Positions 1 through 64,000 of a stretch of DNA of 64,000 nucleotides are shown here, piece by piece. The stretch is from Candidatus Nanopelagicales bacterium (GTDB lineage Bacteria; Actinomycetota; Actinomycetes; S36-B12; CAIYMF01). A program made the position numbers and the translations under genes. Every line of letters begins with the position of its first letter. The first letter of the stretch is position 1. The notes beneath the pieces are model-generated. The model saw only the letters and a program-made list of their open reading frames with translations, made no database searches and was not told where the DNA came from. Location of the stretch: contig JAFIHG010000047.1 in the NCBI GenBank assembly GCA_017848795.1, positions 62,001 to 126,000 on the forward strand, in the 5' to 3' direction.

Positions 1-413
1 GCACCGAGCTGCTGCAGGCCTACTCCCGGTACGGGTTGCCGCTCGGCGAGGCCTTCCAGCTGCGCGACGACGTCCTCGGAGTCTTCGGCGACCCCGCGCA
101 CACCGGCAAGCCCGCCGGCGACGACATCCGGGAGGGCAAGCGCACGGTCCTCGTCGCAGCCGCCGCCGAGCTGGGGACCGCCGCGCAGCGCCGCACCCTG
201 GAGCGCGACGTCGGCCGCGCCGACCTCGACGACGACGGCGTCGCCGAGGTGCGCGAGGTCATCGCCTCCTCCGGCGCGTTGGCCCGCGTCGAGAGCGACA
301 TCGCTGCCCTCACCCGAGAGTCGCTCGCCGCACTCGACACGGCCGAGCTGACGCCGGCGGCGCACACCGCGCTGGTCAGCCTCGCCAGGGACGCGACGGC
401 GCGTACCCGGTGA
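1..413 (+). CDS. crtE: Polyprenyl (geranylgeranyl) diphosphate synthase, C-terminal part
   Basis: This is the 3' part of a trans-isoprenyl diphosphate synthase; the reading frame is open from base 3 and the start lies before the window. The second aspartate-rich region is visible as FQLRDDVLGVFGD, followed by TGKPAGDDIREGKRTVL, which is characteristic of short-chain (C15-C20) synthases that condense isopentenyl diphosphate units. The stop overlaps the crtI start by four bases (GTGA), so the two are probably translationally coupled and the product feeds phytoene synthesis. Such synthases also sit beside mannosyltransferase genes in mycobacteria, where polyprenyl carriers are needed, so a role in both carotenoid and polyprenol supply is possible. 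The chain length made cannot be read from this part. Confidence 0.88.
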   Translation, partial: TELLQAYSRYGLPLGEAFQLRDDVLGVFGDPAHTGKPAGDDIREGKRTVLVAAAAELGTAAQRRTLERDVGRADLDDDGVAEVREVIASSGALARVESDIAALTRESLAALDTAELTPAAHTALVSLARDATARTR

Positions 414-1888
414 GCGCCCGCCGGGTCGCCGGACCCACCGACCGGGTGGTCGTCGTCGGTGCCGGGCTCGCCGGGCTGGCCTGCGCGCTGCACCTGGCGG
501 GTGCCGGACGCGAGGTCACCGTGCTGGAGCGCGAGGCGGTCCCGGGCGGGCGGGCCGGGCTGCTGGAGCACGACGGCTACCGCTTCGACACCGGTCCGAC
601 AGTGCTGACGATGCCCGAGCTCGCCGCGGACGCGTTCGCGGCCGTGGGTGAACGACTCTCGGACTGGCTCACCCTCGAGCGGCTCGACCCCGCCTACCGG
701 GCGCACTACCCCGACGGGACCACGCTGGACGTGCGGGCCGAGGTCGAGGACACCGCCGGCGAGATCGCCCGGCTGTGCGGACCCCGGGAGGCCGACGGGT
801 TCCGCCGGTTCGTGCGGTTCGCGACCCGGCTCTACCGCTACGAGATGACCGACTTCATCGACCGCAACTTCGACTCGCCGTTGGGTCTGCTGACCCCGGA
901 CCTGGCCCGGCTCGTCGCCCTCGGCGCTTTCCGTCGCCTCGCCCCCAAGGTCGGGCAGTTCCTGCGCGACCCGCGTACGACGAGGCTGTTCACCTTCCAG
1001 TCGATGTACGCCGGCATGGCGCCGCGCGACGCGCTCGCGATCTACGCCGTCATCGCGTACATGGACTGTGTGGCCGGCGTGTACTTCCCCCGCGGCGGCA
1101 TGCACGCCCTGCCCGCAGCGATGGCCGCGGTGGCCGCGCAGCACGGGGTCCGCTTCCGGTACGGCACGACGGTGACGAGCGTCGAACGCAGCGGCGACCG
1201 CGCGCACGGCGTGCGTACCGCCGACGGCGAACGCATCCCCGCGGACGTGGTCGTGCTGAACCCGGACCTACCGGTCGCGCAGCGCGACCTGCTCGGGATC
1301 CGGCCCCGCCGGTTGCGCTACAGCCCGTCCTGCTTCCTGCTGCTCGCCGGCTCACCGCGCGCCTATCGCGGCGCGGCCCACCACAACCTGCACTTCGGGC
1401 GCAGCTGGGACGGCGTCTTCGACGATCTGGTCCGTCGCGGCCGCCTGATGCAGGACCCGAGCCTGCTTGTCACCAACCCGACCCGCACCGACCCTTCCCT
1501 CGCCCCGCCGGGACGCCAGTCGTACTACGTGCTGGCGCCGACGCCGAACCTCGACGCCCCGATCGACTGGAGGATCACGTCGGGCCGCTACCGGGACGAG
1601 ATCGTGCGGACCCTGGAAGCACGCGGATACCACGGGTTCGCTGGCGGCCTGCAGGTGGTGCAGGTCACGACGCCCCTCGACTGGCAGGCGCGCGGCATGG
1701 CGCACGGCACCCCCTTCGCGGCCGCGCACACGTTCACCCAGACCGGTCCGTTCCGGCCTTCCAACCTGTGGGGGCGCAACGTCGTGTTCGCCGGATCCGG
1801 CACCCGTCCCGGAGTGGGGGTGCCGATGGTGCTGATCTCCGGGCGACTCGCTGCCGAGCGGATCACCGGCGCGCAGCGCGGCGGCTGA
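410..1888 (+). CDS. crtI: Phytoene desaturase (CrtI family)
   Basis: A 492-residue FAD-dependent desaturase that converts phytoene to lycopene by successive dehydrogenations. The N-terminal dinucleotide-binding fold [18 protein letters not shown] (about residues 12-30) is followed by PGGRAG. The C-terminal family signature near residues 455-485 includes FAGSGTRPGVGVPMVL, which closes the FAD site in this family. The length is normal for bacterial CrtI. The GTG start overlaps the upstream synthase stop, so the pair forms one transcription unit. The matching phytoene synthase (crtB) and lycopene cyclase genes lie 6-7 kb away, so the pathway is split within the window. Confidence 0.95.
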   Translation: MSARRVAGPTDRVVVVGAGLAGLACALHLAGAGREVTVLEREAVPGGRAGLLEHDGYRFDTGPTVLTMPELAADAFAAVGERLSDWLTLERLDPAYRAHYPDGTTLDVRAEVEDTAGEIARLCGPREADGFRRFVRFATRLYRYEMTDFIDRNFDSPLGLLTPDLARLVALGAFRRLAPKVGQFLRDPRTTRLFTFQSMYAGMAPRDALAIYAVIAYMDCVAGVYFPRGGMHALPAAMAAVAAQHGVRFRYGTTVTSVERSGDRAHGVRTADGERIPADVVVLNPDLPVAQRDLLGIRPRRLRYSPSCFLLLAGSPRAYRGAAHHNLHFGRSWDGVFDDLVRRGRLMQDPSLLVTNPTRTDPSLAPPGRQSYYVLAPTPNLDAPIDWRITSGRYRDEIVRTLEARGYHGFAGGLQVVQVTTPLDWQARGMAHGTPFAAAHTFTQTGPFRPSNLWGRNVVFAGSGTRPGVGVPMVLISGRLAAERITGAQRGG

Positions 1889-1903
1889 CCCGCACCGGGC
1901 TTG

Positions 1904-1909
1904 TACGCT
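1904..1909 (+). promoter_or_regulatory. Probable -10 element for the mannosyltransferase gene
   Basis: TACGCT lies 8 nt before the GTG at 1918 and there is no Shine-Dalgarno sequence, which fits a leaderless or nearly leaderless transcript. It sits in the short gap after crtI. Confidence 0.45.
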
Positions 1910-1917
1910 CGTGCCTC

Positions 1918-3507
1918 GTGGACGACCGCGGACCGAGCGACGGAGGTGTGCCCTCCGGCGAGCACCTGCAGCCGGTCCTCGCGTTCGCGCTGCGCCACGT
2001 CGTGCCGGGGCTGATCGGCGCCGTGATGCTGGCGATCGGTGCCGTCGGTGTGGGGTGGTTGCCGCCGCCCGCGCCGCCGTTCTACCAGGACAGCGCGCTG
2101 CCGGTCGTCGAATGGTTCCGCAGCGGAGTCGGCAGCTGGCTGGCACGCGCGTTCGTGATCGCCGGCGGCGCGCTGGTGCTGCAGAGCTGGCTGGTGCTCG
2201 GGATCGACGTGATGCGCGGGCGCATCACCGATCTGCGGCGGCTGTGGGGCGTCCTCGGCGCCTGGTGCGCGCCGCTGCTGCTCGTACCACCGCTGTTCAG
2301 CCGGGACATCTACTCCTACTACGTGCAGGGCAAGCTCTTCCTGTCGGGACAGAACCCCTACACCACCGGCGTGATCTCCGTTCCCGGCTGGTTCCAGGAC
2401 GGTGTCGACCCGCAGTGGGCGCAGACCCCGACGCCGTACGGTCCGTTGTGGCTGTCGCTGTCGCGCGGCGTCGTGGCGCTGTTCGGCGACAACGTCTACC
2501 TGGGAGTGCTGAGCTTCCGGCTGCTCGCGCTGGTCGGCGTCGTGCTGCTCGCGTACTTCGTGCCGCGCCTGGCATTCCTGAACGGGATCAGCGCTCCCAA
2601 GGCGCTCTGGCTCGGCGTGCTGAACCCGTTGGTGCTGCTGCTGTTCGTGCTCAGCGGCCACAACGACGCGCTCATGATGGGGTTGCTCGTCGCCGGCCTG
2701 GTCCTGGTCTGTGAACGACGCCCCGTGCTCGGCATCCTGCTCGTGACGGCAGCCATCGCGATCAAGCCGATCGCGTTGCTGGCGCTGCCGTTCGTCGGGC
2801 TGCTGTGGGCGGGCAGCCGAGCCGACGTGCGGACCCGGGTGCTGCGGTGGGTGCAGACCGGGGTCATCTCGGTGCTGTCCTTCTTCGGGATCTCAGCGGT
2901 CGTCGGGGCCGGCTTCGGATGGGTCGGCGCGCTCACCGCCCCCGGGGAGGTCACCACCTGGCTCTCGCCGCCGAGCGCGCTCGGCATGCTGATGGGCTGG
3001 TTCGGCCAGCAGATCGGGCTCGGTGATCACACCGACGGCCTGCTGGTCGTCACCCGTACGCTCGCCGCCCTGGTGGCGATCGCCATCGTGGGGCGACTCT
3101 GCCTGCGCCCCGAAGGACGCACCCCGATGCGCGGACTGGTCCTGGCGCTGCTGACGGTGATCCTGCTCGGCCCGACCTTCCAGACCTGGTACCTGCTCTG
3201 GATCATCCCGCTCGCAGCGGCCTCCGGGCTGGGTACGCGCGCGCTGCGCGCCACGCTGCTCGTCGTCGCCGGCGGCACGCTCTACAGCCTGTGCGAGACG
3301 AGCGCCACGTCCGACATCCACCTGGACATCAACGACGGGATCGCGATGCTGGTCACCGTCGCGGTCGTGGTCCTCGCGGTCGTGACCAGCGGCCGGGAGC
3401 GTTCGCTGCTGCTCGGCGACCAGGTCTCCCACGGGTTGCTGCCCGAGGACCGGCCGGCGCGCGCCCGCTACGACGCGCTCGTCGTGCGCCGGGTCCCCTC
3501 GCGGTGA
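1918..3507 (+). CDS. Polyprenol-phosphomannose-dependent alpha-1,6-mannosyltransferase (MptA/MptB family)
   Basis: A 529-residue GT-C-type membrane enzyme with about 12 hydrophobic segments. It transfers mannose from polyprenol phosphomannose outside the membrane to build the alpha-1,6-mannan backbone of lipomannan. The family motif SRDIYSYYVQGKLFLSGQNPY near residues 130-150 carries the acidic Arg-Asp pair expected at the first external loop; PTPYGPLW and GHNDALM follow. The frame stays open far upstream through crtI, but the GTG at 1918 is preferred because the N-terminus then starts just before the first membrane segment and a -10 element precedes it. The gene overlaps the next mannosyltransferase by four bases. 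I cannot separate MptA from MptB by eye. Confidence 0.9.
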   Translation: MDDRGPSDGGVPSGEHLQPVLAFALRHVVPGLIGAVMLAIGAVGVGWLPPPAPPFYQDSALPVVEWFRSGVGSWLARAFVIAGGALVLQSWLVLGIDVMRGRITDLRRLWGVLGAWCAPLLLVPPLFSRDIYSYYVQGKLFLSGQNPYTTGVISVPGWFQDGVDPQWAQTPTPYGPLWLSLSRGVVALFGDNVYLGVLSFRLLALVGVVLLAYFVPRLAFLNGISAPKALWLGVLNPLVLLLFVLSGHNDALMMGLLVAGLVLVCERRPVLGILLVTAAIAIKPIALLALPFVGLLWAGSRADVRTRVLRWVQTGVISVLSFFGISAVVGAGFGWVGALTAPGEVTTWLSPPSALGMLMGWFGQQIGLGDHTDGLLVVTRTLAALVAIAIVGRLCLRPEGRTPMRGLVLALLTVILLGPTFQTWYLLWIIPLAAASGLGTRALRATLLVVAGGTLYSLCETSATSDIHLDINDGIAMLVTVAVVVLAVVTSGRERSLLLGDQVSHGLLPEDRPARARYDALVVRRVPSR

Positions 3508-4883
3508 GCGCACCGGACCGCTGCGACCTCGCGGCCGCCGCTCCGCCCGAGCGCCGACGCGCGGCGCAGGGGCGGATGACCGCCGCCGCCGACGCGCTGT
3601 GGCGCGGGTGGGACGTCCTGCTCGGCCGCCACGCGTCCTGGGGCGCCGGTGCGCGCGGGATCGCCGTGGGCTGGGTGCTCTCCCGGGCGCTGATGGTGCT
3701 GCTGCTGGTCGGGCTCGAGTCGACGATCCTCAACGACGTCCGCTACTACGCCGCCGGCATCGCCGAAGTCGGTCCGGCCACGCCACCGGGTGCAGTGCTC
3801 CGGGAATACCCGACCCCGGTGCTGGGCCTGCTCGCCGTGCCGTGGCTGCTGGGGCGCAGCATCGGGGCGTACGTCGTGCTGTTCGTCGTGCTCATGCTCG
3901 CGTGCGACGCGGTGTTCACCTGGCTGCTCGCGCGGCACCGCCCGCGGCGCGCCGCGCGCGACGCGACGACGCTCTGGCTCGTCGCCGGCCCGGCGCTCGG
4001 CCCGCTCGCGCTGACCCGGTTCGACGTGCTGCCCGGCATGCTCGCCGGTGTCGCGGTGCTCTGCCTGGCCACCCGGCCCCGTACCGCGGGCGCGCTCGTG
4101 ACGGTCGGTGCCGCCATCAAGCTGTGGCCGGCGTTGCTGCTGCCCGCCGTGCTCGGTCCGCGCGCCGGACGGCTGCGGGTCCTCTCCGGCGCCGTCGTCA
4201 CCGGCGTCGTGGTGCTCGCCGGGTCACTCGCCGTCGGTGGCGTCGACCGGCTGCTCTCGCCACTGGAGTACCAGACCGACCGCGGGCTGCAGGTCGAGTC
4301 GGTCGCCGCGCTGCCCCTCATGCTGATCTGGTCGGTGGCGCACGGCGCATGGCAAATCACCTTCTCGCGCTTCATCACCTCCGAGATCAGCGGGCCGGGC
4401 GACCAGGTGATGCTGACCCTCGCGACGGCGTCGTCGCTGCTCGCGCTGGCGCTCATGGTGCTGCTGTGGCTGCGCGCGTGGCGGACCCGCACGGTGAGCC
4501 CGGCGGTCGTCGGCTGGGTGATGCTGACCTGCACCGCGCTGTTCATCGTGACCAACAAGGTGTTCAGCCCGCAGTACCTGCTGTGGCTCTCCCCGCTGGC
4601 GGTCGCTGTGGTGGCGCTCGGCCCGCGCCGCGACCGAGGGGCGCGCCGCTTCGCCGTGGTGCTCGTCGTCGTCGGAGCGCTCACCCAGGTGATCTATCCG
4701 AACGCGTACGTGCTCGTGACCGAGATGAGCTGGGCGAACCCGATCGGCGTGGGACTGCTGGCGGCACGCGACGTCGGCCTGCTCGGCCTCACCTGGTACG
4801 CCGCCGCGCGCGCATGGAACGGGACAGCACGGCCCGCGACCGGGCGGCGCCCATCGACCCGCGTCGCCGATCCGCGCGGCTGA
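3504..4883 (+). CDS. GT87-family (DUF2029) membrane mannosyltransferase
   Basis: A 459-residue multi-pass protein of the GT87/DUF2029 group, whose characterised actinobacterial members (PimE and the alpha-1,2-mannosyltransferase of lipomannan side branching) use polyprenol phosphomannose. About ten hydrophobic segments are visible, together with LTRFDVLPGMLAG near residue 170, KLWPALLLP, and FSPQYLLWLSPL near the C-terminus, all typical of the family. The GTG start overlaps the previous stop as GTGA, so the two mannosyltransferases should be made together; the first would extend the backbone and this one may add branches. It converges on the DUF2079 gene with only 10 bp between stops. The acceptor is inferred, not visible. 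Confidence 0.85.
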   Translation: MSAPDRCDLAAAAPPERRRAAQGRMTAAADALWRGWDVLLGRHASWGAGARGIAVGWVLSRALMVLLLVGLESTILNDVRYYAAGIAEVGPATPPGAVLREYPTPVLGLLAVPWLLGRSIGAYVVLFVVLMLACDAVFTWLLARHRPRRAARDATTLWLVAGPALGPLALTRFDVLPGMLAGVAVLCLATRPRTAGALVTVGAAIKLWPALLLPAVLGPRAGRLRVLSGAVVTGVVVLAGSLAVGGVDRLLSPLEYQTDRGLQVESVAALPLMLIWSVAHGAWQITFSRFITSEISGPGDQVMLTLATASSLLALALMVLLWLRAWRTRTVSPAVVGWVMLTCTALFIVTNKVFSPQYLLWLSPLAVAVVALGPRRDRGARRFAVVLVVVGALTQVIYPNAYVLVTEMSWANPIGVGLLAARDVGLLGLTWYAAARAWNGTARPATGRRPSTRVADPRG

Positions 4884-4893
4884 GACCTCGACG

Positions 4894-6348
4894 TCAGGGA
4901 CCGTACTGCGCGCAGAGCGGGTCGGTAGGGATGTCGCGGTGCAGCAGCACGATGCTGCCGTCGCGCGCGACGACCCGGAACCCCTCGCCGGTCGCGGTCC
5001 GCAGGTAGTCGTGCGGGTCGGGCCCGAGGTAACCGGTCTCGTCCTGCGAGAGGTCGAGCAGCACCCACCCCGCCGGGGGTCCGGGCATTCCGGGGTTGGT
5101 CACGTAGTCGCGGTGGGTGAGCTGGGGGACGGCGCGGTCGTCGGCCTGCACGCATACGCCGTCCGGGATCAGCGGCAGGACCCGCGCGAGCGACTCGCTG
5201 CGCGGGGTCTGCTGCCACGCCTCGCCGGTCACCAGCCGCCCGACGGGGAACTGCGTCTGCAGCGCGAGCGATCCGACCAGCGGGATCGCGGCCACGAGTG
5301 CTGCCCACGGCAGCACCCACCGGCGCAGCGCCGGCCACCGCGCGCGCAGCCGTCCCACCGTGTCGACGGCGCCGAGGAACAACACCGGCGCCAGCACCCC
5401 GGTGTAGTGGAACTCGGTGGTCCACAACGCTTCCCGGGAGCTGAAGAACCGCTCCGCGAAGATCGGCAACGTCAGCAGGACGTACGGCGAGAACAACGCG
5501 AGGAACAGGGTCGTCGCGCCGAAAGCCCACAGCAGCGTGTAGGTCTTGGTGACCGGCGTGAGGAACTCCCGCAGCGTCCCGAGCGGGTCGCGGACGACGT
5601 GCAGCGCCGCGGCCGGCAGGTTCGGGCCGAGCGAGTCGTACGTCCAGTACGCGAACGTGCCGCTCGCCGCGAACGTCGGTATCACCCATTCGGTCGCCAG
5701 CAGGTACCCGCCCACCCCGAGGACGGCGAGCACGGCTGCCAGCAGGTAGCGCCGGCGCAGCAGCACGATCAGCGCCACCATCAGCACCAACGCACCCATG
5801 TCCTCGCGCACGAGCAGCAGCAGCGCGCACAGCCCCACCACCCATGCCCAGGAACCGCGAGCACGTCCGTCGCCGCCTGCAGGACCGCCGTCGCCGCGTG
5901 CCGATGGCGCACCCTTGACGGCGTAACGATCAACAACATCGATCAGGAACGCGAGGATCGGCACCGCGAACGCGACCTCGTGGAAGTCGAAGTCGACCAT
6001 CCCCTGCAGCGGCCAGCACAGCGCGTAGCCGACGACGACGAGGACGGTCGGCACCCGCTCGAGCCGGCGGCGGGTGAAGCGCCAGACCGGGATCACCGAC
6101 AGCGCCAGCAGGAATGCCTGCGCCAGCAGCAACATCCGCGGGTCGTCCCAGACCCAGTACAGCGGTGCGAGCACCGCGATGATCGGGTGGAAGTGGTCGC
6201 CGAGCAGGTTGTAGTGCAGCCCCTTGAGCGGGACCTCGGGCGCCTGGAAGTGGGCGTACGCCTGGATCGCCTGGTCGAAGATGCCGAGGTCGTACCCGGC
6301 CGTCAGGTAGGTGTGCTGGCGCAGCACCGCGTAGCTGCCGAACACCAC
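4894..6348 (-). CDS. DUF2079 multi-pass membrane protein
   Basis: At least 484 residues with about ten membrane segments. The family signature TAGYDLGIFDQAIQAYAHF lies at the N-terminus and HFHPIIAVLAPLY follows. DUF2079 proteins resemble GT-C glycosyltransferases, but I know of no assigned reaction. The GTG at 6348 cuts into the first membrane helix. The same frame is open upstream (LLPYLIAAAVFVVFGSYAV) without ATG, GTG or TTG back into the barstar gene, so the real start may be a CTG at 6447 that overlaps the barstar stop as CTGA; that would give 517 residues. The gene is probably the third gene of the RNase-barstar operon. Confidence 0.8.
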   Translation of the reverse strand: MVFGSYAVLRQHTYLTAGYDLGIFDQAIQAYAHFQAPEVPLKGLHYNLLGDHFHPIIAVLAPLYWVWDDPRMLLLAQAFLLALSVIPVWRFTRRRLERVPTVLVVVGYALCWPLQGMVDFDFHEVAFAVPILAFLIDVVDRYAVKGAPSARGDGGPAGGDGRARGSWAWVVGLCALLLLVREDMGALVLMVALIVLLRRRYLLAAVLAVLGVGGYLLATEWVIPTFAASGTFAYWTYDSLGPNLPAAALHVVRDPLGTLREFLTPVTKTYTLLWAFGATTLFLALFSPYVLLTLPIFAERFFSSREALWTTEFHYTGVLAPVLFLGAVDTVGRLRARWPALRRWVLPWAALVAAIPLVGSLALQTQFPVGRLVTGEAWQQTPRSESLARVLPLIPDGVCVQADDRAVPQLTHRDYVTNPGMPGPPAGWVLLDLSQDETGYLGPDPHDYLRTATGEGFRVVARDGSIVLLHRDIPTDPLCAQYGP

Positions 6349-6443
6349 GAAGACGGCGGCCGCGATCAGGTACGGCAGCAGGCGGTCCCGCGAGCCCTGC
6401 CCGGACCCGGCGGCTCTGGCGCGTGTCGGAGCCGGTGACGCGG

Positions 6444-6938
6444 TCAGGACTCCTCGCCTCCGGGCGGCTCGTCGTACGGCTCGTCCGGGTCGATGTCGTC
6501 CAGCTCGAGATCCATGTCGGGTTCGTCGGCCTCGTCCGGTCCCTCGCCTACTCGCAGCACGACGAACGGCACCCCGTCCACCCCGAGGGTGCGCGCGGTG
6601 TCCTCGAAGACGTCGAGCGCGGTCGCGTACTCCTCAGGGTCGCTCTCCGCGAACAGCGCCCAGTCGGTCCAGATGACGACCGTGCCGTCGGCGCCTCGGC
6701 CGGTCGGCAGGTCCGCGAGGCTCTCCTCGAGCGCGTCCCAGTTGTGCCCGAACCACTCCGGCAGCCCGAAGGCGTCCTGGCACAGCTCGAGGAAGCCGGC
6801 CTTGTCCTCGACCTCCGTACCCTCGAGCAGCACGCAGTACCGGCCCAGCGCCCGGGCCGCCTCCTCGAGCTCGGCGGGCGGCGCCGAGAACCGTACGACG
6901 CCGCGCGCGGCGGCGAGCTGCTGGCGGCTCACGACCAT
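6444..6938 (-). CDS. Barstar-family ribonuclease inhibitor
   Basis: A 164-residue cytoplasmic protein with the barstar fold signature: an N-terminal strand (YCVLLEGTEVEDKAGFLELC, about residues 34-53), then FGLPEWFGHNWDALEESLAD (about 56-75), which corresponds to the helix that plugs the RNase active site in the known barnase-barstar complex. A strongly acidic tail (roughly residues 132-164) extends beyond the normal 90-residue domain. The start lies inside the last codons of the RNase gene (10-bp overlap), so inhibitor and enzyme are co-translated from one message. The role is presumably to protect the producer from its own extracellular RNase during or before export. The acidic tail might mimic nucleic acid, which is an inference. 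Confidence 0.9.
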   Translation of the reverse strand: MVVSRQQLAAARGVVRFSAPPAELEEAARALGRYCVLLEGTEVEDKAGFLELCQDAFGLPEWFGHNWDALEESLADLPTGRGADGTVVIWTDWALFAESDPEEYATALDVFEDTARTLGVDGVPFVVLRVGEGPDEADEPDMDLELDDIDPDEPYDEPPGGEES

Positions 6939-7522
6939 GGCGCGATGATCTCCCGGAACGTCCGGTAGTGGTCGGTGGTCCAGAACCGCGACCCGTCGGC
7001 CCCCGTGACGATCCGCCGCGGGCCGCGGTCGCCCGCGCCGGGGGTTGTGACCGTGTACTCGTGGTAGAAGCCGGAGTCCTTGCGCGGCAGGCGCTTCTCG
7101 CGGTTGTCGAAGATGAGCCCGTCGTTCGGGTACGGGAACGGCCCGCCGTCCTTGATGACGCGCAGCGTGGCCACCGCCTGCTTCGGCAGCGCCTTCAGGG
7201 TGATCGTCGCCAGCTTCGTCGTGGCCTTCGGCGGCGCGAGCGTGTCCGCGTCGGGGTAGTTGGTCGGGTCCGGGGGCCGGGTGGTCGGGCCTGTCGGCTG
7301 CGAGGAGCCGCTCGGTCCCGCCGTGGGGCCCTTGGTGGGTCCGCCCGTCGGATCGGACGTGCCGGGTGACGGCGCGGAGGCGCTGGGAGAGGCGGGCGAC
7401 GAGCCGGCGGGAGCGGTGTCCGCGCCGCCCGGCGCCGCCGGCGCGCCGGAGCAGCCGGCGAGCACGACCGCGAGCACGCCGGCGAGCAGCACCGATCCGG
7501 TGGTGGTGGGTCTGGCGCGCAC
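6929..7522 (-). CDS. Lipoprotein ribonuclease of the RNase Sa (N1/T1) family
   Basis: A 197-residue secreted guanyl-specific RNase. The N-terminus has a signal sequence ending in the lipobox LAGC (Cys24), so the protein should be lipid-anchored outside the membrane, unlike the freely secreted Streptomyces enzymes. A Pro/Ser/Thr/Gly-rich linker spans about residues 25-95. The catalytic domain follows: PFPYPNDGLIFDNRE (128-142), YHEYTV with the general base Glu155, RGPRRIVTG with Arg166-Arg170, and TTDHYRTF with the general acid His185. These match RNase Sa positions 54, 65/69 and 85. It is immediately followed by its probable inhibitor. The GTG start has an AGGAGCGGAG upstream. It diverges from crtB. 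Confidence 0.92.
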   Translation of the reverse strand: MRARPTTTGSVLLAGVLAVVLAGCSGAPAAPGGADTAPAGSSPASPSASAPSPGTSDPTGGPTKGPTAGPSGSSQPTGPTTRPPDPTNYPDADTLAPPKATTKLATITLKALPKQAVATLRVIKDGGPFPYPNDGLIFDNREKRLPRKDSGFYHEYTVTTPGAGDRGPRRIVTGADGSRFWTTDHYRTFREIIAPWS

Positions 7523-7682
7523 TGCTCGCTCCGCTCCTGGGTCGTCGTCGGGCCGCGAAGGCCGTCACGGGGTTCCGTAGGCACCGACGTGCGGGGCCGC
7601 GCGGGAGGTTCCGCCCGCCGGGGACCACGATCCTGGCACGGCTGGTCGGCGGCGCGGTCTCACCCGATGGGAGGATCGCCCG

Positions 7683-8636
7683 GTGGCCGCACGTGAGCTC
7701 ACCGCCGCCGGTGTCACCGATCCGGCGCTCCGTGCGTCGTACGACCGCTGCCGGGCCCTGCTCGCCCGGCACGGCCGCACGTACCACCTCGCGACGGCGC
7801 TGCTGCCGCCGGCCACCCGCCCGTACGTCCACGCGCTGTACGGCTTCGCGCGGTGGAGCGACGAGATCGTCGACGGTCCGGACAGCGAGGGGCGTGCCGC
7901 GCGGCTCGCCGCGTGGACCGAGCTCGTGCTGGGCGACCTGGACCGGGGGCACTCGTCCCACCCGGTCGCCGCGGCGGTCGTCGACACCGCGCAGCGGTGG
8001 GCGATCCCGCGCCGGCACTTCGAGGTGTTCCTGGCCGCGATGGCGGCCGACCTGACGGTCCGCGCGTACCGGACGTACGACGAGCTGCGCGCCTACATGG
8101 ACGGGTCGGCGGCGGCGATCGGGCTGGCGTTGTTGCCCGTGCTCGGCGCGAGCTCGTCCGCGGCGAGCGCACCGGCCCGGGACCTCGGGTACGCGTTCCA
8201 GCTCGCGAACTTCGTACGCGACGTCGGGGAGGACCTCGACCGGGGCCGGGTGTACCTGCCGGAAGAGGACCTGGAGCGGTTCGGCAGCAGCCGCGCGGAG
8301 GTCGAGCGGCGCGTCGTCACACCGGCGCTGCACGCCGCCCTCGCCTTCCAGGTGGCGCGGGTGCACGAGCTGCGGGAGGCCGCAGCGCCCGGGATCGCGC
8401 TGCTGCACCCGGCGGTGCAGCCCGGCATCCGCGCCGCGCTGGTGCTCTACTGCGCCATCGCCGATGCGGTGGCCGACCTGGACTACCAGGTGTTCGACGC
8501 CCGCGCGCGCGTGCGGCTGCGGCGGCGGGTCAGCGTCGCCGCGCAGGCGTGGGTCGCCGCGGGGCGGGCGCGGCGCCGCCACGGCCCGGTTCCTCTCCCG
8601 CGACAGGGTGTTTCCCCCAGTCTCCAGGCTCGGTGA
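7683..8636 (+). CDS. crtB: Phytoene synthase
   Basis: A 317-residue squalene/phytoene synthase that joins two geranylgeranyl diphosphates head to head. Both aspartate-rich magnesium sites are visible: ARWSDEIVDG (about residues 56-65) and FVRDVGEDLDRGRVYLP (about 176-192), with the AFQLANF stretch before the second. The start GTG at 7683 follows GGGAGG by about 7 nt. The gene converges on crtYd. It supplies phytoene to CrtI, encoded 6 kb upstream. Hydroxysqualene-type activity is the main alternative, but the neighbouring lycopene cyclase genes favour carotenoid synthesis. Confidence 0.93.
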   Translation: MAARELTAAGVTDPALRASYDRCRALLARHGRTYHLATALLPPATRPYVHALYGFARWSDEIVDGPDSEGRAARLAAWTELVLGDLDRGHSSHPVAAAVVDTAQRWAIPRRHFEVFLAAMAADLTVRAYRTYDELRAYMDGSAAAIGLALLPVLGASSSAASAPARDLGYAFQLANFVRDVGEDLDRGRVYLPEEDLERFGSSRAEVERRVVTPALHAALAFQVARVHELREAAAPGIALLHPAVQPGIRAALVLYCAIADAVADLDYQVFDARARVRLRRRVSVAAQAWVAAGRARRRHGPVPLPRQGVSPSLQAR

Positions 8637-8653
8637 GTCACCTCGCTGCGCGA

Positions 8654-8983
8654 TCAGCGCTGCAGGCCGCGCCGGCCCCACCACACCCACAGCGAGAGCG
8701 TCGCGACGACGAGCGCGAAACCGAACAGCAGGTCCTCCACCGGGGCGTACGCGATCCGGCCCTCCCCGAGGAACACCACCTCGCCCGACCCGAGCGAGCT
8801 CGCTGCGGCGTACCTGACCACTCCGGTGCCCGACAGCACGGCGTTGGTCAGCAGCTGGAAGCCGAACAGGATCGCGTAGGTCACCCAGAAGACCTTGCGC
8901 CCCAGCAGCCGGGTCCGCAGCACCCACACGTCGAGGACGACAGCGCACACCACCCCGAGCACCGCGAGCTGCGTGTAGGTCAT
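8654..8983 (-). CDS. crtYd: Lycopene cyclase domain protein, CrtYd type
   Basis: A 109-residue membrane protein with three hydrophobic segments and the family motif YAPVEDLLFGFALV near residue 80. In actinobacteria, two small polypeptides of this fold act together to cyclise the ends of lycopene (or of C50 carotenoids). The ATG at 8983 overlaps the stop of the partner gene as ATGA, so the two subunits are coupled. No C50 elongase (crtEb/lbtA type) is seen in the window, so a beta- or gamma-carotene product is more likely, but the ring type cannot be read from sequence alone. A longer frame to 9142 antisense to the partner is an artefact. Confidence 0.88.
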   Translation of the reverse strand: MTYTQLAVLGVVCAVVLDVWVLRTRLLGRKVFWVTYAILFGFQLLTNAVLSGTGVVRYAAASSLGSGEVVFLGEGRIAYAPVEDLLFGFALVVATLSLWVWWGRRGLQR

Positions 8984-9318
8984 CACCGGTCCTGCTCGTC
9001 GCCGACGGGCCAGCCGCGTACCGTCCGCACCGCCTCGAGCGCGAGGATCGCCGCCAGCGGCACCACCAGGAAGAACAGCGCCTCCTCCAGCGGCAGCCCG
9101 CCGGGGAGCACCACGCCGACGAACCAGTCCAGGTCGAACCACCAGTGGCCCTGCGCCACCGCGTAGAGGTCCCAGGCGGCGAACACCGCGGCGACCGGCA
9201 GCACGGTGGCCAGCAGCCGCTTCCAGCGGGCGAGCACGCGCACGTGCAGCACGAGCTCGAGCCAGCCGCTGGCCAGCAGGATGAAGACCAGGACGGCGAG
9301 GTAGGTCAGATGCCGCAC
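8983..9318 (-). CDS. crtYc: Lycopene cyclase domain protein, CrtYc type
   Basis: A 111-residue partner of the preceding cyclase subunit, with three hydrophobic segments and the motif [15 protein letters not shown] near residues 72-86; the Pro-x-Glu-Glu is conserved in heterodimeric and fused lycopene cyclases. The GTG at 9318 begins the conserved HLTYL start of this family; upstream residues in the same frame read antisense to thiE and are rejected. It lies 13 bp after the thiE stop on the same strand, so it may be co-transcribed with thiE, which would be an unusual pairing. Confidence 0.88.
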
Positions 9319-9331
9319 GGACCGGCCTGCC

Positions 9332-9976
9332 TCAACCGTGCAGCGCGGTGCTGAGTTCGCGCGCCGCCGCACCGGGGTCGGCCGCCTCGGTGAGCGCGCG
9401 TACGACGACCACCCGCGTCGCGCCCGCCGCGAGCACCTGCGGCAGGCGCGCGGCGTCGATCCCGCCGATGGCGAACCAGGGCCGGGCCGGCGCGGTCGCG
9501 GCAACCGCCCGTACCAGCTCGAGCCCGGGCGCGGGCCGGCCCGGCTTGGTCGGGGTCGGCCAGCACGGGCCGACGGCGACGTAGTCGACACCGGGCTCCT
9601 GCAGCGCCGCCGTCGACTCGTGCAGCGCGTGGGAGGAGCGTCCGACGAGCACGTCGTCGCCGATGATCGACCGGGCCAGTGGCACCGCGAGGTCGTCCTG
9701 GCCCAGGTGCAGCACATCCGGGGCGGCGGCGAAGGCGATGTCCGCCCGGTCGTTCACGGCGGCGAGCGCTCCGTGCCGGTGGGCGGCCCGGGTGACGATC
9801 TCGAGCGCGGCGAGCTCGTCGCGCGCCTCCATCCCCTTCTGGCGCAGCTGGACGACATCGACGCCGCCGGCGAGCACCTCGTCCAGGAAGGTCTCGAGAT
9901 CGGCCGGCCCGCTGCGCGCGTCCGTGCACAGGTACAGCCGCGCGTCCGCCAGCCGCGCCACCCGTTCGTCCCGCAT
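9332..9976 (-). CDS. thiE: Thiamine-phosphate synthase
   Basis: A 214-residue TIM-barrel enzyme that joins the thiazole and pyrimidine moieties into thiamine phosphate. Visible motifs are [14 protein letters not shown] (pyrimidine and pyrophosphate binding), [40 protein letters not shown] and [11 protein letters not shown], in the standard order. The ATG at 9976 is preceded at 6 nt by TTGGAT, a poor -10, and there is no clear ribosome-binding site. It is transcribed away from the TPP riboswitch and the thiOSG genes, so this copy is probably not under that switch. Confidence 0.94.
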
Positions 9977-10084
9977 GCCCTCATCCAACCCCAACGCACC
10001 GGACGGGGCCCGCACGCCGCCGAGCGGCGGCCCGCGCCCATCCGGCCGCGGGCGGCGCGGCACGCCCGGAGGTACGCTGGCGAG

Positions 10085-10178
10085 GTCCCCGGGAGTCGCG
10101 GTACGGCGCGGCTGAGAGGGCGAGCCGACACCTCGCCGACCGGACGAACCTGATCCGGCTCGCACCGGCGGAGGGAGT
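10085..10178 (+). promoter_or_regulatory. TPP (thi-box) riboswitch
   Basis: The region contains the conserved CTGAGAG core (10111-10117) and the second conserved block GAACCTGATCCGG (10145-10157), followed by CACCGGCGGAGGGAG, in the spacing of thiamine pyrophosphate aptamers. The purine-rich GGAGGGAG at the 3' end lies 5-8 nt before the thiO GTG. The aptamer's closing stem can therefore sequester the ribosome-binding site, and control is probably at translation initiation. It would switch off thiO-thiS-thiG when thiamine pyrophosphate is abundant. Confidence 0.92.
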
Positions 10179-10181
10179 GAC

Positions 10182-11362
10182 GTGGACCCCAGCGGCACCG
10201 CACGGCCCGACGACGACGACGTCGTCGTCGTCGGCGCGGGACTGGTCGGCCTGTCGAGCGCCTGGCAGCTCGCGCGCCGTGGCGTGACGGTGACCGTGAT
10301 CGACCCCGACCCCGGACACGGCGCGTCGTGGGCGGCGGCGGGCATGCTCGCCCCGGTCACCGAGGCGACGTACGGCGAGCAGGACCTGCTCGAGCTGCTG
10401 CTCGCCGGTGCCCAGCGGTGGCCGGCGTACGCCGCCGAGCTGGGCGCCGACTCCGGACGGGATCCAGGGCTGCGCGAGGAGGGCACGCTCGTGCTGGCGC
10501 GCGACGCCGGTGACCTCGCCGAGCTGGAGCGCTGGGCCGGGTACGCCGAGGGTCTCGGCCTGCCGGTGCAGCACCTGACCGGCCGCGAGTGCCGCGCCCA
10601 CGAACCGCTGCTCGCCCCCCAGCTGCGCGCCGGGCTGCTCACCGGGGACCACAGCGCCCACAACCGGCAGACCGTCACGGCGCTGCTGGCGGCGTGCGAG
10701 AACCGCGGCGTGCGTGTGCTGCGCCAGCGGGTCGAACGGGTGGACGTCGCGGACGGCCGGGTCGCCGGGGTCCGGCTCGCCGACGGCGCCGCACGTCCGG
10801 TGCGTACGGTCGTCGTCGCCGCAGGTGCCTGGAGCGGGCAGCTGCTGGCCGGCGTGCTGGACGTCCCGGTACGCCCGGTGCGCGGCACGATCCTGCGCCT
10901 CGGCACACCACCGGACTACCTGGCCGCCGGGGGCGTGCTGTCCCGGACCGTGCGCGGCACCGTCGCCGGCGCGCACGTGTACCTGGTGCCGCGCGCCGAC
11001 GGAGAGCTGGTCGTCGGGGCGACGAGCGACGAGGTCGGGTTCGACGACCGGCCGACCGCCGGCGGCGTGTGGCAGCTGCTGCGCGACGCCCGCGAGCTGC
11101 TGCCGGTCGTCTCGGAGCTCACCTTCGTCGAGGCGTGGAGCGGGTTGCGTCCGTACGCCCCCGACAACGCGCCGATGGTGGGGACGACCGGGATCGAGGG
11201 GCTGCTCGTCGCGACCGGGCACGGGCGCAACGGGGTCCTGCTCTCCCCCGCGACCGCCGACGCGGTCGTCGGGCTGGTGCTCGACGGTACACCGGGCGGG
11301 ATCTGGAAGCCGTTCTCACCGTTAAGATTCACCCAGGTACCTGTGACCCAGGAGGTGGGTTC

Positions 11363-11366
<4 letters not shown>
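10182..11366 (+). CDS. thiO: Glycine oxidase ThiO
   Basis: A 394-residue FAD-dependent oxidase that makes dehydroglycine for the thiazole ring of thiamine. The FAD-binding GxGxxG is [18 protein letters not shown] near residues 10-27, followed by [13 protein letters not shown], typical of ThiO and other DAO-family members. [13 protein letters not shown] and [11 protein letters not shown] at the C-terminus are the family's second signature. The GTG at 10182 lies just after the riboswitch ribosome-binding site. The stop overlaps thiS, placing thiO, thiS and thiG in one operon. Confidence 0.94.
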
Positions 11367-12377
<1,011 letters not shown>

Positions 12378-12388
12378 GGCGATCCCTC

Positions 12389-12432
12389 GTTGGCGGGTGT
12401 CGTGCACGTATACCGGCACCACACCCGCCAAC
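12389..12432 (+). repeat. Intergenic palindrome, family A, copy 1
   Basis: A 44-bp imperfect palindrome with perfect 12-bp arms (GTTGGCGGGTGT and ACACCCGCCAAC) around a centre containing GTGCACGTATACC; several inner positions also pair. It lies just after thiG and could end the thi transcript or be a REP-like element. A second copy follows 15 bp later. Confidence 0.85.
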
Positions 12433-12447
12433 GAAACGAGCCCGTGC

Positions 12448-12491
12448 GCTGGCGGGTGTCGTGCGCGTATAGCCGCATGACACCCGCCAAC
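12448..12491 (+). repeat. Intergenic palindrome, family A, copy 2
   Basis: A 44-bp near copy of the preceding palindrome, in the same orientation, with arms GCTGGCGGGTGTC and GACACCCGCCAAC (one mismatch) and centre GTGCGCGTATAGCCGC. The left arm has one substitution against copy 1, while the stem is kept, which suggests selection for folding. Confidence 0.85.
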
Positions 12492-12534
12492 GCGGCCCGG
12501 CGCGCCGACAAGGGCTCCGGGCGCGAGCGGAACG

Positions 12535-12540
12535 TACGAT
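12535..12540 (+). promoter_or_regulatory. Probable -10 element of the PASTA kinase gene
   Basis: TACGAT ends 6 nt before the GTG at 12547 and no Shine-Dalgarno sequence is present, which is consistent with a leaderless transcript. Confidence 0.5.
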
Positions 12541-12546
12541 GCCCGG

Positions 12547-14475
12547 GTGGACACGAGTGCCGGACGCGCTGGGGGCGCGACGGCGGTGCGCGACGCGATG
12601 ATCGGCCGGCTGGTCGATGGCCGTTACCTGATCCAGTCGCGGATCGCCCGCGGCGGCATGGCCACCGTCTACCTCGCCACCGACCAGCGCCTGGACCGGG
12701 CGGTGGCGCTCAAGGTGATGCACGCCGGGCTGGCCGAGGACGAGGCGTTCGTCGCGCGGTTCCAGCGGGAGGCCAAGGCGGCCGCCCGGCTCACCCATCC
12801 GCACGTGGTGTCGGTGTATGACCAGGGCGAGGCCGACGGGCTGGTCTACCTCGCGATGGAGTACGTCGCCGGGCGCACCGTCCGGGACGTGCTGCGCGAG
12901 CACGGCCGGCTCACCCCGGCACAGGCGCTGACCGTGCTGGACCCCGTGCTGCAGGCGCTCGTGGCCGCGCACCGCGCCGGATACGTCCACCGCGACATCA
13001 AGCCCGAGAACGTGCTCATCGGCGACGACGGGGCGGTGAAGGTCGCCGACTTCGGGCTCGCCCGGGCGATCAGCACCGAGAGCTCGACCACCACCCACGG
13101 CGTACTGATCGGGACCGTCGCGTACCTGTCCCCCGAGCAGGTCGAGCGCAGCATCGCCGACGCCCGCAGCGACGTGTACGGCTGCGGGATCCTGCTGTAC
13201 GAGATGCTCACCGGGGCCGTGCCCTTCGCCGGGGAGACACCGCTCGCAGTCGCCTACCAGCACGTGAACGCCGTGGTGCCGCGCCCGTCGAGCGTGCGCC
13301 GCGAGGTGCCGCGGGTCGTCGACGACCTGGTCGTACAGGCGACCCGCCGCGACCCGGACGGACGCTGGCCCGACGCCCAGGCGTTCCTCGACGCGGTACG
13401 CGGCGCACGCAGCACCCTGCCCGCGCCCCAGCCGCTCACCGTCGACCTCACCGACGGCGCCCGCACCCTGGTGGTGCCGCTCACCGACACCGCCCACCCG
13501 AGCGCTCCGCCCGCCGCACCGCACAAGACGAGCCGCCGCCAGCGGCGAGCCGCACGCCGCGCGGCCCGCGGCGGGCGGCGACGCGGGCGGGGCTGGGTCG
13601 TGCTGCTGGCGATCCTGCTCGCGGCGGCCCTCGTCGGTGGAGCGGGCTGGTGGTACGGCTCGGCGCGCGCGGTCCCCGTACCCGGGGTGACCGGCAAGAC
13701 GATGTCGCAAGCCCAGCAGGCGTTCGCCGGCTCGGAGCTGACGATCGAGGCGGGCGAGCAGGCGTACAGCGAGTCGGTCGCCAAGGGACGCATCATCACG
13801 ACCGACCCGGCGCCCGGCGGCGAGGCGCGGGTCGGTTCGGTCGTACGCGCGACCGTCTCGCTCGGCCCCGAACGGTTCACCGTGCCGGACCTCGCCGAGC
13901 GGTCGGTGGCCGACGCCCGTACCGCCCTGTCCGAGGGCAACCTGCTGGCCGCCAAGACCGTGCAACGCCAGTACGACGAGTCAGTGACCAAGGGCCTGGT
14001 GATCGCCACCACCCCCAAGCCGGGCGCCCAGCTGCGGCGCGGCACGCCGGTCACGCTGATCGTCAGCCGCGGCCCGCAGCCGATCCCGGTGCCGGGCGGG
14101 CTCGCGGGCTCCACCGTCGCCGACGCCAAGGCCGCGCTCGCGCGGGTCGGGCTCGAGGCGACGACCAGCGAGCAGTTCTCGATGGCGCAGCCGGCCGGGC
14201 GGGTGATCTCCACCAGACCGGCGGCGGGCAAGAAGTTGCACCGCGGCGACACCGTGGCGCTCGTGGTCAGCAACGGCCCGCCCCCGGTGGACGTCCCCAG
14301 CGTGCGTGGCATGGGCGAGAGCGACGCGGTCACCAAGCTGCGCTCGCTCGGCCTGAAGGTGAAGGTGAACAAGCCGGCGCTCGGCTACACCCCCTTCGGT
14401 CTGGTGCAGGGGCAGAGCGCGGTCGGGCAGGGTGCGCTGCGCAAGGGCGACACCATCACCATCACCGTCGTCTGA
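12547..14475 (+). CDS. Membrane Ser/Thr protein kinase with four PASTA domains
   Basis: A 642-residue PknB-like receptor kinase. The kinase domain spans about residues 20-285 with the glycine loop ARGGMATVY, VALKVM lysine, catalytic HRDIKPENVL, and the DFGLAR metal site. The activation segment (TESSTTTHGVLIGTVAYLSPEQ) has several Ser/Thr. A basic stretch precedes one transmembrane helix (about 353-373). Four extracellular PASTA repeats follow (about 377-642), ending in DTITITVV. PASTA repeats bind peptidoglycan fragments or lipid II, so the kinase probably reports cell-wall state. The related mycobacterial kinase near a DAHP synthase (PknL) lacks PASTA domains, as I recall, whereas a streptomycete relative has them. 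Confidence 0.93.
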   Translation: MDTSAGRAGGATAVRDAMIGRLVDGRYLIQSRIARGGMATVYLATDQRLDRAVALKVMHAGLAEDEAFVARFQREAKAAARLTHPHVVSVYDQGEADGLVYLAMEYVAGRTVRDVLREHGRLTPAQALTVLDPVLQALVAAHRAGYVHRDIKPENVLIGDDGAVKVADFGLARAISTESSTTTHGVLIGTVAYLSPEQVERSIADARSDVYGCGILLYEMLTGAVPFAGETPLAVAYQHVNAVVPRPSSVRREVPRVVDDLVVQATRRDPDGRWPDAQAFLDAVRGARSTLPAPQPLTVDLTDGARTLVVPLTDTAHPSAPPAAPHKTSRRQRRAARRAARGGRRRGRGWVVLLAILLAAALVGGAGWWYGSARAVPVPGVTGKTMSQAQQAFAGSELTIEAGEQAYSESVAKGRIITTDPAPGGEARVGSVVRATVSLGPERFTVPDLAERSVADARTALSEGNLLAAKTVQRQYDESVTKGLVIATTPKPGAQLRRGTPVTLIVSRGPQPIPVPGGLAGSTVADAKAALARVGLEATTSEQFSMAQPAGRVISTRPAAGKKLHRGDTVALVVSNGPPPVDVPSVRGMGESDAVTKLRSLGLKVKVNKPALGYTPFGLVQGQSAVGQGALRKGDTITITVV

Positions 14476-14563
14476 TCCGCGCCCGGTCCGCCCCGGTCGC
14501 CACCCCTGGTCCGCCCCAGGTCCACATGGTGGGACCGGTGTCCGGCGGACGGACAAGGTGGCG

Positions 14564-14569
14564 TAGCAT
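14564..14569 (+). promoter_or_regulatory. Probable -10 element for the aromatic leader peptide
   Basis: TAGCAT ends 7 nt before the GTG at 14577. Transcription would begin at or next to the start codon, giving a leaderless leader peptide. No convincing -35 hexamer is seen. AAGGTGG at 14555-14561 is too far from the GTG for a normal ribosome-binding site. Confidence 0.5.
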
Positions 14570-14576
14570 CCCCGTC

Positions 14577-14642
14577 GTGCGGCAGTTCTGGTTCGGCTAT
14601 GCCTTCCCCCTCGGGGCTCCCCCGACGGGCCGGCACCGCTGA
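14577..14642 (+). CDS. Aromatic-rich leader peptide, putative attenuator of the DAHP synthase gene
   Basis: A 21-codon open frame reads M-R-Q-F-W-F-G-Y-A-F and continues to a TGA at 14640-14642. Five of the seven residues at positions 4-10 are aromatic, and all three aromatic amino acids are present. It lies 95 bp before a DAHP synthase, the first enzyme of aromatic synthesis, and in front of mutually exclusive hairpins. Leader peptides of this kind let ribosome stalling on scarce aminoacyl-tRNA control transcription, as in trp and pheA operons. The peptide itself is probably not functional. The reading is direct; the regulatory role is inferred. Confidence 0.72.
   Translation: MRQFWFGYAFPLGAPPTGRHR
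14611..14625 (+). promoter_or_regulatory. Leader hairpin competing with the antiterminator
   Basis: TCGGGG (14611-14616) pairs with CCCCGA (14620-14625) around a CTC loop. The overlapping bases CGGGGCTC (14612-14619) can instead pair perfectly with GAGCCCCG at 14664-14671. That pairing would block the downstream hairpin at 14664-14691, so these structures exclude each other. This is the arrangement expected of an attenuator. Confidence 0.55.
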
Positions 14643-14663
14643 CGCGCCGCCACCGCCCACCCA

Positions 14664-14691
14664 GAGCCCCGAGCCGATCCGGCCGGGGCTC
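14664..14691 (+). terminator. Attenuator-type terminator hairpin before the DAHP synthase gene
   Basis: GAGCCCCG (14664-14671) and CGGGGCTC (14684-14691) form a perfect 8-bp stem, extended inward by GCC/GGC after one bulged base. There is no long U run, which is common for actinobacterial terminators. The left arm is also complementary to the leader-peptide segment 14612-14619. A further 6-bp hairpin (14701-14720) lies just before the ribosome-binding site. Confidence 0.55.
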
Positions 14692-14736
14692 CGTCATGAG
14701 CGGGCCGGGCGGCGGGCCCGAACCGAAGGAGAACCC

Positions 14737-15777
14737 ATGGTCGTCGTGATGGCACCGGACGCCACCGAGGCCGACCTCGCCGAGGTCGTCACCCGCGTCA
14801 CCGGCGCGGGCGGCGAGGCCTTCGTCAGCCGCGGCGAGTCCCGCACCGTGATCGGCTTGGTCGGCGACATCGACCGCTTCCACGGTCTGAACCTGCGCGC
14901 GCTCACCGGCGTCGCCGAGGTGGTGCGCGTCTCCACGCCGTACAAGCTCGTCTCCCGGGAGCACCACGCCCCCTCGACGGTGCACGTGGGCGAGGCGCGC
15001 GTGCCGATCGGGCCGGGCGGGTTCACCCTGATCGCCGGGCCCTGCGCCGTCGAGACGGCGGAGCAGACGCTGCAGGCCGCGCAGATGGCCGTCGCGGCCG
15101 GCGCGAGCCTGCTGCGCGGCGGGGCGTTCAAGCCGCGCAGCTCGCCGTACGCCTTCCAGGGCCTGGGCGAGGCGGGGCTGGCGATCCTCGCCGACGTCCG
15201 CGCCGAGACCGGGCTGCCGATCGTCACCGAGGTGGTCGACGCGCACGACGTGGAGCTCGTCGCCTCGTACGCCGACATGCTGCAGGTGGGTACCCGCAAC
15301 GCGCAGAACTTCGCGCTGCTGGCCGCGGTCGGGCAGGCCGGCAAACCGGTGATGCTCAAGCGGGGTATGAGCTCGACCCTCGAGGAGTGGCTGCTCGCCG
15401 CCGAGTACGTCGCGCAGCGCGGCAACCTCGCGATCGTGCTGTGTGAGCGCGGCATCCGCACCTTCGAGAAGGCGACCCGCAACACCCTCGACATCTCGGC
15501 GGTGCCGGTGTGCCAGTCGCTCTCGCACCTGCCGGTCATCGTCGACCCGTCCCACTCCGGCGGCCGGCGCGACCTGGTCGTACCGCTGTCGCGTGCGGCG
15601 ATCGCGGTGGGCGCGGACGGCATCATCGTGGATGTGCACCCGCATCCGGACGTCGCGCTGTGCGACGGGCCGCAGGCGCTGGTCGACGGCGACCTGCGCG
15701 ACCTCGCGGCGGCCGTGCGCAACCTCCCGCCGCTGGTCGGCCGCACCCCGGTCGGCGCACCGCTCCGGGTCGGGTGA
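14737..15777 (+). CDS. aroF: 3-deoxy-7-phosphoheptulonate synthase, type I beta
   Basis: A 346-residue DAHP synthase that condenses erythrose 4-phosphate and phosphoenolpyruvate, the entry step of the shikimate pathway. The N-terminal ferredoxin-like regulatory domain (about 1-70) is of the type known from Thermotoga. The barrel shows LIAGPCAVET, LRGGAFKPRSSPYAFQG, VGTRNAQNF, MLKRGMSST, CERGIRTFE, IVDPSHSGGRRDLV and VDVHPHPD, with the metal-binding Cys, His, Glu and Asp in place. The ATG at 14737 follows GAAGGAG by 5 nt; a longer frame from 14599 overlaps the attenuator and is rejected. A second, unrelated class II DAHP synthase lies 4-5 kb downstream. Confidence 0.93.
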   Translation: MVVVMAPDATEADLAEVVTRVTGAGGEAFVSRGESRTVIGLVGDIDRFHGLNLRALTGVAEVVRVSTPYKLVSREHHAPSTVHVGEARVPIGPGGFTLIAGPCAVETAEQTLQAAQMAVAAGASLLRGGAFKPRSSPYAFQGLGEAGLAILADVRAETGLPIVTEVVDAHDVELVASYADMLQVGTRNAQNFALLAAVGQAGKPVMLKRGMSSTLEEWLLAAEYVAQRGNLAIVLCERGIRTFEKATRNTLDISAVPVCQSLSHLPVIVDPSHSGGRRDLVVPLSRAAIAVGADGIIVDVHPHPDVALCDGPQALVDGDLRDLAAAVRNLPPLVGRTPVGAPLRVG

Positions 15778-15840
15778 ACCACGCGGGCCTGGGGATGTGA
15801 TGCACGCCACGTCCCGTACGGTTGGCGCGCCTCGCGCAGG

Positions 15841-15859
15841 ACAGGTTAGCCTCCCCTAA
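15841..15859 (+). promoter_or_regulatory. DtxR/IdeR iron box before bfd
   Basis: The site starts ACAGGTTAGCCT and ends CCCCTAA. By eye it matches the 19-bp consensus TTAGGTTAGSCTAACCTAA at 15 of 19 positions. It lies 31 bp before the bfd TTG. IdeR-type regulators repress or activate from such sites depending on position, so iron-dependent control of bfd, and perhaps bfr, is expected. Confidence 0.75.
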
Positions 15860-15890
15860 CGACATCGCCGATGTTGACGGGAGCCCCGCG

Positions 15891-16094
15891 TTGTACGCCT
15901 GCCTGTGCCATGCCGTGACCGTCGAGCAGGTCGAGCTCGCGGTCCTCGCAGGCGCCGACACGGTGGAGGAGATCGGCGAGGCGACCCTCGCCGGCACCGG
16001 GTGCGGCTGCTGCCACAGCCGGCTGCGCGGGGTCATCGAACGTGTCCAGCTCGGCATGCCGGCCCTCGCCGATCACATCCGCCAACCGGCCTGA
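15891..16094 (+). CDS. bfd: Bacterioferritin-associated ferredoxin
   Basis: A 67-residue [2Fe-2S] protein that takes electrons to bacterioferritin to release stored iron. With the TTG start at 15891 the cluster ligands fall at Cys4, Cys6, Cys38 and Cys41, the positions known in Pseudomonas Bfd; Cys40 is additional. GACGGGAG at 15876-15883 gives a ribosome-binding site 7 nt before the TTG. A longer frame from 15822 would run through the iron box and is rejected. Placement in front of bfr fits a store-and-release pair. Confidence 0.9.
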   Translation: MYACLCHAVTVEQVELAVLAGADTVEEIGEATLAGTGCGCCHSRLRGVIERVQLGMPALADHIRQPA

Positions 16095-16113
16095 ACCCGG
16101 CGCGGCGCCGGGC

Positions 16114-16119
16114 TACAGT
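16114..16119 (+). promoter_or_regulatory. Probable -10 element of bfr
   Basis: TACAGT ends 7 nt before the bfr ATG and no ribosome-binding site is present. This suggests bfr has its own leaderless transcript in addition to any read-through from bfd. Confidence 0.5.
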
Positions 16120-16126
16120 CGCGGGC

Positions 16127-16606
16127 ATGCAGGGTGACGTACGGGTTCTCGAACTCCTCAACGCGCAGCTGACCGCCGAGCTGACCGCGATCAATCAGTA
16201 CTTCCTCCACGCCCGGATGCAGGAGAACTGGGGCTACCCCAAGCTCGCCGCGTACACCCGCCACGAGTCCATCGACGAGATGCGCCACGCGGAGCGGCTC
16301 ACCGACCGCATCCTGTTCCTCGAGGGCCTGCCGAACTACCAGCGCCTCGGCACCCTCAACATCGGGCAGAGCGTGCCCGAGCAGCTCGCCGCCGACCTGC
16401 AGATCGAGCTCGAGGCCGTGACCCGGCTGCGGGAGGGCATCGCCTACATGCGGGAGGTCGGCGACATCACGAGCGCGAACCTCTTCGAGGCGATCCTGGC
16501 CGACGAGGAGAGCCACATCGACTACCTCGAGACCCAGCTCGGCCTGATCGAGGAGCTCGGCACCGCGCTCTACCTCGCGCAACTGGTCGATCAGCCCTCC
16601 TCCTGA
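16127..16606 (+). CDS. bfr: Bacterioferritin
   Basis: A 159-residue heme-containing iron-storage subunit of the 24-mer cage. The dinuclear ferroxidase ligands Glu18, Glu51, His54, Glu94, Glu127 and His130 are all present, and Met52 is the expected axial heme ligand at the two-fold interface. The ATG at 16127 gives the exact canonical numbering. It works with Bfd, encoded just upstream. Confidence 0.96.
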   Translation: MQGDVRVLELLNAQLTAELTAINQYFLHARMQENWGYPKLAAYTRHESIDEMRHAERLTDRILFLEGLPNYQRLGTLNIGQSVPEQLAADLQIELEAVTRLREGIAYMREVGDITSANLFEAILADEESHIDYLETQLGLIEELGTALYLAQLVDQPSS

Positions 16607-16662
16607 CCTCCTCATCCGATCCGCGGCGCGCGGCTGTGCGCGTAGCGGCGCCGTTCCCTCCG

Positions 16663-16710
16663 TCGCTGCCGCTACGGTGCCGCCCCTCGCTGACGCTACG
16701 GTGTCGCCCA
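16663..16710 (+). repeat. 24-bp tandem duplication carrying TACGGT
   Basis: Two adjacent 24-bp units, 16663-16686 and 16687-16710, start TCGCTGCCGCTACGGTG and TCGCTGACGCTACGGTG and differ at only three positions. Each holds a TACGGT that could serve as a -10 element for the following gene, so the duplication may have doubled a promoter. Confidence 0.7.
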
Positions 16711-16729
16711 CCGACGACGGGAGAGGCGC

Positions 16730-17446
16730 ATGGGCTGGAGCGAGTTCGGCAAACTGGCGAAGTCGTGGCTGGAGGCGGAGAAGACCGAGCTGCTCACGAC
16801 CGACCGCCACAAGCGCGCCGCGGCCGAGCGGGAGAGCGACGAGATCGAGCGCACCGCCAAGGAGAAGGCGTCGGACGACGCGGCGTACGCGCTGCTGGAC
16901 CGGGTGCTGCCGGCGGATCTGGCGACAGCGGTACGTGACGCGCGACCGGAGAACCGCGCCGCCCGCCAGGAGCAGGAGCGCCGCGCCGAACTCGCGGAGC
17001 GGGCGCCGGCGCGCGTACAGCTGCGGATCTCGGGCGCAGAGCACGGCGAGCTAGACGCGGCCCTGCCTTGCCGGGTCAGCGAGCCGCGCGCCGACGAACC
17101 GCAGCCCAGCCTGCTGGTCGAGCTCGAGGTCCCGGACCCGGTCGCGTTCGGCTCGACCACCTTCAGCGCGCTGTCCGTGCTCGTGCCCGCCTACCGCGGG
17201 CCGGGCCGGTACGACCTGCTCGACCTCTGGCGCCGCGCCGAGCGCGGCGAGGTCGCGGAGTGGGAGCTCACCGACACGGTGCTGCGTCCGCTCGTCGAAG
17301 GCACCGACCTGGACTGGATGTGGCACGACGGGGCGGGTGCGGGCGTCATCGAGGTGGGCGACAGCGGCCTCCGGCTCGACCTGCCCATGTCGAGCGCCGC
17401 AAACGAGGTCCGGCTGCAGGGCAGCATCGACTGGTCCGCCGGCTAG
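16730..17446 (+). CDS. Conserved hypothetical protein, charged coiled-coil N-terminus
   Basis: I do not recognise this 238-residue soluble protein. The first 95 residues are rich in Lys, Glu, Arg and Ala and probably helical or coiled coil. The remainder looks like a beta-rich domain (VQLRISGAEHGELDAALP, LLVELEVPDPVAFGSTTFSALSVLVPAY, GVIEVGDSGLRLDLPMSSAANEVRLQGSIDW). There is no signal peptide or membrane segment. The ATG at 16730 follows GGGAGAGG by about 4 nt. It follows bfr in the same direction, about 120 bp away, behind a duplicated promoter-like unit, so it is probably transcribed separately. Confidence 0.75.
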   Translation: MGWSEFGKLAKSWLEAEKTELLTTDRHKRAAAERESDEIERTAKEKASDDAAYALLDRVLPADLATAVRDARPENRAARQEQERRAELAERAPARVQLRISGAEHGELDAALPCRVSEPRADEPQPSLLVELEVPDPVAFGSTTFSALSVLVPAYRGPGRYDLLDLWRRAERGEVAEWELTDTVLRPLVEGTDLDWMWHDGAGAGVIEVGDSGLRLDLPMSSAANEVRLQGSIDWSAG

Positions 17447-17456
17447 CGGGCCGCCG

Positions 17457-18005
17457 TCAACGCTCCGGGCGGGTCACGTCGGGGTCCCGGGCGAGGACGA
17501 CGCCCTCGTGGCGCAGCAGCACGGCCTTGACGTCGAGCCCGAAGGCGTACCCGCCGAGGCGCCCGTCGCTGCGCAGGATGCGGTGGCACGGCACGAAGGG
17601 CGCGACGAGGTTGCGCGCGCACGCCGAGCCGGCGGCCCGTACCGCACTCGGGCGCCCCGCGAGGGCGGCCAGCTCCTGGTAGCTGACGGTGCGTCCGGCG
17701 CGCACCCGGCGCATCGCCGACCACGCCTCCTGCTGGAACGGGCCCCCCGGCTGGCGGACCTCGACCTTCTCCAGCGCGTCCAGCTCACCGTCGGCGTACG
17801 CCGCGACAGCTTCGGACACCACCTGCATCGCAGTGCTGCGGGCGCCCCGCGTCCGCCCGCGCGACTGCAGCTCCGGGGCGAGCCGGGCCCACAGCACGTC
17901 GCGGTCACCGAAACCGGCGGCGACGACGACCCCGTCGTCCGGGTCGACGACCACGGCGAGGGGACCGGCGGGGGTGGCGAGCTCGGTGCTCTGCAAGGTG
18001 CTCAT
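17457..18005 (-). CDS. ogt: Methylated-DNA-protein-cysteine methyltransferase (Ogt)
   Basis: A 182-residue suicide repair protein that transfers the methyl group of O6-methylguanine to its own cysteine. The active-site PCHR lies in LVAPFVPCHRILRSDGRLGGYAFGL (about residues 138-160), and the helix-turn-helix AGRTVSYQELAALAGRPSAVRAAGSA precedes it. The ATG overlaps the stop of the ada-alkA gene as ATGA, so both alkylation-repair functions come from one operon. The N-terminal domain (about 1-85) is the variable part of the family. Confidence 0.94.
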   Translation of the reverse strand: MSTLQSTELATPAGPLAVVVDPDDGVVVAAGFGDRDVLWARLAPELQSRGRTRGARSTAMQVVSEAVAAYADGELDALEKVEVRQPGGPFQQEAWSAMRRVRAGRTVSYQELAALAGRPSAVRAAGSACARNLVAPFVPCHRILRSDGRLGGYAFGLDVKAVLLRHEGVVLARDPDVTRPER

Positions 18006-19549
18006 CGTGGCTCCTTCGGTTGCGGGTCCAGGGACCAGAGGTGCTGGGCGGCGTACGCCCGCCAGGGCTGCCAGCGGACGGCGTGCGCGGTGAGCGACGC
18101 CGGCTCGGTCGGCAGCCCGAGCCGGCGGGCGCCGTGGCGGATCCCGAGATCGGTCACCGGGAACGCGTCGGGGTCGGCGAGCGCACGCAGCGCGATGTAG
18201 TCGGTGGTCCACGGCCCGATGCCGGGCACCGTGAGCAGCTGCGCGCGCAGCTCCTCCCGTGGCGCGCCGGTGAGCGAGAGCGCCCCGCCGGCCACACCCT
18301 CCGCGAGCGCGTGCAGCGTACGGCCGCGGCTGCGCGGCATCCCGATGGCCGACAGCGCCTCCGGGCCGGCGGCCGCCAGCACCGCCGGGTCCGGGAACGT
18401 CCGGGTGACGGTATCCGGCGGCGACCCGGCGCCCTCGATCGTCGCGCCGAACCGCTCGACCAGCCGGTCGAGCAGGCCGCGGGCGCGGGCGACGGAGACC
18501 TGCTGGCCGAGGACGGCCCGCACGCACGTCTCCCAGGGGTCGACCGTCGTCGGCACCCGCAGCCCGGGTCGAGCGGCGACCGGGTCGGCGAGGTACGGGT
18601 CGGCGGCGAGCACCTGCGCGATCGCCTCCGGGTCGGCGTCGAGGTCGAGCCAGCGCCGTACCGCGGCGACGAGCGCGGCCGTGTCGCGCAGCTGCACCCG
18701 GGCGACGCGCAGCAGCATCCGATCGGGCCGCGGCTCCACCGACACCACGGCCGGTCCGGCCGGCAGCGGGATGGTGCGCTCGTGCCGCCACCCTCCGTCG
18801 CCCGTCGGTGACTGCCGCTCGACTCCGGCGACGGCCCGGGCGGCGAGGAAGGTGCCCAGGGCCACGGCGTCGTACGGCGGCCGGAACCGCAGGCGCAGCA
18901 CGAGCATCGGGTCGTCCGCGCCGAGCGCCGGAGCGGACGTACGGCGCAGCTCGGACGGGGCGCACCCGAACTCGCGGCGTACCACGTCGTTGAACTGCCG
19001 GACGCTCGCGAACCCCGCGGCGAAGGCGATCTCCGTCAGGGGCAGCGCGGTCTGGTCCACGAGCATCCGCGCGGTCTGCGCCCGCCGCGACAGGGCGAGC
19101 TGCATGGGGCCGGCCCCCACCTGCGCGACGAGCGTGCGGTGCAGGTGACGTTCGCTCACGTGCAGCGCGGCAGCCAGGCCCCGTACCCCACCTTCATCGA
19201 CGGCACCGTCCGCGATCAGGCGCAGCGCGCGTCCGGCCAGGTCGCTGCGGAAGTCCCACAACCGGCTGCCCGGCGCGGCATCGGGCCGACACCGCTTGCA
19301 GGCGCGGAAGCCCGCACTGACCGCTGCGGCCGGGGCGGCGAAGAACCGCACGTTGCCCTGACGAGGGGTCTGCGCCGGACACACCGGACGGCAGTAGATG
19401 CCGGTCGTGGTGACGCCGAACCAGATCCGCCCGTCGAAGCGCCGGTCGCGGGCCGCGAGGGCCCGGTACGCCGCCTCCGCGTCGAGCCCGGCCGGGCCGA
19501 CGAGTGCGCCGTCGCCGCCCGGCCCGACCCGCGCCGCAGTACTGCTCAC
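18002..19549 (-). CDS. Ada-AlkA fusion: methyl-sensing regulator and 3-methyladenine DNA glycosylase
   Basis: A 515-residue multidomain protein. Residues 30-95 form the Ada zinc domain with Cys53, Cys57, Cys84 and Cys87 (FGVTTTGIYCRPVCPA; CKRCRPD), which repairs methylphosphotriesters and so senses alkylation. An AraC-type helix-turn-helix follows (about 100-190), then an AlkA N-terminal domain (about 200-310) and a HhH-GPD glycosylase (about 320-500) with VPGIGPWTTDYIALR carrying the catalytic Asp. The protein would both induce the adaptive response and excise alkylated bases. The GTG start has no clear ribosome-binding site. The fusion order is known in actinobacteria. Confidence 0.93.
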   Translation of the reverse strand: MSSTAARVGPGGDGALVGPAGLDAEAAYRALAARDRRFDGRIWFGVTTTGIYCRPVCPAQTPRQGNVRFFAAPAAAVSAGFRACKRCRPDAAPGSRLWDFRSDLAGRALRLIADGAVDEGGVRGLAAALHVSERHLHRTLVAQVGAGPMQLALSRRAQTARMLVDQTALPLTEIAFAAGFASVRQFNDVVRREFGCAPSELRRTSAPALGADDPMLVLRLRFRPPYDAVALGTFLAARAVAGVERQSPTGDGGWRHERTIPLPAGPAVVSVEPRPDRMLLRVARVQLRDTAALVAAVRRWLDLDADPEAIAQVLAADPYLADPVAARPGLRVPTTVDPWETCVRAVLGQQVSVARARGLLDRLVERFGATIEGAGSPPDTVTRTFPDPAVLAAAGPEALSAIGMPRSRGRTLHALAEGVAGGALSLTGAPREELRAQLLTVPGIGPWTTDYIALRALADPDAFPVTDLGIRHGARRLGLPTEPASLTAHAVRWQPWRAYAAQHLWSLDPQPKEPR

Positions 19550-19633
19550 GCCGCCCAGTGTCTCCCGCCCATCCCAGCGCGACTAGCGGGATTCGGACCG
19601 GACTACGGCGCGCCCACCTCCGTACGACCGGCG

Positions 19634-19722
19634 TCGATCATGACATGGTGCGCCCTACTCCCCGTTGATCATGATGTGCTGCGCCCCAAACGGCCGTTGG
19701 GACCCACGACATCATGATCAAC
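19634..19722 (+). repeat. Intergenic palindrome with degenerate direct repeat, family B
   Basis: GTTGATCATGATGT (19664-19677) and ACATCATGATCAAC (19709-19722) are perfect 14-bp inverted arms. Their 31-nt loop contains a smaller hairpin (CCCAAACGG with CCGTTGGG, one bulge). The left arm region is also a degenerate direct repeat of 19634-19655 (GATCATGACATGGTGCGCCC against GATCATGATGTGCTGCGCCC). It fills the gap between the class II DAHP synthase stop and the ada-alkA start. Confidence 0.85.
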
Positions 19723-19751
19723 TGCTGAGGGGTGTGCGGGATGCCGACGGC

Positions 19752-21092
<1,341 letters not shown>

Positions 21093-21173
21093 CGTGTACC
21101 TTTCCGCCTCCAAGGGCCACCCGCTTCGCGTCCGAACGCAACCACCGAGGCGACCACCAGACCGCCGACGACG

Positions 21174-21508
21174 CGGCTGTGCGCCCCTGGAGGCGCGTCA
21201 ACACCGCCGACGGGCGCGTCCCGAGCGCCAGCGAGGGTAGCCGCGGAGCCCGGGGTTCCGAGCCCCTGGGCGAGGGACCCCGGGCGGCGAGGCGGCTGTG
21301 CGCCCTTGGAGGCCGAACAACACAGCGCCCTTGGAGGCGACCACAACACCGCCGACGGGCGCGTCCCGAGCGCCAGCGAGGGTAGCCGCGGAGCCCGGGG
21401 TTCCGAGCCCCTGGGCGAGGGACCCCGCCGGCGAGGCGGCTGTGCGCCCTGGGAGGCGGAACAACACCGCCGGCGAGGCGGCTGTGCGCCCCTGGAGGCG
21501 GAAGAACT
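21174..21508 (+). repeat. Tandem-repeat block between aroG and pfkA
   Basis: An 82-bp unit is repeated with no differences at 21201-21282 and 21346-21427 (period 145 bp). A shorter module (GCGGCTGTGCGCCC plus TGGAGGC) recurs four times, near 21174, 21292, 21436 and 21478. The unit contains GCCCGGGG facing CCCCTGGGC, which could form a hairpin with one bulge. Several frames stay open through it, but the peptides are low complexity and not credible. The whole gap between the two genes (426 bp) holds only this repeat and the aroG promoter. Confidence 0.85.
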
Positions 21509-22532
21509 AGCCGAAGAAGGTGCGGACTTCGGCGTAGCGGGAGGGCGGGACGGTCTTGAGGGTGCCGGTCCCCTCGGCGAGCGGCACGCGCACGATGTCG
21601 GTGCCCTGCAGCGCGACCATCTTGCCGAAGTCCTTCTCGGCGACCGCGTCGATCGCGGCGAGGCCGAACCGGGTGGCCAGTACGCGGTCGAACGCCGAGG
21701 GCGTACCGCCGCGCTGGATGTGGCCGAGGACGGTGGTACGCGCCTCCTTGCCGGTGCGCTCCTCGATCTGGCGCGCCAGCCACTCGCCGATCCCGGAGAG
21801 CCGGACGTGGCCGAACGCGTCCCGGGGCGCGTCCTGGGTGACCAGCTGGCCGTCGGCCGGCGCGGCGCCCTCCGCGACGACGACGATCGGCGCGAAGTGC
21901 GACTGGAACCGGGACTCGATCCAGCCGATCACCTGGTCGAGGTCGAAGGGCTCCTCCGGGATCAGGATGATGTTGGCCCCGCCCGCGAGCCCGGCGTGCA
22001 GGGCGATCCAGCCGGCGTGGCGGCCCATCACCTCGACGACGAGCGCGCGGTGGTGCGACTCGGCGGTCGTGTGCAGGCGGTCGATCGCCTCCATCGCGAT
22101 GTTCACGGCGGTGTCGAAACCGAAGGTGTAGTCGGTGCCGGACAGGTCGTTGTCGATGGTCTTCGGGACGCCGACGACCGGGACGCCGGCGGTGTCGAGC
22201 TTGGTGGCGACGCCGAGGGTGTCCTCGCCACCGATCGCGACGAGCGCGTCCACGTCCAGCGACGCGAGGTTCGCGCGGATCTTCTCGACGCCGCCTTCGA
22301 CCTTCATCGGGTTGGTACGGCTGGACCCCAGGATGGTGCCGCCGCGCGGCAGGATGCCGCGGACCTGCGGAATGCCGAGCGGCATGGTGACGCCCTCGAG
22401 GGGGCCGCGCCACCCTTCGCGGAAGCCGAGGAACTCGAAGCCGTACTCGGCCACGCCCTTGCGGACGATCGCGCGGATCACCGCGTTCAGTCCGGGGCAG
22501 TCCCCGCCGCCCGTGAGCACTCCGACGCGCAT
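21507..22532 (-). CDS. pfkA: 6-phosphofructokinase, residues suggest PPi-dependent type
   Basis: A 341-residue glycolytic enzyme phosphorylating fructose 6-phosphate. The N-terminal TGGGDCPGLNAVIRAIV and the substrate motif PKTIDNDLSGTDYTFGFDTA are present. The residues that separate phosphate donors read Asp104 (GGEDTLG) and Lys124 (GVPK), the combination reported for pyrophosphate-dependent enzymes such as that of Amycolatopsis; ATP enzymes usually have Gly at both. The ATG at 22532 has GAGGTGT about 3 nt upstream; the longer frame to 22634 overlaps the divergent gene and is rejected. A PPi-linked enzyme would make the step reversible; the assignment rests on two residues. Confidence 0.93.
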   Translation of the reverse strand: MRVGVLTGGGDCPGLNAVIRAIVRKGVAEYGFEFLGFREGWRGPLEGVTMPLGIPQVRGILPRGGTILGSSRTNPMKVEGGVEKIRANLASLDVDALVAIGGEDTLGVATKLDTAGVPVVGVPKTIDNDLSGTDYTFGFDTAVNIAMEAIDRLHTTAESHHRALVVEVMGRHAGWIALHAGLAGGANIILIPEEPFDLDQVIGWIESRFQSHFAPIVVVAEGAAPADGQLVTQDAPRDAFGHVRLSGIGEWLARQIEERTGKEARTTVLGHIQRGGTPSAFDRVLATRFGLAAIDAVAEKDFGKMVALQGTDIVRVPLAEGTGTLKTVPPSRYAEVRTFFG

Positions 22533-22644
22533 TGGACACCTCGCTCGTGGATGGACGGCCGGCGCGGGCGGATCCGCGACCGGCGTACGACCCTCCCATC
22601 CAACCCCACCCCGCGTCGGCGGTCCTGCCGCCACCGGCGCGGGC

Positions 22645-22650
22645 TAGCCT
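22645..22650 (+). promoter_or_regulatory. Probable -10 element of glpK
   Basis: TAGCCT ends 7 nt before the glpK GTG and there is no ribosome-binding site, so the transcript is probably leaderless. Confidence 0.45.
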
Positions 22651-22657
22651 GCCCGCC

Positions 22658-24136
22658 GTGAGCATCCTCGCGATCGACGCCGGTACGACGGGAGTCACCG
22701 CGCTCGTCGTCGACGCCGCTGCGACGGTCGTGGCCCGCGGGTACGCCGAGTTCGACCAGCACTTCCCGGCGGGCGGCTGGGTGGAGCACGATCCGCAGCA
22801 GATCTGGGACGCGACGCTCACCGCGACCCGGGCCGCCCTGGCCGCGAGCGACCCGTCCGACCCGCCGACCGCGCTCGGGCTGACCAACCAGCGCGAGACG
22901 GCGGTGCTCTGGGACCGCCGCACGCTGGCCACCCCGCGGCGCGCCATCGTCTGGCAGGACCGCCGTACCGCCGGGTTGTGCGAGCAACTGCGCGCCGACG
23001 GCTACGACGCCATGGTCACCACCCGTACCGGGCTGCGCCTCGACCCGTACTTCACGGGCAGCAAGCTGCTGTGGCTCGCCCTCAACGAGCCCGAGCTGTG
23101 GGAGGGCGTCACCGCCGGACGTACGGCCGTCGGCACCGTCGACTCGTACCTCGTGGCGCGCCTGACGGGGGGCCGCGAGCACGTCACGGACCCGTCGAAC
23201 GCGTCCCGCACGCTCTTGTACGACATCACGGCCGGCCGGTGGGACGAGGAGCTGTGCGCGCTGTTCCGGGTGCCGCTCGCCGCGCTGCCGCGGGTCGTCG
23301 CGTCGTACGGCGCCGTGGCCCGCACCGACCCCGATGCCTTCCTCGGCCTCGACCTGCCGATCGCGGGGATCGCCGGTGACCAGCAGGCGGCACTGTTCGG
23401 CCAGGCGTGCTTCTCCCCCGGCACCGGCAAGTGCACGTACGGCACCGGCTCGTTCGTGCTCGTCCACACCGGCGACGAGCCGATCCGCTCCCGCCACGGC
23501 CTGCTCGCGACCGTGGCATGGGGGCACCCCGACGGCCGCCTGGAGTACGCCCTCGAAGGCGCCATCTTCGTCACCGGCGCGGCGGTGCAGTGGCTGCGCG
23601 ACGGCCTGGGCCTGATCGGCTCGGCGGACGAGAGCGAGCCGCTCGCCCGATCGGTGCCGGACAGCGGCGGCGTGGTGTTCGTCCCAGCGCTGACCGGCCT
23701 CGGCGCGCCCGACTGGGACCCGCACGCCCGCGGCACCATCCTCGGCATCACCCGTGGCACCACCCGCGCGCACCTGGTGCGCGCCACGCTGGAGGCGATC
23801 AGCTACGAGGTACGCGACGTCGTGGAGCTGATGGCCGGGGAGGCCGGCGTGAGCCTGCCCGAGCTCGCCGTCGACGGCGGCGCCGCCGCCAACGGCCTGC
23901 TCTGCGAGCTGCAGGCGACCGCGCTGCAGGTGCCGGTGGTACGCGCCGCGGTGCTCGACACGACCGGCCTCGGAGCGGCACTGCTCGCCGGGCTGGGCAC
24001 CGGGGTGTGGGGCTCGCAGCAGCAGGTGGCCGCGGCGGTGCGTCAGGGCACGCGGTTCGCGCCGGGGCGGCCCGACGAGGCCGGTTACCGACGGTGGCGG
24101 GCCGGTGTCGAACGGTCGAAAGGCTGGGCGACCTGA
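22658..24136 (+). CDS. glpK: Glycerol kinase
   Basis: A 492-residue FGGY-family kinase producing glycerol 3-phosphate from glycerol and ATP. The phosphate-binding loop LAIDAGTTGVTALVVD starts at residue 4; LTNQRETAVLWDRR, VWQDRRTA, GIAGDQQAALFGQ and the C-terminal VDGGAAANGLLCELQA follow as in GlpK. The GTG at 22658 is chosen over the upstream ATG at 22532 because the phosphate-binding loop must lie near the N-terminus. No transporter or glycerol-phosphate dehydrogenase gene is adjacent. Glycerol 3-phosphate would feed the PlsC-type phospholipid pathway encoded downstream. Confidence 0.93.
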   Translation: MSILAIDAGTTGVTALVVDAAATVVARGYAEFDQHFPAGGWVEHDPQQIWDATLTATRAALAASDPSDPPTALGLTNQRETAVLWDRRTLATPRRAIVWQDRRTAGLCEQLRADGYDAMVTTRTGLRLDPYFTGSKLLWLALNEPELWEGVTAGRTAVGTVDSYLVARLTGGREHVTDPSNASRTLLYDITAGRWDEELCALFRVPLAALPRVVASYGAVARTDPDAFLGLDLPIAGIAGDQQAALFGQACFSPGTGKCTYGTGSFVLVHTGDEPIRSRHGLLATVAWGHPDGRLEYALEGAIFVTGAAVQWLRDGLGLIGSADESEPLARSVPDSGGVVFVPALTGLGAPDWDPHARGTILGITRGTTRAHLVRATLEAISYEVRDVVELMAGEAGVSLPELAVDGGAAANGLLCELQATALQVPVVRAAVLDTTGLGAALLAGLGTGVWGSQQQVAAAVRQGTRFAPGRPDEAGYRRWRAGVERSKGWAT

Positions 24137-24215
24137 CCCGCTCCCCTGCGTGAGCACGCCCGGTCGGCTGATCAACGACTAGCGGTACGGATTAGATACA
24201 TCAACGCCCGAAAGG

Positions 24216-25745
24216 GTGACAATTCCCGTGATGGGCACGACCAGCTTCCAGGATGCGCTCCGCGCCGCCCAGCAGGGCCGCGCGGACGGCGTGCGCGCGC
24301 TCGTCCGGGCGCACCAGCCGGCGCTGTCCCGGGTGCTCGTCGGCCTCGCCGTCCCCGACGTCGAGGCGACGAGCGTGCGCATCTGGCAGGCGGTGCTGGC
24401 GGATCTGGCCGGGTTCAGCGGCGACGAGTACGGCTTGCGCGCCTGGCTCATCGACGTCGCGCAGCAGGTGATCGCGACCGCGCCGCGCGGCGGGACCGAC
24501 CCGGCGACTCGCGCGCCCGGACCGGACGCCGACGAGACGGTCCAGACCCTCGCCATGATGCGGGCGCTGCCCTCCGACGAGGCGACAGCGGTGCTGCTGC
24601 GGGTCGTGGCCGGGCTCGACAGTCTCACCGTCGCGGACCGGACGGCCGAGGGCGGCGGACGTACCCGCCAGCTCTACCAGCGCGGGCTGGCTGCGCTGGT
24701 GCGGCTGCGTGACGAGGCGCGGTACCGCGCCGGAGAGCTCGGCGAACGCGCACTCGGCCACCCGCAGCGCAGCTGGAGCTGGCAGGACGTGCCCGCCGAC
24801 CGGGTCGACGAGCTGCTCGACCACGGCGCGGCGTTCGAACCGGACAGCGACCTCGAGGAGGACCTGGTCGAGGTGGTCCGTGCGCTGCGCGCGCCGGACA
24901 GCGACGCCGAGCTCTCCGAGGTCAGCGCCGTGGTGACGGCGCTACGGGTCCCGCCGCGGCCGCCGGCCTCCGGGTTCGGTACGCGCGCGGTCGGGGCGCT
25001 GCTGGTCGCGGGGTTGCTCACCGCCGGGACCATCGGCGCGGCCACGGCCGCCGCCGGCTCGGTCCAGGACGGGCTGGCCCGGCTCGTGTCGTTCGTCAGC
25101 TGGGAGCCCGGCTGGATGCAGCACCCGCAGGACGGCGCGCACGCGGTCGCCCCCGCACCCGACCCGCACCCCGGTGACCGGCCCGGCACCGCGGCGACAT
25201 CGGCGACGAGCAGCCTGGAGGGGCACCGCTCCGCGCACGACCCGCTCGGTCCGCCACCCGCGCCGAGCGTCCAGGCACCGGTGGCGCCGCCCACCGCGCA
25301 GCGCACGACGCCCGACCGCGCACCCAGCGCGGATCCCGACCCGGCGCTCACGACGCCAGCCGCCGACCGCGACGACGACGAGGGCGGTACGAGCCCGAGC
25401 ACCGGGTCGAACCCGCCCGTCACCTCGCCGTCCGCGCCGCTCCCGACCGGCTCGCCGGCCCCCACCGCCTCGGCACCCGCAGACCCCGCGACCCTCGCCG
25501 AGGCGCTCGCGTTGTGCCGGCAGTGGACCGCCGTGCAGGCCACTCCCGGCCCGACGCTCTCGTCCGACGTGCTGACCCGGCTCGCTGCGCTCGCCGGCGG
25601 GGCCGAGCGCATCGCGGACTACTGCAGCGCCGTCATCACGGCCGGCTCCGCGACGCCCACGGCGAACAGCACACCCGCGACGGGCGGGACGACCGCGCCG
25701 GCGGCGGGGACGCAGTCGCCCGGCGCCTCAGGAGGCGAGGGCTGA
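24216..25745 (+). CDS. Sigma-factor-like protein fused to a transmembrane and Pro/Thr-rich extracellular region
   Basis: I do not recognise a named family for this 509-residue protein. Residues 8-165 resemble a degenerate ECF sigma factor (FQDALRAAQQGRADGVRALVRAHQPALSRVLVGL, later LPSDEATAVLLRVVAGLDSLTVAD and RQLYQRGLAALVRLRDEARYR). One hydrophobic helix lies near residues 255-275 (ALLVAGLLTAGTIGAATAAAG), and a long Pro/Ser/Thr/Asp-rich stretch leads to a small C-terminal segment with two cysteines. The layout suggests a membrane-tethered sigma-like regulator. The start is uncertain: GTG 24216, GTG 24228 and ATG 24231 are all possible, with AAAGGG at 24211-24216 favouring the later two. The stop overlaps plsC by 18 bp, tail to tail. 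Confidence 0.65.
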   Translation: MTIPVMGTTSFQDALRAAQQGRADGVRALVRAHQPALSRVLVGLAVPDVEATSVRIWQAVLADLAGFSGDEYGLRAWLIDVAQQVIATAPRGGTDPATRAPGPDADETVQTLAMMRALPSDEATAVLLRVVAGLDSLTVADRTAEGGGRTRQLYQRGLAALVRLRDEARYRAGELGERALGHPQRSWSWQDVPADRVDELLDHGAAFEPDSDLEEDLVEVVRALRAPDSDAELSEVSAVVTALRVPPRPPASGFGTRAVGALLVAGLLTAGTIGAATAAAGSVQDGLARLVSFVSWEPGWMQHPQDGAHAVAPAPDPHPGDRPGTAATSATSSLEGHRSAHDPLGPPPAPSVQAPVAPPTAQRTTPDRAPSADPDPALTTPAADRDDDEGGTSPSTGSNPPVTSPSAPLPTGSPAPTASAPADPATLAEALALCRQWTAVQATPGPTLSSDVLTRLAALAGGAERIADYCSAVITAGSATPTANSTPATGGTTAPAAGTQSPGASGGEG

Positions 25746-26483
25746 CGGCGCACTGTCGGCGCCGGCATCCCCGCCCTCGCCGGCACCGGACCCGGCGTCC
25801 AGCACCGGCGCCGCGCCGTCCTTGACCCGCGCGGCGTACGTGTCGACGTACTCCTGCCCGGACAGCGTCATCAGCTCGTACATGATCTCGTCGGTCATGC
25901 TGCGCAGCACGAACCGGTCCCCGCTCATGCCCTCATAACGCGAGAAGTCCAGCGGCGGGCCGATCGCGATCCGTACGCGCATGATCCGCGGGCAGACCTT
26001 GCCCGGCGGCTGGATCCGGTGCGTGTTGATCATCGCGCACGGGATCACCGGCACGCCCGCCTCGAGCGCCATCCGCGCGACGCCGGTCTTGCCGCGGTAG
26101 AGCCGGCCGTCCGGCGAGCGGGTGCCTTCCGGATAGATCCCGAGCAGACCGCCCTCGGCCAGGATCCGCAGTCCGGTGGCCAACGCTGCCTCGCTCGCCG
26201 AGCCGCCGGAACGGTCCACCGGAACCTGACCGACCCCGGACATGAACCAGCGCACCAGCCGGCCCCGGACACCGGACCCGGTGAAGTAGTCGCTCTTGGC
26301 GAGGAAGGTGATCCGCCGCTTGCACACCAGCGGCAGGAAGATCGAGTCCGAGAACGACAGGTGGTTGCCCGCGAGCAGCGCCGGGCCGGACTCCGGCAGG
26401 TGCTCGAGGCCGACCACCTGGGGGCGGAACAGCAGCTTGACCCACGGGCCGATCAGCAGGTACTTGGAGATCCAGTAGAACAC
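25728..26483 (-). CDS. 1-acylglycerol-3-phosphate O-acyltransferase (PlsC family)
   Basis: A 251-residue membrane-associated acyltransferase that makes phosphatidic acid or a related acylated lipid. The catalytic HxxxxD is NHLSFSDS (about residues 40-47), the phosphate-binding YPEGTRSPDGRLYRGKTG lies at about 114-131, and VPVIPCAMINT follows. The GTG at 26483 is chosen because GGAGGAGGT lies 7 nt upstream; the frame extends further but has no better start. The C-terminal 25 residues are Gly/Ala-rich and overlap the convergent gene. In mycobacteria a paralogue sits near mannosyltransferase genes, which fits lipoglycan or phospholipid work. Confidence 0.9.
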   Translation of the reverse strand: MFYWISKYLLIGPWVKLLFRPQVVGLEHLPESGPALLAGNHLSFSDSIFLPLVCKRRITFLAKSDYFTGSGVRGRLVRWFMSGVGQVPVDRSGGSASEAALATGLRILAEGGLLGIYPEGTRSPDGRLYRGKTGVARMALEAGVPVIPCAMINTHRIQPPGKVCPRIMRVRIAIGPPLDFSRYEGMSGDRFVLRSMTDEIMYELMTLSGQEYVDTYAARVKDGAAPVLDAGSGAGEGGDAGADSAPSALAS

Positions 26484-26567
26484 CGTGCCGACCTCCTCCC
26501 GCGTGTGATCGTCGTCGCCCTTCGTAGACCGTACCCGGGGACCGGACCGCGCGGAGGTGCGCTCGCC

Positions 26568-26581
26568 CACGTCATGATCGA
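26568..26581 (-). repeat. Partial copy of palindrome family B
   Basis: CACGTCATGATCGA matches the reverse complement of 19634-19647 at 13 of 14 positions. It lies in the divergent gap between plsC and the esterase gene, with GTGATCGCACC following. It could be a decayed repeat or a shared operator. Confidence 0.35.
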
Positions 26582-26677
26582 CAGCGTGATCGCACCGGGT
26601 CGGAACCGCCCCGCCGTGCACCCGTCGAGGCCGACTCCGTGCGACCATCGGAGCAGGACCGAACCAGGAGGACCGCT

Positions 26678-27433
26678 GTGCCGTTGCTGCCGGGCGCCGA
26701 GCCGTACCACCACGATGGTGGACCCGTCGGGGCGCTGGTCGTGCACGGGTTCACCGGCTCCCCGAAGTCCATGAAGCCGTGGGCGCAGGCGCTCGCCGAG
26801 CAGGGCCTGACCGTGAGCGTGCCGCGGCTGCCGGGGCACGGCACCCGCTGGCAGGACATGGCGGTCACCGGGTGGGACGACTGGTACGCGGAGGTGGAAC
26901 GCAGCTTTTGCGAGCTGTCCGAGCGGTGCACGCACGTCTTCGCGCTCGGCCTGTCGATGGGCGGCTCGCTGTGCCTGCGGTTGGCGCAGAACCGGCCGGC
27001 CGACGTCGCCGGGCTGGTGCTCGTGAACCCGGCGGTGCACACCGAGCGGTGGGACCGCCACGTGCTGCCGGTGCTGCGCCACGTGCTGAAGTCCTACCCC
27101 GGCGTCAGCAACGACATCAAGAAGCCCGGTCAGGACGAGGGGGCGTACGAGCGGATGCCGCTCGGCTCCGCGTACTCGTTGCAGCACGGCTGGGCCGTTG
27201 TGAAGGAGAACCTCGCCAAGGTCACCGCGCCGCTGCTGCTGCTGCACTCCCGGGTCGACCACGTCGTGGAGCCGAGCAACGCGGCCTGGATCCTCGCGCA
27301 CGTCAGCAGCGAGGTGCGCAAGGAGGTCTGGCTCGAGGACAGCTACCACGTCGCGACGCTGGACAACGACCTGCCGGTGATCATCGACGAGACGCTCGAC
27401 TTCGTCCGTGCCCACGCGCCGCTGGTGAGCTGA
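26678..27433 (+). CDS. Alpha/beta-hydrolase, carboxylesterase/monoacylglycerol lipase type
   Basis: A 251-residue cytoplasmic hydrolase of the Est30-like group. The oxyanion region VVHGFTGSPKSMKPWA (about 21-36), the nucleophile elbow GLSMGGS with catalytic Ser near residue 91, the acid in LLHSRVDHVVEPSNA, and the catalytic His in DSYHVATLDND are all in order. The GTG at 26678 has CCAGGAGG 5 nt upstream. It diverges from plsC and precedes a membrane protein by 7 bp, so it may belong to a lipid-turnover group. The natural ester is unknown. Confidence 0.88.
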   Translation: MPLLPGAEPYHHDGGPVGALVVHGFTGSPKSMKPWAQALAEQGLTVSVPRLPGHGTRWQDMAVTGWDDWYAEVERSFCELSERCTHVFALGLSMGGSLCLRLAQNRPADVAGLVLVNPAVHTERWDRHVLPVLRHVLKSYPGVSNDIKKPGQDEGAYERMPLGSAYSLQHGWAVVKENLAKVTAPLLLLHSRVDHVVEPSNAAWILAHVSSEVRKEVWLEDSYHVATLDNDLPVIIDETLDFVRAHAPLVS

Positions 27434-27439
27434 GTCCCC

Positions 27440-28231
27440 ATGTCCCATGTACCGACCGGACGCGACAACGGGCTGCCCGTGGCGGCGTCGTACGTCGCCC
27501 TCGTCGACGTGGATCCGCCGGTGGCCGACCACGTGCTGTCCTTGCTGCGAGATGCGGGTGTGCCCGCGGTCGCGGAACCGCTCGCCGGCCAACGCGGGCC
27601 GTATCAGGACGTGCAGCCCCCGCCGCGCCCGACCGAGCGCGTGCACGTCGACGGCGGGCGCAGCGCCTTGGCGCGCGAGCTCGTCGGGCGGGCACTGCCC
27701 GCGCTGCGCGCCGACTTCCACGCCGATGCGGCCCGGCGCGCGGACGCCGCGGTCATGCAGGCCGCCGACGTCGAGCGGGAGTTCGCCGCGATCGTGCTCG
27801 CGTACGACGAGCCGCACGGGCCGGTAGGCCCGTGGCCCGCGCTCGAGGACCGTGACCCCGACCCCGAAGGGGACGCCCCGGGCGACCTGCTGGAGTCCGA
27901 GCCGCCGGCGCGCCCGGGCCTGTCGGCGCGGCTCGTCCGGCGCGGCGGAGAGGCGGTGGACGAGGAGCCGGACCCGTCGTACTGGCCGGAGGACCACTTC
28001 GTGCCGCCGGTGCCGCCGCGTCCGCCGCGGATGGGCCGGGTCAGCCGCTTCGCGTGGGCCGGGGTGATCGGCGGCCCGCTCGTACTGCTCGTCATCGTCG
28101 TGGCGAACCTGCGCGTCGAACCGATCGTGATGGTCGCGGCGCTCGCCGCCTTCATGGCCGGGTTCGTCACCCTCGTGGTGCGCATGCCCGACAAGGACGA
28201 CGACGACTGGGACGACGGCGCTGTCGTGTGA
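27440..28231 (+). CDS. Hypothetical membrane protein with two C-terminal helices
   Basis: A 263-residue protein I cannot assign. Residues 1-100 form a soluble part (YVALVDVDPPVADHVLSLLRDAGVPAVAEPL), a Pro/Asp/Glu-rich linker spans about 105-200, and two adjacent membrane helices lie near 210-255 (WAGVIGGPLVLLVIVVANL; IVMVAALAAFMAGFVTLVV). A short acidic tail ends the protein. The N-terminus resembles a ferredoxin-like sensing fold, which is a weak impression. It follows the esterase after 6 bp and is likely co-transcribed. The TadG-like gene converges on it with 3 bp between stops. Confidence 0.75.
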   Translation: MSHVPTGRDNGLPVAASYVALVDVDPPVADHVLSLLRDAGVPAVAEPLAGQRGPYQDVQPPPRPTERVHVDGGRSALARELVGRALPALRADFHADAARRADAAVMQAADVEREFAAIVLAYDEPHGPVGPWPALEDRDPDPEGDAPGDLLESEPPARPGLSARLVRRGGEAVDEEPDPSYWPEDHFVPPVPPRPPRMGRVSRFAWAGVIGGPLVLLVIVVANLRVEPIVMVAALAAFMAGFVTLVVRMPDKDDDDWDDGAVV

Positions 28232-28234
28232 CCG

Positions 28235-29977
28235 CTACTTCACGATGCGGACCGGGTCGCCCTCCACCGTCGCGCTCCAGGTCGTGATGTCGGTCGCCTG
28301 GGTGTAGCTGATGACCACTCTGAACCAGCAGCCCCCCGGGGCGTTGTAGTCGCAGTTGTAGTCCGCCGGTATCGGAACCGAGATCGTCTGCAGCTTGCCG
28401 TTGTTGCGCGACGGGGAGACGTTCGCGGTGCACCCGGGAAGGGTGCCCGACTGCACTCCGGTGCCCTGGCATCCCTGGAGCGACGGGAGCGAGGCGATCG
28501 AACCTGTCGCATCGGTGGGACGCTGCACCTGCACCGTGCCCCCGGTCGACCCGTCAGCCGCGTCGAAGAACCCGAACTTGATGTACTTCCCGGCAGCTCC
28601 AGGGAGCACGCGGATGAGGTTGAACGTCGTGGTGAAACCGCCTGACCTGCTGGCGTTGATGTCGATGGGCATTCTCTCGTAGCCCGCCACCGATATCGCG
28701 GATCCGTCGAGCGACGCGGCGCGGATCGCGAACTGGTTCGATCCCCACCCCATCATGCTGGTGTCGTCGCCGGCCTGGTCGATCACGTTCGCGTTGCCGC
28801 TCACGATGTACTGGTTCGGCGCCATCCCGCCCGGGAGTTTGACGTTCGTCCGCACCTGCAGGTAGTAGTCGCCGGCGACCGGGTTGTTGATCGTGCACAG
28901 CGGAACCCACTGGTGGAAGACCTGCGCGAGCTCTTGCTGGTACGCGGGGCTCCCGGACCGCAGCTGGTTCGCCTTGGGAGCGGCCGTCGAGCCCTTGAAC
29001 TGCTTGATGCAGCCGGCGACCGGCGCCCCATCGAGAGGATTTCCGGTGGGAGCCGGTGCTCGTAGCGCGAACGACGTATCGACCTGCGTGCCTCGACCGC
29101 TGGCGCCTGGCGCGTAGTCGCCGGGACAGAATGCGTTGTTCGTGGCGGCGTAGCGGGTCCGCGCGTCGGTCGTGGCGAAGGGGTTCATGTTGTCGTCAGC
29201 AATCGTCGGCAGATCACCGCAGCTGGTGCCGGTGTTGATCCACGCCGGGTCGTAGAGCTGGACGGTGACCGGCCCGGTACGCGCAGGATCAAGCACGCGT
29301 ACGACGAAGAAGTAGCCGGCCGGGTTGAAGTCGTCGTTCTTCGTGCCCGTGCACCCGTCGACGCCGCTCGAGCATCGCCGGTTCATGAAGCGGTCGCCCT
29401 GGATCTTGTCGGTGTTCGGTCCTTGGATGTTCGCCCAGAACTGCGGGTCGTTGACGCAAAACGGATTCACCGGGCGGCCCGGGAGCACTGTGGTCGGGCC
29501 TGCACCTGGAGAGCCCGGGGGCTCGTTGCCGAACGTCGAGCAGGGGCTGCCCATGGGCGCGGGCCCGTTGTAATCGGCGATCGACATTCTCGTGATCTGC
29601 GAGGTCGGGACGCCGATCGCGGCGGCGAAAGCGTTCTGCACCACGCTGGAGACGGTCACCTCGAGCTGGGAGGGTCGCGGTCCGGGCTCGACCGTGACGG
29701 TGACGGTGCCGCTCGGCGCGTACCCGTTCTTGGCGGCGACGTCGAGCGCTGTCGCTTTCGCCTTGTTGAAGTCCTGCGGCATGTACACCACGCCGGCGAG
29801 CGACGCCGCGTCGGCCACCTTCTGGGTGCGCTCACCTTCGACGTACCACCGCGCGATGTCGACGCCGATCGCTGCGAACCCGATAAACACCGGCATCAGC
29901 AGCGCGATCATCAATGCGACAGCACCGGTCTCTCCGGTTCGTCCACGGCCGAGTCGGGACAGCACACCGCCGGTCAC
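28235..29977 (-). CDS. TadG-like pilus-assembly protein (pseudopilin with large extracellular domain)
   Basis: A 580-residue protein with an N-terminal TadG/TadE-type segment (ETGAVALMIALLMPVFIGFAAIGVDIARWYVEGERTQKVADAASLAG, about residues 16-62) followed by a long extracellular region rich in Asn, Thr, Gly and paired cysteines. TadG-type minor pseudopilins help build or anchor Flp pili. The GTG at 29977 overlaps the tadE stop as GTGA; the longer frame to 30016 is less likely. The C-terminal part (from about 130) is not a domain I can name and may be an adhesin-like module. The main Tad locus starts 7 kb downstream on the other strand. Confidence 0.8.
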   Translation of the reverse strand: MTGGVLSRLGRGRTGETGAVALMIALLMPVFIGFAAIGVDIARWYVEGERTQKVADAASLAGVVYMPQDFNKAKATALDVAAKNGYAPSGTVTVTVEPGPRPSQLEVTVSSVVQNAFAAAIGVPTSQITRMSIADYNGPAPMGSPCSTFGNEPPGSPGAGPTTVLPGRPVNPFCVNDPQFWANIQGPNTDKIQGDRFMNRRCSSGVDGCTGTKNDDFNPAGYFFVVRVLDPARTGPVTVQLYDPAWINTGTSCGDLPTIADDNMNPFATTDARTRYAATNNAFCPGDYAPGASGRGTQVDTSFALRAPAPTGNPLDGAPVAGCIKQFKGSTAAPKANQLRSGSPAYQQELAQVFHQWVPLCTINNPVAGDYYLQVRTNVKLPGGMAPNQYIVSGNANVIDQAGDDTSMMGWGSNQFAIRAASLDGSAISVAGYERMPIDINASRSGGFTTTFNLIRVLPGAAGKYIKFGFFDAADGSTGGTVQVQRPTDATGSIASLPSLQGCQGTGVQSGTLPGCTANVSPSRNNGKLQTISVPIPADYNCDYNAPGGCWFRVVISYTQATDITTWSATVEGDPVRIVK

Positions 29978-30636
29978 TGGTGGCCGCCCCCGCCGATCGG
30001 CTTGTTGGCCTGGCAACTGTCGGTGGGCAGCGGCTCGAATCGCATGACGGCCCTGTCGAAAACACCCATGCTGGCGCCGAACAGACCGGTGATGAACTTG
30101 TGGGTCGCCTTCATATAGATGCCGACAGCGTCCGTATCAGCGCCTGCGCAGGCGGCGATCGACCTGGAGTCCCAGGATCCGTCGACGTAGACGAAGCGGT
30201 CCGAGGCATCGCGCCACCGGAAGCGGACACAGTTCGTCGAGCAGGTCGCGGTGTCCATCGACGTCGCCGCGCCCGGGAAGCCGCTGGCGTTCGCCTTGTA
30301 GACCCACAACTCGTCGATCGAATCCTTGGGCATGGCGCTGCCGGCCCGCTGGATGGCGTCCGCGGCATCCTGCGCGAGTTTGGGCGCCGCACCAGGGGTG
30401 CACGGAGTCGCGATGCAGTCGGCCTTGCCGGCTCCGGCCTCCGCGGATGCGATGCGAGCACCGGCGCGCACCGCCGACGTCACGGCGACGTGGTCGCGAA
30501 GCAGCAACGCGAACTCGATGATGCCGAAGACAAGAGTGATGAGCAGCAGCGAGACGAGGGCGAACTCCAGTGCGGCGGCACCGCGATCGTCGCGCGCTCG
30601 ACATCGCGGGCGCGCAGGCGTACCCGGCAGGTGCAT
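29974..30636 (-). CDS. TadE-like pilus-assembly protein
   Basis: A 220-residue minor pseudopilin. The TadE signature DRGAAALEFALVSLLLITLVFGIIEFALLLRDH (about residues 17-49) includes the Gly and Glu of a prepilin-type N-terminus. The remaining 170 residues lie outside the membrane and include about six cysteines. The ATG at 30636 has GCGAGGA immediately upstream and is preferred over the longer frame reaching 30699. It is co-transcribed with the TadG-like gene. Both are separated from the tad motor genes, and only one such pair is in the window. Confidence 0.85.
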   Translation of the reverse strand: MHLPGTPARPRCRARDDRGAAALEFALVSLLLITLVFGIIEFALLLRDHVAVTSAVRAGARIASAEAGAGKADCIATPCTPGAAPKLAQDAADAIQRAGSAMPKDSIDELWVYKANASGFPGAATSMDTATCSTNCVRFRWRDASDRFVYVDGSWDSRSIAACAGADTDAVGIYMKATHKFITGLFGASMGVFDRAVMRFEPLPTDSCQANKPIGGGGHQ

Positions 30637-30829
30637 TTCCTCGCCCCCCAGCGGTTCGTGGCCGGGACCCGCTCGGATCACGCGCCCAGGTCCGCGCAAT
30701 CATGACAAGCGCAGTCGCCCGCGGCGTTGCCCTTCCGCCCCGAACTCGATCAACCGTTCAGCCAGATCCGGCAGCCGGGATCACTCGAACGGTGCAACCG
30801 GAGCACCGCGACCCGGTGGACCGCAGGCG

Positions 30830-30848
30830 GCGGCGGACCTGCCGCCGC
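30830..30848 (-). terminator. Possible terminator after the glucokinase gene
   Basis: GCGGCGG (30830-30836) and CCGCCGC (30842-30848) form a 7-bp GC stem with a 5-nt loop, 35 bp beyond the glk stop on the minus strand. There is no U tract. The rest of the 30637-30882 gap shows no gene. Confidence 0.35.
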
Positions 30849-30882
30849 GCTCTGCGTCATCGGGCGCGGTCCGGTCTGCACC

Positions 30883-31848
30883 TCAGTCCGGCAGGCGGGC
30901 GAGGTCGGCGGCGCCGACGATGCCGGCGTCGTTGCCGAGCTGCGCCGGCAGGACCTGCGCGACCGGCCGGTATCCGTGGCCGACCAGGTCCTCCTCGAAG
31001 GTGCGACGCGTCGGTTCGAGCAGCAGCTCACCGGCCTCGACGACACCGCCACCGATCACGAACGCCTCCGGGTCCAGGATCGCGGCGAGCTCGGCCAGCC
31101 CGCGTCCGAGCCATTCCCCGATCCGGGTGAATGCTGCGACCGCGACCGGGTCGCCGGCCCGGGCGGCGGCTGTCACATGCAGCCCTTCGACGCCCTCGGG
31201 CGTGCCGTCGCCGTACGACAGGAGCAGTCCGGCGTCCGCCCGTCGTTCGGCGGCGAGGTCTCGCGCCTCGCGTACGAGCGCGTTGCCGCTGCCGTACTGC
31301 TCCCAGCACCCACGCCGGCCGCAGCCGCACGGTCGGCCGGCAGACACCATCCGCAGGTGACCGATCTCCGCGGCGATCCCGTACCCGCCGCGCACCAGGC
31401 GACCGTCGCTGACGATGCCCCCGCCGATACCGGTCCCGACCGTGACGCAGACGACGTCGTGCTGGTCACGGCTCGCGCCGAACCGGAACTCACCCCAACA
31501 GGCCGCGTTCGCGTCGTTCTCCACCACCACGGGCATCCCGATCTGGCTCTCGAGCAGGTCGGCGACTGGTGTGTCACGCCAGCCGAGATTCGCCCCGAAG
31601 CGCACCTGCTGGCGTTCCCGGTCCACGAATCCCGCCGCGCCGATACCCACGCCGGCGAGTTCGCCGAGGCCGTCCGCCGTCGCTGCGGCCGCGAGCTCGA
31701 GGATCGCGTCGCTGATCACGGCCAGCGAGCCGGCTGCGTCACGCGTCGGGGTCTCGCGGCGGGTGCGCCGGCGTACCCCGCCCGCGTCGTCCACCAGACC
31801 GGCAGCGATCTTCGTACCGCCGACGTCGACCCCGATCGCCACACCCAT
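30883..31848 (-). CDS. glk: ROK-family glucokinase
   Basis: A 321-residue sugar kinase that phosphorylates glucose and, in streptomycetes, mediates carbon catabolite repression. The N-terminal phosphate loop is GVDVGGTKIAAGLVD (about residues 6-20). VENDANAACWGEF provides the catalytic Asp, GTGIGGGIV follows, then EIGHLRM, and the zinc site CGCGRRGCWEQYGSG is intact. The ATG at 31848 has GGGAGGCGG upstream; the frame to 31887 is rejected. The 49-bp gap to the SRPBCC gene upstream suggests one operon. Confidence 0.92.
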   Translation of the reverse strand: MGVAIGVDVGGTKIAAGLVDDAGGVRRRTRRETPTRDAAGSLAVISDAILELAAAATADGLGELAGVGIGAAGFVDRERQQVRFGANLGWRDTPVADLLESQIGMPVVVENDANAACWGEFRFGASRDQHDVVCVTVGTGIGGGIVSDGRLVRGGYGIAAEIGHLRMVSAGRPCGCGRRGCWEQYGSGNALVREARDLAAERRADAGLLLSYGDGTPEGVEGLHVTAAARAGDPVAVAAFTRIGEWLGRGLAELAAILDPEAFVIGGGVVEAGELLLEPTRRTFEEDLVGHGYRPVAQVLPAQLGNDAGIVGAADLARLPD

Positions 31849-31897
31849 GCGCGCCGCCTCCCGTGCGGACCTTACCGACCGGCGCACCGGCTGGCGG

Positions 31898-32335
31898 CTA
31901 CTGCGACTCGACGCGTTCCTTGAGCCCGCGCAGTGCGGTGTCGATGATCGCCTTCTCGGCCCTGCGCTTGATGAGCCCGATCATCGGGACCGCGACGTCG
32001 ACGGCGAGCCGGTAGACGACCGTCGTGGTCCCGTCGCCGCCGTCGCTCAGCCGGTACGAGCCGTCCATGCCCTTGAGCATCGAGCCCTTGGTCAGGGTCC
32101 AGGACACGGCGAGGTCGCCGTCCCACTCGTACTCGAGTTCGTAGGTGTCCTTGATCGGACCGGACTCGAGCACGAACCGCGCGTCGCCGGGGCGCCCGTC
32201 CTCGTACTCGGTGAGGACCTCGACGCTCTTCATCCCGTCGCTCCACTCGGGGTACGCGGGGAGGTCGGCGATCACGGCCATCACCGCTGCCGGCTCGGCG
32301 GCGATCACGATGCTGCTCTCGGTCTGCTCGGCCAT
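31898..32335 (-). CDS. SRPBCC (polyketide cyclase/START-like) protein
   Basis: A 145-residue single-domain protein of the START/Bet v1-like superfamily with a hydrophobic ligand cavity. The pattern IAAEPAAVMAVIADLPAYPEWSDGMKSVEVL and the C-terminal helix KRRAEKAIIDTALRGLKERVES are typical of the actinobacterial group often placed beside glucokinase. No enzymatic residues are obvious and the ligand is unknown. The ATG has TAGGGT 6 nt before it and no ribosome-binding site. The glucokinase gene follows in the same direction. Confidence 0.85.
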   Translation of the reverse strand: MAEQTESSIVIAAEPAAVMAVIADLPAYPEWSDGMKSVEVLTEYEDGRPGDARFVLESGPIKDTYELEYEWDGDLAVSWTLTKGSMLKGMDGSYRLSDGGDGTTTVVYRLAVDVAVPMIGLIKRRAEKAIIDTALRGLKERVESQ

Positions 32336-32341
32336 TGCCGG

Positions 32342-32347
32342 ACCCTA
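32342..32347 (-). promoter_or_regulatory. Probable -10 element of the SRPBCC-glk unit
   Basis: TAGGGT on the minus strand ends 6 nt before the ATG at 32335, without a Shine-Dalgarno sequence, so the message is probably leaderless. Confidence 0.5.
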
Positions 32348-32361
32348 CCGCTGAGCCGGCG

Positions 32362-33141
32362 CTACCAGGCGATCTGCAGCGGTGCGCCGCGGCCGGCGAA
32401 GTGGCCGACGTTGATGCACTCCGTGCGCCCGATCCGCCGCCGCTGCGCGAGCGGTTGATGGACATGGCCGAACAGCATCATCCGGGGCTGCACCTCGCGT
32501 ACGTACGCGAGCAGCGCGCGGCTGCCGCGCTCGAACCGCCGCGCGACGACGTCGTAGCACAGCTCGGGCACGTCCGGCGGCAGGTGGCTGCAGAGCACGT
32601 CCACCTCGCCGAGCGCGGCCACCTTCGCGGCGTAGGTGTCCTCGTCCAGCTCGTACGGCGTGCGCATCTCGCTGCGGAGCCCCCCGCCGACGAACCCGAA
32701 GCGCAGCCCGTCGATCACCGTCGCCTCGCCGTCCAGGACCCGATGCCCGGGCTGCAGGTACTCGGCCCAGAACGCAGGGACGTCGACGTTGCCGTACGTC
32801 AGGTACGCCGGCGTCGGCATCGCCGCGAACAGCTCCGCGTACTGCGCGCGGACCCGCGACTCGATGAGCGCGTCGCGCGTCATCCCGTACCGCTCGCAGG
32901 CCGCGGCCCACAGCCGGTGGCTGTGCTCGCGCGCCTGCTCGTAGCGGCGGGCGGTGCGCAGTCGGACGTACCGTTCGGTCGCCTCGGCACCGAACAGGTC
33001 GGAGAAGATGCCGCGGGAGAAGTCGTCGTAGTCGATGAACATGACCAGGTCACCCAGGCAGACCAGGGCGTCGGCACCATCAGCGGCACGGGCGAGGGCC
33101 TCAGTGGCACCGTGGACGTCGCTCACCACGTTCAGCCGCAT
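32362..33141 (-). CDS. Metallophosphoesterase
   Basis: A 259-residue calcineurin-like phosphoesterase. The five metal-binding blocks are visible: SDVHG (about 7-11), LGDLV (about 29-33), TYGNVD, LCSHLPP and FGHVHQP (about 224-230). A helical insertion from about residue 50 to 105 separates the second and third blocks. The substrate is not evident; bacterial relatives cleave cyclic nucleotides, nucleotides or phospholipids. The ATG has TAGGGT 6 nt upstream and starts just beside a strong palindrome. Confidence 0.88.
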   Translation of the reverse strand: MRLNVVSDVHGATEALARAADGADALVCLGDLVMFIDYDDFSRGIFSDLFGAEATERYVRLRTARRYEQAREHSHRLWAAACERYGMTRDALIESRVRAQYAELFAAMPTPAYLTYGNVDVPAFWAEYLQPGHRVLDGEATVIDGLRFGFVGGGLRSEMRTPYELDEDTYAAKVAALGEVDVLCSHLPPDVPELCYDVVARRFERGSRALLAYVREVQPRMMLFGHVHQPLAQRRRIGRTECINVGHFAGRGAPLQIAW

Positions 33142-33147
33142 CGCCCG

Positions 33148-33153
33148 ACCCTA
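33148..33153 (-). promoter_or_regulatory. Probable -10 element of the metallophosphoesterase gene
   Basis: TAGGGT on the minus strand ends 6 nt before the ATG at 33141. It sits between that start and the 21-bp inverted repeat at 33165-33223. Confidence 0.5.
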
Positions 33154-33164
33154 CGAACCCGCCG

Positions 33165-33223
33165 TTCCGGATGAATGTGGCAGGACCCCGCCAAGAGCGG
33201 ACTCCTGCCACATTCATCCGGAA
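33165..33223 (-). repeat. Perfect 21-bp inverted repeat, family C
   Basis: The arms 33165-33185 and 33203-33223 are perfectly complementary over 21 bases (TTCCGGATGAATGTGGCAGG and its complement, plus one base). The 17-nt loop itself contains CCGC and GCGG. It lies after the zinc-ribbon gene stop and just before the metallophosphoesterase promoter on the same strand, so it may end the first transcript. Its sequence is unrelated to families A and B. Confidence 0.9.
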
Positions 33224-33238
33224 ACCCCCGCGGCGGGC

Positions 33239-33784
33239 TCAGCGCAGGAAGACCGCGCCGACGATCGCCGAGAGCACCACGAGGACCACCGCGACGGCCA
33301 GCATCCCGCCGACCAGCAGCCCCCACTTCCCGCCCGGCACTGCGTCCACGTCCGGCAGGCCCGAGGAGCGGCGCTCGCTGGTGGCGAGCCGCGCCATCAG
33401 CTGACTGGTGAGCACCTCGAGGTCGGGCTTGCCGTCCGGGTCGGTGGGGGCGTCCGCGACGAGCGCGTCGACCTGCTCGCGCAGCAGCGCGGGGTCCGCG
33501 GGGGCGGCCTGTCCCGGTGCCGCGTGCCGGCGCCCGCGCGACCCCGTTCCGGGTGTCGGCACAGCCGCGGCTTGGGCACCCTGCTCGCGGTGCCTGCCGC
33601 GCACCGGAGCAGCCGGCTCGCCCGCTGCGGACGTCGCCGCGGCGTTCGGGGCGCCGCCCGAGGAGGCGGCGAAGGCCGGCGCCGGCTCCGGCGCCGCGCG
33701 CAGGTCGGTGTGGCACAGCGAGCACCAGTCCGCGGCGGGGGGCACGGACGCGTTGCACTCGGGGCAGCGGGCGTAGGTCGGCAC
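33239..33784 (-). CDS. Membrane protein with N-terminal zinc ribbon
   Basis: A 181-residue protein of unknown role. The N-terminus has a double CxxC zinc ribbon (YARCPECNASVPPAADWCSLC, about residues 3-23), then an Ala/Pro-rich linker, an acidic helical part (DPALLREQVDALVADAPTDPDGKPDLEVLTSQLMARL), and one C-terminal membrane helix (WGLLVGGMLAVAVVLVVLSAIVGAVFL). Only the last few residues lie beyond the membrane. The GTG at 33784 starts just before the ribbon; the longer frame to 33955 has no supporting features. Such tail-anchored zinc-ribbon proteins are common in actinobacteria but uncharacterised. Confidence 0.75.
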   Translation of the reverse strand: MPTYARCPECNASVPPAADWCSLCHTDLRAAPEPAPAFAASSGGAPNAAATSAAGEPAAPVRGRHREQGAQAAAVPTPGTGSRGRRHAAPGQAAPADPALLREQVDALVADAPTDPDGKPDLEVLTSQLMARLATSERRSSGLPDVDAVPGGKWGLLVGGMLAVAVVLVVLSAIVGAVFLR

Positions 33785-33860
33785 GAGGTCGGTATCGGCA
33801 GCTGTGCCTACCGGCTTGATGTGGGAATCCGGTGAACCGGCCAGAGGTACGCCCGGCACG

Positions 33861-34235
33861 TCACGGGCTGCTCTCGAGGCGGTCCTGCAGCGCCCAGACG
33901 TGCCGCTTCCACGCGCGGGCCCGCCGGTCGCGGATGCGCGCTGCGCGCCGCGCACCCCGTGTCGTGGTCGTGTCGATCGGAGCGTCCGCCGGCTCGGCGC
34001 GCAGGTAGTAGTGGACGAGGACGCCGCCGGCGGTCTCCTCCAGCCAGATCTCCGCGGACCCGACGAGCGCCCCAGAGACGTTCCACCGCACCCCTTGCCG
34101 GCCGCGGTCCATGAAGACCGTCAGCTGCAGGTCCGGCCACCAGCGCCGCCACTGCGCCGGGTCCGCCACCTCGCGCGCGACCGCTGCGGGTGCGGCGCGT
34201 ACGAACGTCTCGTCGACCAGGTCCAGGGACGGCAC
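33861..34235 (-). CDS. SRPBCC-family protein, second copy
   Basis: A 124-residue START-like single-domain protein with FVRAAPAAVAREVADPAQWRRWWPDLQL and a C-terminal basic tail (AWKRHVWALQDRLESS). The GTG at 34235 has AGGAGG 5 nt upstream. It is distinct from the copy next to glk. The basic stretch RRAARIRDRRARAWKR is unusual for the family and might contact membranes or nucleic acid, which is an inference. It diverges from the ABC transporter genes. No ligand can be named. Confidence 0.8.
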   Translation of the reverse strand: MPSLDLVDETFVRAAPAAVAREVADPAQWRRWWPDLQLTVFMDRGRQGVRWNVSGALVGSAEIWLEETAGGVLVHYYLRAEPADAPIDTTTTRGARRAARIRDRRARAWKRHVWALQDRLESSP

Positions 34236-34305
34236 GGTTCCTCCTGCCCGCGATGCCACCCGCTCGCCGGTGCCGGTTCCGCGGAGACACCGGCACGATA
34301 GGCCC

Positions 34306-35019
34306 GTGACCGCCCCCTCCCCGCTCCACCTGCGAGCCCTGACCGTCGCGTACGGCCCGGTGGCCGCCGTGACCGGGCTCGACCTGCGCGTGGCCGCCGG
34401 GGCGTCGGTCGCGCTCATCGGCCGCAACGGCGCCGGCAAGTCGACGACGCTGCGGGTCCTCGCCGGGCTGCTGCCGCCGACCGGCGGTCAGGCACTCGTC
34501 GCCGGCATCGACGTCGCGCGTGACCCCGCACGGGCACGCGCCGCCGTCGGGTACTGCCCGGACGTCGGCGGGCTGATCCCGCGGGCGACCCCCTGGGAGC
34601 ACCTGGCCCTGGCAGCGCGGCTCCGTGCGATGGACCCCGGTTGGGAGGACCGCGCCGCCGACCTGCTCGACCGGTTCGACCTCGCGGGCGCCGCGGACCG
34701 GATCACCGCCGGGTTCTCCCACGGGATGGGTCGGCGGATGTCGGTGCTGCTGGCCGCCTTCCACCAGCCGGCCGTGCTGCTGCTGGACGAACCCTTCGAC
34801 GGCGTGGACCCGTTGGGGGTGGAGGCGACGCTGGAGGAGATCCGCCTCGCGCGGCTGCGCGGTGCCGCGGTGCTGGTCTCGACGCACCTGCTCGCCCTCG
34901 CGGTGAGCGCCTGCGACGAGGCGGTCGTGCTGCGACACGGTCAGGCGGTCGCCGCGGCACCCACCGCGGAGCTCACCGGCGACGAGGGCGCGGCCCGCTA
35001 CCGCGCGCTGCTGACGTGA
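34306..35019 (+). CDS. ABC transporter ATP-binding protein
   Basis: A 237-residue ATPase with Walker A GRNGAGKST (about residues 42-50), a degenerate signature GFSHGMGRRMS in place of LSGGQ, Walker B VLLLDEPFDGVDP and switch His in VSTHLL. It resembles export-type subunits that pair with ABC-2 permeases. The GTG at 34306 has CACGAT 6 nt upstream and no ribosome-binding site. It overlaps the permease gene by four bases, so the two form one transporter. The cargo is unknown. Confidence 0.9.
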   Translation: MTAPSPLHLRALTVAYGPVAAVTGLDLRVAAGASVALIGRNGAGKSTTLRVLAGLLPPTGGQALVAGIDVARDPARARAAVGYCPDVGGLIPRATPWEHLALAARLRAMDPGWEDRAADLLDRFDLAGAADRITAGFSHGMGRRMSVLLAAFHQPAVLLLDEPFDGVDPLGVEATLEEIRLARLRGAAVLVSTHLLALAVSACDEAVVLRHGQAVAAAPTAELTGDEGAARYRALLT

Positions 35020-36575
35020 GCGCGACCCTGGCACTGCTCGCGCTGCGCTGGCGGATGGTGCGCAGCCCTGCGGGGCGCGCCGGGCTGCTCCTGGTCGCCG
35101 TCCTCGCGCTGGCGCTGCTCGTCCTCGGGGTGCTCGCCGCCGCTGCGGTACCGCTGGGCGCCCAGGTCGACTCGACGGACCCGCTGCAGGGCGTGAGCCC
35201 CGGCCAGCCGCCTCCGGACCGTACCGGCGAGGTCGCGGTGCTGCTGCCGAGCGCGCTGCTGCTGCTGCTCGCCACGGCGGTGATCGGCCCGGTCGCGGCG
35301 GGCGGCGGGTACGAGCTCTTCCCGTCCGCGATGCTCGTCGCGTACCCGGTGCGCCCGTCCACGCTCGTACGGCTCTCGCTGCTGCTCACCCCGCTGAACC
35401 TCGCGTGGTACGTACAACTGCTGCTGGTGTCGGTGGCGACCGCGTACGCGATCCGGGGGCCGCTCGGGCCCGGCCCGCCGCTGCTGGTCCTCACCGCGTA
35501 CGTACTTGCCGCAACCACGGTCGGTCAGGCGCTTGCCTGGCTGCTCGCCGGGGTACGCCGCACCCGCTCTGGACGGGTCGCGACCCGCGCCCTGGTCGTC
35601 GCTGCCGTCACGGCCACCGCCTGGGTGGTGTGGAGCGGGCGGCTGACCGACCTGCTCGACCAGAGCCCCACCGTACGGGTGGTCGCCGCTCAGCTCGCCG
35701 CCGCGGACGGCCGGCCCGGCGACTGGCTGCCGGTGGTCGGCACGCTGCTGGTGATCGCGGCGGTGGGCTACCGCCTCGCCGTCGCGGCCGCGGCCTGGAC
35801 CGCACGGCGGCCCGGGGACCGCGGAGCCGACCGGTCGGCAACCGCGCCGCTGCCGCGGCGGCGCCCGCGGCCGGACGCGTACCGGGCGCTGCTGGCCGTC
35901 GACCGCGCGAGCGTCTGGCGCTCGGTGCCGCTGCGCAGGGGGATCTGGGTCATGGGCGCGCTGCCGGCGGCGGCGGGTCTGCTCGCCGGGCTGTCCTGGC
36001 CGTCGGTCACGCTGCTGCCGCCGCTCGTCGCGAGCGGCGCGGTGCTGCTGTTCGGGGTGAACACCCTCGCGCTCGACGGTCCGGGGGCGAGCTGGCTGGC
36101 GACGCTGCCGCACGACCCGGCCCTCGTGCTGCGCGCCAAGCGGCGCGTCGTGCTCGAGGTGACCGCCGGCGTGGTGACCGTGGTGCTGCTCGCCTGCGCG
36201 CTGCGGGCTCCGAGCGCGCCCACGGCCGCCGAGGCGGTCGCGGTCCTTGCCAGTGCGCTCGCGTGCACTGCCCTGGCGACCACGACCGCGCTGCACCTGT
36301 CGGTCACCCGCCCCCACCGGGCCGACCTGCAAGGACCTCGCGACACCCCGGCACCACCCGGGTCGATGGCCCTGTACTCGTTGCGGCTGGCCGGGTCCAC
36401 GACCCTGCTGGGCCTGTTGTTCGCTGCGGCGGCCACGACGCAGTCCGTACCGGCGAGCCTGCTGCTCGCATTCGGCGTGCTCGGGGGTGCTGCATGGAGC
36501 CGGCGCCGTACCGCTATCCGGTGGGACGACCCGGTGCAGCGAGCCCGGGTGGTCGCGGTCGTGTCCTCCGGTTGA
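35016..36575 (+). CDS. ABC-type membrane permease, large multi-pass protein
   Basis: A 519-residue membrane protein with about 11-12 hydrophobic segments, coupled to the ATPase gene by a GTGA overlap. It is longer than the usual 6-helix ABC-2 permease and looks like two six-helix halves, so one chain may form the whole membrane domain. There is no signal or substrate-binding domain. The same frame is open upstream through the ATPase gene, but that part is an out-of-frame shadow. The function is inferred only from the partner ATPase. Confidence 0.82.
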   Translation: MSATLALLALRWRMVRSPAGRAGLLLVAVLALALLVLGVLAAAAVPLGAQVDSTDPLQGVSPGQPPPDRTGEVAVLLPSALLLLLATAVIGPVAAGGGYELFPSAMLVAYPVRPSTLVRLSLLLTPLNLAWYVQLLLVSVATAYAIRGPLGPGPPLLVLTAYVLAATTVGQALAWLLAGVRRTRSGRVATRALVVAAVTATAWVVWSGRLTDLLDQSPTVRVVAAQLAAADGRPGDWLPVVGTLLVIAAVGYRLAVAAAAWTARRPGDRGADRSATAPLPRRRPRPDAYRALLAVDRASVWRSVPLRRGIWVMGALPAAAGLLAGLSWPSVTLLPPLVASGAVLLFGVNTLALDGPGASWLATLPHDPALVLRAKRRVVLEVTAGVVTVVLLACALRAPSAPTAAEAVAVLASALACTALATTTALHLSVTRPHRADLQGPRDTPAPPGSMALYSLRLAGSTTLLGLLFAAAATTQSVPASLLLAFGVLGGAAWSRRRTAIRWDDPVQRARVVAVVSSG

Positions 36576-36915
36576 GCCGAGCGGGGCAACCGGCCACGCA
36601 CTTCCGGGCGGTGGCCGCTCCACCGAAAGTGTCGCACCGCACGTCGATCGTCCCGAACGTTTTCCACGCTCTGTGTTCGCTCGTGACCCACCGCTACCCT
36701 CCGTTTCGGGCGTCGTCACCGGACTCGACGACGACCTGCCGGGGGGACGTGTGCCGGCCGTATCCGCGCTCCAGGCGCTGTGGGGCCTCACGTCCGGCAT
36801 CTCGTGCCGGCTGGTCCGACCAGCCGGTACGAAAGCAGCGCATCGCCGCATCCGCGGCGGCGGGCTTCCGGCGCCAGCAGCGCCCGCGATGCGGGCCAGG
36901 GAGCAAGGAACCCGC
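36576..36915 (+). other. Long structured leader region before cpaB
   Basis: 340 bp without a convincing gene. The last 125 bp contain a series of stems: CCGGCA/TGCCGG (36794-36810), GCTGGT/ACCAGC (36810-36824), GCCGC/GCGGC (about 36846-36859) and GCCCGC/GCGGGC (about 36882-36896), followed by the cpaB ribosome-binding site AAGGAA. The first two stems are adjacent and followed by GGTACGAAAGC. This may be a folded 5' UTR or riboswitch controlling pilus genes. I could not match it to the c-di-GMP or c-di-AMP aptamers. Confidence 0.45.
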
Positions 36916-37659
36916 ATGGGCCGTCGAACCGTGTTGCTCGTCGCCGCACTGCTCGTCGCAGCGCTCGGCACCGTCGCCGTCTTCCTGTACGCGCAGAACG
37001 CCAAGACCCAAGCGGCGGCCGGCCAAGACCTGGTCAAGGTGCTCGTCGCCAAGTCGGCGATCAGCGCCGGGACCACCGGGGCCGACGCGTCCGCCAACGG
37101 CACGTTCCAGGAGACGACGGTGCGCGCCACCGACGTGGCCCCGGGCGCGCTCTCGGACGTGACGCCGATCGCCGGACTCGTCGCGACCATCCCGATCTTT
37201 CCGGGCCAGCAGATCATCTCCCAGCAGTGGGGGACGGAAGCGGCAACCAGCGGCCTGACCTTCCCGGCCGGCACCGTGGCGATGTCGGTGCAGCTCGGTG
37301 ACCCGCAGCGGGTCGCGGGGTTCGTGTCGCCGGGCTCCACGATCGCGATCATGGCGAGCGGGACCGACACGAAGTCCCAGCAGCCGTTCACCCGCACCCT
37401 GCTGGCCGACGTGCCGGTCGTCGCGGTCGGCCCCACGACCGTGGTGTCCAAGACGACCAACACCACCAACGATGGCGGGCAGGCGACGAACACGGAGCAG
37501 ATCCCGACCGCGATCCTCACGCTCGGAGTGACGCAGGCCCAGGCCGAGAAGATCGTCTTCGCGCAGCAGGGCGGGGAGCTCTACCTGGTCCTGATGAACA
37601 AGGACTCCAAGGTCCAGGCCGGCTCCGCCGGGGTCACAGGCGACAACCTGTTCAGGTGA
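36916..37659 (+). CDS. cpaB: Flp pilus assembly protein CpaB (RcpC)
   Basis: A 247-residue protein with one N-terminal membrane helix (VLLVAALLVAALGTVAVFLYAQ) and a SAF-like domain (VKVLVAKSAISAGTTGADASANGTFQETTV, about 42-110). The RcpC domain follows (TFPAGTVAMSVQLGDPQRVAGFVSPGSTIAIMAS). CpaB/RcpC is an envelope component of Tad pili; in Gram-negatives it aids the secretin, while its role in Gram-positive actinobacteria is unclear. The ATG at 36916 follows GCAAGGAA by 4 nt and opens a five-gene run of tad genes. Confidence 0.88.
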   Translation: MGRRTVLLVAALLVAALGTVAVFLYAQNAKTQAAAGQDLVKVLVAKSAISAGTTGADASANGTFQETTVRATDVAPGALSDVTPIAGLVATIPIFPGQQIISQQWGTEAATSGLTFPAGTVAMSVQLGDPQRVAGFVSPGSTIAIMASGTDTKSQQPFTRTLLADVPVVAVGPTTVVSKTTNTTNDGGQATNTEQIPTAILTLGVTQAQAEKIVFAQQGGELYLVLMNKDSKVQAGSAGVTGDNLFR

Positions 37660-37687
37660 CGACCTGATCAGCACATCCGCACCCGCG

Positions 37688-37693
37688 CACCCA
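37688..37693 (+). other. Gap between cpaB and cpaE
   Basis: The 48-bp spacer contains CAGGGGAGAC before the cpaE ATG, which serves as its ribosome-binding site; no promoter is seen, so read-through from cpaB is expected. Confidence 0.4.
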
Positions 37694-37707
37694 CCTCAGG
37701 GGAGACA

Positions 37708-38898
37708 ATGACCGCGATCCTGGAGTTCGACCCGGCAGGCGCAGAGTCGATCCGCAGCGCGCTCGGGCCCGACGCGATCGTGGTGCCGAGCCTGCGCGAG
37801 CTGCGCGAGCACCTCGACGTCGACCTGTTCGAGGACTGCGTGGTACTCGGGCCGAGCGTCGACCAGATCGACGCCGACGCGCTCGCCGAGGACCTGCGGA
37901 TCACCCGGCCCACGCTCGGTGTCGTGCTGGTGCGCCAGCGCATCGACACCGCCGTGCTCAGCGACGCGCTGCGCGCCGGGATCCGGGAGGTCGTACAAGA
38001 ACGTGACCTGTCGGGCATCGCGAACGCCGTCCGGCACATCAAGGAGGTCGCGTCGCGCCAGCGCAGCCGGCTCGGCGAGGGCGGCGGCGAGGGGCCGCGC
38101 GAGCGGCGCGCGCGTCTCGTGACCGTGTTCTCCGCCAAGGGCGGCTGCGGCAAGACGACGCTGGCGACGAACCTGGCGGCACTGCTCGCCACCAGCAACA
38201 GAGGCACGGTCGCGCTCGTCGATCTGGACCTGTCGTTCGGCGACGTCGGCATCGCGCTGCAGCTGTTCCCCACCCACACCCTCGCCGATGCGGTCGCCAT
38301 GGGCATCGATCTGGACGAGCCCGGCCTCAAGTCGCTGCTGACACCCCACCGCTCCGGGCTGCAGGCACTCGTCGCGCCGTTGGAGCCGAGCAGTGCCGAG
38401 ACGATCACGACCGAGCTGGTCGTGCGGGTCCTCGATCTGCTGGCCGAGGAGTTCGACTACGTCGTCATCGACACCCCGCCGGCGCTCGACGACCACGTCC
38501 TGGCGGCCTTCGACAAGTCCGACCTGGTCGCGGTCATGGCGACCCTGGACATCCCGGCGCTCAAGAACCTCAAACTCACGCTGGAGACGCTCGAGCTGAT
38601 CTCGTTCCCGCGCGAGCGGCTCGCCGTCGTGCTCAACCGCGCCGATTCCAAGGTCGGCCTGGCGATCGGCGAGGTCGAGAAGACCCTCAAGGCGCCGATC
38701 GTCGCCCAGATCCCGTCGAGCCGGGACGTTCCTGCCTCCACCAACCGTGGGGTACCCCTCACCACGGACGATCCGAAGAACCCAGTGTCCGTGGCGATCC
38801 GCCAGTTCATGGAGCAAGTCGTCGTGCCCTCCGAGAAGGACGCGATCCCGACCGAGATGCGTTCGGACCGCCGCGGCGGCCGACGGTGGAAGAGGTAG
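37708..38898 (+). CDS. cpaE: CpaE/TadZ-like pilus localisation ATPase
   Basis: A 396-residue protein with an N-terminal receiver-like domain (about 1-120) and a MinD/ParA-type ATPase. The deviant Walker A VFSAKGGCGKTTLATNLA (about 139-156) has the signature first lysine, VALVDLDLSFGDVGI follows, and DYVVIDTPPALDDHVLAA is Walker B. TadZ/CpaE proteins position the pilus machine at a cell pole. The receiver-like part lacks an obvious phosphoacceptor site. The C-terminus is basic (RSDRRGGRRWKR). The tadA start follows immediately. Confidence 0.88.
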   Translation: MTAILEFDPAGAESIRSALGPDAIVVPSLRELREHLDVDLFEDCVVLGPSVDQIDADALAEDLRITRPTLGVVLVRQRIDTAVLSDALRAGIREVVQERDLSGIANAVRHIKEVASRQRSRLGEGGGEGPRERRARLVTVFSAKGGCGKTTLATNLAALLATSNRGTVALVDLDLSFGDVGIALQLFPTHTLADAVAMGIDLDEPGLKSLLTPHRSGLQALVAPLEPSSAETITTELVVRVLDLLAEEFDYVVIDTPPALDDHVLAAFDKSDLVAVMATLDIPALKNLKLTLETLELISFPRERLAVVLNRADSKVGLAIGEVEKTLKAPIVAQIPSSRDVPASTNRGVPLTTDDPKNPVSVAIRQFMEQVVVPSEKDAIPTEMRSDRRGGRRWKR

Positions 38899-38900
38899 CC

Positions 38901-40283
38901 ATGAGCCTGACCGACCGGCTCGCCGAGGCGCGCCGTCAGCGCGGCGACGCGCCCGCGCACCCCACGTCGTCCGCACGGGGACTCGCCACCCGCAGCGCCG
39001 AACCGAACGCGCTCACCGACCTCAAGCGGGCCGTGCACGCGTCGCTGCTGGAAAGTCTCGGGCCGCAGCTGTACGACAACCGGCTCACCGAGGACGAGCT
39101 CGAGGCGAAGGTCCGCAGCACGCTCCAGCTGGTGCTGACGCAGTCGGAGACTCCGATGACCGTCACCGACCGCGCCAAGCTGACGCAGGACATCGCCGAC
39201 GACATCCTCGGCTACGGGCCGCTCGAGCCGCTGCTGCGCGACCCCGACATCACCGAGATCATGGTCAATGGTCCGTGGACCGTCTACGTGGAGCGGGCCG
39301 GACGCATCGAGACCGCTCCCGCCCGGTTCGCCGACGAGAGCCACCTGCGGCGCACCATCGACAAGATCGTGGCGCGCATCGGTCGCCGCGTCGACGAGGC
39401 CTCCCCGATGGTCGACGCCCGGTTGCCCGACGGGTCCCGCGTCAACGCCATCGTCCCGCCGCTCGCGATCGACGGCGCGACGCTGACGATCCGCAAGTTC
39501 GCGACCGAGCCGTACGAGACCGAGGACCTGGTCACTTTCGGCACCCTCACCACCCCTGTCGCATCGTTCCTCGACGCGTGCGTACGGGCCCGGTTGAACA
39601 TCATGGTGTCCGGCGGCACCGGCGCCGGGAAGACGACGACGCTGAACGTGTTGAGCTCATTCATCCCGCGCACCGAGCGGATCATCACGATCGAGGACGC
39701 GGCCGAGCTGCAGCTGCGCCAGGAGCACGTGGTCCGCCTCGAGTCCCGTCCGCCGAACATCGAAGGACGCGGCGAGGTCACCATCCGCGACCTGGTGCGC
39801 AACGCGCTGCGCATGCGACCGGACCGCATCGTCGTCGGCGAGGTGCGTGACGCCGCCGCGCTGGACATGTTGCAAGCGATGAACACCGGGCACGACGGGT
39901 CGATCTGCACGGCACACGCCAACGGCCCGCGCGACACCCTCGCCCGGATCGAGACGATGGTCCTGATGGCAGGCGCCGACCTGCCGCTGCGCGCGATCCG
40001 GGAGCAGCTGGCGAGCGCTCTCGACCTGATCGTGCACCAGACCCGGTTCCGCGACGGTTCGCGCCGCATCACCCATGTCACCGAGGTCGTCGGGATGGAA
40101 GGTGAGGTCATCACCCTGCAGGATCTGTTCCTGTTCGACCACAAGGCCGGCTACGACCCCAACGGCCGCGCGCTCGGCCAGCTGAAGTCCACGGGCCTGC
40201 GCCCGAAGTTCCTCGACCGGTTCGCCGAGCAGAACGTCGAGGTCGACCCGACCTTGTTCGCGTTCGAGCGGTTCGGAGTCTGA
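38901..40283 (+). CDS. tadA: Flp pilus secretion ATPase TadA (CpaF)
   Basis: A 460-residue hexameric motor ATPase that powers Tad pilus assembly. Landmarks are GYGPLEPLLRDPDITEIMVNGP (about 103-124), Walker A SGGTGAGKTTTLN (about 236-248), the Asp box ITIEDAAELQL, the Walker B and His boxes RPDRIVVGEVRDAAALDMLQAMNTGHDGS and the arginine finger region. The ATG at 38901 follows AAGAGGTAG by 2-3 nt; a GTG at 38886 is possible but less likely. It lies between cpaE and the VWA-TadB gene with 3-bp spacing to the latter. Confidence 0.94.
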   Translation: MSLTDRLAEARRQRGDAPAHPTSSARGLATRSAEPNALTDLKRAVHASLLESLGPQLYDNRLTEDELEAKVRSTLQLVLTQSETPMTVTDRAKLTQDIADDILGYGPLEPLLRDPDITEIMVNGPWTVYVERAGRIETAPARFADESHLRRTIDKIVARIGRRVDEASPMVDARLPDGSRVNAIVPPLAIDGATLTIRKFATEPYETEDLVTFGTLTTPVASFLDACVRARLNIMVSGGTGAGKTTTLNVLSSFIPRTERIITIEDAAELQLRQEHVVRLESRPPNIEGRGEVTIRDLVRNALRMRPDRIVVGEVRDAAALDMLQAMNTGHDGSICTAHANGPRDTLARIETMVLMAGADLPLRAIREQLASALDLIVHQTRFRDGSRRITHVTEVVGMEGEVITLQDLFLFDHKAGYDPNGRALGQLKSTGLRPKFLDRFAEQNVEVDPTLFAFERFGV

Positions 40284-40286
40284 CCG

Positions 40287-42326
40287 ATGCCGATGTCGCT
40301 ACCCCCGCGGCCCCGCCGACCAGCCGCCGGGCCGCCACTCCGGCGCACCGCCCGGCGGGCGGGCCGACGTGGCTTCGGCCTCGCGTCCGCCGCCGCAACA
40401 CTCCTCGTGCTGAGCGTCGTGAGCGTCGCACCGGCTCATGCGGCGAGCGGTCGGATCGACCGGATCGAGGGTGGCGATCCGGGTCGACTGTCGGTCGTGT
40501 TCGGCGCCTCCGGGCTGCCTGGAGGGACCACGATCGACCCGGCCACGGTGACGGTGACGGTCGGCGGGGAGCAGGTGAGGGCGAGCGCCGGACGGTTCGG
40601 GGACCCGACGGCCGCGGTACGCCGCTCCGCGATGCTGGTCATCGACACCAGCGGCAGCATGCAAGGCGCTGGACTCGCCGGCGCGAAGCGGGCCGCCGAG
40701 GCGTTCCTGTCGAACGTGCCACCGGACGTCGCGGTCGGGCTCGTCACGTTCGCGCAGACCGCGCGGGTGGCGAGCGCACCGACCACCGATCGGGCCAGCG
40801 TCCGTGATGCGGTAGCCGCGTTGACCGCGGGACGGCGGACGGCGCTGTACGACGGCGTCGTGCTCGCTGCAGCAGCGCTGGGCACCGACGGATCGCGTGG
40901 GATCGTGCTGCTCTCGGACGGCAACGACACCGCGAGCAAGGCCACCCTGGCCCAGGCGAGCGATGCCGTGAGCTCGGCGAACGTGCGCCTGGACGCGGTG
41001 TCGCTGGGCAGGGCGCAGCAGCAGCGGTCCAGCGCGCTCACCAGCCTCACGGCCGCCGGAGACGGCAGGGTCGTACCTGTCGCCGCACCGGGCCGGCTCA
41101 CCGCCGCTTTCCGTTCGGCCGCAGCCGCGATCGCCAGCCAGGTCCTCGTCACAGCGGACGTACCGCCCGCGATGGCCGGCACCTCACGGACGGTCGTCGT
41201 GAGCGCGAAGGCTGGCGGGGAGCCGATCACCGACCAGGTCGCCGCGCTGCTGCCGACGTCCTCGACCGCGTCGCCGGGCACGGCGCCGCACTACGGCCCG
41301 GTGCCGGTCACGACGGCCTCGTCGATCACGTCGGCTCCTTGGTTCCTACCGGCCGCCGTCGGCGCCGTGTCGATCGGCCTGCTGGTGCTGCTGCTTGTGG
41401 CATTCCTCGGACCACGGCGCGACAGCGAGTCCGGCCGGATCGGGCGACGGCTGGGCCGGTACTCCCTGGCGGCACGGGACACCGGCAGCGTCTCGAGCAG
41501 CGCACCGGCCACCCCCGCCAGTGGGCAGGTCGCCCGGTCGGCGATGCAACTGGCCGACCGCGTCGTGCAGAAGCGGGACCTGGACAACTCGTTGGGAACC
41601 CGCCTGGACGCCGCCGGAGTTCCCCTGCGGCCGGCGGAGTGGATGCTGATCCACATCGGCGCACCCATCGCGCTCGGGCTCGCACTGATGCTGCTCACCG
41701 ACTTCTCGGTGCTCGCCGCGCTCCTGGGCGTCGTGATCGGTGTCGTCGTGCCGTTCGGCTACCTGTCCATCAAGGAGACCCGGCGCAAGGCCGCCTTCTC
41801 CGCCCAGCTGGCCGACACCCTGCAGCTGCTCGCCGGCAGCCTGTCGGCGGGCTACTCGCTGCCCCAGGCCGTCGACGTCGTCGTCCGGGAGGCCGCGCCG
41901 CCGATGAGCGCCGAACTGAACCGGGCGCTCGTGGAGACCCGGCTCGGCGTCCCGCTGGAGGACGCTCTCGAAGCGGTCGCCACGCGCATGAACAACGTGG
42001 ACCTCTCGTGGGTCGTCATGGCGATCAAGATCCAGCGCGAGGTCGGTGGCAACCTCGCGGAGGTGCTGACCAACGTCGCGGCCACGCTGCGCGAACGGGA
42101 ACGGCTGCGCCGGCAGGTGCAGGTGCTCTCCGCGGAGGGCCGGCTCTCGGCCGGCATCCTGTTCGGTCTGCCGTTGGTGTTCATCGTGTACCTGATGCTC
42201 GTACGTCCCGAGTACATCGCCCAGCTGATCACCGATCCGCTAGGCATCGTCATGGCTGTCGTCGGTGCTGCGCTGCTCGTCGCCGGCGGATTCTGGCTGC
42301 GCAAGGTCGTCAGGGTGGAGGTGTGA
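40287..42326 (+). CDS. tadB: von Willebrand A domain fused to a TadB-type (T2SSF) membrane protein
   Basis: A 679-residue fusion. A cleavable-looking signal sequence ends at AHA (residue 52). A VWA domain follows (about 110-290) with an intact MIDAS start DTSGSM (Asp120, Ser122, Ser124) and LLSDGND. After a linker a membrane helix lies near 352-372, then a cytoplasmic stretch and the TadB/GspF domain (about 445-679) with AQLADTLQLLAGSLSAGYSLPQA and membrane helices. TadB forms the inner-membrane platform of the pilus motor. The extracellular VWA module could bind a metal-dependent ligand at the pilus base. The signal must act as an anchor or be cleaved; topology is inferred. Confidence 0.9.
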   Translation: MPMSLPPRPRRPAAGPPLRRTARRAGRRGFGLASAAATLLVLSVVSVAPAHAASGRIDRIEGGDPGRLSVVFGASGLPGGTTIDPATVTVTVGGEQVRASAGRFGDPTAAVRRSAMLVIDTSGSMQGAGLAGAKRAAEAFLSNVPPDVAVGLVTFAQTARVASAPTTDRASVRDAVAALTAGRRTALYDGVVLAAAALGTDGSRGIVLLSDGNDTASKATLAQASDAVSSANVRLDAVSLGRAQQQRSSALTSLTAAGDGRVVPVAAPGRLTAAFRSAAAAIASQVLVTADVPPAMAGTSRTVVVSAKAGGEPITDQVAALLPTSSTASPGTAPHYGPVPVTTASSITSAPWFLPAAVGAVSIGLLVLLLVAFLGPRRDSESGRIGRRLGRYSLAARDTGSVSSSAPATPASGQVARSAMQLADRVVQKRDLDNSLGTRLDAAGVPLRPAEWMLIHIGAPIALGLALMLLTDFSVLAALLGVVIGVVVPFGYLSIKETRRKAAFSAQLADTLQLLAGSLSAGYSLPQAVDVVVREAAPPMSAELNRALVETRLGVPLEDALEAVATRMNNVDLSWVVMAIKIQREVGGNLAEVLTNVAATLRERERLRRQVQVLSAEGRLSAGILFGLPLVFIVYLMLVRPEYIAQLITDPLGIVMAVVGAALLVAGGFWLRKVVRVEV

Positions 42327-42327
42327 G

Positions 42328-43260
42328 ATGACCGAAACCGTCCTGCTCACCGGTCTTGCGGCCGTTTTCGTCGGCGTCTTCGGCGCCCTCGCCGTGCTCG
42401 CATTCTCGGGAGCCGAACGCCGCGGCGTGGCGCGCTCGCTCGCGGCCGTCGAGGCGATCAAGGCCGGGCCGAAGCCGATGGCGAGCGAGCTCGACCGGCC
42501 GTTCCGCGAGCGGGTGACCGCGCCCGCTTTCGCCCGGCTCGTCGGCTGGGGACGGCGCCTCACCCCGGTCGGCAGGACCGAGCGGTTGCGTCACAAGTTG
42601 GACGTCGCCGGCAACCCTGCAGGCTGGGACGTCGACCGGGTGCTCGCGTTCAAGATGCTGGGGCTGCTCGTCGGCGGTGCTGCCGGCGTTGTTGTCCCGC
42701 TGTTGTTCGGCAACGTGCTGGCCGCGCTCGTGCTCGGAATCGGGTTGGCGCTGCTCGGTTTCTACCTACCCGACATCGTCCTGTACCAGGTCGGCTACAA
42801 CCGTGCCGAACGCGTGCGGCGCGAGCTGCCGGACGCCCTCGACATGCTGGTGATCTCGGTCGAAGCCGGTCTCGGCTTCGACGCCGCGTTGGCGCAGGTC
42901 GCCCGCAACACGTCCGGCCCGCTCGCCGAAGAGTTCTTCCGGGTGCTGCAGGAGATGCAGATCGGCACCGGACGCAGTGACGCGATGCGCGCTCTCGGCG
43001 AGCGCAGCAACGTGGCCGAGCTGCGCGGCTTCGTCACCTCGATGGTGCAAGCCGACTCCTTCGGCATCCCCGTCGCGAACGTGCTGCGGGTGCAGGCGAA
43101 GGAGATGCGCATCAAACGTTCGCAGCGCGCGGAGGAACTCGCCCAGAAGGTCCCGGTGAAGATCCTCTTCCCCTTGATCTTCTGCATCCTGCCGGCGTTG
43201 TTCGTCGTGATCGTGGGGCCGGCTGCGATCCAGATCGTGCGCTCCTTCTCCCACCTGTAG
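42328..43260 (+). CDS. tadC: Tad pilus inner-membrane protein TadC
   Basis: A 310-residue T2SSF-family protein with an N-terminal helix, two central helices (about 105-150) and two C-terminal helices (about 270-305). The family motif ELPDALDMLVISVEAGLGFDAALAQVA (about 167-193) and IQADSFGIPVANVLRVQA-like region are present. TadB and TadC together form the platform that TadA rotates. The ATG at 42328 has GTGGAGGTG upstream and begins 1 bp after the previous stop. It is the last forward gene before a reverse ATPase gene. Confidence 0.92.
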   Translation: MTETVLLTGLAAVFVGVFGALAVLAFSGAERRGVARSLAAVEAIKAGPKPMASELDRPFRERVTAPAFARLVGWGRRLTPVGRTERLRHKLDVAGNPAGWDVDRVLAFKMLGLLVGGAAGVVVPLLFGNVLAALVLGIGLALLGFYLPDIVLYQVGYNRAERVRRELPDALDMLVISVEAGLGFDAALAQVARNTSGPLAEEFFRVLQEMQIGTGRSDAMRALGERSNVAELRGFVTSMVQADSFGIPVANVLRVQAKEMRIKRSQRAEELAQKVPVKILFPLIFCILPALFVVIVGPAAIQIVRSFSHL

Positions 43261-43299
43261 GGCGTCCCTGGCCCAGCGTCGTCACCGTCGTACGGGCGC

Positions 43300-44310
43300 C
43301 TACTGCACGAAGACGCGTTCGTCGACGAGCTGCTCCTCGACGAGCGAGGCCTCTCGCTCGAAGCGCGCCTGCTCGAACCGTTTGCGCAGCTGCAGGTCGA
43401 CGCGCGCCATGCCGCCGCGGTTCTTCTCGATGGTGAGGACCGCGTAGGAGCGGAACCGTTCGGCGTTGGCGCCGCCGTACACCAAGTGGTGTCTGGCGAC
43501 GACGTCGTACTTCTCGTTCAGGACGAGAACCACATCGGCCTCGTAGGCGAGCGCCGAAGCCCCCCGGAAGTGCTCGGTGCGCAGACGGGTCCCCGCGGTG
43601 ATGCCGGTCGCGTCGCTCGCCGTGACCGCCAGCACCGGGACCGTCAGCCGAAGTGCGAGGTCCTTCAGCGCGCCTGCCACCCTCGCCATCCGCGCCTCTT
43701 CGTTCTCCCCGTCGTCGACGACCTTCTGGACGTAGTCGACGACGACGAGCGGTGCGCTGCGTTCGCCGTCGGCGACCGCGGTTGCTGCGGCCGCGATCGT
43801 CGCGACGTCCGTGTCCACCCCCGCGCGCAGCACGTGCAGCCGCTCGGCGTCCGCGGTCACCGCAGCGAGCGCTTCCGCCCCGCCGGGGCTCGCGGCAAGA
43901 CCGTCGGACAGCGACTGGCCGCTCCCGTCCCCCTCGAGCAGGCCGCGCACGCCCTTGAGCGGGACCGCGTCGACGCCGGCCCGCTCCCCCGCTTCCGCCG
44001 CGATGAGCCGCTCCAGCAGGTTGACGGGGTCGTGCTCGTAGCTGACGTACAGCACGGGATGGCCATCGCGGACGGCACGCCGGGCGATCTGCAACGCGAG
44101 CGTCGTCTTCCCCAGGCCCTGCCCGCCGGCGAGCAGCACCACCTCCCCGGGCCGCAGCCCACCCGAGAGGTACGTGTCGAGCGGGCTGAACCCGGTCGGC
44201 CAGGCCCGGGCGGCCGCGGCCGTCCCCAGACGTAGCAGGCGATCGATCTCGCCGAGCACTTCGCCGAGCCGGACCGTCGAGGGGGTCGTCACGCTCGGCT
44301 GCGTCGTCAT
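43300..44310 (-). CDS. DnaB-like RecA-fold ATPase inside the Tad locus
   Basis: A 336-residue protein resembling the C-terminal motor of replicative helicase DnaB without its N-terminal domain. It starts with TGFSPLDTYLSGGLRPGEVVLLAGGQGLGKTTLALQIARRA (Walker A near residues 61-70), then YVSYEHDPVNLLERLIAAEAG, Walker B APLVVVDYVQKVVDD, VTASDATGI and RGASALAYEADVVLVLNE. The last segment LTIEKNRGGMARVDLQLRKRFEQARF matches DnaB's C-terminal region. It might act in pilus biogenesis, DNA uptake or phage defence. It runs opposite to the tad genes, with 39 bp to tadC and 104 bp to the histidine kinase start. Confidence 0.82.
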   Translation of the reverse strand: MTTQPSVTTPSTVRLGEVLGEIDRLLRLGTAAAARAWPTGFSPLDTYLSGGLRPGEVVLLAGGQGLGKTTLALQIARRAVRDGHPVLYVSYEHDPVNLLERLIAAEAGERAGVDAVPLKGVRGLLEGDGSGQSLSDGLAASPGGAEALAAVTADAERLHVLRAGVDTDVATIAAAATAVADGERSAPLVVVDYVQKVVDDGENEEARMARVAGALKDLALRLTVPVLAVTASDATGITAGTRLRTEHFRGASALAYEADVVLVLNEKYDVVARHHLVYGGANAERFRSYAVLTIEKNRGGMARVDLQLRKRFEQARFEREASLVEEQLVDERVFVQ

Positions 44311-44414
44311 GGGCGCATCGAACCAGGATCCGACCCGGCGCGGAGGTGAGATCCGACATTCCGTACGCGGGGACCGGATGCGACCTTGGCCCGGAGTATG
44401 CGACCGTCCTGCTC

Positions 44415-46196
44415 ATGGCGCGTGGGTGGGACGACCTGTGGATCACGCGTTGGCGCCATTCGCTGGACTCGACCGACGCCATCCAGGTGATCGTGCGCGC
44501 CGGAGTGCTCGGGCTCTGCCTGCTGCTGTTCGCGCTCGACGACGTGTCCCGTCAGACCCGTCCCCCGCTCGCCGTGCTCATCGCGGTCGCGATCATGGCG
44601 AGCATCCCGCTGCCCCCGTCGCCGCTGACCCGGTTGCGCCCGCTCGGCGAGGCGGCGCTCGTCGCTGCGCTCATCGGTTCGAGCCAGCCGCTGGCTGATC
44701 CACTGCTGCCGTACCTGGTGGTTCCCGCACTCGGTGCCGGCCTGCTGCTCGGCGCGATCGGCGCGTGCTCCGCGGTGGCGGTGTCGGCGATCGTCATGGT
44801 CGCGGGGCGGTTCCTCGGCGGTGACCTGACCGACCGGATGGAGTCGACCCAGATCCTGCAGTGGCTCGGACTGGCGCTCGCCACCGGCCTCGTGGGCGCG
44901 TGGGCCCGCTCGGTCGGCCGGCGGGCCGGACTCGCGTCCGACACGTACGTCGCGGCGCACCGGCTGCTCACCCGGCTGCGGGATGTGGCCCGGGCGTTGC
45001 CGACCGGCCTGGACGAGGTCGCGCTCGCCCAGCAGGTGCTCACCCGTCTGGGTGAACGCATCGACTTCGAACAGGCCGCGTTGTACGCCATCACCGACGC
45101 CGGGCTGCTGCAACCGCTCGCCTTCGCGGGCAGTGACCGGGTGGACTGGGACCCGCAGCTGGACGAGGGCATCTGGGCGCGCGCGTGGAACAGCGGACGT
45201 CCCCACCAGCAGAACGGCATGTTCCGTTCTCCACGACGGGGCCACTCGGCGGTGCTCGCCCTGCGGCTCGGCGAACGCCGGATCGGGGTCATCGGGCTGG
45301 AGCGCAGCGGCGGTCAGTGGCCGCACCGCCAACTGGTCCGGGCCCAGGACCTCGCCGACGACGCCGCGCTGCGGATCGACACCGGTCAGCTGTTCAGCGA
45401 GGTGCGCGCGCTCGCGACCGTGGAGGAGCGGCGGCGGCTGGCCCGCGAGATCCACGACGGGGTCGCCCAGGAGATCGCCTCGCTCGGTTACCTCGTCGAC
45501 GACCTGCGCGCCCGTACCAAGGACGGGGAGGCCCGCGACGAGCTCGCGCATCTGCGTGACGAGCTGACCCGCGTCGTCACCGAGCTGCGGCTGTCGATCT
45601 TCGACCTGCGTACCGACGTGCAGCCGGCGACCGGGCTCGGTGCGGCGCTGTCGTCGTACGTCCGCAGCGTGGGCACCGGGTCCGGCCTCACCATCCACCT
45701 GGTGCTCGACGAGTCCGCGCACCGGCTGCCGATCGAGGCCGAGACCGAGCTGCTGCGGATCTCCCAGGAGGCGGTCACCAACGCGCGCAAGCACTCTCGC
45801 GCCAAGAACCTGTGGGTTACCTGCCGCGTAGACCCGCCGCGGGCGTTCCTGCGCGTCGCCGACGACGGTGCCGGGCTGGGCGCACCGCGGCAGGACAGCT
45901 ACGGGTTGGAGATCATGCGCGAACGGGCGGCCCGGCTCGGTGCCGCGCTCGCGGTACGGGCCCGGGTGGGCGGCGGGACCGTCGTCGAGGTGACCCTCGG
46001 CGCGGGCACCGCCGCCAGCAGCCCGCTCGGTGCCGCGATTCCGACGGCGTCGCTGACACCGGTGCCCGACGGCACCCGCCGCCGCCACGCGGCACCCGCA
46101 CCTGGCTGGGCGCGGCGCCTGCCCCCACTACGATCGCCCCAGGAAGGGACGCCCGGGTTGCCCCCCAACGCCGTGCCGACCGATCCGGGAGGGTGA
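44415..46196 (+). CDS. Membrane sensor histidine kinase, NarL-pair type, with GAF domain
   Basis: A 593-residue kinase. Residues 25-170 hold about five membrane segments. A GAF-like domain follows (about 200-325: LTRLGERIDFEQAALYAITDAGLLQPLAF). The dimerisation and phosphorylation segment VEERRRLAREIHDGVAQEIASLGYLVDDL carries the phospho-accepting His near residue 346, and a HATPase_c domain ends the core (EAVTNARKHSRAKNLWVT; VADDGAGL; YGLEIMRERAARLGA). The ATG at 44415 is preferred to the upstream GTG at 44346, which lies near a divergent promoter region. It overlaps its regulator gene's ribosome-binding site. Its place in the Tad locus suggests control of the pilins. Confidence 0.88.
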   Translation: MARGWDDLWITRWRHSLDSTDAIQVIVRAGVLGLCLLLFALDDVSRQTRPPLAVLIAVAIMASIPLPPSPLTRLRPLGEAALVAALIGSSQPLADPLLPYLVVPALGAGLLLGAIGACSAVAVSAIVMVAGRFLGGDLTDRMESTQILQWLGLALATGLVGAWARSVGRRAGLASDTYVAAHRLLTRLRDVARALPTGLDEVALAQQVLTRLGERIDFEQAALYAITDAGLLQPLAFAGSDRVDWDPQLDEGIWARAWNSGRPHQQNGMFRSPRRGHSAVLALRLGERRIGVIGLERSGGQWPHRQLVRAQDLADDAALRIDTGQLFSEVRALATVEERRRLAREIHDGVAQEIASLGYLVDDLRARTKDGEARDELAHLRDELTRVVTELRLSIFDLRTDVQPATGLGAALSSYVRSVGTGSGLTIHLVLDESAHRLPIEAETELLRISQEAVTNARKHSRAKNLWVTCRVDPPRAFLRVADDGAGLGAPRQDSYGLEIMRERAARLGAALAVRARVGGGTVVEVTLGAGTAASSPLGAAIPTASLTPVPDGTRRRHAAPAPGWARRLPPLRSPQEGTPGLPPNAVPTDPGG

Positions 46197-46198
46197 CG

Positions 46199-46840
46199 AT
46201 GGCGATCAGCGTGCTGCTCGTGGACGACCACGAGCTGATCCGGCAGGGCCTGCGCCGGGCGTTCGAACGCGACGGCGACTTCGAGGTCGTCGGCGAGGCC
46301 GGCACGCTGGCGGACGCCCGGCGGCTGCTCGCCCTCACCCGCCCGGACGTCGTGATCCTCGACATCCGCCTCCCGGACGGCAACGGCCTGGAGGCGGCGC
46401 GCAAGCTGCGCGCCGAACGCGACGAGCTCGGGATCGTGGTGCTGACGATGTACGCCGGGGACGAGCAGCTGTTCGAGGCGCTCGAGGCCGGCGCTTCGGC
46501 GTTCGTACCCAAGAACTCTCCGAGCGAGGACGTCGTCGCGGCGGCCCGGCACGCGGCGAGCTCGCCCCGTGCGTTCACCGCCAGCGACCTGGCCGAGGCG
46601 ATGAAGCGGCGGATGTCGCCCACCGGACCGCAACTCTCGCCGCGCGAGAAGGAAGTTCTCGGCCTGCTCGCCGACGGTCTCGGCGTCGCCCAGATCAGCC
46701 GCCAGCTCTACATCAGCGAGTCGACGACCAAGACCCACATCTCCAAGCTCTACGAGAAGCTCGGCGCCGGAAACCGCGCGCAGGCGCTCATGACCGCGCT
46801 GCGGCTCGGCCTGCTCAAGCGCGACGAACCGCAGGTCTGA
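46199..46840 (+). CDS. NarL/LuxR-family response regulator
   Basis: A 213-residue regulator with a receiver domain (about 1-120: VLLVDDHELIRQGLRRAF; phospho-Asp in PDVVILDIRLPDGNG near residue 55; switch Lys in AFVPKNSP) and a LuxR helix-turn-helix (LSPREKEVLGLLADGLGVAQISRQLYISESTTKTHISKLYEKLG). The ATG at 46199 has GGGAGGG 5 nt upstream, inside the end of the kinase gene, so the pair is translated together. The pilin gene lies 178 bp downstream and is a natural target. Confidence 0.92.
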   Translation: MAISVLLVDDHELIRQGLRRAFERDGDFEVVGEAGTLADARRLLALTRPDVVILDIRLPDGNGLEAARKLRAERDELGIVVLTMYAGDEQLFEALEAGASAFVPKNSPSEDVVAAARHAASSPRAFTASDLAEAMKRRMSPTGPQLSPREKEVLGLLADGLGVAQISRQLYISESTTKTHISKLYEKLGAGNRAQALMTALRLGLLKRDEPQV

Positions 46841-46848
46841 ATGGGGTC

Positions 46849-46893
46849 GTCGGTGGGCCGAACCGCCGCCGCCATGTGGCGGAGGCCACCGAC
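46849..46893 (+). terminator. Stem-loop after the response regulator gene
   Basis: GTCGGTGG (46849-46856) pairs with CCACCGAC (46886-46893), with an inner CCGCC/GGCGG stem. It lies 8 bp after the stop. It lacks a U tract, so it is a plausible but unproven terminator separating regulator and pilin transcripts. Confidence 0.4.
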
Positions 46894-47018
46894 CAAAAAG
46901 CCGATCAAGGACCGCACCGTCGTGGGATGATCACCGGCCCGCGCTCCGTCACCCTTTTCGTGCGTGGTAGCGCCCCGGAACCCCCTGGGGGACACGCGAC
47001 CCTCGGGAGGGAACGCAC

Positions 47019-47207
47019 ATGATCACTCGAATCCGCCGTACGCTGCGCCGTGACGAGGGCGCCTCCGCCGTCGAGTACGGCCTGCTCGTCGCCGCCATCG
47101 CCGCCGTCATCGTCGGCGTCGTGTTCCTGTTGGGCGGCAAAGTGAAGGACGCGTTCACCAAGACGAACGACTGCATGGCGACGCCTGCCGCGACCGCCTG
47201 CAAGTAG
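47019..47207 (+). CDS. flp: Flp-family type IVb pilin
   Basis: A 62-residue pilin precursor. The basic leader MITRIRRTLRRDEG ends in the prepilin peptidase site Gly14/Ala15, followed by ASAVEYGLLVAAIAAVIVGVVFLLGG with the conserved Glu-Tyr at +5/+6. The short tail contains two cysteines (CMATPAATACK), which could form a disulfide. GGGAGGGAACGCAC before the ATG gives a strong ribosome-binding site, expected for the major subunit. No prepilin peptidase gene is seen in the window. Confidence 0.94.
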   Translation: MITRIRRTLRRDEGASAVEYGLLVAAIAAVIVGVVFLLGGKVKDAFTKTNDCMATPAATACK

Positions 47208-47366
47208 CAGCCTCCGTACATGGCAGCGCGGTGGCGAGGCCACGGCCGCCGCTGGCGCGCAACCGGCGCACGCTGCTGAACGGCCGCTCACGGGCCGGGT
47301 CCGACGTCACTGTCGGGCCCGGCCCGTTAGCGTGTCCGCCGGTCGTCGTCGACGTGGGAGCAGGGG

Positions 47367-48899
47367 ATGTCGCAGCCGGGTCAACCCCTCGACTCGCGCG
47401 CGCCGGCGATCCCTCCCGTCGCGACACCGCCGGAGGAGGTCCCACCGCGACCGGGGCGGTTGGCGGCAGTGCTGGCGAACGTCCCGTTCGCTTTCGTGCC
47501 GGCCGTGGCCGTCATGGCGCTCGCGCTGGTGCTCGCACTGCGCCCGATCCTCGACATCGACCTCTACTGGCACCTGGTCGTCGGCGACGAGCTCCGCTCG
47601 GGCGTGCCGATCTCCCAGGCGGGACAGGGCTGGTCGTTCGCCCCGGTGCCCGACACCTGGGTCTCGAGCCAGTGGCTCGCCGAGATGACCCTCTCCTGGT
47701 TGAACACGCTCGGCGGATTCCCGGCGCTCGTGCTCTACCGCGTGCTGACGGCGCTCGCCGCCCTCGCCGTGACGGCATGGGTCACGCTGCGCGGGCGGCC
47801 GCTGCGGGCTGCGGTCATCCCGTTCGCGCTGGCCGCGACCGCGCTCGGATCCACCAGCCAGGAGCGCAGCCAGCAGCTGACCTACCTGCTCGCGCCGCTG
47901 GTCGGGTGGTGGGCGGAACGCCTGCTGCGCGAGGGACGGCTGCCGCGCTGGTGGATCGTGCTGCCGCTGACGGTCCTCTGGGCCAACTACCACGGGGGTT
48001 GGGTGCTGCTGCCGGCGGTGCTCTGCCTGACCGCGGTGGCGCGGTGGGTCACCCGCGGGGTTCGGGACCGGCCGGCATGGTCAGCGGTACTGCTGTCCGC
48101 GGCCACCTTCCTCGCCGCGATGGTGAGCCCGCTCGGTCCGGCGAACTCGTTGACCGCGTTGGCATTCTCACGGGCAGCGAGCTCGCAGATCGCCGAGTGG
48201 GGACGGGTGGCACTCTGGTCGGACCAGGGCTGGCAGCTGGGCGTGATCCTGCTGCTGGCGGTCCTCGCGTGGTGCTTCGGCCGTACCCGGATCCGTAAGT
48301 CCGACGCGGGTGAGGTCGTACTGGTCCTCGGCATGGTGACCTTCGGATTCCTCGCGTACCGGAACATCACACCCACGGTTCTGGTGCTCGCCCCGCTGCT
48401 CGCCGGCGTCCTTGCGCGGGCCCTCCCCGCACCGGCCCACCAGGGCCGGGCGATGCTCGGGCGTACCGCGTGGGCGATGGCGTTCGCCGGGGTCGTGGCG
48501 GGCGTCGTCCTCTGCTTCGTCCCGGTGCGGGATCTGCACCCGAAGGTCCCCGTCGAGCTCTACGCGCGCATCGGCGCTCACCCCGGGACCATGCGCGTGC
48601 TCGACACCTACAACGTCGCGGGACCGCTGCTCTGGTACGCCGGCGGCCCGGGCCAGGTCCAGCTGGCGATCGACGGGCGCACCGACCGGTACGGCGCGCC
48701 GTACATCGACCGCTACCTCGACACGCTGCTCGCCGCCCGCCCGGGGTGGGCGGCGATGCTCGCGGAGCTGCGGCCCGACGTGGCCGTGCTCTACTCCGGC
48801 GAGGCGCTCACCGGCGCGCTGGCGGCGAAACGCTGGCGCACGGTCGCCCAGGAGCGCGGCGTGGTCCTCATGGTCCCCCCGGATGCCCACGACTGGTGA
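47367..48899 (+). CDS. Large multi-pass membrane protein between the two pilin genes
   Basis: A 510-residue protein I cannot name with confidence. About ten hydrophobic segments are visible. The N-terminal motif LDIDLYWHLVVGDELRSGVPI (about 62-83), followed by WVSSQWLAEMTLSWL, resembles the first external loop of GT-C glycosyltransferases that use lipid-linked sugars; the C-terminal part (from about 390) is soluble and outside. It could glycosylate the pilins, since Flp pilins are often modified, but this rests on position and general shape. The ATG has GAGCAGGGG about 5 nt upstream. Confidence 0.7.
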   Translation: MSQPGQPLDSRAPAIPPVATPPEEVPPRPGRLAAVLANVPFAFVPAVAVMALALVLALRPILDIDLYWHLVVGDELRSGVPISQAGQGWSFAPVPDTWVSSQWLAEMTLSWLNTLGGFPALVLYRVLTALAALAVTAWVTLRGRPLRAAVIPFALAATALGSTSQERSQQLTYLLAPLVGWWAERLLREGRLPRWWIVLPLTVLWANYHGGWVLLPAVLCLTAVARWVTRGVRDRPAWSAVLLSAATFLAAMVSPLGPANSLTALAFSRAASSQIAEWGRVALWSDQGWQLGVILLLAVLAWCFGRTRIRKSDAGEVVLVLGMVTFGFLAYRNITPTVLVLAPLLAGVLARALPAPAHQGRAMLGRTAWAMAFAGVVAGVVLCFVPVRDLHPKVPVELYARIGAHPGTMRVLDTYNVAGPLLWYAGGPGQVQLAIDGRTDRYGAPYIDRYLDTLLAARPGWAAMLAELRPDVAVLYSGEALTGALAAKRWRTVAQERGVVLMVPPDAHDW

Positions 48900-49064
48900 C
48901 GCTGCGTCGCGAAACGCCTCCGGACCGCGCAGACGATCATCCGTTCGGCGGGGTGCGGATGACCGTCGGGACGATCTTCGCGTCCTGCCCCACCTGCCAC
49001 GCTCGTCCCAGATCCGCCCTCATCCGACGACTCGCACGACTGGTACTGCATCGCGGAGGTGACA

Positions 49065-49367
49065 GTGAGCCCGCGTCGCTTGCTCCTCGCGACCCGCGCA
49101 GCCGGGGGGCGCGCGCACGGTGGCTCAACGTCGCCGGCACGCATCCGCCGGGGCGGTGCCGAGCGCGGCACCTCGGCGGTCGAGTACGGCCTGCTCGTCG
49201 TCTCGATCGCGGCCGTCGTCACCGCGATCGTGTTCTCGGTCGGCGTCAAGCTCAAGGACACGCTCGGCGACACCTGCCGCTCCTTGACCACCGCGCAGAG
49301 CGACGCGAGCGGTCCCGGCGTCGCGAAACTGCGGCCCGTCGGTCACAGCACCGGCTGCAACCCCTGA
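49065..49367 (+). CDS. Second Flp-family type IVb pilin
   Basis: A 100-residue precursor with an unusually long basic leader (about 38 residues, ending RRGGAERG) before the cleavage site Gly/Thr and TSAVEYGLLVVSIAAVVTAIVFSVGVKL. The mature tail has two cysteines (DTCRSLTT and STGCNP), similar in layout to the first pilin. The GTG at 49065 has GCGGAGGTG 4 nt upstream; another GTG at 49059 falls inside that ribosome-binding site. It may be a minor pilin. It is transcribed from its own region or by read-through from the membrane-protein gene. Confidence 0.88.
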   Translation: MSPRRLLLATRAAGGRAHGGSTSPARIRRGGAERGTSAVEYGLLVVSIAAVVTAIVFSVGVKLKDTLGDTCRSLTTAQSDASGPGVAKLRPVGHSTGCNP

Positions 49368-49386
49368 GCGGATCGTCCGTCGCGGA

Positions 49387-50643
49387 TCACTCCAGCGCCC
49401 GGTCCGCGACCCGCGTCCCATGGCCGCCCGCCCACCGCCGGGTGGCCGCGAGCCGCTGCGGGATGCTCGGGTGCGTACCGGCCCACAGCACGTACGCGCG
49501 TGGCGGTTCGAGCACTGCGACCCCTGCGCGCGCAAGCGCCCGGAGCATCGCGGCGTAAGCGGTCGCGGCGTCCTCACCGGCGGCGGCCAGCAGGTCGAGC
49601 GCGTACCGGTCGGCGCGCGCCTCGACGCGCCGCGAGTACGCGCTCTGCGCCGGATTCGTGACCAGCCCGACGCCAGCCAGGTAGGCCAGGGTGAAGGGCA
49701 CCACCCCGACTCCCACGGTGCCTGCCGCCACCGGCTCCCAGGCCAGCAGGACCGCGAGCCCGGCGACTGCAGCCGCCCCGCCGAGAGCGCCGAGCGCCGC
49801 GCCGAAAGCGACATCGGCGCGCGCGACGTGGCCGAGCTCGTGCGCGACGACGGCGCGTACCGCGGGGAAGCGCTCCCCCGACAGCAGGGTGTCGAACACC
49901 ACGACCCGCCGGGTCGGTCCGAAGCCCGAGACGTACGCGTTGTAGGCCGTCGTACGACGGCTCGCATCGGCCACCAGCACGTCGCGCACGGCGAGCCCGG
50001 CGGCGCGCGCCAGGTCCAGCAACGCGGTCCGCTCGGCCGAGGCCGGCAGCGGCCGCAGCCGCAGGAAGAGCGGTTCGACGAGGACCGGCACCACGAACGT
50101 CAGCGCGATGATCGCGAGCGCGGCCGCCGGTACGGCGACCCACCACCAGGCGGGCCCGAGGACAGCGCGCAGCCAGAGCAGCACGGCGAGCGCCGCGGCA
50201 GCGAGCACCAGCGTCAGCAGCAGGCTCTTCACCCGGTCGAGCAGCCATCCACCCCAGCCACCGGCCGTCAGGCCGTACCGCGCGCGGACCCGACGGCCCG
50301 CGATCGCGAACGGCAGCGACAGCAGCCACGCGCCGCCCAGCACGACGACCAGGACGACCAGCAGCGCCACGGCCGGATGCCCCGCGCCCGTGCGCGAAAA
50401 CACGCGGCCGGGCGGACCGAATCCTGCGACGAGCACCCATACCAGGGACAGCACCGACCCGGCCAGCCGCGACGGGAGCAGCGCGGTGAACAGGGCGCGG
50501 GCACGGGCACGCTCGGCGGCCGTGAAGTCCGCGGCGAGCGGGGTCTCGGCGGGTCCGACCGCAGGCGCCGCACGCAGCGCGCGCCGCCCCACCAGGACGA
50601 CGGCGAGCAGCAGCAGCGCGAGCGCGATGGCCGGCTCAGCCAC
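49387..50643 (-). CDS. M48-family (Ste24/HtpX-like) membrane metallopeptidase
   Basis: A 418-residue integral-membrane zinc peptidase. Several membrane segments fill the first 250 residues, then the catalytic HELGH lies near residues 268-272 (VRAVVAHELGHVARADVAFG), with the third ligand Glu in the later SRRVEARADRYALDLL. The CAAX-type motif AYVSGFGPTRRVVVFDTLLSGE precedes it. Such enzymes degrade misfolded membrane proteins or process prenylated peptides. The GTG at 50643 overlaps the upstream lipoprotein peptidase gene by 8 bp, so the two peptidases are co-expressed. Confidence 0.9.
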   Translation of the reverse strand: MAEPAIALALLLLAVVLVGRRALRAAPAVGPAETPLAADFTAAERARARALFTALLPSRLAGSVLSLVWVLVAGFGPPGRVFSRTGAGHPAVALLVVLVVVLGGAWLLSLPFAIAGRRVRARYGLTAGGWGGWLLDRVKSLLLTLVLAAAALAVLLWLRAVLGPAWWWVAVPAAALAIIALTFVVPVLVEPLFLRLRPLPASAERTALLDLARAAGLAVRDVLVADASRRTTAYNAYVSGFGPTRRVVVFDTLLSGERFPAVRAVVAHELGHVARADVAFGAALGALGGAAAVAGLAVLLAWEPVAAGTVGVGVVPFTLAYLAGVGLVTNPAQSAYSRRVEARADRYALDLLAAAGEDAATAYAAMLRALARAGVAVLEPPRAYVLWAGTHPSIPQRLAATRRWAGGHGTRVADRALE

Positions 50644-51613
50644 CCGGCACCGTCCGGGCGAGCGCGCGCCAGCGTCCGAGGAGTACGCCGACAGCGGTTC
50701 CCGACACCGCACGCCAGGCCGCCGTGAAGTCGCCGCTCGCGGCCGTACGGCGGTAGACCTGCAGCAGCCCGCGAACACCGACGCCCTCGACCATCGCGAC
50801 GCAGCCGAGGTGGGCCAGCTCGTACGCCTCGGTGGCACCGGCGCCGACGAACGCGCCGTCCGCCGGGAACCGCCGGGGCACCCGGGTCACGTCGCGGGTC
50901 GCGACGTGCAGCGGCACCCCGGAGCCGCGGTAGCCGAGGTACTCGGCCAGCCCTTCCTCGAGCCAGGTCGGGGTCGTCGCGGTCGCCGGGGCGGCGGTCG
51001 CGACGTGCGTGACCTCGTGGCGCAGCACGATGTTGCGGGCTTGCCAGGTCGTGGATGCGAGCAATGGCGCGTTCAGGTAGATACGGAGGGCTGCCCGGTC
51101 CGCCCCGCCCTCCGCGAGGGTGAGTCCGGCCAGCCGGTCCCAGGTGCGGTGTCCACGGCCGGTGAGCGCGACGAGCTCCGCGCGGCCGGCCGGCACGACC
51201 ACGGTCGCGTGGGCGTACCAGCGGTCCGGGATCGCGGTCCGTACGGCACGTACCGCTGCGTCGGTGGCTGCGGCCCAGCGCCGCAGCTCGGCGCGGGCCA
51301 CCCCGCCGACCCCGACCACCACACTGCGCCTGCCGGGCACCACCGAGATCGGTGCGCCGTGGTACCCGGAAGGGGTGCCGGCGTCGTGCGCGGCGAGCGC
51401 ACGATCGAGCATCGCGCGCAGCCCCTCACCGCCGGCGGCCGGACCGCCTGCCCGCGAGGGGGACGGGTCCGGCGCGGCGGCGGACGACCCGCGGCCGGGG
51501 CCGGAGGCAGCCGGCGTACCCGGTGCGGGGGACGGCGCGGGCGAGCATCCGAGCAGGGTCGCCGCGGCAAGCGCGGCGCACCACCGTCGCGCCCGTCGAC
51601 CCGCTACCTGCAC
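50636..51613 (-). CDS. Lipoprotein gluzincin metallopeptidase (peptidase MA-like)
   Basis: A 325-residue secreted lipoprotein with signal and lipobox ATLLGC (Cys23) and an Ala/Pro/Ser-rich linker (about 24-65). The peptidase domain has the zinc motif VLRHEVTHVAT (about residue 204) and WLEEGLAEYLGY about 24 residues later, which supplies the downstream glutamate ligand. This pattern is known in the peptidase MA-like group. The substrate is unknown, but anchoring outside the membrane suggests envelope proteins. The GTG at 51613 has TAGCAT 7 nt upstream and no ribosome-binding site, so the message is probably leaderless. Confidence 0.85.
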   Translation of the reverse strand: MQVAGRRARRWCAALAAATLLGCSPAPSPAPGTPAASGPGRGSSAAAPDPSPSRAGGPAAGGEGLRAMLDRALAAHDAGTPSGYHGAPISVVPGRRSVVVGVGGVARAELRRWAAATDAAVRAVRTAIPDRWYAHATVVVPAGRAELVALTGRGHRTWDRLAGLTLAEGGADRAALRIYLNAPLLASTTWQARNIVLRHEVTHVATAAPATATTPTWLEEGLAEYLGYRGSGVPLHVATRDVTRVPRRFPADGAFVGAGATEAYELAHLGCVAMVEGVGVRGLLQVYRRTAASGDFTAAWRAVSGTAVGVLLGRWRALARTVPGG

Positions 51614-51620
51614 CCCGCCG

Positions 51621-51626
51621 ATGCTA
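51621..51626 (-). promoter_or_regulatory. Probable -10 element of the peptidase operon
   Basis: TAGCAT on the minus strand ends 7 nt before the GTG at 51613. It would drive both the lipoprotein peptidase and the M48 peptidase. Confidence 0.5.
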
Positions 51627-51652
51627 CGGAGCGTCGAGGTATGCCGGTCCGG

Positions 51653-52816
51653 TCAGCCGACGCGCCCCGCCCCCGAGTACCGCTCGCCGTACCACGGACC
51701 CCAGGCTGCGGAGACCTCCACACCACGGCTCGGGTTGGCGGCGTGGACCATCCGGCCACCGCCGATGTACATGCCGACGTGGTGGGCGCCCATGCCGAAG
51801 TAGAACAGCAGGTCCCCCGGCTGCAGCTCGCTGCGGCTGATCCGGCGGGTCTGCTGGTACTGGGAGTACGAGTACGCCGTCAGCGACACCCCCGCCTGCG
51901 CCCACGCCCACGCGGTGAGCTTGGAGCAGTCCCAGCTCGACGGCGGGTGCGCGTTGTAGGAGTAGGGCTCACCGACCTGGGCGAGCGCCGCCTGCACCGC
52001 GGTCTGCGCGCGCGAGGACGAGTACCCCGCATTGCCGCCACCGTACGAGCCGCTGCCGCCGCTGCTCGAGCCAGATCCACCCGAGCCTCCGGAGCGGCTG
52101 GCCCGGGCGGCCGCGGCACGCCGCGCCGCCTCCGCCCGTTGCTGGGCGGCCGCTTCCTGGGCGGCCTTGATGGCGGCCTGCCGTCGTGCCTCGGCGATCG
52201 CCGCGAGGCGGCGGCGCTCCTCCTCCTTGAGCTTGGAGAGCACCTGCTGGGCCTCGGCGAGCTTGTTCGTGATGTACGCCTTGTGGGTGGCGGCGTCCTT
52301 GGCCGCCTGCGCCGCAGCGGCCTGCTGCTGGGCGAGCTCGGTCCGCACCTGGGCGAGCGCGACCCGGGCGGCCTGGCTGCGCCGCAGCTCGGCGTTGCCG
52401 ATCCGCGAGACCGTGTCGAGGGTCGCTGCGCGGTCCAGGAACTGCGTCGGGTCGTCGGCGAGCATCGCCTGCAGCATGGTGCTGGTGCCGCCGCTCGTGT
52501 ACGCGCTGCGGGCCATCGCGTCGACGCCCTCGGACGCTTCACCGACCCGCACCTGCGCGGCGGCGAGCTTCACCTTGAGCGCCGACACCCGCTTGTTGAT
52601 CGTGGCCAGACGGTTCTCCGCCTCGTTGACCAGCTCCCGGGCGTTGGCCGCGTCGTTCTGCAGTGCCTCGACCTGCGCCTCGACCTGTTCGATCGTGGCC
52701 TTCGGGTCCGCGGCGGCGCTCGGGCCGCTCACGACGGTCAGTGCGGCAATGGACGTGACGGCGACGACGGGAGCGAGTACCCGCACCAGTCGCGCGCGCT
52801 TGTACCGGGTCGCCAC
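51653..52816 (-). CDS. NlpC/P60 peptidoglycan endopeptidase with coiled coil
   Basis: A 387-residue secreted cell-wall hydrolase of the RipA type. A signal peptide ends near residue 35 (GPSAAADP). A long coiled coil follows (about 36-240), rich in Ala, Glu, Arg and Gln, then a Gly/Ser linker. The NlpC/P60 domain (about 265-387) has catalytic Cys in SWDCSKLTAWAW (near residue 296), His in GAHHVGMYIGGG and HAANPSRG downstream. It would cut between stem-peptide residues to separate daughter cells. The coiled coil may keep it inactive, as reported for relatives. The GTG has GAGGGAGG 8 nt upstream. Confidence 0.93.
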   Translation of the reverse strand: MATRYKRARLVRVLAPVVAVTSIAALTVVSGPSAAADPKATIEQVEAQVEALQNDAANARELVNEAENRLATINKRVSALKVKLAAAQVRVGEASEGVDAMARSAYTSGGTSTMLQAMLADDPTQFLDRAATLDTVSRIGNAELRRSQAARVALAQVRTELAQQQAAAAQAAKDAATHKAYITNKLAEAQQVLSKLKEEERRRLAAIAEARRQAAIKAAQEAAAQQRAEAARRAAAARASRSGGSGGSGSSSGGSGSYGGGNAGYSSSRAQTAVQAALAQVGEPYSYNAHPPSSWDCSKLTAWAWAQAGVSLTAYSYSQYQQTRRISRSELQPGDLLFYFGMGAHHVGMYIGGGRMVHAANPSRGVEVSAAWGPWYGERYSGAGRVG

Positions 52817-52835
52817 GGAGGCGGCCTCCCTCTTC

Positions 52836-52990
52836 CGTCCGCCTACCGGGTGAGCTGACGGGCTCGGGCGGGAAGTCGCCCTACCGCGCCACCGAGGTGG
52901 CGCCGATTCGCCCCGGGGGAAGGTGGTTCCCCGGCTCCGCCGACCCCTTCGGTGCGGGGCACCGCAAGGGCCGCCAGACTCGACGGGGAT
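52836..52990 (-). promoter_or_regulatory. c-di-AMP (ydaO/yuaA) riboswitch before the NlpC/P60 gene
   Basis: On the minus strand the region reads GGAGCCGGGGAACCACC, then CGGGGCGAATCGGCGCC, then GGTAGGGCGAC, and ends CCCGTCAGCTCACCCGGTAGGC. These are the conserved blocks of the cyclic di-AMP aptamer in order. It lies directly before the endopeptidase ribosome-binding site. In actinobacteria this class commonly controls cell-wall hydrolases, so osmotic or wall-stress signalling should set hydrolase level. Exact ends are approximate. Confidence 0.9.
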
Positions 52991-53146
52991 GCCCGTCGCC
53001 CCCGGCTGAGGGCTGATCTTCCGGACATCCGAGGCGAGACCCTACCAGCGGTCCGGGACCCTTTCGGGGCGCCTCGCCGAGATCTGTGGATCCCGTGGTG
53101 CGAGCCGCCGCGTACCACACTGTGGACGGGCGCAGCGCGATGCGGA

Positions 53147-53350
53147 TCACCCCGCCCGCTCGTGCGCGGCGCCGCGCTCGTCCGCGACGAGCCGCAACGG
53201 CGGCACCAGTCCGCGGTCGGCGAGCACGTCCAGCGCGCGCCGCTCCGGCTCCTCGAGCAGTTCCGGGCCGGGTGGGCCGAGCAGCACCGAGACCACGCAG
53301 TCCTCGCAGGCCGGTCCCCGCGCCGCGCACCAGTTGCAGTCGATCAGCAT
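53147..53350 (-). CDS. Small cysteine-rich protein
   Basis: A 67-residue protein of unknown function. Two cysteine pairs lie at the N-terminus (IDCNWC and ACEDC), suggesting one metal site, followed by VVSVLLG and a short helical, hydrophilic tail (LLEEPERRALDVLADRGLVPPLRL). The ATG at 53350 begins directly before the first cysteine. It is located between the riboswitch-controlled hydrolase and another zinc-ribbon gene. The small size and clear conserved look suggest a real gene, but no role can be given. Confidence 0.65.
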   Translation of the reverse strand: MLIDCNWCAARGPACEDCVVSVLLGPPGPELLEEPERRALDVLADRGLVPPLRLVADERGAAHERAG

Positions 53351-53437
53351 GCCCGCCTCCGACGGCCGCGGTCCCCCATCGGGACCGATCGGCGCCGACC
53401 GTACGCAGCAGGTCCGACAGCCCCTCGCGCTCCGCGC

Positions 53438-53692
53438 TCAGGGGCCTGCCGGCCGCCCCTCGTCGGGCGCCGGTCGCGGTACCAGCTGCACCGCGTCCTG
53501 CGCTCCGCACCACCGGCAGGCGACCTGCTCGATGGTCTCGGCGAGCGGCGTCGCCTCCTCGACCGACGCGGCTCCGGACAGGTCCAGGTGCCAGTACTCG
53601 CGCACCCGGTTGGTTCGGGTGACGTCGAAACGGGTCAGGTTCCCGCAGCGCGTGCAGCGCCAGCGCTCGCCGGGACCGGGCAGGCTCACCAC
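53438..53692 (-). CDS. Small zinc-ribbon protein
   Basis: An 84-residue protein with two CxxC pairs (WRCTRCGNLTRFDVTRTNRVREYWHLDL, and later VACRWCGAQDAVQLV), which together form a zinc ribbon. I believe it is conserved in actinobacteria but know no function. The GTG at 53692 has TAGGGT 7 nt upstream, so the transcript is probably leaderless; a second GTG lies one codon later. It may be co-transcribed with the small cysteine-rich gene 87 bp downstream. Confidence 0.8.
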   Translation of the reverse strand: MVSLPGPGERWRCTRCGNLTRFDVTRTNRVREYWHLDLSGAASVEEATPLAETIEQVACRWCGAQDAVQLVPRPAPDEGRPAGP

Positions 53693-53699
53693 GGCAGCG

Positions 53700-53705
53700 A
53701 CCCTA
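53700..53705 (-). promoter_or_regulatory. Probable -10 element of the zinc-ribbon gene
   Basis: TAGGGT on the minus strand ends 7 nt before the GTG at 53692. The divergent nuclease promoter lies about 70 bp away. Confidence 0.5.
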
Positions 53706-53772
53706 GGCCCTGCCCGCGCCTACGCCGCGCGCCTGTGCCGCGCGCCTGCACCGTGCTGTCGGACCGGCGCCG

Positions 53773-53778
53773 TACCGT
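53773..53778 (+). promoter_or_regulatory. Probable -10 element of the DnaQ-UvrC nuclease gene
   Basis: TACCGT ends 8 nt before the GTG at 53787, with no ribosome-binding site. Confidence 0.4.
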
Positions 53779-53786
53779 CCGCAGGT

Positions 53787-55589
53787 GTGGGACAGCCAGC
53801 CGCGCAGCACACCCCCGTGCAGCACACCTCCATGCAACACGCCTCCATGCAGGGCACCTTCGACGAGCTGGGCACCCCGCTGCACGACACGACGTTCGTC
53901 GTCGTCGACCTCGAGACGACCGGCGGCGCACCGGCGGACGCGGGCATCACCGAGATCGGGGCGGTGAAGGTCCGCGGCGGTGAGGTCGTCGCGGAGTTCG
54001 CCACCCTCGTCGACCCCGGCGAGCCCGTGCCACCGTTCGTCGCCCTGCTCACCGGCATCACCGACCGGATGCTGGTCGGCGCACCGCGTCTCGGGGCGGC
54101 GCTTCCGGCGTTCCTCGAGTTCGCGGGATTCGGCGCGGGCGCAGTGCTCGTCGCCCACAACGCGCCGTACGACACCGGCTTCCTCGCCGCGGCCTGCGCC
54201 CGCACCGGCCGTTCCTGGCCCGCCCCGCCTGTCGTCGACACCGCACGGCTGGCACGTGCCGTGCTGCTCAAGGACGAGGTCCCCAACTGCAAGCTCGCCA
54301 CGCTCGCCCGGCACTTCCGTGCCCGGGTCACCCCGAACCACCGCGCCCTCGACGACGCGCGCGCCACCGTCGACGTGCTGCACGCACTCATCGAGCGGGT
54401 CGGCACGCTGGGCGTGCACACCGTGGAGGAGCTGGCGACCTACACCTCCCGGGTCAGCCCCGCGCAGCGGCGCAAACGGCACCTCGCCGACGGGCTGCCC
54501 GACGCGCCGGGCGTCTACCTGTTCCGCGACGAGGCCGGGCGCGCGCTGTACGTCGGCAAGTCGCGGCGGATCCGCAGCCGGGTCCGCTCCTACTTCACCG
54601 CCAGCGAGCAACGCAGCCGGATGGCGCAGATGGTGGCGCTCGCGCAGTCGGTCACGGCTGTCCCGTGCGCCAGCGAGCTCGAGGCCGAGGTGCGCGAGCT
54701 ACGGCTCATCGCCGAGCACAAACCGCGCTTCAACCGCCGCTCCCGCCACCCCGAGCGTGCGCAGTGGGTCAAGCTGACCGTCGAGCCCTTCCCCCGGCTC
54801 TCGCTCGTCCGCACGGTGCGCGACGACGTGGGGGTCGGCGCCGCCTACCTCGGACCGTTCGGCTCGCGGGCCGCGGCGCAGGCGGCGATGGCAGCGGTGC
54901 ACCAGGCGGTCCCGTTGCGCACCTGCACCGCCCGCCTCCGCCCTGGGCTGCCCGCGCCGACGTGCGTCCTGGCCGAACTGGGCCGCTGCCCGGCGCCGTG
55001 CACGGGTGAGGTGAGCGTCGAGGACTACGCCCGGCTCGCGGCGCGTGCCCGCGCGGCGATCACCGCCGACGCCCGTGAGCTCGAGGCGGCCGTACGGGCC
55101 AAGCTCGACGCGCTGCGCGGGACGCAGCGGTACGAGCAGGCCGCGACCTGGCGCGACCGGCTCGCGGCGTTCGCGCAGGCCGCGGCCCGCGCGCAGGAAC
55201 TGGCGGCGCTCGCCGACCGGGCCCAGGTCGTCGCCGCCCGGCCGACCCACGACCGCGGCTGGGAGATCCACGTTGTGCGCCACGGCCGGCTCGCGGGCGC
55301 GGCCGTCGCGCCGCCGCGGGTCGATCCTCGCCCGTACGTCGAGGCGGTCCTCGCCACCGCCGAGCGCGTCGAGCCGCCGGTGGGACCCGTGCCGGCCGCG
55401 CTGCCGGCGGAGACCGACCGGGTGCTGCGGTGGCTGGAATCGGACGGCACCCGGCTGGTGCACCTCGACGGCGACGACGGCTGGGCGCTTCCGGTGCACG
55501 GCGCCGGCGGTCTGCACGCCCGGCTTCGGACGGCCGGTTCCTCGGTCGTCGTGCCGGCACCCGAGCGTCCGCTACGCCCCGCCATGTGA
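53787..55589 (+). CDS. DnaQ-like exonuclease fused to a UvrC-type GIY-YIG nuclease
   Basis: A 600-residue two-nuclease protein. Residues 30-205 are a DEDDh 3'-5' exonuclease (FVVVDLETTGG; VAHNAPYDTGFL; HRALDDARATVDVLH). A GIY-YIG endonuclease domain follows (about 235-320: PGVYLFRDEAGRALYVGKSRRIRSRV), then a UvrC-like region with cysteines (TCTARLRPGL, CVLAELGRCPAPC) and a UVR-like helix. It resembles mycobacterial Rv2191, as I recall, and probably acts in nucleotide-excision or mismatch repair. The first 24 codons contain three 15-bp repeats, so the GTG 53787, ATG 53832 and ATG 53847 are all candidate starts. The end overlaps the CPBP gene by 18 bp. Confidence 0.92.
   Translation: MGQPAAQHTPVQHTSMQHASMQGTFDELGTPLHDTTFVVVDLETTGGAPADAGITEIGAVKVRGGEVVAEFATLVDPGEPVPPFVALLTGITDRMLVGAPRLGAALPAFLEFAGFGAGAVLVAHNAPYDTGFLAAACARTGRSWPAPPVVDTARLARAVLLKDEVPNCKLATLARHFRARVTPNHRALDDARATVDVLHALIERVGTLGVHTVEELATYTSRVSPAQRRKRHLADGLPDAPGVYLFRDEAGRALYVGKSRRIRSRVRSYFTASEQRSRMAQMVALAQSVTAVPCASELEAEVRELRLIAEHKPRFNRRSRHPERAQWVKLTVEPFPRLSLVRTVRDDVGVGAAYLGPFGSRAAAQAAMAAVHQAVPLRTCTARLRPGLPAPTCVLAELGRCPAPCTGEVSVEDYARLAARARAAITADARELEAAVRAKLDALRGTQRYEQAATWRDRLAAFAQAAARAQELAALADRAQVVAARPTHDRGWEIHVVRHGRLAGAAVAPPRVDPRPYVEAVLATAERVEPPVGPVPAALPAETDRVLRWLESDGTRLVHLDGDDGWALPVHGAGGLHARLRTAGSSVVVPAPERPLRPAM
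53805..53849 (+). repeat. 15-bp tandem repeats at the start of the nuclease gene
   Basis: Three 15-bp units (starting CAGCACACCCCCGTG, CAGCACACCTCCATG, CAACACGCCTCCATG) encode QHTPV, QHTSM and QHASM; a fourth unit is decayed. Each unit ends in a possible start codon, so unit number could change the choice of start. Confidence 0.85.
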
Positions 55590-56291
55590 GGCAGCGCCAG
55601 TGCGCCGCGCGCTCGCGAGCGTGCCCGTGCCGTTGAGCGCCCAGTGCAACGCGGCCGGCACCAGCAGGCTGCCGGCCGCGTACCGCAACGCGCAAAGCAC
55701 CACCCCACCGGCCGTAGTCACCGCGACGGTGCCGACCGTCCCGCGCAGGTCACCGTCTGCCTCGAGGGCACCGGGCACGTGCCAGAGCCCGAACAGCACG
55801 CTCGCGGCGAGGACGGCGAGCGGGACGCCGCACAACGGGGCGAGCAGCGCGGGCAGCACCGCGCGGAACGCGACCTCCTCGACCAGCACGGTCCCGAACG
55901 GCACGTCGAGCAGCGCCGCCCGCAACGGGTGCTGCGGTCGCGTGTCGAACAGCCGCGCGAGCCGCGGCACGCGTGCGGCCACGAGCACCGCGCCGACCGT
56001 GAGCAGCGCGACCAGCGCCGCGCGCGGCAGGCTGCGCACCAGCTCGTCGGCACCCAGGCCCAGTTGGGGGGAGGAGAGCCCGGAGCGCGCCGCCGCGAGC
56101 AGCAGCGCCGCAGCGGCCACCATCCCGGCGGCGGCGTACGGCCAGCCGGCCAAGCGCCGCGTGGCCATCAAGAATCCGGCGAGCACCGCGGCCACGGCGA
56201 TCCAGACGAATCCCGCCGCGGCGCTGAGGACACCGACCGTGAGCAGGCCCAGCCCGATCGTCCGGGCCCGTATCGCAGCCACGCCCGCCAT
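55572..56291 (-). CDS. CPBP-family intramembrane metalloprotease
   Basis: A 239-residue protein with six to seven hydrophobic segments. The CPBP/Abi motifs are present: VLVEEVAFRAVLPALL (Glu-Glu-xxx-Arg, about residue 136), LFGLWHVPGAL (His, about residue 170) and LHWALNGTG near the C-terminus. Such proteins cleave prenylated or membrane peptides and some give bacteriocin immunity. The ATG at 56291 is used; the frame continues upstream to 56345 but lacks support and would overlap the divergent promoter. The role here is unknown. Confidence 0.88.
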   Translation of the reverse strand: MAGVAAIRARTIGLGLLTVGVLSAAAGFVWIAVAAVLAGFLMATRRLAGWPYAAAGMVAAAALLLAAARSGLSSPQLGLGADELVRSLPRAALVALLTVGAVLVAARVPRLARLFDTRPQHPLRAALLDVPFGTVLVEEVAFRAVLPALLAPLCGVPLAVLAASVLFGLWHVPGALEADGDLRGTVGTVAVTTAGGVVLCALRYAAGSLLVPAALHWALNGTGTLASARRTGAASHGGA

Positions 56292-56352
56292 CCTGCCCGC
56301 CAGCGGCGCGGCACCCGACCCGCGACTCCGGCTGCGCCGGCCCACGGTGGCC

Positions 56353-56358
56353 TACGCT
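56353..56358 (+). promoter_or_regulatory. Probable -10 element of the Lrp ligand-domain gene
   Basis: TACGCT ends 6 nt before the ATG at 56365, with no ribosome-binding site. Confidence 0.45.
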
Positions 56359-56364
56359 GCCGCC

Positions 56365-56643
56365 ATGGTGACCGCGATCGTGTTCATCCACGCCGACACC
56401 TCGGCGATCAACACCGTGGGGCAGGCTGTGGCCGAAGTGCCCGGGGTCAGCGAGGTCTACAGCGTGACCGGGGATCTGGACCTTGTCGCGATGGTGCGCG
56501 TACGCGAGCTGGACGACGTGAGCGGTGTCGTCACCGACCGGATCAGCGCGATCCCGGGGATCCTCACCACCGAGACCCACGTCGCCTTCCGGACCTACAG
56601 CCGCCACGACCTCGAGGCCGCGTTCGCCATCGGACTCGACTGA
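56365..56643 (+). CDS. Stand-alone Lrp/AsnC ligand-binding (RAM) domain protein
   Basis: A 92-residue protein that is only the RAM domain of Lrp/AsnC regulators, without the helix-turn-helix. The pattern IVFIHADTSAINTVGQAVAEVPGVSEVYSVTGDLDLVAMVRV followed by ISAIPGILTTETHVAFRTYS is typical. Such domains assemble into rings and bind amino acids. Placement next to trpD, in the opposite direction, is consistent with amino acid sensing, but no target is visible. The ATG has TACGCT 6 nt upstream. Confidence 0.9.
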   Translation: MVTAIVFIHADTSAINTVGQAVAEVPGVSEVYSVTGDLDLVAMVRVRELDDVSGVVTDRISAIPGILTTETHVAFRTYSRHDLEAAFAIGLD

Positions 56644-56713
56644 CCGATCGGCCCGGAACGACCCATCAGGCCGGGGACCAGCGTGTCTACTGACGCGGTC
56701 AGCCGGCGGGCGG

Positions 56714-57808
56714 CTAGGCCAGGCGCACGGTGAGCGCGGCCCATCGCGCGAGCAGCGCGCCGGCCGCACCATCGTCGATCGCCGCCGCGGCGCGCGGCAG
56801 CGCAGCCGCGAGACGCTCGACCAGCTGATCCGGGCCGCGACCGGGGTCCGCGCGGTGCGTCACGGCGGCGTCGCGGGCGACGAGCGAGGCTGCCGCGTTC
56901 AGCAGCACCGCATCGCGTACGCCTTCGAGCCGCTCCTCGCGGTCGCCGCCGAGCACGGAGCGGGCGACCGCTGCGTTGTAGGCGGCGTCCGCTCCCCGCA
57001 GCGCGCCGTCCGACGGGGGGCGGATGCCGAGCTCGGCCGGGTCGAGCACGGTCGGTACGACACGGCCCCCGGTCGCCTCCCACACCCGCGTACGGGTCGC
57101 GGTGGAGAACTCGTCGAGGCCGTCCTCGCCGCGCACGACCAGGGCGTGTGTTCCGCGGGCGGCGAGCGCACCGGCCATGACGGGTGCGAGCGTCGCGTCG
57201 TAGCAGCCGACCATCTGCGCCGCGGGGCGGGCAGGGTTGGCGAGCGGCCCGAGAATGTTGAAGACGGTGCCGACGCCGAGCCCGGTCCGGGTCGCGGCCG
57301 CGTGCCGCATCCCGGGGTGGAAGCGCGGCGCGAAGCAGAAGGCGATGCCCACGTCGGCGAGGCACCGCTCGACGGCGGGCGCCGGCAGGTCGATCACCAC
57401 GCCGAGCGCCTCCAGCACGTCGGCCGAGCCGGCCGCCGAGGAGGCGGCCCGGTTGCCGTGCTTGACGACCGTCGCCCCGGCAGCCGCCACGACCACCGCC
57501 GCCATCGTGGAGATGTTCACGGTGCGGGCGCGGTCGCCCCCGGTCCCACAGGTGTCGACCGCCGGTTCGCGGTCCGCGGGCACCTGCACCGGTACGGCGT
57601 GCTCGAGCATCGCCGTCACGAGCCCGCCGACCTCCTGCGCGGTCTCCCCCTTGGCACGCAGCGCGACGAGGAACCCGGCGAGCGCGACCGGCGGGGCGTC
57701 CCCGCGCATCACGCCGTCCATCGCCCAGGCCGTGTCGTCCTCGGTGAGGTCCTCCCCGCGCAGCAGCGCACTGGTCAGGTCGGCCCAGCCGCGCGTCTCG
57801 TCCGCCAC
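56714..57808 (-). CDS. trpD: Anthranilate phosphoribosyltransferase
   Basis: A 364-residue enzyme of tryptophan synthesis that joins anthranilate and phosphoribosyl pyrophosphate. The PRPP loop [71 protein letters not shown] and [14 protein letters not shown] are all present. The GTG at 57808 is chosen because TAGGGT lies 7 nt upstream; a GTG at 57835 is also possible but lies before that -10. No other trp genes are in the window. Confidence 0.94.
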
Positions 57809-57815
57809 GGCGGTG

Positions 57816-57821
57816 ACCCTA
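57816..57821 (-). promoter_or_regulatory. Probable -10 element deciding the trpD start
   Basis: TAGGGT on the minus strand ends 7 nt before the GTG at 57808. If used, the upstream GTG at 57835 would not be in the message. Confidence 0.5.
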
Positions 57822-57852
57822 GCCGCCGTGCTCACCCGCGCCGCGGCACGCG

Positions 57853-58542
57853 TCAGGCGAGCGCCGCGAGCTCACCGAGCCGCCCGTCGGTCATCGCGAG
57901 GTGCCGGTCGGCGTACCGCACCAGGTGCTCGTCGTGCGTCACCAGGACGGTCGCGACCCCGTGCTCCCGCGTGACCTCGGCCAGCAGCTCGGCCACGGCG
58001 ACCGACCGCTGGGCGTCCAGCGCCGAGGTCGGCTCGTCGACGAGCAGCAGCTGCGGCGAGTTCATCAGCGCCCGCGCGATCGCCACCCGCTGGCGCTGCC
58101 CGCCGGAGAGCTGGTGCGGACGGCGCCGGCTGGCGGGCCCCAGACCGACCTGCGCGAGCAGCGCCGCAGCGCGCTCGCGCTGCCGCGCCGGACGGTGACC
58201 GGCCAGGTGCGCCGCGAGGAGCAACTGGTCCACCGCGTCGAGCGACGGCACCAGGTTGGACTGCTGGAAGACGAACCCGATCCGTTCGCGGCGTACGGTG
58301 GCCCGCTCTCGCGGCGAGAGCGCCGCCGTGTCCGTCCCGTCGATCCGTACCGCGCCGGAACCGGGGCGCTGCAGCAGGCCGGCGACCGCGAGCAGGCTGG
58401 ACTTGCCCGACCCGGACGGTCCGGTCACCACCACGAGCTCACCCGGGTCGACGCGTAGCGTGACCTCGTCCAGTGCGGTCACCGTGCCGTCGCCGTCCGG
58501 GTGGACGAGCGTGACGTCGGTCAGTTCGAGGCTGGGGTTCAT
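57853..58542 (-). CDS. MacB-type ABC transporter ATP-binding protein
   Basis: A 229-residue ATPase with Walker [13 protein letters not shown] (about residues 41-52), [21 protein letters not shown] (Q-loop), signature [17 protein letters not shown], Walker [13 protein letters not shown] and switch VTHDEHL. It matches LolD/MacB-type ATPases that pair with FtsX-like permeases. The ATG at 58542 overlaps the permease stop as ATGA; the long upstream open frame is a shadow of the permease. It is transcribed away from the nearby two-component genes. Confidence 0.93.
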
Positions 58543-59621
58543 CGGGCGGCTCCGAGCGCAGTGATGGGGTCCACGGTGGCGATGCTGCGTACGGCCACCA
58601 GCGCGCCGAGCAGTCCGACGCCGAAGGTCACCGACAGCGGTACGACGGTTGTCGCAGGTGAGACGAGGAACGGCACGGTCGCGCCGGCGAGCAGGCCGAC
58701 CCCGGTCGCGGCGAGCGCGCCGACGATCGACCCGACGGCCAGCACGACACCGGCCTGCGCGAGCGAGTCCCTGACCAGGTAGCCCGTCGTCGCGCCCATC
58801 GCCTTGAGCACCGCGAGGTCCGGGGTGCGCTGGATGGTCCAGACCGTGAAGAACGCACCGACCACGAGGGCCCCGACGCCGAACAGCAGGCCGCGGATGA
58901 GCGAGAGCGACCCGTTCTCCGCCGAGTACGACCCGATCGCCGCGAACGCGCCGGTGCGCGAGACGGTCGTCGTTCCGGCGGCAGCGTCTCCGGCACTCAG
59001 ATCCGCCCCGGTCGCGGTGCGCAGCGCCACGACGGTCCCGTGCGGCCCGGTCCCCTCCCCGGTCCGTCCCTGCAGCTGGTCCCAGGTCGCAAGCGCGACC
59101 CAGGCCGCCGGGACGTGGTTGAACGAGGTGTCCTGCTGCCCTGCCGCGACGCGCAGCTCGTGCCCGCCGACGACGACCGTCTGTCCGGGCGCGACACCGG
59201 CCGTCTCGAGCAGCTGCGGACCGAGCACGACGACGCGGTCCGACCGGAGCGCGGCGGGGGCCACGAACGAGCCCGGGAGGGCTCCGAGCAGCGTCACGGG
59301 CAGTTGCGTGCTGCCGGAGGCGAGCCGGTTCGGCGCGACGCCCAGCAGCGCGGCGTCGGTGACGCCCGGCGCGCCGGCCCAGGTCCGCTCCTGCGCGGTT
59401 GTCACGGTGCTGGAGTCGAAGCTCAGGGTTCGGCCGTCGGCGGGGCGCTGGAAGGCGAGGTGGTCGGCGGGCAGCTCGGCCACTGCCGACGTGCTCTGTG
59501 CGGCGAGCCCGGCCGCGAGCCCGGAGAGCACCACCACCAGGAAGGTGAGCAAGGCGACGACGGCGGCCATGAGGCCGAACCTGCCGCGGGCGAATCGCAG
59601 GTCGCGGATGGCGAGGAACAC
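58539..59621 (-). CDS. FtsX/MacB-like ABC permease
   Basis: A 360-residue membrane protein. One helix lies at the N-terminus (LMAAVVALLTFLVVVLSGLAAG, about 19-40), followed by a large extracellular domain (about 42-240) and three C-terminal helices (LLFGVGALVVGAFFTVWTI, GVVLAVGSIVGALAATGVGLLAG, VTFGVGLLGALVAVRS). This is the usual topology of mechanotransmission ABC permeases, which export or extract lipids and peptides. The GTG at 59621 has GAAAGGA about 9 nt upstream. The divergent histidine kinase probably senses the same compound. Confidence 0.9.
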   Translation of the reverse strand: MFLAIRDLRFARGRFGLMAAVVALLTFLVVVLSGLAAGLAAQSTSAVAELPADHLAFQRPADGRTLSFDSSTVTTAQERTWAGAPGVTDAALLGVAPNRLASGSTQLPVTLLGALPGSFVAPAALRSDRVVVLGPQLLETAGVAPGQTVVVGGHELRVAAGQQDTSFNHVPAAWVALATWDQLQGRTGEGTGPHGTVVALRTATGADLSAGDAAAGTTTVSRTGAFAAIGSYSAENGSLSLIRGLLFGVGALVVGAFFTVWTIQRTPDLAVLKAMGATTGYLVRDSLAQAGVVLAVGSIVGALAATGVGLLAGATVPFLVSPATTVVPLSVTFGVGLLGALVAVRSIATVDPITALGAAR

Positions 59622-59814
59622 GGGAAGGGTCCTTTCTCTCTCGCATCCAGCGTCCCCGGCCGCGGCGGCGCCCACATCGTGCGCCGGACGGCACCGGCGC
59701 TGACGAAGGGTGCAGGCAGCGCATCCATCGAAAGGTGCACCCGCGCGTCGGCGGAAGGTCGGCAGTGCGCCGACGGCACGCGCCGGCCCGTCCACCTGGG
59801 CGGCCCGCGGGACG

Positions 59815-59820
59815 TAGCGT
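59815..59820 (+). promoter_or_regulatory. Probable -10 element of the second two-component operon
   Basis: TAGCGT ends 5 nt before GTG 59826 and 8 nt before ATG 59829, without a ribosome-binding site. The 59622-59825 gap therefore holds two divergent promoters; no gene is seen in it. Confidence 0.4.
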
Positions 59821-59828
59821 GAGCGGTG

Positions 59829-61055
59829 ATGACGCGTACCGACGAGCCGCCAGCGCCCTCGCTGCAGGCGGTGCCTGCAGCGGTCCAGATCATGCAGGGT
59901 GCCGAGCACCTGCTGTTCGCGGCGCTGCTCGTCGTCGGGGTCGCGCAGGCGGTGGTACGCGACGTGCACCCGCTCGGTGTGCTGCTGGTGGGCGTCGTGC
60001 TGGTGGTCTGCTACCTCGGCGCGACGGGCCTGCTCCCCGGCTCCCGCGGTCAGATCCTCTGGCTGCTGCTTCTCACTCTGGGCTGGGTCGCGGCGATCGC
60101 GTTGTCCTCGACCTTCGCCTGGGTCGCGTTCGCGCTCTTCTTCCTCTACCTGTACGACTTCCCACCCCGCGTCGCCGTACCGTCGGTCCTCGCCCTGGCC
60201 GCAGTGGTGATCGCCGTCCTGCTCGTCCGCGAGGACGCGAACCCGGTCGCGACCGTCACCGGGCCACTGATCGGGGCGGCGGTGGCGATCGTGGTGATGA
60301 AGATCTACCACGACCTGATCGGGGAGAACGAGCAACGCCGTCGTGCGGTGCAGGCGCTGGAGACCGCCCAGGCCGACCTCGTCGCCACGCACGACGAACT
60401 GGCCCGGCTGCAGCGTGCGACCGGCGTCGTGCAGGAGCGGGAACGGCTCGCGCGGGAGATCCACGACACGATCGCGCAGGGGTTCTCCTCGATCCTGCTG
60501 ACGGCACGGGCGATCCGCGCCGAGCACGACGGGGACCCGCGGCTGGCACGGATCGAGACGCTGGCCCAGGAGAACCTGGAGGAGACTCGACGGGTGGTCG
60601 CCGCTCTCACCCCCGCCGCCCTGGACCGCGCGCTGCTCGCCGAGGCGCTCTCGCGTCTTGTCGCGCGGTTCGGTGAGCAGACCGCGATGTCCGTCTCGCT
60701 GCGCTCGGAGGGCGATCCGCACCCGCTTCCGACCCACTACGAGGCGGCGCTGCTGCGCGTGGCGCAGAGCGCACTGGCGAACGTCCGGGAGCACTCGGGC
60801 GCGGGGCGGGTCGCGGTCACGCTGTCGTTCCTGCCCGACGCGGTCACCCTCGACGTCGTCGACGACGGCCGCGGGTTCGACCTCACGGCGCTCGACGCCG
60901 AGCCGCCGGGCCTGGAGGCGACCTCCGGTTTCGGGCTGCTCGCCATGACCCGGCGGGTCTCCGAGCTGGCCGGATGCCTCGCGATCGAGTCCGCACCGGG
61001 CAGGGGGACCGCGGTCGCGGCCACGCTCCCCCTGCCCGCGCGGGACGCGCTGTGA
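59829..61055 (+). CDS. Membrane sensor histidine kinase (NarL-pair type)
   Basis: A 408-residue kinase with about five membrane helices (about 25-160), a short coiled linker, and the phosphorylation helix RERLAREIHDTIAQGFSSILLTARAI with the His near residue 216. The ATPase domain follows (ESALANVREH-like AQSALANVREHSGAGRVAVTLSF; VVDDGRGFD; GFGLLAMTRRVSELAG). There is no extracellular sensing domain, so it belongs with intramembrane-sensing kinases that often face ABC exporters. It diverges from an FtsX-like transporter and overlaps the regulator gene by four bases. Confidence 0.9.
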   Translation: MTRTDEPPAPSLQAVPAAVQIMQGAEHLLFAALLVVGVAQAVVRDVHPLGVLLVGVVLVVCYLGATGLLPGSRGQILWLLLLTLGWVAAIALSSTFAWVAFALFFLYLYDFPPRVAVPSVLALAAVVIAVLLVREDANPVATVTGPLIGAAVAIVVMKIYHDLIGENEQRRRAVQALETAQADLVATHDELARLQRATGVVQERERLAREIHDTIAQGFSSILLTARAIRAEHDGDPRLARIETLAQENLEETRRVVAALTPAALDRALLAEALSRLVARFGEQTAMSVSLRSEGDPHPLPTHYEAALLRVAQSALANVREHSGAGRVAVTLSFLPDAVTLDVVDDGRGFDLTALDAEPPGLEATSGFGLLAMTRRVSELAGCLAIESAPGRGTAVAATLPLPARDAL

Positions 61056-61681
61056 ACGACCCGCTGCGCGTGCTGGTGGTCGACGACCATCCGGTGGTGC
61101 GCGCCGGCGTCGTCGCGCTGCTCGCCGGTGCCCCCGACGTGCAGGTGATCGGCGAGCACGCGACGACCGCCGCCGCGGTCGCCGCCGCGGCCGAGCAGCA
61201 CCCGGACGTCGTGCTCATGGACCTGCAGCTCGGCGACGGCAGCGGAGGGGTGGAGGCGACGCGCCTGCTGCTCGCGGGCGAGCGTCCCCCCAAGGTGCTC
61301 ATCCTGACGACCTTCGACAGCGACGCCGACATCCTGGCCGCGATCGAGGCCGGCGCGTCCGGTTACCTGCTCAAGGACAGCCCGCTCGACCAGCTGGTGG
61401 AAGCGGTGCGGGCGGCGGCGCGCGGCGAGACGGTGCTGGCGCCGTACGTCGCCGGCCGGCTGCTCACCCGGATCCGTTCGGCGCGCCCCGAGCTCACCAG
61501 CCGGGAGCTGGAGATCCTCGAACTGGTCAGCCAGGGGCTCTCCAACCGGGAGATCGGCAGGACGCTGTTCATCAGCGAGGCGACGGTCAAGTCGCACCTG
61601 GTGCACGTCTTCGGCAAGCTCGACGCGACCAGTCGTACGGCGGCCGTCGCCGAGGCGCGATCGCGCGGCCTGATCCGCTGA
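61052..61681 (+). CDS. NarL/LuxR-family response regulator
   Basis: A 209-residue regulator. The receiver (about 1-118) has VLVVDDHPVVRAGVVALL, phospho-Asp in PDVVLMDLQLGDGSGG (near residue 54) and the switch Lys in SGYLLKDSP. The LuxR DNA-binding domain is LTSRELEILELVSQGLSNREIGRTLFISEATVKSHLVHVFGKLD. The GTG overlaps the kinase stop as GTGA. The likely target is the divergent ABC transporter promoter. Confidence 0.93.
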   Translation: MNDPLRVLVVDDHPVVRAGVVALLAGAPDVQVIGEHATTAAAVAAAAEQHPDVVLMDLQLGDGSGGVEATRLLLAGERPPKVLILTTFDSDADILAAIEAGASGYLLKDSPLDQLVEAVRAAARGETVLAPYVAGRLLTRIRSARPELTSRELEILELVSQGLSNREIGRTLFISEATVKSHLVHVFGKLDATSRTAAVAEARSRGLIR

Positions 61682-61694
61682 CGGGCCGGCGGTG

Positions 61695-62186
61695 TCAGGC
61701 GGTCCGCGCGCCTGCCGCGACCCGCCGGCGCAGCAGCGCGGCCGCGGCGTCGGCGAGGTCGCGCGGATCCACCGGCTGCGGCACCACGGCGTCGGCACGC
61801 GACCAGGTCGCGAGCCAGGCGTCCTGCGGACGACCGATCACCACGAGCACCGGCGGGCACCGGTAGAGCTCCTCCTTCAGCCCGCGGCAGATGCCCATGC
61901 CCCCCGCCGGCACCGCCTCGCCGTCGAGCACCGCGAGGTCCACGTCGCCCTGCCACATCCGCCGCACGAGCGCCGGCTCGGTGGCGAACTCCTCCACCTC
62001 GATGCGCGGCAGCTCGGGGGCCGGCTTGCGGCCCAGGGCCAGCCGCAGCTCGGCGCGGGTCGTGGCGTCGTCGCTGTAGAGCAGGACGCGCTGCATGCCA
62101 GCGTCCGCCGGGTCCGCCGGGGCGCCAGTCGCGCCGCCGCGGTGGTTGCTGCCAGGAGTGCCGGTCGTGCTCGTGCGGGAGGACAT
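61695..62186 (-). CDS. Receiver-like protein with altered switch residue
   Basis: A 163-residue protein. A disordered N-terminus (1-30) precedes a CheY-like fold: VLLYSDDATTRAELRLAL with the acidic pair, DVDLAVLDGEAVPAGGMG with an Asp at the phospho-acceptor position, then ADAVVPQPVDPRDLADAAAALL, where Gln replaces the conserved switch Lys (normally Lys-Pro). No output domain is present. It is therefore probably a non-switching or partner-binding receiver. The ATG at 62186 has TAGGAT 6 nt upstream; a later ATG at 62096 would remove the disordered part. It lies next to the cytochrome oxidase genes. Confidence 0.82.
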   Translation of the reverse strand: MSSRTSTTGTPGSNHRGGATGAPADPADAGMQRVLLYSDDATTRAELRLALGRKPAPELPRIEVEEFATEPALVRRMWQGDVDLAVLDGEAVPAGGMGICRGLKEELYRCPPVLVVIGRPQDAWLATWSRADAVVPQPVDPRDLADAAAALLRRRVAAGARTA

Positions 62187-62192
62187 GTGCCG

Positions 62193-62198
62193 ATCCTA
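62193..62198 (-). promoter_or_regulatory. Probable -10 element of the receiver-like gene
   Basis: TAGGAT on the minus strand ends 6 nt before the ATG at 62186, supporting that start over the internal ATG. Confidence 0.5.
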
Positions 62199-62206
62199 CG
62201 GACGGG

Positions 62207-63253
62207 TCAGGGCAGCGCGTTGCGGGAACCACCCGGCATCCGTGCCCGCGCGTAGGAATCGGCTCGCGGCTGCGCGTCGAAGTCCTCCGCCGGCGTGCCC
62301 GCCCGGACCGCGGCGCTGCGCTCCTGCAGGTCGAGGCGGCGGTCGACCACCCGCGCCTCCCGTTCCGAGGCGTGCCACCACTGGACGGCCAGCACGGTGA
62401 AGATCACCAGCGACATGAGGTCGCCACTCCCCCAGAGGATCGCGCCGGCGATCTGCTGGTCCTCGAGCGGCGAGGGGCCCCACGTGCGCCCGAGGTCGAG
62501 GTACCAGTCCTGCGCCAGCAGCGCGGTCGACTGCATGATCGTGACGCCGAGGAAGGCGTGGAACGGCAGCGTCGCCACCGTCGCGATCATGCGCATCGGG
62601 TACGACGCCCGGTTCGGCAGCGGGTCGATGCCGAGCAGCGACCAGTACCACAGGCACCCGACGAGCAGGAAGTGCAGGTGGTTCGCGTCGTGCAGCAGCG
62701 GGTTGCGCAGCGTCGCCTCGTAGATCCCGCTGAAGTAGAGGATCCACGGGTTGATCACGAAGATGGTCATCGCGACGATCGGGAACGTGAACACCCCGAC
62801 GATCCGCGAGTGCAGGATCCGCATCAGCACCGCGCGTGGACCGCCGGGCAGGGTGCGCAGGGCGAGGGTGATCGGCGCGCCGAGCGCGAGGAAGACCGGT
62901 GCGAGCATCGACAGCAGCATGTGCTGCACCATGTGGACGCTCAGCAGGGTGAGGTCGTACGCCGCCAGGAACGACTGGGTCGCGACGACGCTGGTGCCGA
63001 GCCCGCCGACGAGGAACGAGATCGTGCGCCCGGGGTTCCACCGGTCACCTCGGCGGTGCAGCTTGACGACGCCGAGGACGTACAACGCGCCCGCGACGAG
63101 GATCATGAGCGCCGGCCACGGCTCCAGCACCCACGTCGTCACCGCGGTGTGCACGTCGAGCGGCGGCAGCTCGGCCGGCGGCTCGCCGTGCGCCGGCAGC
63201 AGCGACGGCAGCCCCGCCGCTGACACGCTGCTCAACAGGTCGACCCCCGGCAC
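62207..63253 (-). CDS. ctaG: Cytochrome c oxidase assembly protein CtaG (caa3 type)
   Basis: A 348-residue membrane protein with about eight helices, matching the Bacillus-type CtaG family rather than the Cox11-type copper chaperone. Typical features are [69 protein letters not shown] and [15 protein letters not shown], with several conserved histidines that could bind copper. It supports assembly of the CuA or CuB centre of the oxidase. The GTG at 63253 has TAGGCT 6 nt upstream. It diverges from ctaE. Confidence 0.93.
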
Positions 63254-63259
63254 GCGCCC

Positions 63260-63265
63260 AGCCTA
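63260..63265 (-). promoter_or_regulatory. Probable -10 element of ctaG
   Basis: TAGGCT on the minus strand ends 6 nt before the GTG at 63253, with no ribosome-binding site. Confidence 0.5.
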
Positions 63266-63382
63266 AGCACCGCACACCGGCGCTCGGGACACCGGTCGCG
63301 CGCGTGCAGAGACCGCACCGGTTCCGCGACATTCCGGGGGTCGCGCCAGCGAAGCGCCACCAGACCTGCAACACTCTGGCCC

Positions 63383-63985
63383 GTGGCCACCGCAACAGTC
63401 CCGTCCGCACCCAGCCATCAGGCGGTGAACCGGCCGAACATGGTCTCGGTCGGCACCATCGTGTGGCTGTCGAGCGAGTTGATGTTCTTCGCGGCGCTGT
63501 TCGCGATGTACTTCATGACCCGGGCGATCCATCCCGACCTGTGGGCGGAGATCACCCCCCACCTCGAGGTGCCCTTCGCGTCGGCGAACACCACGATCCT
63601 GGTCCTGTCCAGCGTCACCTGCCAGATGGGCGTGTTCGCGGCCGAGCGCGGCAACGTGCGCTCGCTGCGCCGGTGGTTCGCGCTGACGTTCGTCATGGGC
63701 GCGTTCTTCGTCGGCGGTCAGCTCTACGAGTACACGAACATGGTCAACGAGGGCATCACGCTGTCGTCCGACGCGTACGGCTCGGTCTTCTACCTCACGA
63801 CGGGGTTCCACGCGCTGCACGTCACCGGCGGGCTGATCGCCTTCCTGTTCGTCTTCGGCCGGCTCTACGGCAGCCGGCGCTTCAGCCACCGGCAGGCGAC
63901 AACCGCGATCGTCGTGTCCTACTACTGGCACTTCGTCGACGTGGTGTGGATCGGCCTGTTCGCCATGATCTACCTGCTCAAGTGA
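63383..63985 (+). CDS. ctaE: Cytochrome c oxidase subunit III
   Basis: A 200-residue membrane subunit of the aa3-type oxidase with five helices. Signatures are [60 protein letters not shown] and [22 protein letters not shown]. The GTG at 63383 gives the standard short actinobacterial length; no good ribosome-binding site is seen. In related genomes the cytochrome bc1 genes qcrCAB follow, which would lie just after the window. Only 15 bases remain beyond the stop. Confidence 0.95.
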
Positions 63986-64000
63986 CCCCCCGACCTGTCA

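Follow-up and report, generated by a model that had tools for sequence, protein, structure and literature searches.

The window, by which we mean the whole 64,000-nucleotide stretch of DNA analysed here, carries an RNase gene and a barstar gene that overlap on the minus strand, beside a divergent crtB-like gene. The features are the following.

6444..6938, minus strand: barstar coding sequence, 164 aa, PF01337
6447..6545, minus strand: acidic C-terminal tail of the barstar, residues 132-164, net charge -17 by charge calculation
6714..6764, minus strand: RNase-binding loop of the barstar, LPEWFGHNWDALEESLA, residues 59-75, with the G31, N33 and D35 equivalents intact
6929..6938, minus strand: overlap of the RNase and barstar genes, from the sequence, with probable translational coupling
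6929..7522, minus strand: RNase Sa-type prolipoprotein coding sequence, 197 aa, GTG start, with PF00545 and RNase Sa2 matches
6941..7216, minus strand: RNase Sa domain, approximately residues 103-194, with E142, E155, R166, R170 and H185 and no Cys, by alignment to RNase Sa and Sa2
7217..7450, minus strand: low-complexity P/S/T/A/G linker, residues 25-102, by composition
7451..7522, minus strand: signal peptide with lipobox L-A-G-Cys24, from the sequence, the Cys of the family, and Lgt and LspA in the genome
7523..7682, no strand: intergenic region between the RNase-barstar pair and the divergent crtB, from the sequence
7683..8636, plus strand: divergent crtB-like squalene/phytoene synthase, a conserved neighbour (PF00494, E 4.6e-65; synteny)

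The RNase matches PF00545 with an E-value of 1.1e-20 and 74.4 bits (curated cut-off 24), and its nearest solved structures are RNase Sa2 (1py3, E 1.3e-31) and then RNase Sa. GGAG lies 6 nt 5' of the GTG start codon. The N-terminus, MRARPTTTGSVLLAGVLAVVLAGC, consists of a short basic n-region, a hydrophobic core and a lipobox (pattern applied: [LVI][ASTVI][GAS]C), and the genome encodes Lgt and LspA with one gene each, so that by sequence criteria the protein is predicted to be lipidated. Residues 25-100 contain 19 P, 11 S, 10 T, 13 A and 11 G. Alignment with RNase Sa places its catalytic residues E54, R65, R69 and H85 at E155, R166, R170 and H185 of the window protein, and the guanine site N39/R40/E41 at N140/R141/E142. 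The Cys7-Cys96 disulfide of the characterised Streptomyces enzymes is absent, because the equivalent of Cys7 is Thr108 and the window domain is free of Cys. This pair is no defining mark of the RNase Sa family, since Cys-less members were common in our survey and barnase itself is without the disulfide. The calculated pI is 10.1 for the RNase domain and 4.1 for the barstar.

The barstar matches PF01337 with an E-value of 9.6e-24 and 83.6 bits (curated cut-off 23.4), and its gene overlaps that of the RNase by 10 nt from ATG 6938 or by 4 nt from GTG 6932. The loop LPEWFGHNWDALEESL contains G31, N33 and D35, which are known positions of the RNase-binding loop, and has an acidic residue (E) at position 39; E occupies both the W38 and the D39 positions of the Bacillus amyloliquefaciens barstar. 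RNase Sa and barstar are found together in one solved entry, 1ay7, which counts for the pair. Single-sequence structure predictions gave pLDDT values of 47 and 41, too low for use. The original prediction had named a lipobox at Cys24, a long Pro/Ser/Thr linker, an intact active site, an overlapping inhibitor gene and an acidic extension of the barstar, and all of these structural details were confirmed.

A search of the whole 3.4 Mb genome found exactly one PF00545 gene and one PF01337 gene. Promoter and terminator scans found nothing, with no sigma-70-like site in 7523..7682, and consensus scans are weakly informative at 74% GC. Window positions 410-16606 form a carotenoid locus with crtI, glycosyltransferases, crtB and a split lycopene cyclase. 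Beyond these crt genes, the same interval contains apparent thiE, thiO and thiG genes, a PASTA kinase, an aroF-like synthase and a bacterioferritin pair, and the crt-to-kinase gene order is kept in several families. The G+C content dips to 0.674 at window positions 28001-30000, compared with about 0.73.

A search for related loci gave one match (L003), and the surveys were therefore made by whole-genome searches; several of the genomes examined are incomplete, fragmented assemblies. The window's family (f1) comprises 17 genomes, and 15 of them have the RNase, in single copy each. All 15 proteins have a lipobox-type Cys closing the signal peptide (LAGC, LSGC, LTGC, LAAC, VAGC, VAAC, LTAC, LSAC or TAAC) ahead of a variable linker of about 33 to 87 aa. 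A barstar gene follows on the same strand in 14/15, which is every RNase on an uncut contig; in the exception, G016, a contig end cuts the locus and the barstar is found at the beginning of a different contig. In all 13 loci with long flanks the pair occupies the same position next to crtB, and the genes run glycosyltransferase(s), barstar, RNase and divergent crtB, usually joined by crtI, lycopene cyclase and the PASTA kinase. This shared gene order indicates, at the level of sequence, that the pair is vertically inherited in the family. The lipobox-linker-RNase-barstar arrangement, for which a search in other genomes had been suggested, thus recurs across the family, and together with the presence of Lgt and LspA this recurrence goes far beyond chance.

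Both genomes of the family that are without the RNase, G001 and G010, retain the barstar. In G001, which belongs to the window's genus and is 72% complete, one contig contains glycosyltransferases, barstar, DUF2079 and lycopene cyclase, and both the RNase and crtB are missing from the interval. In G010, the RNase C-terminus is absent from the 245 bp upstream of the barstar. Profile searches found barstar-fold genes in three genomes of family f4 and 20 of family f7; in the loci that were read they occupy the same position beside the crt genes, and families f26 and f30 of the class likewise have barstar-fold genes there. In these four families the barstar adjoins crtB and room for an RNase gene is lacking between them. 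PF00545 is absent from all f7 genomes, from G041 and from five tabulated f26 and f30 genomes; in G237 (f30, not tabulated) a weak PF00545 match lies on a different contig. The f7 proteins are true relatives: 8/8 in a sampled alignment match Pfam Barstar, and the f7 profile matches the profile of RNase-linked barstars with 99.2% probability (E 1.9e-19). The 30 RNase-less loci (L124, L125, L195-L204, L206-L212, L219, L255-L259 and L264-L268) come from f1 (2), f4, f7, f26 and f30, and their barstar genes are mostly divergent from crtB. In the barstar tree, rows L092 and L201 derive from wrong or partial matches, and fine conclusions were not drawn from this tree.

The binding loop differs between the two groups of barstars. 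G31, N33 and D35 are all present in 14/14 crt-locus barstars with an RNase and in 4/4 RNase-linked barstars at other loci of the order (total 18/18), but in 0/30 RNase-less crt-locus barstars. Among the other RNase-linked barstars of the class, 41/44 carry all three residues. Conservation in the presence of the RNase is 0.91 for the loop against 0.64 for the rest of the protein, and in its absence 0.39 against 0.50. When lineages rather than sequences are counted (7 with and 6 without RNase, in units chosen by us), the difference has a p-value of 0.0006. Two f4 genomes, G019 (L019, L195) and G040 (L041, L196), have two barstars each: the one in an RNase-barstar pair at another locus has an intact loop, and in the crt-locus one the loop is eroded and the acidic tail is long. 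Acidic tails like that of the window also occur on the RNase-less barstars of G001 and f4, and most RNase-linked barstars are without one; we therefore rejected the tail as a part of RNase inhibition.

While the loop erodes in RNase-less barstars, the WxxW and N-terminal GVxRW motifs are retained. Among closely related RNase-less barstars with measurable dS, dN/dS is mostly 0.05-0.27, which indicates purifying selection; higher values were obtained in f4 (0.22-0.43) and for one f26 pair (0.45), and the window/G001 comparison gave 0.55. These sequence patterns are most simply explained if the RNase partner maintains the loop and if the barstar scaffold serves a further purpose, which persists when the RNase is lost or absent. 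The dependence of the loop residues on the partner is evidence that inhibitor and enzyme form a real pair in the window. Repeated loss of the RNase is favoured over a gain in the window's family, because eroded loops are unlikely precursors of a canonical loop.

The original prediction also stated that known RNase Sa-type enzymes are secreted free. Tethering is not exceptional in Actinomycetes. PF00545 occurs in 81 of 395 genomes of the class; after members of the order and one named Streptomyces locus were added, 93 RNases were classed by their N-terminus, and 92 of these also by barstar linkage. An RNase was counted as tethered if it has a lipobox, or a positively flanked hydrophobic helix without obvious cleavage site, with helix and cleavable signal told apart by eye. 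By this definition the majority, 62 of the 92, are tethered and 30 are secreted. A barstar gene lies directly downstream in 58/62 tethered and 4/30 secreted RNases (Fisher p 1e-14, from counts that are not independent), and of the four tethered RNases that depart from this, two (L105, L107) have it directly upstream. With respect to cysteines, a barstar is downstream of 6/32 RNases with the Cys pair and 56/60 Cys-less RNases. The anchor state changes only about four times on the RNase tree, and the independent-pairs test, with a single supported pair, was without power; the association of tether and barstar is largely clade-bound, being inherited within clades. The lipobox and the membrane helix each require at least two changes on starred branches of the tree. 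This suggests that being tethered counts more than the kind of anchor, and since orthologues use either one, the tether itself is apparently kept.

Nearly every genome that encodes a secreted RNase has a barstar gene at some other place. For this reason, and because the trait is clade-bound, the idea that a disulfide-free domain requires an inhibitor was reduced to a suggestion. At L119 and L122, an RNase Sa-family domain forms the C-terminus of very large frames, of 2112 and 1473 codons respectively, next to a barstar gene, and these are probable polymorphic toxins. L139 (G008:C91, near 72700) is a second, divergent barstar like those beside the large-frame toxins, and an RNase Sa match is absent from its fetched flank. 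In G281 (L108/L154), a Streptomyces-type secreted RNase domain has no in-frame signal peptide and is perhaps broken, and the sole barstar of this genome carries N33D in the loop.

We put a probability of roughly 65% on the reading that the locus encodes a guanyl-specific RNase tethered to the membrane, together with a cytosolic inhibitor whose production is coupled to it. The enzyme would be synthesised as a prolipoprotein of the Sec type and anchored by Lgt and LspA, through Cys24, in the outer leaflet of the cytoplasmic membrane; the flexible linker of roughly 75 residues would position the catalytic domain in the wall zone. The tethered domain might then cleave incoming or environmental single-stranded RNA at G. 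Its most likely use would be the scavenging or clearing of RNA at the cell surface, a use for which we argue by exclusion of rivals. RNase copies that fold before export could act inside the cell, because the domain is without a disulfide. Coupled translation of the overlapping barstar gene would deliver the inhibitor at once, and the barstar would plug the RNase active site with its canonical loop. Tethering combined with cytoplasmic protection by barstar, which had been proposed from the outset, is well supported, including by the loss of the binding loop where the RNase is absent. The clade-bound association and the E at the W38 and D39 positions count against this explanation. The barstar of the window locus probably also has a second, RNase-independent role.

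In a rival account the barstar gene is what the locus always keeps, and its function would be independent of the RNase and tied to the carotenoid region. The RNase would then be an accessory, present there in no family but the window's; it would be either an ancestral partner that the others have lost or a gene that arrived later. The barstar-fold genes at the crt place in f4, f7, f26, f30, G001 and G010, the purifying selection on RNase-less copies and the motifs retained despite loop erosion agree with it. However, no part of the protein is better conserved in the window's family than the loop, so RNase inhibition is seemingly under selection there, and the PASTA kinase, which has no obvious carotenoid link, shares the synteny, so that position alone is no proof of a carotenoid role. 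We consider this account unlikely, though it is the strongest of the rivals. Contact-dependent killing, which the original prediction offered as one use, would make the RNase a contact-dependent or polymorphic interbacterial toxin and the barstar its immunity protein. The order of toxin then immunity gene, with the barstar overlapping directly downstream, resembles such systems, and RNase Sa-family domains do end large frames next to barstars at L119 and L122. In the window protein, however, PF00545 was the only domain found, and trafficking, repeat and pre-toxin domains were not; the genome has a single RNase and a single barstar, and all RNase-bearing members of the family have the same RNase domain at the same, vertically syntenic locus. 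Simple barnase-barstar pairs have moreover been described as "without notable polymorphism" (Zhang et al. 2012, PMC3482391). Contact killing is therefore improbable, as neither toxin-domain swapping nor a delivery module was seen.

A role in RNA defence at the cell surface, such as one directed at RNA phage or at the uptake of nucleic acids, would suit an RNase on the outer side of the membrane, where we infer it to lie. No PADLOC model matched, though, and the neighbourhood holds carotenoid and thiamine genes rather than a defence-gene context, which makes this use very improbable. Finally, the protein could be an ordinary secreted RNase cleaved by signal peptidase I, with an incidental Cys. 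The characterised RNase Sa enzymes are secreted, but a lipobox-type Cys in 15/15 orthologues of the family despite diverged linkers, together with Lgt and LspA in the genome, leaves this as the least probable of the explanations.

The tethered RNase with its coupled inhibitor is thus the reading that we prefer for the window. For the wider set of loci, we tentatively propose, at somewhat below even odds, that several actinobacterial families share a barstar-fold protein as a long-standing component of their carotenoid locus, with an RNase-independent function. Its loop would be kept only beside a tethered RNase, and elsewhere the scaffold would be repurposed, possibly for carotenoid synthesis or an envelope process. 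Barnase-barstar is a textbook protein pair, and natural tethered relatives of it are common in Actinomycetes. The crt locus is a natural experiment in which the enzyme is repeatedly absent, the inhibitor gene stays and exactly the enzyme-binding loop is eroded. It makes testable both the role of a barstar without an RNase to inhibit and the reason why RNases of this group are kept at the cell membrane.

A literature search that covered few subscription journals found no paper on a lipoprotein RNase Sa or on a barstar beside crt genes, and the crt-locus barstar without RNase is the part without precedent in the literature searched. Orphan barstar-like genes are nevertheless known elsewhere: Salmonella STM3363 encodes a barstar-domain protein whose deletion affects swarming, and the cited passage names no RNase partner for it (PMC4534456). 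The crt-locus barstars differ from it in phylum and locus, being actinobacterial and adjoining crt genes. The window RNase has the same domain as RNase Sa, Sa2 and Sa3 of Streptomyces (PF00545), with all catalytic and guanine-site residues, and its domain is 59% identical to a Streptomyces tateyamensis relative. Unlike these enzymes, it has a lipobox, a long linker, an overlapping barstar gene and no Cys pair. Bacillus barnase-barstar (PF00545/PF01337) consists of a disulfide-free exported RNase and a cytosolic barstar inhibitor. The window pair shares with it the canonical barstar loop and the disulfide-free RNase, but the window RNase belongs to the Sa branch and is predicted to be tethered, the genes overlap, and the window barstar has N-terminal and acidic C-terminal extensions. 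As in the Tox-Barnase/Imm-Barstar polymorphic toxins of Zhang et al. 2012, the RNase precedes the barstar, but a trafficking module, C-terminal swapping and an immunity array are absent from the window locus, and its synteny is vertical. In that paper, Imm-Barstar is placed with barnase-like toxins, and simple barnase-barstar pairs are noted as widespread (PMC3482391); the window pair is therefore a variant of this already known type.

Follow-up and report, generated by a model that had tools for sequence, protein, structure and literature searches.

A DnaB-fold ATPase lacking the primase-binding domain is encoded at Tad pilus loci of Actinomycetota and may be an accessory component of the pilus motor

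The Tad pilus is reported to descend from an archaeal Epd-like pilus, and both systems have two platform genes and then a motor ATPase and a secondary ATPase (PMC6668835). This secondary ATPase is TadZ in the case of Tad and FlaH in that of Epd. FlaH/ArlH is an ATP-binding protein of the RecA fold, which interacts with the motor ATPase ArlI and is presumed to be stimulatory in its ATP-bound state. FlaH/ArlH is hexameric when its interaction with the motor ATPase is strongest (PMC8978795, also for the preceding statement). The Tad pili of Caulobacter are both extended and retracted by a single motor ATPase, and how this is achieved is presented as an open question in PMC11300603. In a search of the open-licence literature, we found no account of a DnaB-fold protein as part of a Tad locus.

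The locus described here lies within a window of 64,000 nucleotides (i.e. the whole stretch of DNA that was analysed), from an actinobacterial genome of 3.4 Mb assembled in 57 contigs. A gene for a DnaB-fold ATPase, designated DBL in this study, is located among the Tad genes of this window. The features of the locus, with their positions in the window, are listed below.

36916..37659, plus strand: RcpC/CpaB (Pfam RcpC, 70 bits; start set at an internal ATG)
37708..38898, plus strand: TadZ/CpaE-type ATPase (Pfam AAA_31/ParA; gene order conserved in related loci)
38886..40283, plus strand: TadA motor ATPase (T2SSE; Pfam), which served as the co-occurrence probe
40287..42326, plus strand: vWA-TadB fusion (Pfam VWA_2 at residues 116-212, T2SSF at residues 512-637)
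42325..43260, plus strand: TadC platform protein (T2SSF; Pfam), with the longest ORF running from 42265
43300..44310, minus strand: DBL, 336 aa, DnaB-fold ATPase lacking the N-terminal domain of DnaB (Pfam, alignment, fold prediction)
44346..46196, plus strand: sensor kinase (GAF, HisKA_3, HATPase_c; Pfam), whose true start may be located downstream
46199..46840, plus strand: LuxR-type response regulator (Pfam)
47367..48899, plus strand: multi-pass membrane protein, 510 aa (no Pfam match)
49059..49367, plus strand: Flp-type pilin (Flp_Fap, 27.9 bits, below the Pfam cut-off of 32.2)

In this arrangement DBL converges with tadC and diverges from the kinase gene. A reading made from the sequence alone (the sequence-only reading) had placed the ATPase between tadC and a sensor kinase, on the opposite strand, and the Pfam assignments agree with it (T2SSF in the ORF of 42265-43260 and HisKA_3 in that of 44346-46196, both on the plus strand). 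Homologues of the Flp-type pilin occupy the same place in related loci. The 510-aa membrane protein stands beside the pilin, and its homologues adjoin DBL in two other genomes (G178 and G193; L045 and L046); as a guess, it might be a pilin glycosyltransferase.

The DBL gene is a real ORF, with an ATG start and G+C fractions of 0.78, 0.48 and 0.91 at the three codon positions. The dN/dS values were 0.02-0.36 in 12 of the 13 orthologue pairs tried (the remaining pair was saturated), and on these ratios the gene is under purifying selection. No sigma-70-like site was found by a promoter scan, which is uninformative at high G+C content. The encoded protein matches DnaB_C (PF03796) with 79 bits over residues 38-313 (Pfam; cut-off 27), and this domain was matched by all 25 family members. 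The RecA domain is preceded by only ~37 residues; the DnaB N-terminal domain (PF00772) was absent from the Pfam result at E<=0.001 and from among the 25 of 30 matches listed at E<=1. The earlier description of a helicase-like ATPase with intact Walker motifs and without the primase-binding domain is thus borne out. The score against TIGR00665, the DnaB equivalog model, was 72.4 bits, i.e. below the curated cut-off of 385, and the KaiC Pfam match of the DBL protein of the window covers residues 38-101 only. A screen for defence systems gave one weak P-loop match (PADLOC mad8, 23.7 bits).

The fold of DBL was predicted with a mean pLDDT of 89.3 and a pTM of 0.88. A structural comparison with DnaB, KaiC and RadA, suggested by the sequence-only reading, was carried out. 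The top solved fold was DnaB with DNA (4esv_F; Z 31.9, 3.0 A over 274 residues), RadA with DNA (8rxc_C) gave Z 24.0 and KaiC Z ~22; no ArlH structure was present among the matches listed in this search, an absence that carries no weight. The structural alignment with DnaB starts at residue 8, so that helix 15-27 of DBL corresponds in position to the linker helix between the two domains of DnaB, the element that makes the ring.

A detailed inspection of the active site revealed that the Walker A motif (GQGLGKT, residues 62-69), the Walker B motif (VVVDYVQ, containing D192) and the "EH" that follows strand 2 are intact. Nine residues (K68, E92, H93, D192, D259, K267, E295, K296 and N297) are invariant in the 25 aligned orthologues, and position 69 is always T or S. 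R298 is conserved in 24 of the 25 and, together with K296, forms the probable arginine/lysine finger. At the position aligned to the motif-H3 glutamine of DnaB, 21 proteins have A, 3 have S and 1 has G; none has Q. In the loop that follows this motif, R242 is present in 24/25 proteins and R249 in 20/25, and these conserved arginines are compatible with DNA binding. The functions given here to the motif positions, that of the motif-H3 glutamine included, are those known from work on DnaB and RecA. Since the ATPase residues and the finger are kept and the glutamine is gone, the ATPase and the finger at the subunit interface seem to be preserved, and the element for DNA coupling seems to be altered. 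DBL has therefore probably retained its ATPase, with an altered helicase coupling and with the basic pore loop still in place.

Two described proteins of this fold group can be compared directly with DBL. The likeness to DnaB comprises a fold that extends over nearly the whole of DBL, including the linker-helix region, as well as the Walker motifs, the DYLQ motif and the K-x-R finger. DBL differs from DnaB in that it is without PF00772, scores under the TIGR00665 cut-off, does not have the H3 glutamine, and is linked to a pilus. With RadA/Sms it shares the DnaB-type RecA domain (8rxc_C, Z 24.0), but the zinc ribbon and the Lon-like C-terminal part of RadA/Sms are both missing from the Pfam result for DBL. 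The host genome also encodes a DnaB, which has the N-terminal domain and contains an intein, and a RadA, in which the zinc ribbon is present; both are located on other contigs, and DBL is therefore an additional, third protein of this fold group. In the true DnaB (L003, contig 15), the LAGLIDADG intein is placed directly after a DLRESG motif.

In order to determine the distribution of DBL, a profile built from 25 orthologues was searched over 396 genomes of Actinomycetota (the phylum sample). This search identified 20 members scoring at least 270 bits, while the next matches reached at most 107 bits and, in length and score, are what true DnaB proteins would be expected to give. Judged by these scores, DBL is a discrete family. 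A search of the order found it in 8 of 166 genomes, including that of the window (7 new), and a class sample in 18 of 296 (5 already known, 13 new), which gives 40 genomes (20 + 7 + 13); all of these counts apply within Actinomycetota. Two copies carry an in-frame stop, TAG in G217 and TGA in G337 (L024/L049 and L033, respectively), and the contig of G337 begins inside the gene; the stops are either decay or assembly errors.

The DnaB-type C-terminal domain, together with a best PHROG match to a DnaB-like replicative helicase (110 bits), might point to a stray or captured replication helicase, i.e. a phage or plasmid remnant that entered the locus by chance. We regard this as highly improbable. 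The gap between the 20 members of the phylum sample and the next matches argues against it, as do the purifying selection and the linkage to Tad genes in 27 genomes. The matches listed from viral contigs were DnaB-like relatives: there were at least 66 loci, of which 65 showed 23-31% identity and one was a 38-residue match at 47%. The sequence-only reading had seen no sign of a plasmid or phage nearby, and, consistently, a search of two collections of phage and plasmid records gave no record with a single match over 80% of DBL. The best phage match, MT839844.1 (L063), is an unannotated "Bacteriophage sp." contig from human faeces; it has dxr beside DBL, the same as genome G250, and we therefore read it as a probably mislabelled bacterial contig. 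As a general explanation of DBL, a phage or plasmid remnant is refuted by the conserved Tad linkage.

The neighbourhoods of DBL were mapped with the window proteins as queries. In 27 of the 40 genomes DBL is located within the Tad locus. It directly follows tadC on the same strand in 11 of these 27, and lies beside tadC on the opposite strand in 13, in some of which ~1 kb or one gene is found between them. In two loci (L047 and L054) it is placed upstream of cpaB, and in one (L046) tadC is ~5 kb away. In seven further genomes (G178, G217, G337, G464, G518, G580 and G608) a contig end occurs inside DBL or less than 1 kb from it; in G518, G580 and G608 the kinase-regulator pair is still present on the intact side. 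The remaining six genomes (G250 and five genomes of the group f14) carry DBL elsewhere, among dxr or ribosomal-protein genes. In G250 the neighbours are dxr, an M50 peptidase and GcpE. In the f14 genomes (L176-L180) DBL is found a few genes from rplL, rplA, rplK and nusG, the neighbours having been assigned by Pfam in L177 and by homology in L176 and L178-L180. The neighbours of the unlinked copies (L7/L12, L1, L11 and NusG; dxr, M50 peptidase and GcpE) give no functional hint. In all five f14 genomes the Tad genes stand in the order cpaB-tadZ-tadA-tadB-tadC-kinase-regulator, as in the window, with DBL missing from its place. Two DBL-bearing records beyond the 40 genomes, L009 (a 7-kb contig) and L063, show no Tad gene.

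In all 11 same-strand loci, the start of DBL falls between -4 and +28 nt from the tadC stop, when the start is taken as the nearest plausible start codon (several loci offer more than one; the start in L058, at +2, was read directly from the sequence). The junctions include a GTGA overlap (L055 and L032), TGATG (L053) and abutting genes (L048 and L051). DBL is operon-coupled to tadC in these 11 related loci. When the labels for strand and linkage were placed on the tree of DBL, a total of 6 changes sufficed, compared with a mean of 15.6 after shuffling; by label, the fewest changes are 6 for linkage on the opposite strand, 4 for linkage on the same strand and 2 for unlinked copies. DBL thus turns round in place and yet keeps its address, which is good evidence of functional coupling. 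We consider it very probable that DBL is tied to the Tad pilus.

The co-occurrence of DBL with TadA was analysed in the phylum sample, where a close TadA (E<=1e-145; tallied by hand) is present in 107 of the 396 genomes. It was found in 17 of the 20 DBL genomes and in 90 of the 376 others (Fisher p 4e-8, kinship ignored). The three DBL genomes without a close TadA (G193, G464 and G518) are all fragmented assemblies; in G193 DBL and tadC share one contig, and in G518 DBL is placed beside the kinase-regulator pair. All six genomes with an unlinked DBL have a close TadA. The genomic-context search with tadA and tadC that the sequence-only reading had called for thus found 27 of 40 genomes linked, seven cut by contig ends and six unlinked with a close TadA. 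Orthologues scattered without tad genes, or located in phage regions, were looked for and not seen.

Conversely, 90 of the 107 close-TadA genomes do not have DBL, which therefore does not belong to the core of the motor. In the family to which the window belongs, DBL was found in 8 of the 17 genomes searched, each with a close Tad locus. Two others (G004 and G009) have a close Tad locus on a contig that ends before the DBL position, and G013-G017 have neither a close TadA nor DBL. The TadA of G002 and G003 is 64% identical, and DBL was found neither at its place nor in a genome-wide search; here the kinase gene directly follows tadC, and the TadB match is without the vWA part.

This part of TadB distinguishes the loci more generally. 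TadB falls within the mapped neighbourhood in 25 of the linked loci, that of the window among them, and in each of these 25 it bears a vWA domain. The comparison group consisted of 80 of the 90 close-TadA genomes that lack DBL; an unbroken vWA-TadB match was obtained in 39 of them, and a 40th (G211) is cut. The difference between the two groups (Fisher p 6e-7, kinship ignored) was obtained with search tools that differ slightly between them. The fusion is also present in 4 of the 5 f14 Tad loci; in the other (L183) the match begins past the vWA part. Given 25/25 against 39/80, DBL is a marker for some of the Tad systems with vWA-TadB, and since about half of the 80 DBL-less genomes are without the fusion, this form of TadB appears to delimit a subtype of Tad. 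Over 20 loci, the pairwise distances of DBL correlate with those of TadA (Pearson 0.88) and TadC (0.87); the range against TadA, TadC, TadB and TadZ is 0.87-0.88, and among the Tad proteins themselves 0.92-0.95.

Genes of a histidine kinase and/or response regulator are located near DBL not only in the window but also in L037-L040, L042, L044, L054, L056, L169-L175 and L181. This proximity, together with the presence of KaiC in the fold list (Z 22), would fit a KaiC- or RadA-like regulator that acts with the neighbouring kinase and response regulator to control the expression or timing of tad, and not on the motor itself. Such a role is improbable in our view. DBL follows tadC in the 11 operon cases, in several of which no adjoining kinase-regulator homologue was found, and in the f14 loci the kinase-regulator pair stays beside tadC though DBL has moved away. 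Moreover, Pfam assigns neither a DNA-binding nor a sensor domain to DBL.

DBL might also be a DNA motor of Tad-dependent uptake, which would pull or unwind the incoming DNA or load recombination proteins. RadA, a DnaB-type helicase, does such work in pneumococcal transformation. The closest solved folds of DBL are those of DnaB and RadA with DNA (4esv_F and 8rxc_C, at the Z scores given above), and the arginines conserved in the loop after motif H3 accord with this role, against which stands the loss of the motif-H3 glutamine in all 25 proteins. Tad pili are needed for the transformation of Micrococcus luteus, but the system is reported as tadA-B-C-(flp)-E/F-G, and a helicase is named for neither of the two tad clusters of this species in the available part of the source (PMC4322843). 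ComEC (searched as PF03772) was found in 36 of the 40 DBL genomes (23/27 and 13/13), but it is about equally common in close-TadA genomes without DBL (69/80). ComEC was not found in four DBL genomes, all of which are multi-contig drafts, so that its absence is weak evidence. As ComEC is no commoner with DBL, DNA uptake gains no specific support, and we judge it rather unlikely to be the function of DBL. The sequence-only reading had proposed DNA uptake or another, undescribed pilus-linked process; the first gains nothing from the distribution of ComEC, and our results favour the second.

The reading that we prefer, to which we give nearly an even chance, is that DBL may be a dedicated accessory ATPase of the Tad pilus with vWA-TadB, modulating the TadA/TadBC motor in the manner of FlaH/ArlH. 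According to this model, DBL, a DnaB-type RecA domain that keeps the linker helix and lacks the primase-binding domain, would form a hexameric ring by means of this helix and the arginine/lysine finger, and this ring would bind and hydrolyse ATP. The ring would dock on the cytoplasmic TadA/TadB/TadC motor and would act as an ATP-dependent switch or a second ring, modulating motor extension, retraction or engagement. The mode of action is modelled on that of FlaH/ArlH on ArlI/ArlJ in archaea. In favour of this reading we count the coupling to tadC, the position of DBL among Tad genes in 27 of 40 genomes, its co-occurrence with a close TadA and with vWA-TadB, the correlated distances, the kept ATPase residues together with the lost motif-H3 glutamine, and the precedent of FlaH in the archaeal relatives. 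Against it stand the arginines conserved after motif H3, the 90 of 107 close-TadA genomes that lack DBL, the six displaced copies, the greater nearness to DnaB than to FlaH, and distance correlations slightly lower than those among the Tad proteins.

DBL and FlaH/ArlH are both RecA-fold ATPases whose genes adjoin those for the motor ATPase and the platform, in filaments that are evolutionarily related (PMC6668835 and PMC8978795). They differ in stock, DBL being of DnaB and not of KaiC origin. The place of DBL is equivalent to that of FlaH, and DBL comes in addition to TadZ. All 25 DBL proteins match DnaB (best E 1.2e-30) and, weakly, the FlaH model (best E 5.9e-5). DBL is thus far nearer to DnaB than to FlaH, which makes the ArlH parallel one of place and not of descent. 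A place equivalent to that of FlaH, filled from DnaB stock, leads us to propose a convergent recruitment. It is quite possible, although we suggest it tentatively, that Tad has convergently gained a FlaH/ArlH-like ring, i.e. a DnaB helicase minus the primase-binding domain and DNA coupling, which would be an ATP-driven switch of the TadA motor, or a second ring able to stack on it, in systems with vWA-TadB.

DBL shares its locus and operon with cpaB, tadZ, tadA, tadB and tadC, and these loci probably represent a Tad subtype with a third ATPase, for which the open-licence literature searched gave no description. Conserved across a large set of Tad systems, this additional ATPase of the ring type could serve as the motor switch or as a second motor. 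If DBL acts on DNA, it would be a missing piece of actinobacterial Tad-dependent DNA uptake. If it is ArlH-like, it would be a convergent return of a part that is owned by the archaeal relatives of Tad (PMC6668835).
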